Virus record (IMG/VR): IMGVR_UViG_3300042475_000978
Coordinates: 1 to 30,480 of that record
Direction: 5' to 3' (one strand)
From: a virus
Length of the DNA: 30,480 bases
The translations under genes and the position numbers were made by a program. Each line of letters begins with the position of its first letter. Position 1 is the stretch's first letter. Below, piece after piece: positions 1 through 30,480 of the stretch. Below the pieces are notes generated by a model. It was not told the DNA's origin. It worked only from the letters and a program-made list of their open reading frames with translations, and made no database searches.

Positions 1-57
1 ATATTTAACTGCCTTGACACCTTTTTTATGTTCGTTTAATAGTTGTTCTATTTTCAT
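1..57 (-). CDS. N-terminus of an unidentified protein, cut by the left edge
   Basis: Only the first 19 codons lie in the window (MKIEQLLNEHKKGVKAVKY). The ATG at 57-55 overlaps the TGA stop of the upstream gene in an ATGA junction, the same coupling used repeatedly in this region, and this supports a real start. The first nine residues end in L-L-N-E and resemble the short leader seen on neighbouring proteins. No function can be assigned from this stub. Confidence 0.6.
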   Translation of the reverse strand, partial: MKIEQLLNEHKKGVKAVKY

Positions 58-770
58 AATGATTTAAGACTCAATTCTTCATCTTCTAAATTATAGATAT
101 GTTGCCTTAACTTATCTATTAATCCTCTAGCACGTAATACTTTAAAAGCTAGATTCTCTACGCTAAATTCACCCGCGCGGTCTAACCCTGCTTTGCGTAT
201 TCGTGCTATTTCGTCCTTAATTGCTTGAGCTTGATCAATATCTTTGCTCTGTAATGCCTGCTGTATTTTATCAGTGTAATTATTTACCTTGTCTTGTACG
301 TCGTCATCATTGATGTTAGCACGTTCTGATTTAGGTTCACTAATCCAACGATCGTCTAACACACTGTAAATACCTGCACTATGATGTACCTGTTCACTGT
401 CCTGCACATATACTTCAACATCTATACCCTTGACCTTGATATCATGATTAAAATTATACTGATTCTTTTTAGCATCAAATAAACTTTTTAGGTATATGGA
501 TTGTTCCTGAGATACTGTGACAATTAAGTGCAAATCTAAATCGCTATGTTTGGTATAAGTGTATGCGGCGTTGCTACCGCTGATAGTGATGTCTTTGAGA
601 TTTAACTTAGGAATATCAATGAAATCTATAAAATGTTTAGCAATTTGTAATAGTTTAAATCGAATTATAGGTTTTAATTGATTATTTTTCCAAAGACGTG
701 GATTTAAAGTATCATGAAAGATAACAGCATCATCTACTACAGCTTCTTGTGTAAGTTCTCTCAAATACAT
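54..770 (-). CDS. Pol-beta superfamily nucleotidyltransferase-like protein
   Basis: A 238-aa protein that looks like a minimal nucleotidyltransferase. ITISGSNAAYTYTKHSDLDL (61-80) contains the G-S helix turn (G65-S66) and the D77-x-D79 metal pair. A likely third carboxylate is in GIDVEVYVQD (D117/E119). The family is widespread in marine T4-like phages, but its substrate is not known to me. The C-terminal half (about 150-235) is helical and charged. The N-terminus, MYLRELTQEA, resembles a T4-type capsid-targeting leader with a possible L/I-x-x-E processing site, so the protein may be head-packaged; this is inference. It starts 3 nt after the stop of the upstream coiled-coil gene and ends in an ATGA overlap with the next gene. 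The fold assignment is firm; the biological role is unknown. Confidence 0.82.
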   Translation of the reverse strand: MYLRELTQEAVVDDAVIFHDTLNPRLWKNNQLKPIIRFKLLQIAKHFIDFIDIPKLNLKDITISGSNAAYTYTKHSDLDLHLIVTVSQEQSIYLKSLFDAKKNQYNFNHDIKVKGIDVEVYVQDSEQVHHSAGIYSVLDDRWISEPKSERANINDDDVQDKVNNYTDKIQQALQSKDIDQAQAIKDEIARIRKAGLDRAGEFSVENLAFKVLRARGLIDKLRQHIYNLEDEELSLKSL

Positions 771-773
771 TGT

Positions 774-1160
774 TCATTGTTCTAATATTTTTACTACAGT
801 TTCCCAATAAGCACCTATCCATCCTAATACTGCTATTCCACCTAGTATTAAGTATGACCATTTTGCTCTAAATTTTTCTAGATCTGATATTTTATCAGCT
901 AATTCATTATGTTGCTCTGTCTGTATCTTGTGCAGTTCGTCTGCATGAGCAAAAAATTTGTCTCTATTAGATCTATACTCACCTAGCATAGTGTCCAGCT
1001 TCTCATTGACCTGATCTCTAGTACGATCTAGGCAATCATGCATGTCTTTAACATCGACTTTTAAGTCATCTAACTTTTCGTCAATCGCTTCTACTTTAGT
1101 TTCCAACACACTAACACGTTCTTGTGTAGGAATAGCTTCTAATTTTGCTGCTCGTGCCAT
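774..1160 (-). CDS. Coiled-coil protein with C-terminal membrane anchor
   Basis: 128 aa. Residues 15-100 are almost entirely charged heptad-like helix (for example VSVLETKVEAIDEKLDDLKV), followed by one hydrophobic segment at about 101-117 (WSYLILGGIAVLGWIGA) and a short tail. This layout, a soluble coiled coil and then a single C-terminal transmembrane helix, is seen in XhlA-type lysis accessory proteins and some phage membrane proteins, but there is no diagnostic motif. An AAGGAG ribosome binding site lies about 7 nt before the ATG, and a T4-like late promoter box lies 72 nt upstream, so this gene probably has its own late transcript. No recognised holin, endolysin or spanin sits beside it, so a lysis role is only one possibility. 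Confidence 0.75.
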   Translation of the reverse strand: MARAAKLEAIPTQERVSVLETKVEAIDEKLDDLKVDVKDMHDCLDRTRDQVNEKLDTMLGEYRSNRDKFFAHADELHKIQTEQHNELADKISDLEKFRAKWSYLILGGIAVLGWIGAYWETVVKILEQ

Positions 1161-1231
1161 TGGGGCATCTCCTTGTAATTTTTGTTGTTAAAAAATGCCA
1201 AAAAAATGCCTAATTTTGTGCCTGTACATTA

Positions 1232-1239
1232 TATTTATT
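1232..1239 (-). promoter_or_regulatory. T4-like late promoter box AATAAATA
   Basis: On the minus strand the sequence reads CAATAAATATAATG, close to the T4 late consensus TATAAATA. It overlaps the TAA stop of the upstream gene and lies 72 nt before the coiled-coil gene at 1160, leaving room for a leader and the AAGGAG site. The match is by eye. Confidence 0.55.
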
Positions 1240-1609
1240 GTTTAAAATCAAAAATGATATTATGCCCTAATTTAAAATATGCAGCGTCTAGCTCCACATC
1301 TTCAGTTAAATTAGCTATAAATGGTACAAATTCAAAACTGTCTTTTAATTTTCCTATGTTGTCGCCATCTTTAGAAAATACTTCTTCAGATTCCATGTGC
1401 CATTCAAAGTACCAACAATCGATGTCAGGACGTCCAAATATATCAGCGGGTATTCGTTTAGGTGCTTGATCATAATGCATGTTGCCGCTGAGTTGTATGG
1501 TCTGTGTTACAGTATCAAAGTTTTGTTGTTGATTACGCTCTAGACTTTTACCACTTCTATGTTGTCCTGTGGCTGTAATGTCCGCTAATGTATAAAGATA
1601 ATAAAGCAT
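1235..1609 (-). CDS. Unknown phage protein, 124 aa
   Basis: I do not recognise this protein. The frame is open from 1663, but the upstream part runs through a clear terminator hairpin and encodes a spurious hydrophobic stretch. I therefore take the ATG at 1609, giving MLYYLYTLADITATGQHRSG. The protein is acidic in its C-terminal half, with the segment WYFEWHMESEEVFSKDGDN and many aromatic residues, and looks like a compact soluble or structural protein. No strong Shine-Dalgarno sequence precedes 1609. It sits downstream of the highly structured gene at 1679-2101 but beyond its terminator, so it may depend on read-through. Confidence 0.65.
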   Translation of the reverse strand: MLYYLYTLADITATGQHRSGKSLERNQQQNFDTVTQTIQLSGNMHYDQAPKRIPADIFGRPDIDCWYFEWHMESEEVFSKDGDNIGKLKDSFEFVPFIANLTEDVELDAAYFKLGHNIIFDFKQ

Positions 1610-1628
1610 TAGTTTATTTAACAGCCAT

Positions 1629-1654
1629 AAAAAAAGGCCTACAAAAAGTAGGCC
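1629..1654 (-). terminator. Rho-independent terminator after the 1679-2101 gene
   Basis: A perfect 7-bp stem, GGCCTAC / GTAGGCC (1636-1642 with 1648-1654), has a 5-nt loop and is followed on the minus strand by seven U residues (1629-1635). It lies 25 nt past the stop of the structural gene and is well formed. The same stem sequence recurs upstream of that gene. Confidence 0.85.
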
Positions 1655-1678
1655 CCTTCCCATCCCTAGGAAAAACTA

Positions 1679-2101
1679 TTATACGTGGTTAGCTAATAGT
1701 GGGAAACCTGTGCCACGAGTAACTGTTGCAGAGGTTAAGTCGATGCTGTTTGCACCAACTGTTGCACCTAGGCCCTGAATAAGGTCTTCTAAGTGAGCTG
1801 CGAAACTTTCGCTGTTTGTACCATCATATGTATCAGTACCAAAATCGCCTTCGACGTAGATGTCGATTAACTGACCTGCGTTAGCGCCTGAGTCTGCACG
1901 TAAAGCACTGTGACCAACAATGGTACACATTGTGCTGATAGTACGTAGTGCAATTTGTACACACTCATTTGGGCCCATTTCTGTTGAACCAAAGTTTGTT
2001 GCGTTGACTGCAAAGTCAAGCGTGTACATGTCTAGGGTTTTACCTAGGAAAAATCTACCTGTATTTGCTAATTCTGGATTAACTTTTGTTTGAATCGCCA
2101 T
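1679..2101 (-). CDS. Putative virion structural protein (marine T4-like family)
   Basis: 140 aa, beginning MAIQTKVNPELANTGRFFLG. It is rich in small and polar residues, with IYVEGDFGTDTYDGTNSESF and a regular hydrophobic pattern typical of small beta-rich phage structural proteins. I recognise the overall pattern (MAIQTK..., LRADSGAN, VEGDFGT..YDG..SE) from marine T4-like phage hypothetical or structural proteins, but cannot name a T4 counterpart. It has a strong AGGAG site 7 nt before the ATG, a leader with two hairpins and a terminator directly downstream. It is thus set up as its own transcription unit, fitting an abundantly made virion or assembly protein. The exact role is unknown. Confidence 0.75.
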   Translation of the reverse strand: MAIQTKVNPELANTGRFFLGKTLDMYTLDFAVNATNFGSTEMGPNECVQIALRTISTMCTIVGHSALRADSGANAGQLIDIYVEGDFGTDTYDGTNSESFAAHLEDLIQGLGATVGANSIDLTSATVTRGTGFPLLANHV

Positions 2102-2108
2102 AATAAAT

Positions 2109-2113
2109 CTCCT
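2109..2113 (-). promoter_or_regulatory. Ribosome binding site AGGAG of the structural gene
   Basis: AGGAG on the minus strand, 7 nt before the ATG at 2101, directly follows the two leader hairpins and leaves the start region itself unpaired. Confidence 0.7.
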
Positions 2114-2125
2114 CGTTTGGCTTTT

Positions 2126-2160
2126 GCTTGTTCTCTACAAGCAGCCTACACCATGTAGGC
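2126..2160 (-). promoter_or_regulatory. Two tandem hairpins in the 5' leader of the 1679-2101 gene
   Basis: On the minus strand, GCCTACA-TGG-TGTAGGC (2144-2160, 7 bp) is followed one base later by GCTTGT-AGAGA-ACAAGC (2126-2142, 6 bp). Neither has a U-tract, so these are probably leader structures (transcript stabiliser or translation control) rather than terminators. A degenerate late-promoter-like GTAAATAA lies just upstream, around 2171-2178. The first stem repeats the GCCTAC/GTAGGC sequence of the downstream terminator. Confidence 0.55.
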
Positions 2161-2221
2161 CATTGTAATATTATTTACCAAAACTAGAAAAAATACTGCT
2201 GATATGCTGTATTTTGTTGCT

Positions 2222-3367
2222 TTAGGTAGGAGTCCACCGACGTCTAGGCACTAGTTTTACATTACCAAACTGTTTTTTAGGGTCTGCATAGCGCACACGC
2301 CCTTCACCTTCTGTATCCCAAATTTCTCCTCGACCTTGTTCTGCCTGGTCAATAACTTGATCTTTGAGATTCATTATTCTAGATACTAAACCAAAAATAG
2401 CATCCAGTGCTTGTGAATTTTCTCTAGATTTTTGTTCAATTTTTGTCTGCTTAGGTGTACTAACTTTACTGGATTTTAACCAATTGAAAAAGTGGTTAGC
2501 ACCTAAATTATCTAATTGGTGGCCTTTGGCTGTTTGATTAACATAGGTATATAAAATATTTTTTAGATCTCCTAGTCCAGGAGTTTCTTGTAAAAAGTTA
2601 TCAATCTGTTTACTGTGCTGCCCAAGATAATTTTCTACGGCTTCTATTTCCGATGTATCTAAGCTGACAGGATTGCTATTATAAACAGGACCTTGAACAA
2701 TCAATTGAGGATTTTTGTTAAACATGCTAAAATCATCTAAAGGCTTTTGTTCACTGTCATCCATGCCAAACTCAGGAAAGTAAGCATGACCAACTACCAT
2801 GACCCTAGCATTACTGATGCTCTGTCCTAGTGGACTATCCTGTCTAACATGGTAGCAAGTTTTACTTTTAGGATTAGGACAAAATGTATAAACGCCATTT
2901 TCTAATTTAGGAGGAGCTAGGAACAATCCATCAGCATACACAAACCCAACAAAGTTTTTAGGTGTTGATCTATCAAATAATGGATATAGATTAGCAAATT
3001 GTTTAGCAAACATTTGTCTAGCACGAGATTCTTCTGGGGTTTTAGGACTGCCACTTTTATTGGCAATAAAGTCTTCGAGATCGTTAGGATTATCAGTCTT
3101 AGCACCACGGGTCCAACCATTATGTCCAGATAAAATTAATGGGCCGCCTGCACGTTCTCTTCCCCAATAAATTTGGGGATTGCCATCCCATTTCATTCTA
3201 AGGCTTTGACTGCCTTCTGAGGACATTAATTCTTTAAGATGTTCTAGTGCTTCCATAGTGCCTCTGCTACCGTGAAAAAACACTAGATCTTCTAAGTGGT
3301 TAAATGCTCTACCTAATTTTTTAAGCACAGGCTTTGTTTCTTCAAATAAAAATTCTTTAGCTCTCAT
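2222..3367 (-). CDS. KWDG-motif protein, ligase/nucleotidyltransferase-like (DUF6267-type)
   Basis: 381 aa. LRMKWDGNPQIYWGRE (57-71) carries K-W-D-G, matching motif I (KxDG) of ATP-dependent DNA/RNA ligases and capping enzymes, in which the Lys (K59 here) is adenylated. FVGFVYADGLFLAP (139-152) resembles the later F-x-G-x-x-x-D/E-G-L-F strand of that fold. The rest is not a standard ligase. The family occurs in marine T4-like phages, usually annotated as unknown; the DUF6267 label is from memory. The N-terminus MRAKEFLFEE closely mimics the T4 internal-protein leader (EF-I/L-x-E), suggesting head packaging and cleavage (inference). The start overlaps the metalloprotease stop (ATGA), making it the last gene of a coupled four-gene set. 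Whether it joins nucleic acid or adenylates protein is unknown. Confidence 0.8.
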   Translation of the reverse strand: MRAKEFLFEETKPVLKKLGRAFNHLEDLVFFHGSRGTMEALEHLKELMSSEGSQSLRMKWDGNPQIYWGRERAGGPLILSGHNGWTRGAKTDNPNDLEDFIANKSGSPKTPEESRARQMFAKQFANLYPLFDRSTPKNFVGFVYADGLFLAPPKLENGVYTFCPNPKSKTCYHVRQDSPLGQSISNARVMVVGHAYFPEFGMDDSEQKPLDDFSMFNKNPQLIVQGPVYNSNPVSLDTSEIEAVENYLGQHSKQIDNFLQETPGLGDLKNILYTYVNQTAKGHQLDNLGANHFFNWLKSSKVSTPKQTKIEQKSRENSQALDAIFGLVSRIMNLKDQVIDQAEQGRGEIWDTEGEGRVRYADPKKQFGNVKLVPRRRWTPT

Positions 3368-3771
3368 TCGAATATATCTCTATGTAATTTACCGTATAGT
3401 TTCATTAGATAGCCAGCTTTTGCATCTGCTTCAACTTCTAATGGACTGCCTGGACCATGTTCCTTGGCACGTTGAATATCACCTACTTGTCCTTGTTTAA
3501 CATGCACTAGTTCATGACACACAGTTCTTAATATGTCTACCATATTACGATTACCTACATAAACGACCATATGATTATTTTGAAAATCATACTGTCCTGT
3601 TCTATGTTGATCTTGTGCGTCATCTTTATCGTAGCTAAACACTATCTGTAATGGCTCGTCAGCAAGGCCGATTCTTTTCTTTGACCATTCAATAAAATGT
3701 TTAACTCTTTGTTCTCGACGATTACTAGGTTTAACAATGTCTTCGATACGATCTAATTCTTGAAATCTCAT
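3364..3771 (-). CDS. Small HExxH zinc metalloprotease-like protein
   Basis: 135 aa. CHELVHVKQG contains the zinc motif H86-E87-L88-V89-H90, and a glutamate in LEVEADAKAGYLM (E112 or E114) about 25 residues later is a likely third ligand. This H-E-x-x-H...E arrangement is shared by SprT-like and ImmA/IrrE-like zincins. The fold is compact, with a short helical N-terminal region. The leader MRFQELDRIE again has the M-R-x-x-E-L...E pattern. Both ends overlap neighbours by ATGA, between a nucleotidyltransferase and a KWDG protein, so co-translation is likely. The target protein is unknown; processing of virion or host proteins is possible. Confidence 0.82.
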   Translation of the reverse strand: MRFQELDRIEDIVKPSNRREQRVKHFIEWSKKRIGLADEPLQIVFSYDKDDAQDQHRTGQYDFQNNHMVVYVGNRNMVDILRTVCHELVHVKQGQVGDIQRAKEHGPGSPLEVEADAKAGYLMKLYGKLHRDIFE

Positions 3772-4529
3772 TGTAACCTATCCATCATCATACGGAACCA
3801 ATCTGTAGTTCCGACATTTACACTTTCATTCTGTTTAGGCCAGTTTTCATCTGAAACCGCATTTCTGGCTCTAGGGTCATTGATGCCTTGTGGCAATTTT
3901 TCCAGTATTCTTTCTACACTGCCTAAGTCTTGACCTGACGCACCTGGTCCTAATAATACCACTGCTACTTCATCGGCATCTTGACTGATTAGATCAGCTT
4001 TTTTACCATCAGGTCCTCGGGAAAATAATCCTTGAAATCCGCTCCACATCATTCCATAAGGGTGTTCAGATGTTCTAGTTTCTTTAGCAATACTGGATAA
4101 GAGAATATGTTTATGTACTCCTTTGAATGGAGTGTTTTCTACGCTATAATCATGTTGATGAAATTTACTGACCTGTCCTGCATTTTTTACCAACATTATG
4201 TCTACTTGAGCAAACTTATCACCGTTAGGTATTTTCACATGCACATTAATACCTGTTTGTGCAGATGCATAACCTCTATCCATTAAGTAATTTTTTAAAC
4301 TGGCTCTAGCTGATTTTTCATCTTTAGTAGCTGTAGCTTTAAGCATTTGTTCTGCATCAACCATTATGTCCATATCGCCTGAACTGGCTTTATGTCCGGC
4401 GGATCCTACAGGAATTAAATCAATTCCTTTGGGCATGATATTCTGTGCAAATTTAAAAATTGCTTCTGCTTCTTTTTTGCTAAAAGGTTCTACATCGGGA
4501 AAAACATTTCCGCCCTCATTTAAGATCAT
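3768..4529 (-). CDS. Pol-beta-type nucleotidyltransferase-like protein
   Basis: Start chosen at ATG 4529 (MILNEGGNVFPDVEPFSKKE), with an AGGAAAG site about 7 nt upstream; the open frame extends to 4595 but that part is covered by the preceding gene. The protein is 253 aa. LIPVGSAGHKASSGDMDIMV holds G42-S43 and D52-x-D54, the metal-binding signature of the superfamily, and FAQVDIML gives a third Asp (D110). KFHQHDYSVENTPFKGVHKH is a conserved-looking central segment. It differs clearly in sequence from the other nucleotidyltransferase at 54-770. It overlaps the upstream gene by 14 nt and the metalloprotease by ATGA. Substrate unknown. Confidence 0.83.
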   Translation of the reverse strand: MILNEGGNVFPDVEPFSKKEAEAIFKFAQNIMPKGIDLIPVGSAGHKASSGDMDIMVDAEQMLKATATKDEKSARASLKNYLMDRGYASAQTGINVHVKIPNGDKFAQVDIMLVKNAGQVSKFHQHDYSVENTPFKGVHKHILLSSIAKETRTSEHPYGMMWSGFQGLFSRGPDGKKADLISQDADEVAVVLLGPGASGQDLGSVERILEKLPQGINDPRARNAVSDENWPKQNESVNVGTTDWFRMMMDRLQ

Positions 4530-4776
4530 TTTTGCTTTCCTGTATTTTTTTAATGCCGCGTTTAAATTTAGCTGGTTCACCGGTACGGATAGCATTTAAG
4601 AATCGACGCTCTAATTCAGCTGCGGTTTCTAAATCATACTGTTCTTTGATCAAACTTAGTAAGTTGATTGCACTTTCGATTAGATTGCTGCCTCTGCTTT
4701 CGATGACTTGATCCTTATCTCGACTTATGCCCAAGTCACTTAATTCTTGTAGGATACTTCTAGTGCTTTTCCTCAT
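4516..4776 (-). CDS. Small helical protein, first gene of the enzyme cassette
   Basis: 86 aa, strongly charged and predicted helical (MRKSTRSILQELSDLGISRD at the start, AAELERRFLNAIRTGEPAKF toward the end). Proteins of this shape sit before the same nucleotidyltransferase in other marine T4-like phages as I remember them, but no function is known to me. A possible AAAGGA site lies upstream of the ATG. The 3' end overlaps the nucleotidyltransferase start by 14 nt. It could be a partner or an adaptor for the downstream enzymes. Confidence 0.72.
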   Translation of the reverse strand: MRKSTRSILQELSDLGISRDKDQVIESRGSNLIESAINLLSLIKEQYDLETAAELERRFLNAIRTGEPAKFKRGIKKIQESKNDLK

Positions 4777-4796
4777 CGTAATCCGTTCCTTTTGTA

Positions 4797-4804
4797 TATT
4801 TAAC
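4797..4804 (-). promoter_or_regulatory. Possible late promoter box GTTAAATA
   Basis: The minus-strand GTTAAATA differs by one base from NATAAATA and lies 20 nt before the ATG at 4776, at the head of the leftward enzyme cassette. It forms one half of a divergent promoter region with the plus-strand box at 4827. Weak because of the mismatch. Confidence 0.35.
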
Positions 4805-4826
4805 CTTTTTTACACTTACGTTACAT

Positions 4827-4834
4827 AATAAATA
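4827..4834 (+). promoter_or_regulatory. T4-like late promoter box AATAAATA
   Basis: Plus-strand AATAAATA matches the late consensus at seven of eight positions. It lies 29 nt before the ATG at 4864, with AGGAG at 4853-4857. It is the only evident promoter for the rightward three-gene unit. Confidence 0.55.
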
Positions 4835-4863
4835 CTGTACACATTTACACATAGGAGACACAA

Positions 4864-5010
4864 ATGTTAGCATTTTTTGAACGAATAGTCAAATTTTTCA
4901 GCCATCAAAGCGAGCTGGATCAATACATACAGTCACACAACCCTAAAAACGCCGCAGATGTCGAACGTATAGTACAAGAATATACCTATAAACAAATGAG
5001 AGGCTGGTAA
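4864..5010 (+). CDS. Micro-protein, 48 aa, helical
   Basis: A short gene with strong translation signals: AGGAG 6 nt before ATG and a TAATG overlap with the next gene. The product begins MLAFFERIVKFFSHQSELDQ and ends in YTYKQMRGW. It has an amphipathic N-terminal helix followed by the segment S-H-N-P-K-N-A-A-D-V-E-R. The pattern (short aromatic helix, then LDxYI..., then A-D-V/L-E-R) resembles DUF3563-type small proteins, but that is from memory. Function unknown. Confidence 0.7.
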   Translation: MLAFFERIVKFFSHQSELDQYIQSHNPKNAADVERIVQEYTYKQMRGW

Positions 5011-5129
5011 TGAAATGGGTTTATAGATTTATTAACTGTATTGCAGAATTTCAACAACGTAGGGCAGATTTGTATCTTCAACATTTATCCAGTCAAAATA
5101 CTGCGGAAAAGAGCCAAAAAGAAAAATGA
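5010..5129 (+). CDS. Micro-protein, 39 aa
   Basis: Starts at the ATG of a TAATG junction and stops within an ATGA junction with the hydrolase gene, so both ends are translationally coupled. The product (MKWVYRFINCIAEFQQRRAD at the start) has a short aromatic and hydrophobic N-terminus, then a charged, Gln-rich tail ending in EKSQKEK. No independent Shine-Dalgarno sequence is evident; expression probably depends on re-initiation. It could be a membrane-associated partner of the hydrolase, but nothing proves it. Confidence 0.6.
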   Translation: MKWVYRFINCIAEFQQRRADLYLQHLSSQNTAEKSQKEK

Positions 5130-5704
5130 TATTAGTTTATATTCATGGAGCCAGTGCTACTAGTGAAAGTTTTAACTACATAAGAGAACACATTGGTCAA
5201 CAAGATATTGTAATCAACTATGACAGTCGTAACGGGTTTGAAAAAAATCTAGCTGACATGAAAATTCAACTAGAAAATATTAAAGACATCTTTTTTATTG
5301 GACACAGCTTAGGTGGCATCTATGCTCTGTTTCTAGCTAATGAAATACCCGATCAGGTGTTAGGCGCTGTAACACTAAGCACACCTTATGGTGGAGCAGA
5401 AGCTGCGGATTATGCCAAATACTTTTTACCTTTTAGTAGATTAATGAAAGATATTGGACCTAGTAGTTGGGTAATGAGACAAGCAGACAAAATTAAGATA
5501 CAACATCCATGGTCTAATGTAGTTACTACAAAAGGACAAAGTCCTTTCATTATCGAACCTAATGATGGTGTGGTTACCATTAAAAGTCAAAAGCATCATG
5601 AAAATATAGAATTAATTGAAATAGATTACAATCACTATGAAGTCGTTCTCAGTGAACGTGTAATAAAGATAATTAAAGAACGAATAAAAAAACTTAAAAA
5701 ATAA
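5126..5704 (+). CDS. Alpha/beta hydrolase (lipase/esterase-like)
   Basis: 192 aa. LVYIHGASATSES (3-15) supplies the oxyanion-side H-G segment, FFIGHSLGGIYAL (56-68) the nucleophile elbow with Ser61, IEPNDGVVT the acid (Asp147), and IDYNHYEVV the catalytic His170. All three members of the triad are therefore visible in the expected order. The size is minimal for the fold, with a small cap region around 90-130. The nearest functional analogues are small lipases and serine esterases acting on acyl esters; the substrate cannot be read from sequence. It is the last gene of a three-gene rightward unit coupled by ATGA. A role in attacking host lipids or acylated surface glycan is possible. Confidence 0.88.
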   Translation: MILVYIHGASATSESFNYIREHIGQQDIVINYDSRNGFEKNLADMKIQLENIKDIFFIGHSLGGIYALFLANEIPDQVLGAVTLSTPYGGAEAADYAKYFLPFSRLMKDIGPSSWVMRQADKIKIQHPWSNVVTTKGQSPFIIEPNDGVVTIKSQKHHENIELIEIDYNHYEVVLSERVIKIIKERIKKLKK

Positions 5705-5705
5705 G

Positions 5706-5734
5706 TTGTATTTTATGTTCTAGGCATATATAAT
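5706..5734 (+). promoter_or_regulatory. Sigma-70-like promoter for the gene at 5786
   Basis: TTGTAT (5706-5711) and TATAAT (5729-5734) are separated by exactly 17 bp. The -10 is perfect, while the -35 matches at three positions. The predicted start of transcription is near 5741, leaving a leader of about 45 nt. This is unlike the late-type boxes elsewhere in the window and suggests host-polymerase expression. Confidence 0.55.
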
Positions 5735-5738
5735 ATTG

Positions 5739-5758
5739 TATCAGCAAAAATACTGATA
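5739..5758 (+). promoter_or_regulatory. Inverted repeat at the predicted transcription start
   Basis: TATCAG (5739-5744) and CTGATA (5753-5758) form a 6-bp inverted repeat with an 8-nt spacer, right at or just after the expected start of the 5706-5734 promoter. It could be an operator or a small 5' hairpin. There is no direct evidence of binding. Confidence 0.35.
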
Positions 5759-5785
5759 TCAGACATACACACAAAGGAGATTTTT

Positions 5786-6055
5786 ATGTCATTTGAAACA
5801 CCAAAACTACCAGAAGTTAAATTCAATAAGAACGGATATGAAATCCGTACAGACATTTTAGCAATGGCCAAGGATCTTGTTGCTCAGGAATACACTTATA
5901 AATTCCAAGGTTGGGAAATGAGTGCTAAACGTGACGAAAAAACAGGTCAGATCGTTACTACGGTTGGTATGCCAGAAATTCCAGGTCTTGACAAAGTTCT
6001 TGAAACAGCTGAAAAGATGTATAGCTTTGTAAATCAAGGCACAGGTAAAAAATAA
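5786..6055 (+). CDS. Small conserved marine T4-like phage protein
   Basis: 89 aa (MSFETPKLPEVKFNKNGYEI at the start). The segments YEIRTDILAMAKDL, KFQGWEMSAKRDE and MPEIPGLDKVLETAEKMY look strongly constrained. I recognise the family as recurrent in marine T4-like phages, without an assigned function. It is soluble and mixed alpha/beta, with no signal or membrane segment. An AAAGGAG site precedes the ATG by 6 nt, a sigma-70-like promoter lies directly upstream and a strong terminator downstream, so this is a monocistronic, probably highly expressed gene. Confidence 0.82.
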   Translation: MSFETPKLPEVKFNKNGYEIRTDILAMAKDLVAQEYTYKFQGWEMSAKRDEKTGQIVTTVGMPEIPGLDKVLETAEKMYSFVNQGTGKK

Positions 6056-6088
6056 TCCTGTATAACAGTAAGTTGTAAAAGCAATAAA

Positions 6089-6110
6089 GGGCTCTTAGGA
6101 GCCCTTTTTT
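6089..6110 (+). terminator. Rho-independent terminator after the gene at 5786
   Basis: The stem GGGCTC / GAGCCC (6089-6094 with 6099-6104) has a TTAG loop and is followed by six T residues, with AAA/TTT able to extend the stem. It sits between convergent genes and may also work weakly for the minus-strand gene ending at 6115. Confidence 0.88.
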
Positions 6111-6114
6111 ATTA

Positions 6115-6312
6115 CTAAAAAGTTTTATTTGGAGTAATATAATCTCTAAAACTACAACTACCTGTTATTTGAGTATTTTTTAAGTACAGTGCTTGCATAG
6201 CTTTAGCTAACTCTTTTTGGCATTCAGATTCAGAAGTGTAAAAGTTTTGAACACTTCCTTTATGTCTATAAGGGGGTTCTGAACTTAAGACTATAATAAG
6301 TAAAAGCCACAT
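6115..6312 (-). CDS. Small protein with N-terminal hydrophobic segment
   Basis: 65 aa. Residues 1-10 (MWLLLIIVLS) are hydrophobic, followed by a polar region with two Cys residues (in SECQKEL and GSCSF). This could be a short secretion signal or membrane anchor with a small disulfide-capable domain. The gene begins 3 nt after the stop of the upstream gene and has only a weak GGGAA-type ribosome site. It is not a recognised spanin or lysis protein. The coding call rests on tight spacing and termination just before the bidirectional terminator. Confidence 0.5.
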   Translation of the reverse strand: MWLLLIIVLSSEPPYRHKGSVQNFYTSESECQKELAKAMQALYLKNTQITGSCSFRDYITPNKTF

Positions 6313-6315
6313 GTT

Positions 6316-6954
6316 TTATTCCCATGCTACCATCTTAAATCGTTCTCGGGGTATGCCAAAGTAGTTACACTTCCACTCACTCTGCGCAAAGAAATCTAAA
6401 TGATGCCATTCTTCTTTACGTCGTAATACATTTACGGCTGCATCTTCCCAATCAATGTTAGACAGTATAGGTTCCACACATTGTTTCATATCTAACATTT
6501 CTTCATAATTGAATCCATCATACTCCCAATGTAGCAATTCAAAACAATTGCCGTAACAGTCCACATAATCCATACTGTAATCTAATCCCCATTTAGGACG
6601 TAAGCTGATCAGTTGCCATATACGAGGAAAGTATTTGGTCCACATTTTAAGTTGACTCAGTGCTTCATCTTTGTATCCCTTACGTTCAAATAGCAAACTA
6701 TGATTTAGAATAGCACCTTCTAGTTTGTCTGATTGATCAAACCAAGGTTGTTTGATTGCTGTGCGGTGATTGCGATGTGCCTGTGTTTCAGTTAGATTAT
6801 ACTTGGCATACATCTTTTCCAATTCAGTTAGGTCGTAGCCGTTTTGATCAAACAGTTCTAAGTGATGTATCTTAGGAGCGAAGTATTCTGTTATAGGAAC
6901 GGTCCAGTGACCTTCTGCGTTCCAGGAGTTGTTGGTTAAAATTACATCTTTCAT
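6316..6954 (-). CDS. Unknown phage protein, 212 aa, Trp-rich
   Basis: Start placed at ATG 6954 (MKDVILTNNSWNAEGHWTVP) because it overlaps the upstream TGA in an ATGA junction; the open frame continues nine codons further but without need. The protein is unusually rich in Trp, Tyr and His, with HWEYDGFNYEEMLDMKQC and EEWHHLDFFAQSEWK. It appears soluble and single-domain, with no signal or membrane segment. I do not recognise a characterised family. Placement after a Cys-rich protein and a large structural gene suggests a virion or assembly role, but this is weak. Confidence 0.72.
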   Translation of the reverse strand: MKDVILTNNSWNAEGHWTVPITEYFAPKIHHLELFDQNGYDLTELEKMYAKYNLTETQAHRNHRTAIKQPWFDQSDKLEGAILNHSLLFERKGYKDEALSQLKMWTKYFPRIWQLISLRPKWGLDYSMDYVDCYGNCFELLHWEYDGFNYEEMLDMKQCVEPILSNIDWEDAAVNVLRRKEEWHHLDFFAQSEWKCNYFGIPRERFKMVAWE

Positions 6955-7355
6955 TTGACAATTGGTCCGCCGGTGATCCAAAGTTCACAACTACGCTCGC
7001 CTGCACATTTAAAATGTAGTAGAGTACAATAACCCAAGTCTGCTGCTTCACGAGTCTTTTCTGCTTGGTATGCTTCGGCGCCCATGCCATCGTGTATACA
7101 CTTATACATAGCATCCGTGATGTTAAAGGCAGCACAGTTAGCACACTTCATAGTTTTGGCGGTCTTTTCAATAATGCCCCATTGCTTGGCACTGTCTTTC
7201 CAGTATGTGCCTGGCTCGTCTGGGTTAGCAGGACCGTAGTGATGTTTATCTATAGCAGTCTGTCTGTTCTTGACATTGACTTCTAGATCGTATGTAGCTA
7301 TGGGACAGCCTTTGTTGGCTGCTTCTACTATGTTAATATATTTTCTGTAGATCAT
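6951..7355 (-). CDS. Cysteine-rich metal/Fe-S-binding candidate
   Basis: 134 aa with seven Cys: C17, then C71-x2-C74 (KCANCAAFN), C86, C110 (LGYC), C117 (FKCAGE) and C123 (RSCELWITGG). The CxxC...C...C-x-W spacing recalls high-potential iron-sulfur proteins (a CxxC pair, a mid Cys, then a C-terminal Cys followed by an aromatic), but there are extra Cys and zinc binding is equally possible. The family recurs in marine T4-like phages as I recall it. ATGA overlaps on both sides tie it to the structural gene upstream and the Trp-rich gene downstream. Bound metal and function are unknown. Confidence 0.72.
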   Translation of the reverse strand: MIYRKYINIVEAANKGCPIATYDLEVNVKNRQTAIDKHHYGPANPDEPGTYWKDSAKQWGIIEKTAKTMKCANCAAFNITDAMYKCIHDGMGAEAYQAEKTREAADLGYCTLLHFKCAGERSCELWITGGPIVK

Positions 7356-8671
7356 CTCTGTTCAATCCAAGTCATTGCGGCCAAGGCCGCTTTGTTAGTG
7401 TTAGGACAGGCTATGGCCAATGTCAGTGTGTCGCTGACTGTGCCTAGACTGCCACGGCCAAGTTGATACACAGTATCTCTGTCTAGTCTGATGCCCGTGC
7501 CGCCACCACCAGCAATCACAAAACCACTGTCAAGATCAATACCATTGGTATAACTGGTAGCACTAACATCGTATTGTGTGAATGCGTTGACATCGGGCAT
7601 GTTTATAAAGTTAGCACCAGTTAAAGTAGCATTACGAACCAGTTTATAAAATACTGAAGTGTTGTCTATAGTAGCCGCTTGGAAGAATGTGGGCAACACG
7701 ATTCCTTTCAGTGCAGAACTTTTTAATCTAATGCTGAGTATGGGATAGAAAGTGTTGGCTGAGGCCATAGTGCGGCCTGTAATAGGACCAGTAACGTTCT
7801 GTGCGATACCCAGTTTGGTCGCTTCACCTTCTGATATAAGACTGTTGGATCCTTGATAGAGATAGTGTGTGCCTGCTACACCTGTGAGATTTTCTATCTC
7901 TAGTCTAATGGGCAGGAATGGCGTTGAACTCCAAGGCACAGTGGCGATATTAGCGTGGTTGAATGTGTGTATGATATGTGTGAATCCATCAATCACATAG
8001 CCTATGGCAATCTGTCCAGCACCATACCACTCATATTCAAAACTCACCATTTGAACTTTGTCAGGGTCGGCTGTTATGCCACTGTTACCTAGGCCATCTA
8101 ATCGATCGCCGTTCCATTGGCTGCGTGGCACACGATTTTCAACCAATATGCCTGATGTACTGGTACGCACTACCACATTATATTCTGGTAGTCCATCAGC
8201 ACCTATGACTCCTGCGTCTTCAAAATAAAATCCATTGGCTTCATCAAATAGGCCAATGCGTCTGCGTATACCTGTTACTGGTGTTTGAAATCTCACAGCA
8301 TAGGTCAACGAACTACTGCGTCCTGGAATATATCGCATGACATTGCGAGTCTGACGTATGACTTTGGATCCTAGTGTGTTAGTCACTGCCATATCCACCC
8401 AGTTGGTATTAGTGTTCCAAGTGGCGAATCCACCGTTAGCTGTTGCTTCATCCCAGACATCTGTTTCTTTGCCGTATTGGAACGTGTTGAAGAAGTCAGT
8501 TTGATAGTTTGATATCTTTAGTCTATTCTTGCTGGTATAACCTGCCTGGCTGTCGAGAGTTCTGACAGTTGGCCGACCTTCAGCATCGTAGGTCATGGCC
8601 ATGGTTAGGTCATTGGTGTTCGGCTCGTATGAATGAACGTAGTTGGTGCTGTTAGGATACATGTTACCCAT
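7352..8671 (-). CDS. Large putative virion structural protein, 439 aa
   Basis: A beta-rich protein with no signal peptide or membrane segment. It starts MGNMYPNSTNYVHSYEPNTN. A recurring pattern of alternating hydrophobic and polar residues, with SSLTYAVRFQTPVTG, VSFEYEWYGAGQIAIGYVI and FVIAGGGGTGIRL, fits jelly-roll or other beta-sandwich virion proteins. It lies with small structural-looking genes and shares their raised GC. GGAG precedes the ATG by about 7 nt, and the stop overlaps the next start (ATGA). Likely a baseplate, tail or head decoration component; I cannot tell which, and T4 homology is not evident by eye. Confidence 0.72.
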   Translation of the reverse strand: MGNMYPNSTNYVHSYEPNTNDLTMAMTYDAEGRPTVRTLDSQAGYTSKNRLKISNYQTDFFNTFQYGKETDVWDEATANGGFATWNTNTNWVDMAVTNTLGSKVIRQTRNVMRYIPGRSSSLTYAVRFQTPVTGIRRRIGLFDEANGFYFEDAGVIGADGLPEYNVVVRTSTSGILVENRVPRSQWNGDRLDGLGNSGITADPDKVQMVSFEYEWYGAGQIAIGYVIDGFTHIIHTFNHANIATVPWSSTPFLPIRLEIENLTGVAGTHYLYQGSNSLISEGEATKLGIAQNVTGPITGRTMASANTFYPILSIRLKSSALKGIVLPTFFQAATIDNTSVFYKLVRNATLTGANFINMPDVNAFTQYDVSATSYTNGIDLDSGFVIAGGGGTGIRLDRDTVYQLGRGSLGTVSDTLTLAIACPNTNKAALAAMTWIEQR

Positions 8672-8674
8672 AGA

Positions 8675-9133
8675 TTAACTCCAAGGGCGGCCTTTTTTAA
8701 GACCTCCAACATTAGCATTATCTACCACAGTGTTGCCTGAATATTTTGTTGGTAGGTTATCTCTATCGTAAGTGTTACCTAAACGATAATAACCTACTGT
8801 TACACTGCTGTCATCGCCCGGAGTACCTCTACGCTTTAACTGTGCTATTTCTAGTTTTTGTATTTGTCTACGCTCTCTGCTACCACTTTGCTCCGGTGTA
8901 CAAATAATTAAATCACCGTCGACTATACCTGCTGCTGCACAGGTAGTAGAACTATCTCCTAGAGCTATGCTATTAATACTAGGATTTCCTTCTACACTAA
9001 TGTTATAGTAGTCTGTAGGAAGCCCTTCGTCTCCAGCAATAGCTGTAATCAAATCATCCAAGGTTGCTGTAACCAGATCAATAGTTACATCATCTCTTAT
9101 ACCAGTCAGTCCTTTATAATACAGTGTAGCCAT
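8675..9133 (-). CDS. Putative virion protein with ubiquitin-like-fold pattern
   Basis: 152 aa. The first about 80 residues show a beta-grasp-like rhythm ending in AAAGIVDGDLIICTPE, reminiscent of the G-I-x-D/E-G-D-x-I turn in ubiquitin-like folds. A charged helix follows (RERRQIQKLEIAQLKRRG), and then a Tyr/Asp-rich tail with YRLGNTYDRDNLPTKYSGNT and a C-terminal G-R-P-W. The tail pattern is familiar from marine T4-like phage proteins of unknown role. The start shares one base with the upstream stop (TAATG), and the stop lies 3 nt before the next gene. The fold call is inference. Confidence 0.7.
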   Translation of the reverse strand: MATLYYKGLTGIRDDVTIDLVTATLDDLITAIAGDEGLPTDYYNISVEGNPSINSIALGDSSTTCAAAGIVDGDLIICTPEQSGSRERRQIQKLEIAQLKRRGTPGDDSSVTVGYYRLGNTYDRDNLPTKYSGNTVVDNANVGGLKKGRPWS

Positions 9134-9468
9134 TATTGCTCCCTATAAGGATTATGTTGATGTGCTGGATACATACTAGAGTGAGCAGTTCTAATGTCAG
9201 CAGGATGCTTTGGTTCGTTAGGGCCACCGCCAGCGTCTGTGGTTACAGAACTTACAGGAGCGTATTGAGGATTAGGAGCGTTGCTTAAAGGACTCATTTC
9301 TCCTGGATCTTGCAAGCCTGCAATCTGCTTCATTCTACGAACTTCATCATCATAAGGATTGCTGTCGGATTCTGGTTCAGGTTTCACAACTATAACAGGT
9401 TCCGGAGCAGGGTTTTCTGCCTGATCCAGCATCTGTAATACTGCTTGTATAAGTTCTTGTGCTCGCAT
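9133..9468 (-). CDS. Small Pro-rich protein with capsid-leader-like N-terminus
   Basis: 111 aa. MRAQELIQAVLQMLDQAENP gives an amphipathic helix starting with the M-R-A-x-E-L pattern seen on several proteins at the left of the window. A proline/acid-rich linker (PAPEPVIVVKPEPESDSNPY) follows, and the C-terminus has HPADIRTAHSSMYPAHQH. It looks mostly disordered, with short conserved tags, as expected for a virion-associated or scaffolding-type protein. AGAGGA lies upstream of the ATG, and a degenerate late box at 9487-9494 lies 19 nt upstream. Function unknown. Confidence 0.68.
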   Translation of the reverse strand: MRAQELIQAVLQMLDQAENPAPEPVIVVKPEPESDSNPYDDEVRRMKQIAGLQDPGEMSPLSNAPNPQYAPVSSVTTDAGGGPNEPKHPADIRTAHSSMYPAHQHNPYREQ

Positions 9469-9486
9469 AATATATCCTCTATTAGA

Positions 9487-9494
9487 TATTTAGC
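9487..9494 (-). promoter_or_regulatory. Degenerate late promoter box GCTAAATA
   Basis: The minus-strand GCTAAATA is one base off NATAAATA. It sits between the glycan block and the next structural gene, 19 nt before the ATG at 9468. The position is sensible but the match is weak. Confidence 0.3.
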
Positions 9495-9507
9495 AGGGCA
9501 AAAAACT

Positions 9508-10371
9508 TTAATAATATCTGTGTGCTTTTAGATATTCTAAGTATTCTTCTACGCCCTGTTTTAAAGTTCTAAACTTGCTAATATCTATTCCGGCAAATGT
9601 AAGAGCACTTGTGTCTGCTTGTGTCCAAGTTTGATACTGTTTTTGTAAATCCTCAGGCATATCAATATATTTCTTTTTACCTTTTAAATTTTTCAGCATT
9701 TGATCAGCTACAGTTTCAAAATTATGCGCCGATCCTGTGCCTACGTCATACACACCAGGTTTGTAATTATTCATAAAATGCCAAATTACCTGAGCCACAT
9801 CTTCTACATAGATGAAGTCTCTATAATAAGACATACTTTCTTGGAATAATTTTAATTGTTTATCTTGTTGTAGCTGATTATACCAATGAAATAGTGTACT
9901 AGCCATACGCCCTTTATGATATTCATTTGGGCCATACACATTAAATAATCTTAGAATTACAGCGTTGTCTAATTCTTGTTCACTTACATATTTGCTAAAT
10001 GCATATTGACTAGCAGGTCTATTATCTCCTAGTCCGTAAACTCCTGCACTGCTGGTAAAGATAAAAGGTATATTCTTATACTGGCACCAATTATACCATT
10101 CTCGTGTGCTTAGTACGTTTCTATTGTAATAATCTTTCCAATCTTTGTCTAAGGTACTAGAATTGGCACCAATGTGTATAACACAGTCTACGTCTACACC
10201 CCAGTCATCTGATCCTAACAACATCTTATACTCTTTGCCTACGAGATTTTTATATTGTTCTGGATGAGGCAAGTCATCAAATATGATAATATCACTAATA
10301 CCCTGTTGGTTAAGATATCCTAATACTACACTGCCAATAAATCCTCCGGCACCTGTAAGTGCTATCTTCAT
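9508..10371 (-). CDS. hldD: ADP-glyceromanno-heptose 6-epimerase-like (extended SDR)
   Basis: 287 aa, slightly shorter than the roughly 310 aa of bacterial HldD. The Rossmann motif GAGGFIGS is at 7-14; TSSAGVYG precedes the catalytic Y123-x3-K127 (QYAFSKYVSE). The HldD-typical segments NVYGPNEYHKGRMAST (including the second lysine, K153), RDFIYVEDVA, GTGSAHNFETVADQ and YQTWTQADTS are all present in order. HldD converts ADP-D-glycero-beta-D-manno-heptose to the L-glycero form in LPS inner-core synthesis. It is the last gene of the glycan block, overlapping the kinase stop by ATGA. The acceptor of the heptose is not known. Confidence 0.9.
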   Translation of the reverse strand: MKIALTGAGGFIGSVVLGYLNQQGISDIIIFDDLPHPEQYKNLVGKEYKMLLGSDDWGVDVDCVIHIGANSSTLDKDWKDYYNRNVLSTREWYNWCQYKNIPFIFTSSAGVYGLGDNRPASQYAFSKYVSEQELDNAVILRLFNVYGPNEYHKGRMASTLFHWYNQLQQDKQLKLFQESMSYYRDFIYVEDVAQVIWHFMNNYKPGVYDVGTGSAHNFETVADQMLKNLKGKKKYIDMPEDLQKQYQTWTQADTSALTFAGIDISKFRTLKQGVEEYLEYLKAHRYY

Positions 10372-11126
10372 TGTATTTCCTCTAAAGTTGGAGCATATAC
10401 TCCGATGTGCTGCACAGTAATGCTACTAGCTCGAACAGCAAATGGAATAGATTTTTTTATACTACCTTGTTCTAGATATGCGTAAGTCAATGCGGCGAGA
10501 AAAGTATCTCCGGCGCCGCATACATCTGCTACTTCTATTTCAGGAGTAGAGTATATAACATCTTTATATTTTGCACCTCGAGAACCCAGAGTAATAATTA
10601 AATCTGTACATTCGCTCTCTGCTTCTTTATATTCTTTTTCGTTTATTTTAACAAAGATGCCTTCAAAATGTTGAAGATCAGTCATTTTAGTATCCATAAA
10701 AATAGGACCATTGAATTTTTGTTTAATTTTACTTACTACTGTATAATCTACAGACCCTTTAGCATAATCACTAATTACTACAGCATCATAGTTATTGATA
10801 GTTTTACAATCTATTTTTACCGGTCTACTGGTTTGATCTTGATCTACTCTAATCAATTGCTGTTTACTTCTAATATCTATTAATCTAGTTTTAATACAAG
10901 TTTTAGCCCCATGTATAAAATCCACATGACATCCTAAACGTTGTAAATTTGTCTGTACATTAGCTGCCATACCTGGTTTAGTTTCTGAATATTTAAAATC
11001 AAAAACAGGTACAGGTCCTTCTGGACTTATTCTTGTAACGTCCCCATATTGATATTGATCAATACCATTATCCCCGATTAATAATATCTTGTATTGTTTT
11101 TGTAGTTGAGTGTTCTGTTCTATCAT
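10368..11126 (-). CDS. hldA: PfkB-family heptose-7-phosphate kinase (HldE kinase-domain homologue)
   Basis: 252 aa. RISPEGPVPV (32-41) matches the RISPEAPVPV signature of the HldE kinase domain, followed by KPGMAANV, SKQQLIRVDQ, VVISDYAKG and the PfkB signature DVCGAGDTFLAAL with the catalytic Asp. The family phosphorylates D-glycero-D-manno-heptose 7-phosphate at C1. Compared with the about 315-residue bacterial domain it lacks roughly 30 residues after the GMAANV region, so it is a compact version. The ATG lies 59 nt inside the adenylyltransferase gene; the strand ILLIGD needed for the fold begins inside that overlap, so a later start is unlikely. ATGA links it to the epimerase. Confidence 0.87.
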   Translation of the reverse strand: MIEQNTQLQKQYKILLIGDNGIDQYQYGDVTRISPEGPVPVFDFKYSETKPGMAANVQTNLQRLGCHVDFIHGAKTCIKTRLIDIRSKQQLIRVDQDQTSRPVKIDCKTINNYDAVVISDYAKGSVDYTVVSKIKQKFNGPIFMDTKMTDLQHFEGIFVKINEKEYKEAESECTDLIITLGSRGAKYKDVIYSTPEIEVADVCGAGDTFLAALTYAYLEQGSIKKSIPFAVRASSITVQHIGVYAPTLEEIQ

Positions 11127-11466
11127 AAAATATTACCTTAGGAACATGTTGTTCTCCTACAATACTACGACCTCGATAATCACTGCCTTTTACCATTATG
11201 TCTGGTTTGTATTCTTTAATAATGTTGATTAATTCTTCCTTAGAATCAAATAACATCACAGTGTCAACTGTTCTTAAATTATACAACATAAACCTTCTAT
11301 CATCTTGATTATTAATTGGTCGAGTATTGCCTTTTAGTTCTTTAACTCTACGATCTGTATCGATACAAACTAATAATTGATCTCCTTGACTTCGTGCAAA
11401 TTGCAATAGTTCCAAATGTCCTCTATGCAATATGTCAAATGTACCATTAACTATTACTTTGCTCAC
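11068..11466 (-). CDS. hldC: Heptose-1-phosphate adenylyltransferase (HldE second-domain homologue)
   Basis: 132 aa, the size of one cytidylyltransferase-fold domain. GTFDILHRGHLEL contains the nucleotide-binding H14-x-G-H17, with VKGSDYRG and the C-terminal HSTTKTIQDI typical of HldE domain II and RfaE2-type enzymes. The expected reaction is ATP plus heptose-1-P to ADP-heptose. In many Gram-negative bacteria this domain is fused behind the kinase; here it is a separate gene placed before it. The start overlaps the cupin stop by 20 nt, and the last 59 nt are shared with the kinase gene in another frame. A glycerol-3-P or FAD-type nucleotidyltransferase is less likely given the context. Confidence 0.88.
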   Translation of the reverse strand: MSKVIVNGTFDILHRGHLELLQFARSQGDQLLVCIDTDRRVKELKGNTRPINNQDDRRFMLYNLRTVDTVMLFDSKEELINIIKEYKPDIMVKGSDYRGRSIVGEQHVPKVIFYDRTEHSTTKTIQDIINRG

Positions 11467-11830
11467 TTTGACTATCTCCTGGAGCGATACGATAATTGTC
11501 TTCTACTGAATCAGCAGTGCTAACTTCGAAAATTATGCTGTTAGGTTGCAGTGCTTCTAATTGATGCGGCTGTAAAGGAGGATTGTGCCATACATCTCCT
11601 TCCTTAAGCAATTTTTCATGCATAGTGGCTGTTTTGGTATCTATATATCTAAGCATAAATTGTCCTGCATTTACAAACCAAGTTTCATCTTTTTCCTTAT
11701 GAAAATGCATACTGAATTTAGCTCTAGCACGTTCAAACACCATAAGTTTTCCACAATACTTGTCGTTAGTGGCCCAAATAATTTCATAGCCCCAACCTTT
11801 CTTAACCATACCTTCTAATCGTTGTGTCAT
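11447..11830 (-). CDS. Cupin, mannose-6-phosphate isomerase type II-like
   Basis: 127 aa. KGWGYEIIWATNDKYCGKLM opens as in the C-terminal isomerase domain of ManC and related small cupins. Cupin motif 1 is FSMHFHKEKDETW...G with ligands H42, H44 and E49; motif 2, EGDVWHNPPLQPHQLEA, supplies H89. Such enzymes isomerise phosphorylated sugars or act as sugar-nucleotide 3,4-ketoisomerases; which sugar is used here cannot be read. Beside heptose genes it might replace or complement the missing sedoheptulose-7-P isomerase step, but that is speculative. The start overlaps the stop of the large glycosyltransferase (ATGA). Confidence 0.83.
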   Translation of the reverse strand: MTQRLEGMVKKGWGYEIIWATNDKYCGKLMVFERARAKFSMHFHKEKDETWFVNAGQFMLRYIDTKTATMHEKLLKEGDVWHNPPLQPHQLEALQPNSIIFEVSTADSVEDNYRIAPGDSQSEQSNS

Positions 11831-14800
11831 TGTTTTTTCCTAAAATAGTAATCACCATCAGGCCCATTAGTACAAAATTGTCCAAGATTTTCAAAACCCA
11901 AAGATTCCATATAGGTTATTACTTCATCTTTTAAAGGAGCCCCTTTATTATATTCTACACTTTGACATTCTAAAATAACATGATTACAATTGGATAGAGT
12001 TTCTTGAGCACCTTTTAATACATCTAATTCAGCACCTTGCACATCCATTTTGATTAAATCTGGTTTAGGTAATTTTTTTAAATTCACTACAGCATCTAAG
12101 GTAACAGTAGTATACTGTCGTCTATGACTGTCATTAAAGTATTCATGTGCTTCAGCATTGACTTCTATGTTTTCTCTATAATAACTGTTACCGCCTGGAT
12201 GATAAGTGTTTTGATAGAAATCTACTTGTCGACCAGTAGTGTCACTAAGAACTCCAATATGATATTGTAAATTTTGTTCTTTATAGATAAATTCACATTC
12301 TGGCATAGCTTCAAATACAACATATTCCGAGTCAGGCCAAATACGTCGAGCTTCGTTGGTCCAGTGTAATACACATGCACCTATATCATAGACTACTTTA
12401 GGCTCTATAGATAAAGTTTTTAAATATTCTACATGCTGGTATGGAATTAATCTTTGACTGCCTAATTCTCTTAATCGATCTGTATAATCTGTAATTTTGG
12501 GAATCGGAGCAACTTCTGGCGTAATGTTAAAATGTGTTTGACCTATATGGCTACATACAATACTAGTATCTGCCCAAATAGTAAATCCTTTATCTTTAGC
12601 TTTGCGACAAAAATCTATATCTTCGCTAATTGTATGGCTATGATCTAGTGCAGGATAATACATAAATTGTGGATATCCAATTGATCTAAACACTTCCGAT
12701 TTAACTAGTACACAGCCAAACCCGCAAGCTGCTATTTCCACTACGCCTCGATTTTGTATTTTATAGTAAGGTATATGATTCACACCACCAGTATTATTGT
12801 TTTCATATACTTCTAGTATTTGCTCAGGTTTACGTTGTCTGTAAATTCCAGTGACTACATCTTTGTTATGACTTAATAGTTTTTGTAATGTATCAGGAGC
12901 GAATGCCATATCTGCATCTACTGCCCAAAGATAATCGTATCCTTTGACTGCCCAATCTGCAATAAGATTGCGAACTTGATCTACTCTATATCCATAGAAG
13001 TACTGAAATGTGGTTTGGTAATCCTCGGGTATTATCTGATCGTAGATGCTCTTGAATGTCTCCGGCTCTATATTCCTGGCTGTGGGTATGGCTATTAGTA
13101 TCTTTTTTTTTAACATAGTAGGTTTACTTATAATGTTTCTTGCTGTACGATTTTGTTCTTCTGCATTAACTTTGTAATCATTTAACGGATTGGTATCATT
13201 ATAATTGTACACTATATCCTGTAAACATGCAACTTTATTTGGATCAGCTTGTTCAATTAGTGCATAAAATACTGCGCCATCTCCTCCTGCCCTGTACCAT
13301 TCATTGTTTTCATTTTGAAATAAACTATCATCACAATTATCTATGAGATATTTCTTAAATGTTCTTAAATGAGTGTAAGGTAAAATCCAATTAAAATGGT
13401 GCTGTCTATATGTTTTGCTTTGTTTTACTTCTTCAGGATATGGTTGGCTGATTAGGGGTATGTTATCAACCATACTCCAACAACTGCCATATGTAAATTC
13501 TAGATTGTCACTGTACAACGTATTGTAGTATGATAAAATAGTGTTGTCATTTATTAGGCTGTCGTCGCCATCTAGAATCATTATAATGCTGTTTTGTTCT
13601 AATGTTCTAAACAATTCTACTTGATTACGTACAGCACCTAGATTTTGTTCATTAACAATCAGTGTTATCTTATTTTGTATATGTTGTGGTAAACTATCAA
13701 TAAATCTATAGGCTACATCTACAGTATCATCTGTGCTAGCATCATCTATTAAGTAATGATGATAGTTGTCATAGTCTTGACAGATTACACTTTCTATACA
13801 ACGTTCAATGTAGTTTCTATTATTATAGAAAGTGCTGACTATATTGATCTGCTGTTCTGTATTAGATTTATAGTTTTCTAACTCTACAACATTATGATAA
13901 CGTCTATTATAAACTTTATGTACTCTACGATTTATTTTACTAACTTGACGATATTCTTCTAGGCTAAGATATAGTCCACAGGTTTTATAGAAAAACTGTT
14001 TCCATTGTAATGCCACAGTGTCCCATCCTGCTATAGGCTTGACTACATTACAATAGTATTGTTTTTGTTGATGTAGATAAGTGTTATGATACGCCTGTAC
14101 AGTTTGCTCGACAAATTTTTTAATTTGAGCTTCTCGATTTATATCTGTGAAAAGAGAATTAGGTTCTATGGCATAATCAATAAGATAGCAACTACCTTCC
14201 AAGGCAACTTCTTCCAGCGCACCAAATCTACAAGTTATTACTGGTGTGTTATAACATATACTTTCTAGTGTACTGATACCAAATGTTTCGGGAAAAGCAG
14301 CAGGATATATCATAAAGTTAGCAGCAGCTAATCTATCTGCTATTTCACTCTGAGGAATGATACCTGTGAATTCTATATCTAGTTGTGCATTAGCAGGGTC
14401 ATTGGCCATTTGACGCCAATCTAATTCTTGTTGGTCTGGTTGGCCATTTACTGTAAATCTATAATAGCCGCCTATTACAGTAAGTTTAGCTTCAGGTAAT
14501 TGTTGTTTAACTCTAGGCCATATGTCTTTAACTAAAGGAATCATACCTTTGGTTACACTGGCATTATAAACGAATCTGTTAGGATCTTTGGCTTTTATGT
14601 CGACTTCTTGTTTGTGCAAGTGAGCACCGTTGCGTGTGATAAAAGTTTTGTTTTTAAGAACTTCAAAGTTTCGTCTACGTCCGTGATGGCAATTTAGTAC
14701 ATAGGTCAAGTGCCAATCGCTGAGAGTAAAGATAGTAGTAATTTTATTTGAAGTTGTTAGTTCTTCAATAAAATTATCGCCAAGACAAAATGTATCGTGC

Positions 14801-15177
14801 ATCCATAGGATACGCTGTTTGGCCTTGCTTAGAATTCTTTCATAGATGTTCTTACTGGCAAATGGTAGTGCTCTACTATCACCTACCTGTTGGAATTGAT
14901 TATTGGTTAAGAATGGAATTACAGTTCTACTGCTGATCACAATATCAAAATCATAATCATTGGATAGTGCTGATAATGGCAAGTAATTCACACCGTCGTA
15001 TTGACCAGGTGTTGCATGATCCAAATTACAGTTATTGAACACTGTAACTTCAAAATTTAATTTGGCAAGTTCTTTACTGATGTATGTTACGGCACTTTCT
15101 GAACCGCCAAGACCTTGTTTAAAAACGGTTGAGCCGTCGTAAGGTATACCAATTATATCTATAATAGCTAATTTCAT
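11827..15177 (-). CDS. Four-domain glycosyltransferase / FkbM methyltransferase fusion
   Basis: 1116 aa with four visible catalytic modules. Residues 1-400: GT-B fold, GT4-type glycosyltransferase, with GLGGSESAV near the N-terminus and the E-x7-E motif PETFGISTLES (E297, E305). Residues 443-690: GT2-type GT-A domain, INIVSTFYNNRNYIERCIES, DDAST and the metal motif DGDD (536-539). Residues 690-905: a second GT-A-like domain with AVDADMAF and SEDIDFCRKAKDKG. Residues 915-1116: FkbM-type SAM methyltransferase with VVYDIGACVLHW, FEAMPE and KMDVQGAELDVLKG. It could build and O-methylate a short glycan. Substrates are unknown. It heads the glycan block; no good Shine-Dalgarno sequence precedes the ATG, though AT-rich promoter-like sequence (TATAAT) lies within 15 nt. 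GC is low, as in the other glycan genes. Confidence 0.9.
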   Translation of the reverse strand: MKLAIIDIIGIPYDGSTVFKQGLGGSESAVTYISKELAKLNFEVTVFNNCNLDHATPGQYDGVNYLPLSALSNDYDFDIVISSRTVIPFLTNNQFQQVGDSRALPFASKNIYERILSKAKQRILWMHDTFCLGDNFIEELTTSNKITTIFTLSDWHLTYVLNCHHGRRRNFEVLKNKTFITRNGAHLHKQEVDIKAKDPNRFVYNASVTKGMIPLVKDIWPRVKQQLPEAKLTVIGGYYRFTVNGQPDQQELDWRQMANDPANAQLDIEFTGIIPQSEIADRLAAANFMIYPAAFPETFGISTLESICYNTPVITCRFGALEEVALEGSCYLIDYAIEPNSLFTDINREAQIKKFVEQTVQAYHNTYLHQQKQYYCNVVKPIAGWDTVALQWKQFFYKTCGLYLSLEEYRQVSKINRRVHKVYNRRYHNVVELENYKSNTEQQINIVSTFYNNRNYIERCIESVICQDYDNYHHYLIDDASTDDTVDVAYRFIDSLPQHIQNKITLIVNEQNLGAVRNQVELFRTLEQNSIIMILDGDDSLINDNTILSYYNTLYSDNLEFTYGSCWSMVDNIPLISQPYPEEVKQSKTYRQHHFNWILPYTHLRTFKKYLIDNCDDSLFQNENNEWYRAGGDGAVFYALIEQADPNKVACLQDIVYNYNDTNPLNDYKVNAEEQNRTARNIISKPTMLKKKILIAIPTARNIEPETFKSIYDQIIPEDYQTTFQYFYGYRVDQVRNLIADWAVKGYDYLWAVDADMAFAPDTLQKLLSHNKDVVTGIYRQRKPEQILEVYENNNTGGVNHIPYYKIQNRGVVEIAACGFGCVLVKSEVFRSIGYPQFMYYPALDHSHTISEDIDFCRKAKDKGFTIWADTSIVCSHIGQTHFNITPEVAPIPKITDYTDRLRELGSQRLIPYQHVEYLKTLSIEPKVVYDIGACVLHWTNEARRIWPDSEYVVFEAMPECEFIYKEQNLQYHIGVLSDTTGRQVDFYQNTYHPGGNSYYRENIEVNAEAHEYFNDSHRRQYTTVTLDAVVNLKKLPKPDLIKMDVQGAELDVLKGAQETLSNCNHVILECQSVEYNKGAPLKDEVITYMESLGFENLGQFCTNGPDGDYYFRKKQ

Positions 15178-15214
15178 GCTATTATATATGCTTAGATATT
15201 TTATATTTGTGCTA

Positions 15215-15568
15215 TTATGACATATACCAAGTCTGAACAGGATCTTCGTTGATCACAATCGGACTGGCTTTAGTGTAAATGAAGGTACTGGCTTGATACT
15301 GTAAATTCATAGAAGGCACAGTGAATCCTGATTGTGCGGCATTACCAGCTGATGGTAATAGTACAAGATCCGCATTGCCTATCGTAAAGAATTCTGTGGT
15401 TAAATTTACACCAAGGCTAGTAGTAGGTACACGCCACAGATACTCGGAGATAGTAGGCTGTGTAACACTGATTATTTCATTATCATCGACCGTGGTGAAT
15501 TCGGTGCTAGGATTTTCTCCTAAAGATGCACTAGGAGTAGTTAATCCAAATGGTGCTGGTATAGCCAT
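15215..15568 (-). CDS. Unknown small protein, probably virion structural
   Basis: 117 aa, beta-rich and Thr/Ser/Pro-rich (MAIPAPFGLTTPSASLGENP at the start, ending in DPVQTWYMS). It contains two related stretches, PSTEFTTVDDNEIISV and LTTEFFTIGNADLVLL, suggesting an internal duplication of a short beta unit. No catalytic motif. It starts one base after the TAA of the preceding gene and lies between fibre genes and the glycan block. Function unknown. Confidence 0.65.
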   Translation of the reverse strand: MAIPAPFGLTTPSASLGENPSTEFTTVDDNEIISVTQPTISEYLWRVPTTSLGVNLTTEFFTIGNADLVLLPSAGNAAQSGFTVPSMNLQYQASTFIYTKASPIVINEDPVQTWYMS

Positions 15569-15569
15569 A

Positions 15570-16841
15570 TTATGATGATCTTAAAAACCAAAGATCTTTA
15601 TAGGTTGTGTTACCAGTTCTTATAGGTATATAAGTTTCTCCACCGATAGTGTAGGAACTGCCTGTGACAAAATAATCGGTCATAGCAGTGGTACCATTCA
15701 TTCCTTTGTATATACCTGGTGCTGTACCTATGGCAGTGCTCATGTTATCCATTTGATTTAGGCAAAATACTACAGGATATACTGGCGGCACACTTAATCC
15801 TGTAGAAGTGTCTGCGACAACACCGTCAGCATAATAATAATAACCAGAATTACTATTGTATTGACCCCAATTACTGTTTAAGGGACTATGAAACAGGGGC
15901 ATTCTTAATATTCTATTTGAGTGATAGCTAGTGGATCCTATCATTGATATCCTATTCCAACCATCCATACCAGTTATAGCACAGGTCTGGGTACTAGTTC
16001 CGGTTCTGCTACCAAAAATTCCAGTAGTAGTTCCTGGAGCAAATTGTGTGCCAGCAGAATTAATTGTGGCTCCCCAAGCTGCCGCTGATTCTGTATGATT
16101 ATATTGATTACTCGATGTAGTGGTAGTAATACCATTGGTGTTCTCTCTTCTTGTATAAGAAAAGTGAACCCAAGGAGGATTATCCGTTCTGTTAATTTCC
16201 CAGCCGCCTACGGTTCTAATACCAAAATACCATAGATAATCAGGAGTCACAATGATCAAATAATTAGCAGTTATGGCTACAGTTACGGTTCTGGCTTCAT
16301 CAAATCGCAGTTTATGAGTAGGGCTGGTACTACTTCCTGGGCAACTAACAGCGGTCGCTCCTGATGTATACTGAGCATTAAGTGGTTGGCTATAATAAGC
16401 AGCTTCTGCACTAGTAATCGCTACGCTAGCAGGGTTGCTAGTAGTACATCCGCACCACCATCTAAGACCTGGATAACTAGTAAAACTACTGTTATACGGA
16501 TAGTCATGAGGTCCTATCACAATTCTATAATAAGGATAAGTAGACTTTCCTGAAGCTTTGTATAAATCTAAATACTGAGCAGCAGCGGACCCACTGAACG
16601 TAGATGCATTGGTATAATGATTACTAGTGCCCGCAGTCCACCCTCCTGCTTCAGTATTAGAAATTACTGTAATACAGTTTAAGCTATTGTTTCGTGTGCC
16701 AGAACTGTTTACTGGTCCGCAGGTTGGTGTTGAACCTGCTGCTGCTGTAGCAATGGCGTGTATACTGGCTAAAACATTGTAGTTATACGAAGTTTGACTA
16801 TTAGCGTGACCGCCGACTGCTGGATCTATTGTACATAACAT
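15570..16841 (-). CDS. Unknown 423-aa protein, Ser/Thr/Tyr/Asn-rich, likely virion-exposed
   Basis: MLCTIDPAVGGHANSQTSYN at the start. The protein is strongly enriched in Ser, Thr, Asn, Gly and Tyr, with several Cys (including GLRWWCGCTTSN), and ends in NTTYKDLWFLRSS. Low charge and many short polar turns fit a beta-structured surface or fibre protein. No enzyme motif was found. The upstream stop overlaps its ribosome-binding region (AAGGATAA) 8 nt before ATG. The C-terminal pattern (NGTTAMTDYFV..., GETYIPIRTG) resembles host or phage minor structural proteins. I cannot name a family. Confidence 0.65.
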   Translation of the reverse strand: MLCTIDPAVGGHANSQTSYNYNVLASIHAIATAAAGSTPTCGPVNSSGTRNNSLNCITVISNTEAGGWTAGTSNHYTNASTFSGSAAAQYLDLYKASGKSTYPYYRIVIGPHDYPYNSSFTSYPGLRWWCGCTTSNPASVAITSAEAAYYSQPLNAQYTSGATAVSCPGSSTSPTHKLRFDEARTVTVAITANYLIIVTPDYLWYFGIRTVGGWEINRTDNPPWVHFSYTRRENTNGITTTTSSNQYNHTESAAAWGATINSAGTQFAPGTTTGIFGSRTGTSTQTCAITGMDGWNRISMIGSTSYHSNRILRMPLFHSPLNSNWGQYNSNSGYYYYADGVVADTSTGLSVPPVYPVVFCLNQMDNMSTAIGTAPGIYKGMNGTTAMTDYFVTGSSYTIGGETYIPIRTGNTTYKDLWFLRSS

Positions 16842-16849
16842 ATTATTTT

Positions 16850-17668
16850 TTATCCTTCTGCAACTACTGCATAATCGTTAGATACACATCGCGGTGTACC
16901 ATTAATATTGTATACGGTATCGTTTACAATTAAGTTATTACCAAGTTTGAATAATCCGTAAATACCAAACGCACTAAAGCCTTGATTAGTGTGACTTAAA
17001 AATACTGGGTTTTCGATAACTACACCTTGGTTACTGGCATTACTCTTAAATGTAGGTGCTGTTAAATTAGTTAAGCTGCCGCTTAAACTAGCATAACCAG
17101 AACTTGATCCTGCTATTGAATAGGCATAAGGTATGTTAAATGTCGAATCACTGGTTTTAACGAAGGCCATTTTCATATTACTAGTATATGTGGCAGTAAT
17201 ACCATTTTGTCCCATATCAAATAGTCCAAAACCTATACCACTAAATGGACTATTAAAGAACACACAGTTATTATTCATTATGATATTAATACCTGACGGA
17301 AACTGATCAGATCCGACATAAGGGCTGGCTTGTAAATTTACAGTATGTGCTACACTGTTTAATAAAGTATCCGTACCTGAGGTATAATCCTGTGCTACAG
17401 TAAAAGTAGTCAATGTCGTACCACTAAATGTTAGTCTAAAATAGTGTGTGGTTGAGACACTGCCATGAGTTTTACTAAAGGTATATGAAGTTCCATTTAC
17501 TTTAAGTAATTTTACTGAGGGATAGGTTCCTGAAAATGAACTTTGAGCTGTGTTCGCACCTGCGCTTAATCCACCAGTTCCGGTAATAGTGCCATCTAAT
17601 ATACCTACAATATCTGCAATAAAATTAGCACTACTAATTGTGCTTAACATTCTATATTTTACTAACAC
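16850..17668 (-). CDS. Unknown 272-aa protein, likely virion-associated; GTG start
   Basis: The start is assigned to GTG at 17668 because GGAGGAG lies 6 nt upstream and the frame begins right after the preceding TAA; the longer open frame to 17710 overlaps the previous gene without a ribosome site. The product begins MLVKYRMLSTISSANFIADI and is Ser/Thr/Gly/Asn-rich, with VGILDGTITGTGGLSAGANT, TFSKTHGSVSTTHYFRLTFS and a C-terminal GNNLIVNDTVYNINGTPR. The pattern indicates a beta-structured phage surface protein of unknown role. It is followed 8 nt later by the next gene in the same small cluster. Confidence 0.66.
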   Translation of the reverse strand: MLVKYRMLSTISSANFIADIVGILDGTITGTGGLSAGANTAQSSFSGTYPSVKLLKVNGTSYTFSKTHGSVSTTHYFRLTFSGTTLTTFTVAQDYTSGTDTLLNSVAHTVNLQASPYVGSDQFPSGINIIMNNNCVFFNSPFSGIGFGLFDMGQNGITATYTSNMKMAFVKTSDSTFNIPYAYSIAGSSSGYASLSGSLTNLTAPTFKSNASNQGVVIENPVFLSHTNQGFSAFGIYGLFKLGNNLIVNDTVYNINGTPRCVSNDYAVVAEG

Positions 17669-17669
17669 G

Positions 17670-17963
17670 TTATTCTCCTCCTTCTGATGGTTCTGGAGCA
17701 GGTTCTTCAATTATGGGTTCAGGTAATGGAAGTTCTAAAAATGCCGTAAAATTTTGATCTTCTACTGTAGTATTTCTTGTGTACACAATCCAAGTACCGT
17801 TGATATTAGAAACTACTGCATCTATTAAATTAGTACCAGCTGCTCGCGCGAAATCCAATGTTATGAATTCTACAGGATCTGTACCTGAATCTACTTCTCC
17901 GGAAAAAACATATATTTTTGCAGGATCTTTTCCAAATAAATTTTCTAAATCTTCACTGTTCAT
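17670..17963 (-). CDS. Small acidic protein, unknown
   Basis: 97 aa. MNSEDLENLFGKDPAKIYVF, then a beta-rich middle (NINGTWIVYTRNTTVEDQNF) and a Pro/Glu tail (PEPIIEEPAPEPSEGGE). It could be a chaperone-like or attachment protein for the adjacent virion proteins, but nothing is diagnostic. Its last codons contain the GGAGGAG that drives the next gene, giving translational coupling. A late-promoter box lies 17 nt upstream of the ATG. Confidence 0.66.
   Translation of the reverse strand: MNSEDLENLFGKDPAKIYVFSGEVDSGTDPVEFITLDFARAAGTNLIDAVVSNINGTWIVYTRNTTVEDQNFTAFLELPLPEPIIEEPAPEPSEGGE
17675..17681 (-). promoter_or_regulatory. Ribosome binding site GGAGGAG deciding a GTG start
   Basis: A strong Shine-Dalgarno sequence with a 6-nt spacer to GTG at 17668, embedded in the end of the upstream gene. 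It decides the start of the 272-aa protein. Confidence 0.75.
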
Positions 17964-17979
17964 AATGCTCTCTTTATGT

Positions 17980-17987
17980 TATTTATC
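17980..17987 (-). promoter_or_regulatory. T4-like late promoter box GATAAATA
   Basis: Minus-strand TTGATAAATAAC matches the late consensus at seven of eight positions in the intergenic space before the gene at 17963. The leader would be very short (the box is 17 nt from ATG), so it is plausible but not certain. Confidence 0.45.
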
Positions 17988-18006
17988 AACGTATATTTTT
18001 GATTTA

Positions 18007-18771
18007 TTATGTAGGAGTATATTTAATTTTTACAAATAAATCAATTATAGAAGTGTTACTAGTAATATCAATAGTCAGGTAATCAGTGGTCAGCAAACTT
18101 ACATTTATATTTACGGGTGTCATCGCATACTGATTTTGACTGATACTAAAGGTTGTGCCAATACTAGTGCCATTTTTCTTTATAATAAAAGTAAATGCGC
18201 CACTGGCTGACGGACTTGATACATTAGCATAAACTGTGCTAAGTGTTACATTCTGCGGGGAATAAAATCTAGAAATACCGCTATAGGCATTACTAATTGT
18301 GCCCGTTGTTGCCATAGTTACATAAGTAGATCCATCGAGTCCTCTACTTCCTGTATATCCATTTGGTGGTCCTTCGCTACCTGTGTATCCTACGACTCTT
18401 CCTACATCGGTAAAACTACTACCGCCCCATACCCAAAGATTACCAGTATCGGAAGTAATATAACCGTCACCGATATCTCCAACGTATGGATCTGGAAGAT
18501 TCGCACTAGATGCGACTGTGCCTACAATAGTTACACTAGTACCATTAGTTCCATTTGTACCAGAGGAGCCAGTATATCCTTGACTACCAGTATAACCAAT
18601 AGCTGCTGCTTCACCGGGTGCACCTTGACTACCAGTAAATCCAACACTACCGGTATATCCTGTGGTCACACTGGATGCTTGCCATGCTCGGCCGTTCCAA
18701 ATCCATTTTTTAGTTCCAAAAGTATAGACTTGATTTAATGTAGGATTGGCAGGAAAATTTACTGTAGTCAT
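18007..18771 (-). CDS. Short collagen-like tail fibre protein
   Basis: 254 aa. The N-terminus (VYTFGTKKWIWNGRAWQ) is a short Trp-rich beta unit often seen at the front of marine phage fibres. Collagen-like G-Y/F-T-G-S repeats run at about 38-77 and again at about 128-147, flanking a small globular unit (GDIGDGYITSDTGNLWVWGG) that resembles units in the larger fibres. The C-terminal about 100 residues form a beta-sandwich-like region ending in LFVKIKYTPT. Probably a trimeric fibre or fibre accessory. It begins about 10 nt after the stop of the LamG protein. Confidence 0.78.
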   Translation of the reverse strand: MTTVNFPANPTLNQVYTFGTKKWIWNGRAWQASSVTTGYTGSVGFTGSQGAPGEAAAIGYTGSQGYTGSSGTNGTNGTSVTIVGTVASSANLPDPYVGDIGDGYITSDTGNLWVWGGSSFTDVGRVVGYTGSEGPPNGYTGSRGLDGSTYVTMATTGTISNAYSGISRFYSPQNVTLSTVYANVSSPSASGAFTFIIKKNGTSIGTTFSISQNQYAMTPVNINVSLLTTDYLTIDITSNTSIIDLFVKIKYTPT

Positions 18772-18780
18772 GATCTAATT

Positions 18781-21700
18781 TTATTTAATCTGTAAAGCTG
18801 CAATAGGCGGCGTAAAGTTTGTTGTATATCGCGCATATCCTTTAGTAATCCTAATGTCGTCCATGTATCCACTAAAATCATTAGTGCTAGTACTATATTG
18901 CATACCTACGCACAAAGGTAAGGCACTAGTTAAAGATGTACTATTTGTTGCAGATGCTACTTGTACACCGTCTATGAACATTCTATTTGTAGCACTTGCT
19001 CTAGTAACTGCCACATGGTACCATTGTCCAGTAGTGATTCGAGATGCATTAGAATCCTGCAACAACACGGTTGATGCTCCTACTAGAAATGTTAAAGATG
19101 TTCCAGTTGATCTCCAATATAATTGCCAACTATTAGCATTGCCTGTGATCCAACGATCTAATATTATCCTGTTAGAAGTCAATGCATTGAAATATACCCA
19201 AAGTTCTATAGTGAAATCGCCAGTTCCAAAATCTAAAACTATGTTGCTTGGCATAAACGCAGCATCATCTGTACCATCAAACAATAATGAAGTATTATTA
19301 TATTTTGTAATGTTGCTAACTAGTCGTGTATTATTTAAGATTTCAATGTTATTATTAGATGTATAATCAACAATTCCACTGTGTGTACCATTTAATAATA
19401 GTACTGTATGAGAAATAGCAGTTAATGGCGCCGTTGGTGGCACAAAATTTGATGTATATAACGCTGTGCCTTTTAATACTCTTAAATTAGAAATATAACC
19501 ATTTAATAAATTAGTATTATTGTATCCAGCACCAATTTTTGGTGGACCTATCACATAATTATTGGTATCAGTATAAGTCGATCCTACTTGTACTCCATTT
19601 AAAAACAATTTTGTACTCGATCCGCTACGTGCCACTGCTATGTGATGCCATTGTCCAGAAACTAATGTAGGTCCAGTAATTCTATTCGCTCCAGCAAAAT
19701 AAGTTAATGCTCCAGAACTTAAATATATAACTGGAGATATTGTAGTTGTGCCTGTTCTTGAATCATAAAGTGTTCCTGTAGTTCCTGAAATCAGATACAG
19801 ATAACCTTCTATAGTAAAATCTAATGTACTAAGTGTAAATGCTGCATTACTTGGTAGATCTAAATAATCTCCAGTACCATCAAAGGAAAAACTTCCTCCT
19901 ACAGTAGAAACACTATATTCACCATTATAACTAATATTATTTCCAAATGGGTTAAATGTTCTCGGAGCTGCATCACCATTAGCTGTTATAGTAAAATTAT
20001 TTGTACTATTGTCTATAAAACGACTACTTTGGCATGTTAATAAACTTGTGCCTGCTATTGCCGTTAGTGGAGTAGTACTTGGTGTAAAGTTTCCTGTGTA
20101 AACCGCTGTGCCTTTAACAATACGAAGGTCAGAAAGATACCCACCGTAGTTAAATGCTGTACTAGTGTATCGTTGACCTATTCTAAAAGTTGTTGAGGAA
20201 ACATAATCAACTGTATCGGCCCAAGGTGTTCCTTCCTCGACACCATTTAAATATAACCTAGTTGTTCCGTTATTTCTGACGACGGCGGCATGATACCACT
20301 GATTCGCAGTTAGTGTTGTAGTTCCTGTTATCCTAGTTACATTGGTTGTAAAATAGTATAGTCGATTGGAAGCGTCTATCCATATTAACGGATGTGCAGA
20401 AGTATCAGAGGTTCTCGGATCTATGATTGCCTTGACTGCTGAATTGATAATAGTTGGATACATCCAAAATTCAATTGTAAAATTTGCAGATGCTCCGAAC
20501 GCAGTATCTACGTTCGATATGTCAACATAATCTCCCGTACCATCAAAATAAGCACTATAACTTTTAGGTGTTATTCTTACAGGAGCAAATGGATTAAATT
20601 TTTGAACACTTACATCAGCATTTCGTGTAATAGAAATATTATAAGGACTACTGTCTATTATTCTAGTACTTTGACAAGTTAATAGTCTAGTATTTGTAAT
20701 AACCTCAAGTGGTGTTGTAGAAGGTGTAAAGTTTGTTGTATAAAGACTCGTGCCTACTACTAACCTTAGATTACTGATATATCCAGTATGATTTCTTTGA
20801 GTTGTTCCATCGTTTGATTTACCTATGTTTAAAGCTCCTGCTGGATAATTATTTGTATCTGAGTAATTAGATCCAACCTGTACTCCGTTTATGAACATTT
20901 TAGTAACATTGCTCGATCGAGATACAGCAACATGTTGCCAAGTACGTAGTAACACAGCAGAAGTGCCAGAAGTTATTCTGTTACCTGCTGCAACATACCA
21001 AGCATATCCATTTACGTTAGTTAATTCGATCACCGGTTGTATTACAGATGCACCGTTTGTTCCAGCTCGTTGATCATATATAGTTGCGTTAGTAGGTAAA
21101 GATGCTAGTTCTACATAAATCCAAAACTCTAAAGTAAAATCTGATGTGCCGATAGTTAATGCAGAATTACTAAGACTTAAAAAATCTCCAGTACCATCAA
21201 AGTAATTACTCCATCCAGTTAGACTAAATGGACTGCGTGATCCCTGTGTTGCATTTCCAAATCTAGTTACAGTATGATCTAATCCGGAATTGTCTAACAC
21301 ACGAGTATTAGTTTCACTTACTCTATTTTGTAGTGTAAGTAAACTAGTATTTGTTATTGCTGTCAGTGGCTGTGTGGGTGGAGTAAAGGCAGCAGTGTAA
21401 ACAGCAGTGCCTTTTACTATCCTAACATTAGATATATATCCATTGTATGTTTCAGAACTTCGACTTATAGTCCAGTTAGCAACACTTGAGGCAATAGTAC
21501 CAGAATTAGTAACAGGAGTACCAACACTTACTCCATTCACATACAAAGAAAAATTAGAACCATTTCTAACACATGCTACATGATACCAAGTCGAAGCTCC
21601 AGGTAATGTATGATTAATATTAATAGATGTTCCTGGGTTAGCAAAAAATTGCAATTGTCCACTGCTAATTCTTAATAAAAATCTAGTCGGAGCGTTATTC

Positions 21701-23574
21701 CAAGCATCCAGTATACATTGTGTACCTGCTGTTGTATTCGGATATATCCAACATTCTAACGTGAAATTACCAGATCCAAAATCAAAAGCTGAGTTACCAG
21801 GAACTGTTATGACGTCTGCTGATCCGTCAAAATAACCGCTACCTGTAATTAAATCAGTTTCTTCAAATTTACCAAAATTTGAAATTAGTGTGCCGTTGTA
21901 CCCAGTCACAGCTAAAGCATTTACACCAGTATCTAAAAATCTATTACTTTGCAGTGCAAGAACTGTCGTATTGGCGCCAGCTGTTAACTTACTTGTAGGT
22001 ACAACAAAAGATGCTCCTGTATATAAACACTCGTTTTTTGTTACTCGAAAGTTACTGATGTAACCTTTAGCACTTGTTTGTGCCACATTACCAGTTCTAA
22101 CACCTATAGTAAACGTTCCAGATGCTAAACCATAAGATGATGTAAAAAAACTTCCTGTAGTTTCTTCCCACTGACGCACTCCATCAACATACACTCTTAA
22201 GGACGTTCCATCTCTACATAGTGCATAGTGACTCCATTTGTTAGCTGGAGGAGCAGTGCCGCCGCTTTTATATAATCCGCCTGCTCCATACATCATATTA
22301 TTGCCAGCAGGGTGAACCATATAACAAGTGAATTCTCCACTACTACCTCCGTCTCCAGGAGTATTTGTAAATATCACAGGATAAGCAGGTCCTGAAGGAT
22401 CTCTAAAAACAAAACATTCAATAGTAAAATGTCCTGTACCAAACTGCACAGCTGTTCCATTAGGAAACCCAATATAATCATCAACTCCATCAAGATACGC
22501 ACTATATTGAGTTTCGTAAGGGCTAAATGAAGACGGTCTAGCATCAGTGTAAGTGAGCGTGAGTTTGTTTGTACTAGAATCTTGTATCCAGAAACTAGAT
22601 GATTTATATCCACTCAATAACAACGAAGTAACTGTAAAAAACGGATCTCCTGGTAGAACTACAGACCAAGAAATATTTCTTGTCGCTGATCTATTTGTGA
22701 TATTTGCTGTAGCAGTTAATGTAGTTGAAATAGATTCTAAAACAGTTGGTGTTCCTGAAATAGTATCACCACTAAGACTGATTCCGGACGGTAGCACATC
22801 AGCAGAATAGGTTATAGACTTACCGGCTGCACTGGTAGCCAATAAAGTTATAGGATCAATAGGAATAGTTTGCTCCAACTCATAATTTGAATTATTTGCA
22901 GGAGCATTCCATGTAACTACATCAGTGTTGATAGTAAGACTATAACTTCTAAATGAATCTTGTCCTTCTTGATCTGTAGCTTTTACTGTAAAACTGTAAG
23001 TAGTTATTCCACTATCTACGGGACTAGTTCCACTTAACACACCAGAACTAGATAGCGTAACACCAGATGGTAAAGTTCCGGCACTTATAGTATAAGTAAC
23101 CGCACTGTCGCTTGTTGCTGAAATTGTTTCGTTAATAGAATTAGTTTCATAAAAAGATCCTATACTGCCAGCTGCTGGACTTACAAACGTCGGAACTCCA
23201 CTGTACACTATACCTGGAACTAATAAAGCTGCTCTCCCGTTGCCATTATTAACTAATAATGAATATGTTCCGCTGGCTTTAGCAATACTAGTAAAAGCTA
23301 ATCTTGTAGGATCTAAGAATGTAACTGTGTTTATAGTAGTACCGTCTAGTTGAACAGTAGCATTTGGACTAAATCCTGCGCCATGGATTACTATAGTTTG
23401 ACTACCGGCAAGATCAAGCGCAACATCGTCTAATGGTACATATGTTCCTAATTCACAAACATCGTAGCTTTGAATTGTCGGGGACGGTGTTTGTGTCTCA
23501 TAGAAATGTTGAGGAAGTTTGGTTAAGCCTTCTGAATCATTAGTTCGTCGACCTATTCTTCCTTTGTTATACAT
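18781..23574 (-). CDS. Giant LamG-repeat adhesin / tail fibre, 1597 aa
   Basis: The N-terminal region has an IPT/TIG-like segment (about 30-128, with VIHGAGFSPNATVQLDG). Two putative Ig/cadherin-like repeats of the He_PIG kind follow (about 145-216, LPSGVTLSSSGVLSGT, and about 225-305, LPSGISLSGDTISGTP). Then come six concanavalin/LamG-type domains starting near residues 357, 578, 788, 1006, 1225 and 1426. Each opens with Y/F-F-D-G-T-x-D-Y/F, then F-T-I/L-E-x-W, and contains W-x-H-x-A-x-x-R, L-x-x-N/D-G-V and a closing G-Y-I-S-N-L/V-R. LamG domains commonly bind carbohydrate, which fits host-surface recognition. No signal peptide or membrane segment. It overlaps a small beta protein gene by 8 nt. 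Confidence 0.88.
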   Translation of the reverse strand: MYNKGRIGRRTNDSEGLTKLPQHFYETQTPSPTIQSYDVCELGTYVPLDDVALDLAGSQTIVIHGAGFSPNATVQLDGTTINTVTFLDPTRLAFTSIAKASGTYSLLVNNGNGRAALLVPGIVYSGVPTFVSPAAGSIGSFYETNSINETISATSDSAVTYTISAGTLPSGVTLSSSGVLSGTSPVDSGITTYSFTVKATDQEGQDSFRSYSLTINTDVVTWNAPANNSNYELEQTIPIDPITLLATSAAGKSITYSADVLPSGISLSGDTISGTPTVLESISTTLTATANITNRSATRNISWSVVLPGDPFFTVTSLLLSGYKSSSFWIQDSSTNKLTLTYTDARPSSFSPYETQYSAYLDGVDDYIGFPNGTAVQFGTGHFTIECFVFRDPSGPAYPVIFTNTPGDGGSSGEFTCYMVHPAGNNMMYGAGGLYKSGGTAPPANKWSHYALCRDGTSLRVYVDGVRQWEETTGSFFTSSYGLASGTFTIGVRTGNVAQTSAKGYISNFRVTKNECLYTGASFVVPTSKLTAGANTTVLALQSNRFLDTGVNALAVTGYNGTLISNFGKFEETDLITGSGYFDGSADVITVPGNSAFDFGSGNFTLECWIYPNTTAGTQCILDAWNNAPTRFLLRISSGQLQFFANPGTSININHTLPGASTWYHVACVRNGSNFSLYVNGVSVGTPVTNSGTIASSVANWTISRSSETYNGYISNVRIVKGTAVYTAAFTPPTQPLTAITNTSLLTLQNRVSETNTRVLDNSGLDHTVTRFGNATQGSRSPFSLTGWSNYFDGTGDFLSLSNSALTIGTSDFTLEFWIYVELASLPTNATIYDQRAGTNGASVIQPVIELTNVNGYAWYVAAGNRITSGTSAVLLRTWQHVAVSRSSNVTKMFINGVQVGSNYSDTNNYPAGALNIGKSNDGTTQRNHTGYISNLRLVVGTSLYTTNFTPSTTPLEVITNTRLLTCQSTRIIDSSPYNISITRNADVSVQKFNPFAPVRITPKSYSAYFDGTGDYVDISNVDTAFGASANFTIEFWMYPTIINSAVKAIIDPRTSDTSAHPLIWIDASNRLYYFTTNVTRITGTTTLTANQWYHAAVVRNNGTTRLYLNGVEEGTPWADTVDYVSSTTFRIGQRYTSTAFNYGGYLSDLRIVKGTAVYTGNFTPSTTPLTAIAGTSLLTCQSSRFIDNSTNNFTITANGDAAPRTFNPFGNNISYNGEYSVSTVGGSFSFDGTGDYLDLPSNAAFTLSTLDFTIEGYLYLISGTTGTLYDSRTGTTTISPVIYLSSGALTYFAGANRITGPTLVSGQWHHIAVARSGSSTKLFLNGVQVGSTYTDTNNYVIGPPKIGAGYNNTNLLNGYISNLRVLKGTALYTSNFVPPTAPLTAISHTVLLLNGTHSGIVDYTSNNNIEILNNTRLVSNITKYNNTSLLFDGTDDAAFMPSNIVLDFGTGDFTIELWVYFNALTSNRIILDRWITGNANSWQLYWRSTGTSLTFLVGASTVLLQDSNASRITTGQWYHVAVTRASATNRMFIDGVQVASATNSTSLTSALPLCVGMQYSTSTNDFSGYMDDIRITKGYARYTTNFTPPIAALQIK
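18784..22506 (-). repeat. Six tandem LamG-like coding repeats, about 215 codons each
   Basis: Protein-level repeats within the giant adhesin with starts near residues 357, 578, 788, 1006, 1225 and 1426. Spacing is 221, 210, 218, 219 and 201 residues. They have diverged in DNA sequence but share the same motif order and the linker T-P-x-x-x-P-L-x-A-I, indicating old duplication rather than recent copying. Confidence 0.8.
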
Positions 23575-23932
23575 CGCTGATTTCCTCCCAAGTACAGATA
23601 GCTTCTAATCTGTTATTGTTACTTGCAGTTAATCTTAATGCATCGCCCTCTAGTAAGTATAAACATAATGATTTATCTATTGGAGTAAAACTAGATTTAC
23701 TTAATATACTAACTTCATTTACAATTCTGTAAGCAGTGTTGTTTCTATACAAATCTACTGTCAACGCAGCTGAATTTGATGAATCTACGTTGCTGACGAT
23801 TACGGCATTAAGTTTATAAATCTTTCCGCTTGAGGAACTATTAGTAACTATAGCAGTAGGGCTAGTTGTAACTAACTGTACTTCAGTATTGCCTGCAATA
23901 TTAATAACATTTACTATGTTTGGATTACTCAT
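23567..23932 (-). CDS. Small beta-sandwich fibre-associated protein
   Basis: 121 aa. MSNPNIVNVINIAGNTEVQL, then LTVDLYRNNTAYRIVNEV, LCLYLLEGDALRLTASNNN. It is a paralogue by eye of the protein at 25830-26165: both have L-x-R/K-N-N-T-x-Y, then L-x-x-x-E-G-x-x-x-x-x-x-A-S/x-N-N near the same positions. Each precedes a giant fibre gene and overlaps it by 8 nt in the form ATGnnTAA, suggesting co-translation in a fixed ratio with the fibre. It could cap, attach or help fold the fibre. Not assigned to a named family. Confidence 0.75.
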   Translation of the reverse strand: MSNPNIVNVINIAGNTEVQLVTTSPTAIVTNSSSSGKIYKLNAVIVSNVDSSNSAALTVDLYRNNTAYRIVNEVSILSKSSFTPIDKSLCLYLLEGDALRLTASNNNRLEAICTWEEISDV

Positions 23933-23941
23933 TTTTCTTCC

Positions 23942-25837
23942 TTATCCTCCGAATATCATGGCCATTGCTATAGACTTTCCTGAAGTGGCTGCTGATCCGG
24001 TATACCCTGTTGTACCAATAAATCCACTAGCAGCAAGTTCTACCCATTGTAGTCCGTCACCGTCATCTGTCCAAATAAATTCTATTCCTAAAGACGAATC
24101 AAACCATCTATCTCCTATAGCTGGATTTGCAGGAGGATTATCAGAATATGTATAAGTGCTTTCACCTTGACTACCAGTATAACCTATATTTCCAATATCT
24201 CCAGTTCTTGAAAAAGTAAGAAACATATCTTCGTTGTTTGTAAACGGACTAGTGCTTCCTGCTACATAAGTGATTGTTAAATTTACATATGTGGAACTAT
24301 CTGTTACAGACCCTGATATGGAATAAAATGTAAACGTCTGAGGATTTGGTTGACTAGTAAATTTTACATAGCCTTTTACAGTTGAATTACTGTCTGCTAC
24401 TGTTAATAGATACGGTTTAATGTTGTTTGTATAATAATCAAATTGACTTATAGCCATCTCAGTGGCTAAGGACAGGTTTGAGTTGTTGACGGCAAATTTT
24501 CCAGATCCTGGACTAACATTAAGTGTTGTTGTAGTATTAAAATTATATCCAAAAGTGGCGCCGCCAAAATTTCCTGCCAATCCTTTTGAACCAGTGTAAC
24601 CTATATTTCCCTGACTTCCAGTATAACCAACATCGCCTCGACTGCCGCCATACCCGGTATCACCTTGTGATCCGGTATATCCGATATCTCCTTGACTACC
24701 AGTGTAGCCGAAACTTCCTGTATATCCGGTATCACCTTGTGATCCGGTATATCCGATATCTCCTTGACTACCAGTATAACCTTGACTTCCTGTATAACCA
24801 AAACTTCCTGTATATCCGATGTCGCCTTGACTACCGACAAATCCAGTTGTTCCTTGACTTCCTGTATAACCTTGACTTCCTGTATAACCTTGAGCTCCAT
24901 CTGCACCAACATATCCAGCTGCTCCGGTACTACCAGTATATCCGATGTCGCCTTGACTACCAGTATAACCAAAACTTCCTGTATATCCGATGTCGCCTTG
25001 ACTGCCGGTATAACCAAAACTTCCTGTATAGCCAATATCTCCTTGACTGCCGGTATAGCCAATATCTCCTTGACTACCTGTATAACCAAAACTTCCTGTA
25101 TATCCGATATCACCTTGTGATCCGGTATATCCAATATCACCTTTATCTCCTGTACGAGCAAAAGTAATAATTATATCTTCATTATTTGAAAAAGAACTAG
25201 CAGTTCCAGAAACATAACTGACTGGTACAGTAAAATACGTAGAATTATTTGTACTATTAGCAGTGATAGTGAATATAGCGAAATCGTCACTGTTCGCTTT
25301 GTTGCTGATTCGTATATGTCCTTTAAGCTGACTAGTGCTTGCATCGATAGTAGTTAGATATGCATCTAGATTAGCATTATTATCGTCAGTGTCTTGAATA
25401 TATAAAACACTAGCGGTAGATATATCATTCTGGTTTAGTTTTAATTTACCTGTTCCAGGAGCAGAATTAGTTGTATTAGTGTCAAATGTATAATCAAAAG
25501 TTACCCCGCCAAAATTTCCTTGAGGGCCTTGACTTCCAGTATAGCCGAAACTACCAGTATAACCAAAACTTCCTGTATAGCCAATATCACCTTGACTGCC
25601 TGTATATCCAATATCACCTTGGCTACCAGTATAACCTTTAAAGTCATTAGCATAGGTAGTAATGTCGATCCAAGTCCTAGTGCCATCTGTGTCACCAATA
25701 AGTACACTAGAATCTACTTGTGGTAAGCCCAAATCAGGTTCGGCATTACTGACATCTAAATAGTCATAGCGATCTTGATCAAGACTAGCACCTGATTTCT
25801 TTTTCTGTTTGCCGCTAACAAGACGACTTTTACTCAT
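23942..25837 (-). CDS. Collagen-like tail fibre with duplicated globular domain
   Basis: 631 aa. Residues 1-67 form a basic then acidic head (MSKSRLVSGKQKKKSG), probably the virion attachment end. Collagen-like repeats occupy 68-107, 229-422 and a short stretch near 545-558, mostly G-D-I-G-Y-T-G-S-Q. Two homologous globular domains (108-228 and 423-544) begin N-F-G-G-x-T-F and end S-x-F-x-N-N-E-D followed by R-T-G-D. The C-terminus has GDRWFDSSLGIEFIW and the terminal GKSIAMAMIFGG, seen at the tips of marine phage fibres. Lack of Pro-Hyp is offset by Thr/Ser; trimeric packing is expected. The ribosome site lies in the end of the upstream gene. Confidence 0.88.
   Translation of the reverse strand: MSKSRLVSGKQKKKSGASLDQDRYDYLDVSNAEPDLGLPQVDSSVLIGDTDGTRTWIDITTYANDFKGYTGSQGDIGYTGSQGDIGYTGSFGYTGSFGYTGSQGPQGNFGGVTFDYTFDTNTTNSAPGTGKLKLNQNDISTASVLYIQDTDDNNANLDAYLTTIDASTSQLKGHIRISNKANSDDFAIFTITANSTNNSTYFTVPVSYVSGTASSFSNNEDIIITFARTGDKGDIGYTGSQGDIGYTGSFGYTGSQGDIGYTGSQGDIGYTGSFGYTGSQGDIGYTGSFGYTGSQGDIGYTGSTGAAGYVGADGAQGYTGSQGYTGSQGTTGFVGSQGDIGYTGSFGYTGSQGYTGSQGDIGYTGSQGDTGYTGSFGYTGSQGDIGYTGSQGDTGYGGSRGDVGYTGSQGNIGYTGSKGLAGNFGGATFGYNFNTTTTLNVSPGSGKFAVNNSNLSLATEMAISQFDYYTNNIKPYLLTVADSNSTVKGYVKFTSQPNPQTFTFYSISGSVTDSSTYVNLTITYVAGSTSPFTNNEDMFLTFSRTGDIGNIGYTGSQGESTYTYSDNPPANPAIGDRWFDSSLGIEFIWTDDGDGLQWVELAASGFIGTTGYTGSAATSGKSIAMAMIFGG
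24572..25153 (-). repeat. Collagen-like coding repeat array (27-bp unit)
   Basis: About 194 codons of G-x-Y triplets with basic unit G-D-I-G-Y-T-G-S-Q/F, interspersed with G-Y-T-G-S. The DNA shows near-identical 27-bp blocks (the plus-strand pattern CCTTGACTACCAGTATA recurs) with third-position variation. It is strictly in frame, so it is a protein repeat rather than CRISPR. Confidence 0.85.
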
Positions 25838-26165
25838 TTGACGTTTCCAAAATACTTAAAACTAAATTAACAGCATTGTTAGCACTGACTACAGCTTTAA
25901 CGCTCGAACCTTCTTCAATAACTAATTTTCCAGTAGTAACTTCAGCAGCATCATTTGGAGGGATTTCAAATGCATTTAACATTACATAATCTGTATTATT
26001 TTTACGCAGAGTAAATGTAATTGTAGCAGCAGTGTTTCCTATATTACTAGCTTGAGCTCCTAGAACAATAGTCGTTAGACCTGTTGGTGTTGTATAGATA
26101 GTCTGTTCAGACGTAGTTAATTCAAATGCTTTTGTTCTAAAGGTATTTAAAGGCAAAGTAGCCAT
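25830..26165 (-). CDS. Small beta-sandwich fibre-associated protein (paralogue)
   Basis: 111 aa. It begins MATLPLNTFRTKAFELTTSE and carries FTLRKNNTDYVMLNAFEIPP, KLVIEEGSSVKAVVSANNAV. Clear resemblance to the protein at 23567-23932 in motif order and length. The last 8 nt overlap the start of the collagen-like fibre, repeating the same gene-pair layout. The upstream beta-helix fibre ends a few bases before its ATG. The role is unknown; a fibre-associated connector is a guess from position. Confidence 0.75.
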   Translation of the reverse strand: MATLPLNTFRTKAFELTTSEQTIYTTPTGLTTIVLGAQASNIGNTAATITFTLRKNNTDYVMLNAFEIPPNDAAEVTTGKLVIEEGSSVKAVVSANNAVNLVLSILETSNE

Positions 26166-26168
26166 TTA

Positions 26169-28421
26169 TCAATCTCCAATCGCTAATATATAAGGTGTCA
26201 TAACGGCAAACAAACTCTTTGTAAATGTTCTACCAGTAATAGTTCCTGTGTTTCTGTTAATCACTAGATCATTACCAATTCTAAAATCGCCTCGTTGATC
26301 GGTACCAGTATAATAAACTTTTCCTTGATTAACCTGTATGACTTGATTATCTGATACAGGTACACCTCCTAAGTAAGGAAGTGCTGTATTAACATTTGTT
26401 CCAGCACCAACCCATTCAAATGTTTGGCCTGATGCTGTAATTAAACTAAACTGATGGAAAGTTACTGCGGCATTATCTGCTATTGACGATGCTGATTCTT
26501 CTAATGTGATAGTGCTAGAATAAGCATTTTCAATTAAATTAGTAACAATATCAAATAATCCATTACTAATTGTAACTTCTGTATTAGTAGCAGCAGGATT
26601 ACTAGTGTTTTGATTAGCAGTGTTATTTAATGGAGTAACAGTAGTATTAACTAAACATTGCGCTGTTACAGTTTTTAAATAGGCAAATGTATCAATTGTA
26701 GCCTGCTTCTCTCCAGTTGGGACTTGAAGCGTTCCTGTACTATAGTATTCATCAGCTGCATCGGCTGTTTGGCTGTTGCCGTCGTAAGTGATGTCATAAG
26801 TTATTGCATCTACAATATATCCAATGTCTCTACGACATTTTGTAGAATCATAACTTAATCCTGGATAGTTTGCTGTGATATAGGCTATACCTTCTTCTAT
26901 TAAGAAACTACGATTAGCTTGTAATATTACTTTAGATCTTGACTTATTAGTTGTTGTTGCAGTTGAATTATTAAATGTGTAAGAAGGTGCGACACCTATA
27001 CCATTATTAATAATATTAGTAATAGTATTAAAATTAGTTTGAACTCTTGTGTATTCTGGACCTTGAGAACTGTCAGAACTTAGTATATCTAACACTGCAT
27101 CTCTAGCAAAGTTAATTCCTGCTATGGTTTCAGTTTTTTGATTTGTTGTGACTTCGCTAGCAGTTGCTCTATAATAACTTATACCTGCTTGTACAGATTT
27201 ATAATTAGTGTTGAACACCATGTCGTCAACTACAGCATCAATGATTAATCCAACATCCCTACTACATTTGAATTGATTAAAATCAAAACTTGGATATGTT
27301 TCATTGAGATAGTCTATAACATCAATTTGAATTTTACTTTTGGCATCTAATATGTTTTGTCTAGCATTTCTAGCATCTGCTGGTTCTGATGAAAAATTAG
27401 GATAAGTGATAGTTGTCGATCCGCTAGTAAATGCTGTGCTTGTTGCTAAAGTATAATAAGTTGTATCTCCTGCAAACTTCACAGCATCACCTACATTTGG
27501 TCTTGTAGTTAAATTATCTATAATAAATGTTCTTCCAGAAGTTGCACCATTAACTTTTCCAGAATATAAACTTGAACTTACACCATCTGCTTTTAGTCCA
27601 TAATTACCAAAACTGCTATTACTGTTAGTTAAACTACAGAAGCCGCCGCTCTCACATAAAACTGCAACATCGCAGCATATAGTGAATACAGATACGAGTT
27701 GTGTATTTCCTCTATTGAGATGATGTATACCTATACCGCCTTGATTATATTGTGTGAACGCATCTACGACCATACTTCTTAACCCTTCGCAGTGTGCGCC
27801 ATCTACACGCATACCTGTGCCAGTACTAGTCATACTGGTACAATTTTGCACATAAGGGCTAGTATGAATTACACCAGCACTACCGTTAGGATTAAACGCA
27901 ACAGCAGCACTAGGACTTTCGTGGTCTTTGAAAGTCATATGTGCTAGATAAATTCCGTTGTTTACATAAAATAAATCTTGAGTTTTGTTTTGTGGCCGCA
28001 CAGTTACAGTTCTTAAATTGTCCCCTACGATGGCCACACCTTCAGGAACTGTTAGGGGATTAATTTCTGTATAGTCACCACTCTTTACAAAAATTGTTGT
28101 ACCATTTGTAGCTACTTGCAATGCTGCCTTAATTGTTAGTTTACTAGTGTTTAGTGCTGTTCCTGAATTACTGTCATTGCCACTTTTACTTACATACAAT
28201 ACATTGGCTACAGCAATATTTCCTACACTGCCGGTGAATCCAGAACTTCCACTATAACCTCTTAAACCGCCATAAGGTAGCTCTGTCCAACTGTCATTAC
28301 CGTTACCTATTTTAAAGAGATTTGTATCAGTTTCGATACCCATTTCCCCTTCGGCGAGGGTAGGATCGACACTAGTCCATTCTGCTGCTGTACCTCTTCT
28401 AAACTGTATTTGTATGGCCAT
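26169..28421 (-). CDS. Beta-helix tail fibre with Mtd/hyaluronidase-type N-terminus
   Basis: 750 aa. Residues 1-50 (QIQFRRGTAAEWTSVDPTLA, GEMGIETDTNLFKIGNG) match the small N-terminal domain shared by phage hyaluronidase-type and Mtd-type tail proteins. A short collagen-like stretch (GYSGSSGFTGSVG) follows. Residues 76-285 are a right-handed parallel beta-helix of the pectate-lyase type (LYVSKSGNDSNSG, TVPEGVAIVGDN, FYVNNGIYLAHMTFKD). Two homologous helical modules follow (about 345-448 and 495-592), each with K-C-x-R-D-V/I-G-x-I-V/I-D-A. The C-terminal domain (VYYTGTDQRGDFRIGNDL to MTPYILAIGD) is a fibre-end pattern common in marine phages. Catalytic residues for polysaccharide cleavage are not obvious. 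Confidence 0.85.
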   Translation of the reverse strand: MAIQIQFRRGTAAEWTSVDPTLAEGEMGIETDTNLFKIGNGNDSWTELPYGGLRGYSGSSGFTGSVGNIAVANVLYVSKSGNDSNSGTALNTSKLTIKAALQVATNGTTIFVKSGDYTEINPLTVPEGVAIVGDNLRTVTVRPQNKTQDLFYVNNGIYLAHMTFKDHESPSAAVAFNPNGSAGVIHTSPYVQNCTSMTSTGTGMRVDGAHCEGLRSMVVDAFTQYNQGGIGIHHLNRGNTQLVSVFTICCDVAVLCESGGFCSLTNSNSSFGNYGLKADGVSSSLYSGKVNGATSGRTFIIDNLTTRPNVGDAVKFAGDTTYYTLATSTAFTSGSTTITYPNFSSEPADARNARQNILDAKSKIQIDVIDYLNETYPSFDFNQFKCSRDVGLIIDAVVDDMVFNTNYKSVQAGISYYRATASEVTTNQKTETIAGINFARDAVLDILSSDSSQGPEYTRVQTNFNTITNIINNGIGVAPSYTFNNSTATTTNKSRSKVILQANRSFLIEEGIAYITANYPGLSYDSTKCRRDIGYIVDAITYDITYDGNSQTADAADEYYSTGTLQVPTGEKQATIDTFAYLKTVTAQCLVNTTVTPLNNTANQNTSNPAATNTEVTISNGLFDIVTNLIENAYSSTITLEESASSIADNAAVTFHQFSLITASGQTFEWVGAGTNVNTALPYLGGVPVSDNQVIQVNQGKVYYTGTDQRGDFRIGNDLVINRNTGTITGRTFTKSLFAVMTPYILAIGD

Positions 28422-28445
28422 TTTTAAAATCTGCTGTTATTTTAA

Positions 28446-28453
28446 TATTTATC
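28446..28453 (-). promoter_or_regulatory. T4-like late promoter box GATAAATA
   Basis: Minus-strand TGATAAATATTA embeds the box in the TGA stop of the upstream fibre gene, 24 nt before the next ATG at 28421. It is one base from TATAAATA. The position between two large fibre genes suits a late promoter. Confidence 0.5.
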
Positions 28454-30480
28454 AGGTTACTCCGCCGGCGTCAATACTGGATATTCCACCATAGTTACTG
28501 TCAGGTTGACCACCATCTAAGTTACCGAATGTGCCGCCGGTGCCGCCACCGGTTCCTGAACTACCAGTATAACCCCTGAGTCCTTGATCACCCTGACTAC
28601 CTGTAAACCCTGTTCCTTGACTACCAGTAAAGCCGGCAGATCCTGCAAAGCCAACTAACCCTCTGCTACCTACAAATCCTATGCTACCAGTAAATCCAGT
28701 ACTACCTACAAATCCCGAACTACCAGTAAATCCAATTATACCTTGTGGACCTGTTAATCCAGTTGCTCCTGACAGGTCGGTTATAAAATTATAAGAAGTG
28801 CCTGTCCATAGATATAATCTACTATTTTCTAAATTATCAGGATTAGCAGTTTCAATAATAGCAAACTGTCCTGCAATTATTCCTGCAGGACTTGTATCAG
28901 AAGTTAACTCTGACACACTAGAATAGATTTTAGCAATTGTAAATCCTAAACCAGTATCACCTTTACTACCTGTAAAACCAATGTCGCCTTGACTGCCTGT
29001 ATAGCCATTAGTTCCAGCACTGCCTGTAAAACCAATGTCGCCTTGACTGCCTGTAAAACCAATGTCGCCTTGACTACCGGTATAGCCATTAGTTCCAGCA
29101 CTGCCTGTAAAACCAATGTCGCCTTGACTGCCTGTATAGCCAATATCTCCTTGACTACCGGTAAAACCAATGTCGCCTTGACTGCCTGTATAGCCAATAT
29201 CTCCTTGACTACCGGTAAAACCAGAACTTCCAGTATATCCTTGACTACCATCTACTCCTATTATACCGTCAGTTCCTCGACTACCAGTGTAACCAATCAC
29301 TGTACTAGCCGAACCAGTGTATCCTGTTATACCTTGACTACCTGCGAAACCATTACTACCAGTAAAACCAAGATCACCTTTACTGCCTGAGAATCCAACT
29401 ACGCCTCGACTACCAGTAAATCCTGTTCCTTGACTACCAGTAAAACCAATTGATCCAGTAAAACCGATGTCACCTCTACTACCGACAAATCCGGTTATGC
29501 CCTGACTACCAGTAAATCCTGCACCTTGACTACCAGTAAATCCTAAACTACCTGTATAGCCGATCACTGTACTTGCAGATCCAGTAAAACCAATACTACC
29601 TGTGTACCCTTGATCGCCTTGACTACCAGTAAAACCAATTTCCCCTTGTAGACCTTGATCACCTTTACTACCAGTAAATCCTCTACTGCCAGAATATCCT
29701 CTTAAACCTTGATTTCCTGTAAGACCTTGACTGCCTGTAAATCCTCTACTACCTGTAAAACCTTGATCACCTCTGTCGCCTTGATTTCCAGTGTCGCCTT
29801 TACTACCAGTAAATCCTCTGAATCCTTGTTCACCTTGAGCTCCTGTTATACCTTGACTTCCTGTATATCCTTTTCTGTCATCAATTTTGATAATACCAAT
29901 CATTCCACTATGAAAAACACATTGATATACAATCTGAGTGGGTGCATCATACGGAACTCTATAACTGATTAACGTAGATGTGGAATGATTACCTGATGTT
30001 GTGTTATTATTAGTCATTCCTGGAACAGTGTCGGTGTTTCCAGAACTTAATCTAAATGCTAAAGGGTGAGAACTAGTAATATTTTGTAAGTTAAAATATA
30101 CTAAGTCTCCTTTGAAAACAGTGATAGTAGGATAATTTTCATTATAACCATCTATAGTATAAACAAAAGCGCCACCAGGATTATTAAATTTAAATAATTG
30201 TCCTCCTTGGCTACCAGTAAAACCTAGTGCAGCATATTCTCCTGGAATACCTTGACTACCTGTAAACCCAGTACTTCCTGTGAATCCAGATTGACCTCTA
30301 CTACCAACATACCCAGTGTCACCTTGATCACCTTTACTGCCAGTAAATCCACGACTACCAGTAAAACCTAGGTCTCCTCGACTACCAACAAATCCAGTGT
30401 CACCTTGATCACCTTTACTGCCAGTAAATCCACGACTACCAGTAAAACCTAGGTCTCCTCGACTACCAACAAATCCAGTG
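28452..30480 (-). CDS. Collagen-like fibre with embedded cupredoxin-like domain, 5' end outside the window
   Basis: The frame is open through the right edge, so the ATG at 30017 is internal; at least 675 codons lie here. From the edge inward: a collagen-like region (G-F-T-G-S-R, G-D-Q-G-D-T), a globular domain at about 29878-30182 with cupredoxin ligands (see separate entry), and a long collagen-like region (about 28950-29870). A small globular unit follows (IAKIYSSVSELTSDTSPAGI, SRLYLWTGTSYNF), then more collagen-like sequence and the C-terminal tail FGNLDGGQPDSNYGG. The last two units are familiar in marine T4-like fibre proteins. Likely a long trimeric tail or head fibre. It is the most upstream gene seen here, and the gene downstream of it has its own late box. 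Confidence 0.88.
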   Translation of the reverse strand, partial: TGFVGSRGDLGFTGSRGFTGSKGDQGDTGFVGSRGDLGFTGSRGFTGSKGDQGDTGYVGSRGQSGFTGSTGFTGSQGIPGEYAALGFTGSQGGQLFKFNNPGGAFVYTIDGYNENYPTITVFKGDLVYFNLQNITSSHPLAFRLSSGNTDTVPGMTNNNTTSGNHSTSTLISYRVPYDAPTQIVYQCVFHSGMIGIIKIDDRKGYTGSQGITGAQGEQGFRGFTGSKGDTGNQGDRGDQGFTGSRGFTGSQGLTGNQGLRGYSGSRGFTGSKGDQGLQGEIGFTGSQGDQGYTGSIGFTGSASTVIGYTGSLGFTGSQGAGFTGSQGITGFVGSRGDIGFTGSIGFTGSQGTGFTGSRGVVGFSGSKGDLGFTGSNGFAGSQGITGYTGSASTVIGYTGSRGTDGIIGVDGSQGYTGSSGFTGSQGDIGYTGSQGDIGFTGSQGDIGYTGSQGDIGFTGSAGTNGYTGSQGDIGFTGSQGDIGFTGSAGTNGYTGSQGDIGFTGSKGDTGLGFTIAKIYSSVSELTSDTSPAGIIAGQFAIIETANPDNLENSRLYLWTGTSYNFITDLSGATGLTGPQGIIGFTGSSGFVGSTGFTGSIGFVGSRGLVGFAGSAGFTGSQGTGFTGSQGDQGLRGYTGSSGTGGGTGGTFGNLDGGQPDSNYGGISSIDAGGVT
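28960..29230 (-). repeat. Collagen-like coding repeats, 27-bp unit with higher-order period
   Basis: G-D-I-G-F-T-G-S-Q/A and G-D-I-G-Y-T-G-S-Q units alternate with G-T-N-G-Y-T-G-S-Q. Blocks such as plus-strand CCTTGACTGCCTGTAAAACC recur nearly unchanged, showing recent local duplication. In frame with the fibre gene. Confidence 0.8.
29878..30182 (-). other. Cupredoxin-like domain with type-1 copper ligand pattern inside the fibre
   Basis: The translated segment runs VYTIDGYNENYPTITVFKGD, then LVYFNLQN, then SSHPLAFRLS, and ends in YRVPYDAPTQ, IVYQCVFHSGMIGIIKI. The His of HPLAF (codon 30066-30068), Cys (29919-29921), His (29910-29912) and Met (29901-29903) give H...C-x2-H-x2-M, the spacing found in amicyanin and close to plastocyanin (C-x2-H-x4-M). 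The surrounding beta pattern (GDLVYF, YQC, GIIKI) fits a cupredoxin sandwich. All four ligands are present. Copper binding itself is inference. Confidence 0.72.
30313..30480 (-). repeat. Perfect 81-bp tandem repeat, running off the right edge
   Basis: Two copies read as identical at 30313-30393 and 30394-30474, with a third beginning at 30475. Each encodes 27 residues (nine G-x-y triplets: F-V-G-S-R-G-D-L-G, then F-T-G-S-R-G-F-T-G, then S-K-G-D-Q-G-D-T-G). Absence of third-base changes implies very recent duplication or an assembly effect at the contig end. Confidence 0.9.

What the first reader, a model, noticed from the sequence alone, without database searches (positions are those of the whole stretch)
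54..4776. Several left-end enzymes begin with T4 capsid-targeting-like peptides: possible packaged, injected effectors
T4 internal proteins start with a short leader (MKTYQEFIAE) that directs them into the prohead and is cut after I/L-x-E by the prohead protease. Here MRAKEFLFEE (2222-3367), MYLRELTQEA (54-770), MRFQELDRIE (3364-3771) and, more loosely, MKIEQLLNE (1-57) and MRAQELIQAV (9133-9468) share the M-x-x-x-E-F/L-x-x-E shape. The enzymes attached are two kinds of nucleotidyl-transfer folds and a zincin, comparable in style to the T4 Alt protein carried in the head. If true, this is a set of host-modifying proteins delivered with the DNA.
Basis: partly seen in the sequence, partly recalled or inferred. 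Interest (0 to 1): 0.75.

Follow-up and report, generated by a model that had tools for sequence, protein, structure and literature searches.

The report
Head-targeting tags on phage enzymes
A giant relative of phage T4 seems to put the same short address tag on several unrelated enzymes, and the tag looks like the one T4 uses to load proteins into its head for delivery into the bacterium; one enzyme at this locus carries it clearly, two more probably do.

Summary
A tighter leader is real. In the protein at 2222-3367 (DUF6267), 43 of 43 distinct full-length homologues keep E5 and 42 keep hydrophobic-x-E at residues 9-11, before a variable linker. A profile trained only on these leaders reaches score 10 at 18 of 2412 N-termini in six T4-like genomes against 2 of 8215 internal Met; hits include a GRFNPPH nucleotidyltransferase, the protein at 54-770 and T4 Alt. 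The phage lineage has a T4-type prohead protease, a capsid-protein LAE site and a scaffold rich in I/L-x-E. A cytidyltransferase published as present in cyanophage S-SM1 virions begins MKKFSAFLNEA, like the T4 capsid-targeting sequence. So 2222-3367 is probably head cargo; 54-770 and the truncated 1-57 gene plausibly; 3364-3771 and 9133-9468 are not supported. DUF6267 looks ligase-like. Virion presence and cleavage are untested for these proteins. New variant of a known kind.

The parts
3341..3367 (-). Leader MRAKEFLFE of the DUF6267 protein: predicted capsid-targeting peptide, predicted cut after E9 (L-F-E)
   Evidence: E5 in 43/43 and hydrophobic-x-E at 9-11 in 42/43 distinct homologues; residues 1-18 pLDDT under 50 in the model
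2222..3340 (-). Body of the DUF6267 protein: predicted ligase-like covalent nucleotidyltransferase (K59-W-D-G; E355-G356; K371)
   Evidence: PF19782 54.2 bits, cut-off 27; invariant KWDG; VIA rows 1-43 all DNA/RNA ligases, Z 5.0-6.5
744..770 (-). Leader MYLRELTQE of the second nucleotidyltransferase-like protein (probable targeting peptide; P3 is T, not I/L)
   Evidence: E5 and E9 kept in 16/16 aligned sequences (16 of 22 hits used) through a one-residue deletion; profile score 13.7; model residues 1-16 pLDDT under 50
54..743 (-). Body: Pol-beta-type nucleotidyltransferase-like protein (GSNAAY...SDLDLHL)
   Evidence: phrog_36119 5.2e-50; PF01909 only 0.039, below cut-off; conserved motif
1..57 (-). 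Start of a gene cut by the window end: leader MKIEQLLNE (LNE) then basic HKKGVKAVKY; full product 636 aa in G001
   Evidence: relatives or look-alikes MKIDHLLNEHKKG, MKIKQLLLEFKKG, MKRNEIISEFKKG
3364..3771 (-). Zincin-like protein (HELVH); leader resemblance weak, MRF.EL[DE]RIED lacks an I/L-x-E site
   Evidence: 10 hits; profile score 4.3; distant G003 homologue starts MKAHQIVDEHKKG
3768..4529 (-). Pol-beta-type nucleotidyltransferase-like protein; likely true start 4529 (MILNEGGNVF), not 4595
   Evidence: homologues start MILLEGGN; Atu_ph07 CDS 65 aligns at 21% identity
4516..4776 (-). First gene of the unit; matches a PHROG of virion structural proteins
   Evidence: phrog_11854 7.5e-15, 'virion structural protein'
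774..1160 (-). Coiled-coil protein with C-terminal hydrophobic segment, first gene of the unit holding 54-770 and the 1-57 gene
1232..1238 (-). T4-type late-promoter core ATAAATA, 72 bases upstream of the 774-1160 / 54-770 / 1-57 unit
   Evidence: in G001, 57 of 69 such words lie within 150 bases upstream of a same-strand gene
9133..9468 (-).
   Evidence: no E9; profile score 5.2; homologue MRAAEILRKLADII

Best explanation
The protein at 2222-3367 is a predicted adenylyl-transferring, ligase-like enzyme carrying a 9-residue capsid-targeting leader. In the infected cell the leader would dock the enzyme on the prohead core built around the gp22-like scaffold; the phage's gp21-type protease would then cut after the leader's hydrophobic-x-E, freeing the enzyme inside the head, to be delivered with the DNA. 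The same leader type sits on unrelated proteins of the lineage (GRFNPPH nucleotidyltransferase, a 123-aa acidic protein, an 85-aa protein, the 54-770 nucleotidyltransferase), so it is a portable tag for head cargo. Shown here: leader conservation, sharing across unrelated families, disorder in the model, protease gene, protease-type sites in capsid protein and scaffold. Inferred: docking, cleavage, packaging, injection, enzymatic activity.
For: Leader kept while the linker varies (8-17 aa), with synonymous codon variation: E5 43/43, hydrophobic-x-E 42/43, of which I/L-x-E 26. Profile from these leaders alone: 18/2412 N-termini (two of them DUF6267) against 2/8215 internal Met at score 10 or more, 13 against 0 at 11 or more, in six genomes; T4 Alt, annotated as present in the capsid and entering the host, ranks 18th. 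In the neighbourhood set, without DUF6267: 66/1484 N-termini against 12/5863 internal Met. S77 prohead protease in G001 and G003. Capsid-protein site KYLAE|SA in G001/G003 where T4 has FLTE|A, and 20 [IL].E in the G001 scaffold against 7.5 shuffled (0/1000), as in T4 gp22. A pattern built on the T4 IPIII mutagenesis positions matches 8/2412 N-termini and 0/8514 internal Met; one of the 8, a DUF6267 relative in phage Melnitz, counts only with a TTG start, so 7 with ATG starts. S-SM1 cytidyltransferase T4-GC190, reported in virions by MS (PMC3037559 passages), starts MKKFSAFLNEA. Leaders disordered in both models.
Against: No virion data for this phage. P3 of the predicted site is F, Y or V in 16 of 43 homologues, outside the T4 rule. 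DUF6267 relatives in the three cyanophages read (S-RSM4, ACG-2014i, S-SM1) have no leader. CBB, a related giant phage with 55 MS-listed virion proteins, has no N-terminus scoring 8 or more among 614. Loose versions of the motif are not enriched. Best score per family separates weakly: 10 of 703 clusters by N-terminus, 5 by internal Met. The profile also picks T4 mobD.3, a hypothetical protein with no known head role (score 11.8), and gives T4 IPII and IPIII only 4.3. The G001 portal is also raised in [IL].E (11 against 5.4, 12/1000), so site density is not special to the scaffold. The DUF6267 gene's own unit shows no exact ATAAATA upstream.
Confidence: 0.67

Rival explanations
1. The leader is a docking peptide for another assembly (tail, baseplate or a cytoplasmic complex) and is not cut; the hydrophobic-x-E pattern only reflects an amphipathic binding helix.
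For: P3 varies beyond I/L in 16 of 43 homologues; 54-770 has T or F at P3; one homologue (L059) has D at P1; leader genes lie near tail and structural genes in window and G001.
Against: The E survives one- and two-residue length changes of the leader; a relative of one of these enzymes bears a T4-like leader and is a virion protein; in T4, D at P1 blocks cutting but not targeting (PMC9026906 section 10).
Confidence: 0.19
2. Chance resemblance plus shared ancestry: short N-termini rich in K/R, L/I and E look alike, and conservation within one family says nothing about targeting.
Against: Out-of-family profile hits far exceed internal Met controls; the leader is kept where the next 8-17 residues are not; T4 Alt is recovered.
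Confidence: 0.09
3. The leader holds the enzymes in the prohead core only during assembly (a core or scaffold role), and they are degraded or expelled before DNA packaging, so nothing is injected.
For: T4 core proteins are cut up and mostly removed from the head (PMC9026906 passages).
Against: Catalytic-type residues are invariant (KWDG); the S-SM1 cytidyltransferase is found in purified virions (PMC3037559 passages).
Confidence: 0.05

Closest known systems
T4 internal proteins IPI-III and their capsid-targeting sequence (CTS)
   Same: Short N-terminal leader ending hydrophobic-x-E on otherwise unrelated proteins; S77 prohead protease in the lineage; aromatic or large hydrophobic residue before the site
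   Different: Window leaders are 9-11 aa of the MRAKEFLFE / MLLRELFxxE type without the aromatic residue 4 of T4; cargo is enzymes; P3 is sometimes F or Y
T4 Alt, head-carried ADP-ribosyltransferase
   Same: Its N-terminus MELITELFDE is picked up by the DUF6267-leader profile (rank 18 of 2412); an enzyme carried in the head
   Different: Different enzyme; Alt loses an N-terminal propeptide of 7 residues by one review, shorter than the leader here
S-SM1 cytidyltransferase T4-GC190
   Same: Family shared with the leader-bearing GRFNPPH protein of G001 (phrog_395/3041); T4-like leader; published virion protein
   Different: Gene not in the window; in S-SM1 the adjacent DUF6267 protein has no leader
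Atu_ph07 array of 11 genes with leader M[KR][WL].[QD]L.E
   Same: Leader ending L-x-E on enzymes; giant phage near G001 by portal similarity; lies in a published virion-protein cluster
   Different: Leader letters differ; eight aligned members look like ADP-ribosyltransferases, not ligase-like; which members are in virions was not seen
SPN3US head ejection proteins with propeptides
   Same: Giant-phage head proteins cut after x-x-E by a gp21 relative (PMC5694885 passages)
   Different: Most SPN3US propeptides are much longer and the motif is A-x-E

Membership tests
T4-type CTS-bearing internal proteins (for 2222-3367) | Short N-terminal leader shared with unrelated proteins of the same phage group | tested here: met
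T4-type CTS-bearing internal proteins (for 2222-3367) | gp21 site L/I-x-E at the leader end | tested here: met
   L-F-E in the window protein; family-wide 26/43 I/L-x-E and 16/43 other hydrophobic-x-E
T4-type CTS-bearing internal proteins (for 2222-3367) | S77 prohead protease encoded by the same phage | tested here: met
   G001 84820-85278, E 1.3e-25; G001 contains the window at 100% identity; the window fragment itself has none
T4-type CTS-bearing internal proteins (for 2222-3367) | T4 targeting positions: aromatic at residues 4 and 7 | tested here: not met
   MRAKEFLFE has K4 and F6 with a one-residue shift; it does not match the T4-mapped pattern
T4-type CTS-bearing internal proteins (for 2222-3367) | Protein in the mature head, leader removed, ejected into the host | not testable with these tools
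   needs virion N-terminal proteomics
Covalent nucleotidyltransferase (RNA/DNA ligase) superfamily | Motif I KxDG | tested here: met
   K59-W60-D61-G62 invariant in 42 sequences including cyanophage relatives
Covalent nucleotidyltransferase (RNA/DNA ligase) superfamily | Ligase nucleotidyltransferase fold | tested here: inconclusive
   VIA rows 1-43 all ligases but Z only 5.0-6.5; Foldseek no match at E 0.001 or better
Covalent nucleotidyltransferase (RNA/DNA ligase) superfamily | Catalytic lysine superposes on K59; adenylylation activity | not tested
   residue-level superposition not inspected; assay needed
Pol-beta-type nucleotidyltransferase (54-770) | GS-x(n)-SDxD motif and Pfam-level match | tested here: inconclusive
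   motif conserved but Pfam 14.8 bits against cut-off 21; fold rows only over the helical residues 145-238
CTS-bearing set (for 3364-3771) | Leader ending I/L-x-E | tested here: not met
   MRF.EL[DE]RIED in close homologues
CTS-bearing set (for 9133-9468) | Leader ending I/L-x-E | tested here: not met
   MRAQELIQAV, no E at 8-11

The most novel reading that the evidence does not exclude
Giant T4-like phages of this lineage use one family of portable head-address tags to load a whole kit of unrelated enzymes, including a ligase-like DUF6267 enzyme and its GRFNPPH nucleotidyltransferase partner, so that RNA-repair or nucleotide-modifying reactions start at the moment of DNA entry; the tag would let the injected arsenal of such phages be read from genome sequence alone.
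Probability: 0.3. Interest if true: 0.82.

Novelty: new variant of a known kind. Interest (0 to 1): 0.62.

Why it matters
Which proteins a phage carries into the cell is normally found only by virion proteomics, and many giant phages are known from metagenomes alone. A leader that can be recognised in sequence would turn that into a prediction. It would give DUF6267, a family with matches in 468 phage records when searched with the S-RSM4 member and named in no paper of the held library, a place and time of action, and would extend the T4 packaging signal to giant phages and to new kinds of enzymes.

Tried and rejected
The loose protease rule and orthologue-pair tests gave no useful separation and are reported as negative. 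CBB, which has a 55-protein MS list, was tried as an association test but offers almost no candidates: its top two N-termini score 7.9 and 6.2; the second is CBB_321, annotated 'structural protein', lying between MS-listed CBB_320 and CBB_322 but itself absent from Table 4. Its leaderless cytitidyltransferase CBB_73 is not in Table 4. PDB sequence search with the DUF6267 profile found nothing at E 0.1 or better. Profile comparison of DUF6267 with Atu_ph07 CDS 66, which also has a K-x-DG, found no relation. T4-GC15, the other newly detected core protein of S-SM1, is not DUF6267 (S-SM1 12870-14255); whether S-SM1 DUF6267 (T4-GC71) was detected is unknown because Table S8 was not available.

Rows dropped before counts: of 77 DUF6267 tblastn subjects 73 gave a usable start; four of these (G001, G003, S-RSM4, ACG-2014i) were set aside, 69 remained, 65 were over 360 aa and 43 were distinct; in L010 an internal ATG was taken as start. 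The alignment sent for structure prediction held 38 sequences. Of the 12 internal-Met hits, three (L020, L063 at 246, L066) look like mis-started or fused leader genes, six are one family with a conserved internal copy at 106-113, two (L028, L029) start MLLRELDEKF 43 residues in and may be mis-started, and one is in G001. Single-linkage clusters are chained: the 40-member 'GRFNPPH' cluster also holds 124-138-aa proteins. The 'strict' regex and the Atu_ph07 regex were written after seeing the data.

I lowered the main confidence from 0.70 to 0.67 for the last point.

Literature: in the listings (titles and abstract starts) of searches, some capped at 10-30 rows, I saw no paper describing these leaders in this group; this is not proof of absence. 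The general idea that T4-like phages use CTSs to package varied proteins is in print (PMC9026906, section 10 read whole, other passages). PMC9503650 (passages) argues ART packaging from gene context; 'targeting sequence' was not found there and 'leader' only as 'leaders' of a field. PMC5259590: section 24 read whole, other passages. PMC3012670, PMC3037559, PMC5694885, PMC6102473 and PMC7824862: passages only.
Full report
What was checked. The window is an IMG/VR fragment that lies inside a larger record G001 of 364,554 bases at 100% identity over all 30,480 bases; G003 (383,411 bases) is a relative. Both have a T4-type prohead protease, Peptidase_S77; the window itself does not hold that gene. 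By portal protein, the best of 2487 matching phage records (30 listed) are giant T4-related phages such as Atu_ph07, Phosso, GAP32, CBB and PA5oct. Only two fit the stated shape exactly.

Chance. The bare protease rule is barely informative (163 of 2412 against 376 of 8514; the K and S controls are also raised) and is not enriched among conserved orthologue pairs (9 of 209 against 224 of 7524 internal windows).

What is not chance. For the protein at 2222-3367 (Pfam DUF6267, 54.2 bits against cut-off 27) 73 related loci were fetched. Among 43 distinct full-length proteins, E5 is kept in 43, a hydrophobic-x-E at residues 9, 10 or 11 in 42 (26 with I/L at P3, 16 with F, Y or V; one has D), then comes a linker of 8-17 residues that varies in length and sequence, then the conserved GR[AP]FNH domain. 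Codons for the kept residues vary synonymously (GAA 36, GAG 7 for E5), so the constraint is on the peptide. The model (pLDDT 88) leaves residues 1-18 disordered; the model of 54-770 (pLDDT 73.5) leaves 1-16 disordered.

A profile trained on the 28 distinct DUF6267 leader patterns only was run over six T4-like genomes: 18 of 2412 N-termini reach score 10 against 2 of 8215 internal Met, and 13 against 0 reach 11. Two of the 18 are DUF6267 proteins themselves. Others are the GRFNPPH nucleotidyltransferase of G001 and G003, an 85-aa G001 protein, the 54-770 family in both genomes, several Atu_ph07 proteins, and T4 Alt (MELITELFDE), annotated as present in the capsid and entering the host. T4 mobD.3, a hypothetical protein, also scores (11.8), and T4 IPII and IPIII score only 4.3. 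The same profile over the loci around DUF6267 plus G001 and G003, without DUF6267, gives 66 of 1484 N-termini against 12 of 5863 internal Met. Leader-bearing clusters there include the GRFNPPH nucleotidyltransferases (33 of 40 members reach 10; the cluster is chained with some 124-138-aa proteins that bear leaders too), a 123-aa acidic family (17 of 30) and the 54-770 family (7 of 11). In contigs L047 and L058 consecutive genes start with such leaders. Counted by cluster the separation is weaker: 10 of 703 by best N-terminus against 5 by best internal Met.

Link to the T4 signal. In T4 only the first ten residues of IPIII are required for incorporation; residues 4 and 7 matter for targeting, 8 and 10 for cutting, and D at 10 blocks cutting but not targeting (PMC9026906 section 10); gp21 cuts after L/I-x-E (same paper, passages). 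A pattern from those positions (aromatic 4, aromatic or His 7, I/L/V 8, E 10) matches 8 of 2412 N-termini and 0 of 8514 internal Met in the six genomes: three in T4 (ipII, ipIII and the hypothetical gp61.1), one orthologue pair in G001 and G003 (MKSFKEYLTES, MKLFSAYLQES), and three in Melnitz. One of the Melnitz three is the DUF6267 relative, but it matches only from a TTG start chosen by my script; from the annotated ATG it reads MLTLINFSKYITED, the same peptide three residues further in. With ATG starts the count is 7. The Melnitz GRFNPP protein starts MKKFSEIIEARGD. The window protein itself does not match the T4 pattern. In cyanophage S-SM1 the cytidyltransferase T4-GC190 begins MKKFSAFLNEA and is reported as detected in purified virions by mass spectrometry (PMC3037559 passages). 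It shares PHROG families with the leader-bearing GRFNPPH protein of G001, and phrog_455 spans DUF6267 and the cytidyltransferase in one profile. So related enzymes carry a T4-like leader in one lineage and the MRAKEF/MLLREL type in another. The leaderless CBB cytitidyltransferase is not among the 55 MS-listed CBB proteins; this is one case only.

The phage's own protease sites. The major capsid proteins of G001 and G003 read KYLAE|SA where T4 has FLTE|A, Melnitz FLSE|A and S-RSM4 MINE|A (cut places inferred from the T4 protein). The scaffold-like protein of G001 has 20 [IL].E against 7.5 in shuffles (0 of 1000 reach it), G003 17 against 6.4, T4 gp22 16 against 5.7; the G001 portal is also raised (11 against 5.4, 12 of 1000) and the G001 acidic core-like protein is not (2 against 2.7). 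Shuffles do not keep coiled-coil periodicity, so T4 gp22 serves as the yardstick. The scaffold itself starts MLEALKTLFEN, with L-F-E at residue 10.

Atu_ph07. Eleven consecutive genes (39484-50592) start with M[KR][WL].[QD]L.E, and 16 of 833 N-termini in that genome fit M[KR][WLFYI].[QDE]L[LTNIV]E against 0 of 2394 internal Met (pattern written after seeing the array, and most hits are one paralogous family). Eight aligned members, 17-38% identical to the first, keep M1, W3, Q5, L6 and E8 together with R39, S85 and E235, which I read as an ADP-ribosyltransferase R-S-E triad (inference; two of the eight were tested against Pfam and had no match; alignment). By my count of CDS they are 53-63, inside the cluster CDS 31-76 in which 29 proteins were found in virions (PMC6102473 passages); I could not see which 29.

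The enzyme. Fold comparison of the DUF6267 model puts DNA and RNA ligases in rows 1-43 (Z 5.0-6.5; T4 RNA ligase 2 at 6.2), modest values, and Foldseek alone finds nothing at E 0.001. KWDG is invariant in 42 sequences including cyanophage relatives; E355-G356 and K371 sit where ligase motifs IV and V would lie (motif names recalled). I therefore call it ligase-like. Whether it ligates, caps or adenylylates is open; RNA repair at DNA entry is a guess.

Expression. ATAAATA, the T4 late-promoter core (recalled), is rare in the window (4 matches, 17.4 expected). In G001, 57 of 69 occurrences lie within 150 bases upstream of a same-strand gene, in G003 55 of 72, in T4 35 of 65; six control words give 9-26% in G001. 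The unit of 54-770 and the 1-57 gene has one; the DUF6267 unit has no exact match.

Per-protein verdict (my estimates). 2222-3367: head cargo 0.67. The 1-57 gene: 0.55. 54-770: 0.5 (P3 is T or F, and the residues after the leader are also conserved, so the leader is less clearly separate). 3768-4529 (short MILNEGG start): 0.2. 3364-3771: 0.2 (its distant G003 homologue starts MKAHQIVDEHKKG). 9133-9468: 0.1.

Against. No virion data for this phage; leaderless DUF6267 in the three cyanophages read; P3 variation; CBB lacks the leaders; weak cluster-level separation; T4 IPs score low and mobD.3 scores high on the DUF6267 profile. These hold the confidence at 0.67 for the leader as targeting signal; injection of an active enzyme is one step further.

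Noticed in passing
window 1232-1238, 4828-4834, 17980-17986, 28446-28452: ATAAATA occurs 4 times against 17.4 expected, at or beside gene boundaries: a T4-type late-promoter word avoided elsewhere.
   Followed up: partly
L027 6337-7371: A leader-bearing protein (MRAKEFIIERKKRRKK) holds an HD domain resembling RelA/SpoT alarmone hydrolases (Pfam HD 0.0091, below cut-off; the RelA/SpoT reading is mine), with a basic C-terminal tail like that of the G003 zincin.
   Followed up: partly
G001 174115-174372 and G001 82397-83566: The 85-aa leader protein reads LLGETATAGATSAGN, like the sequence at the predicted capsid-protein cut, YLAESATGGATSAGN; relation unexplained.
   Followed up: no
L044, L047, L063, L067, L072, L073: A family with a leader-like peptide (MRLKEMLSEAKDKMKDLKK and variants) conserved inside the frame at residues 106-113: a mis-called start or an internal cleavage site.
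   Followed up: no
L003 9311-11221 (full form of the window 1-57 gene): The 636-aa protein has a second leader-like stretch (MKISDLVEAN) inside and a DUF7230-like basic region, also seen below cut-off in leader-bearing proteins of L028 and L036.
   Followed up: no
Atu_ph07 39484-41820: Leader, then an ART-like region, then a zeta-toxin/P-loop kinase domain (PF06414 1.5e-14) in one protein of the array.
   Followed up: no
window 9508-15177: Sugar-nucleotide cluster among fibre genes: epimerase-like, RfaE-like kinase and cytidylyltransferase, cupin, and an 1116-aa glycosyltransferase-like protein (names by eye).
   Followed up: no
window 18007-30480: Several proteins with collagen-like G-F/Y-T-G-S repeats, probably fibres (by eye).
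   Followed up: no
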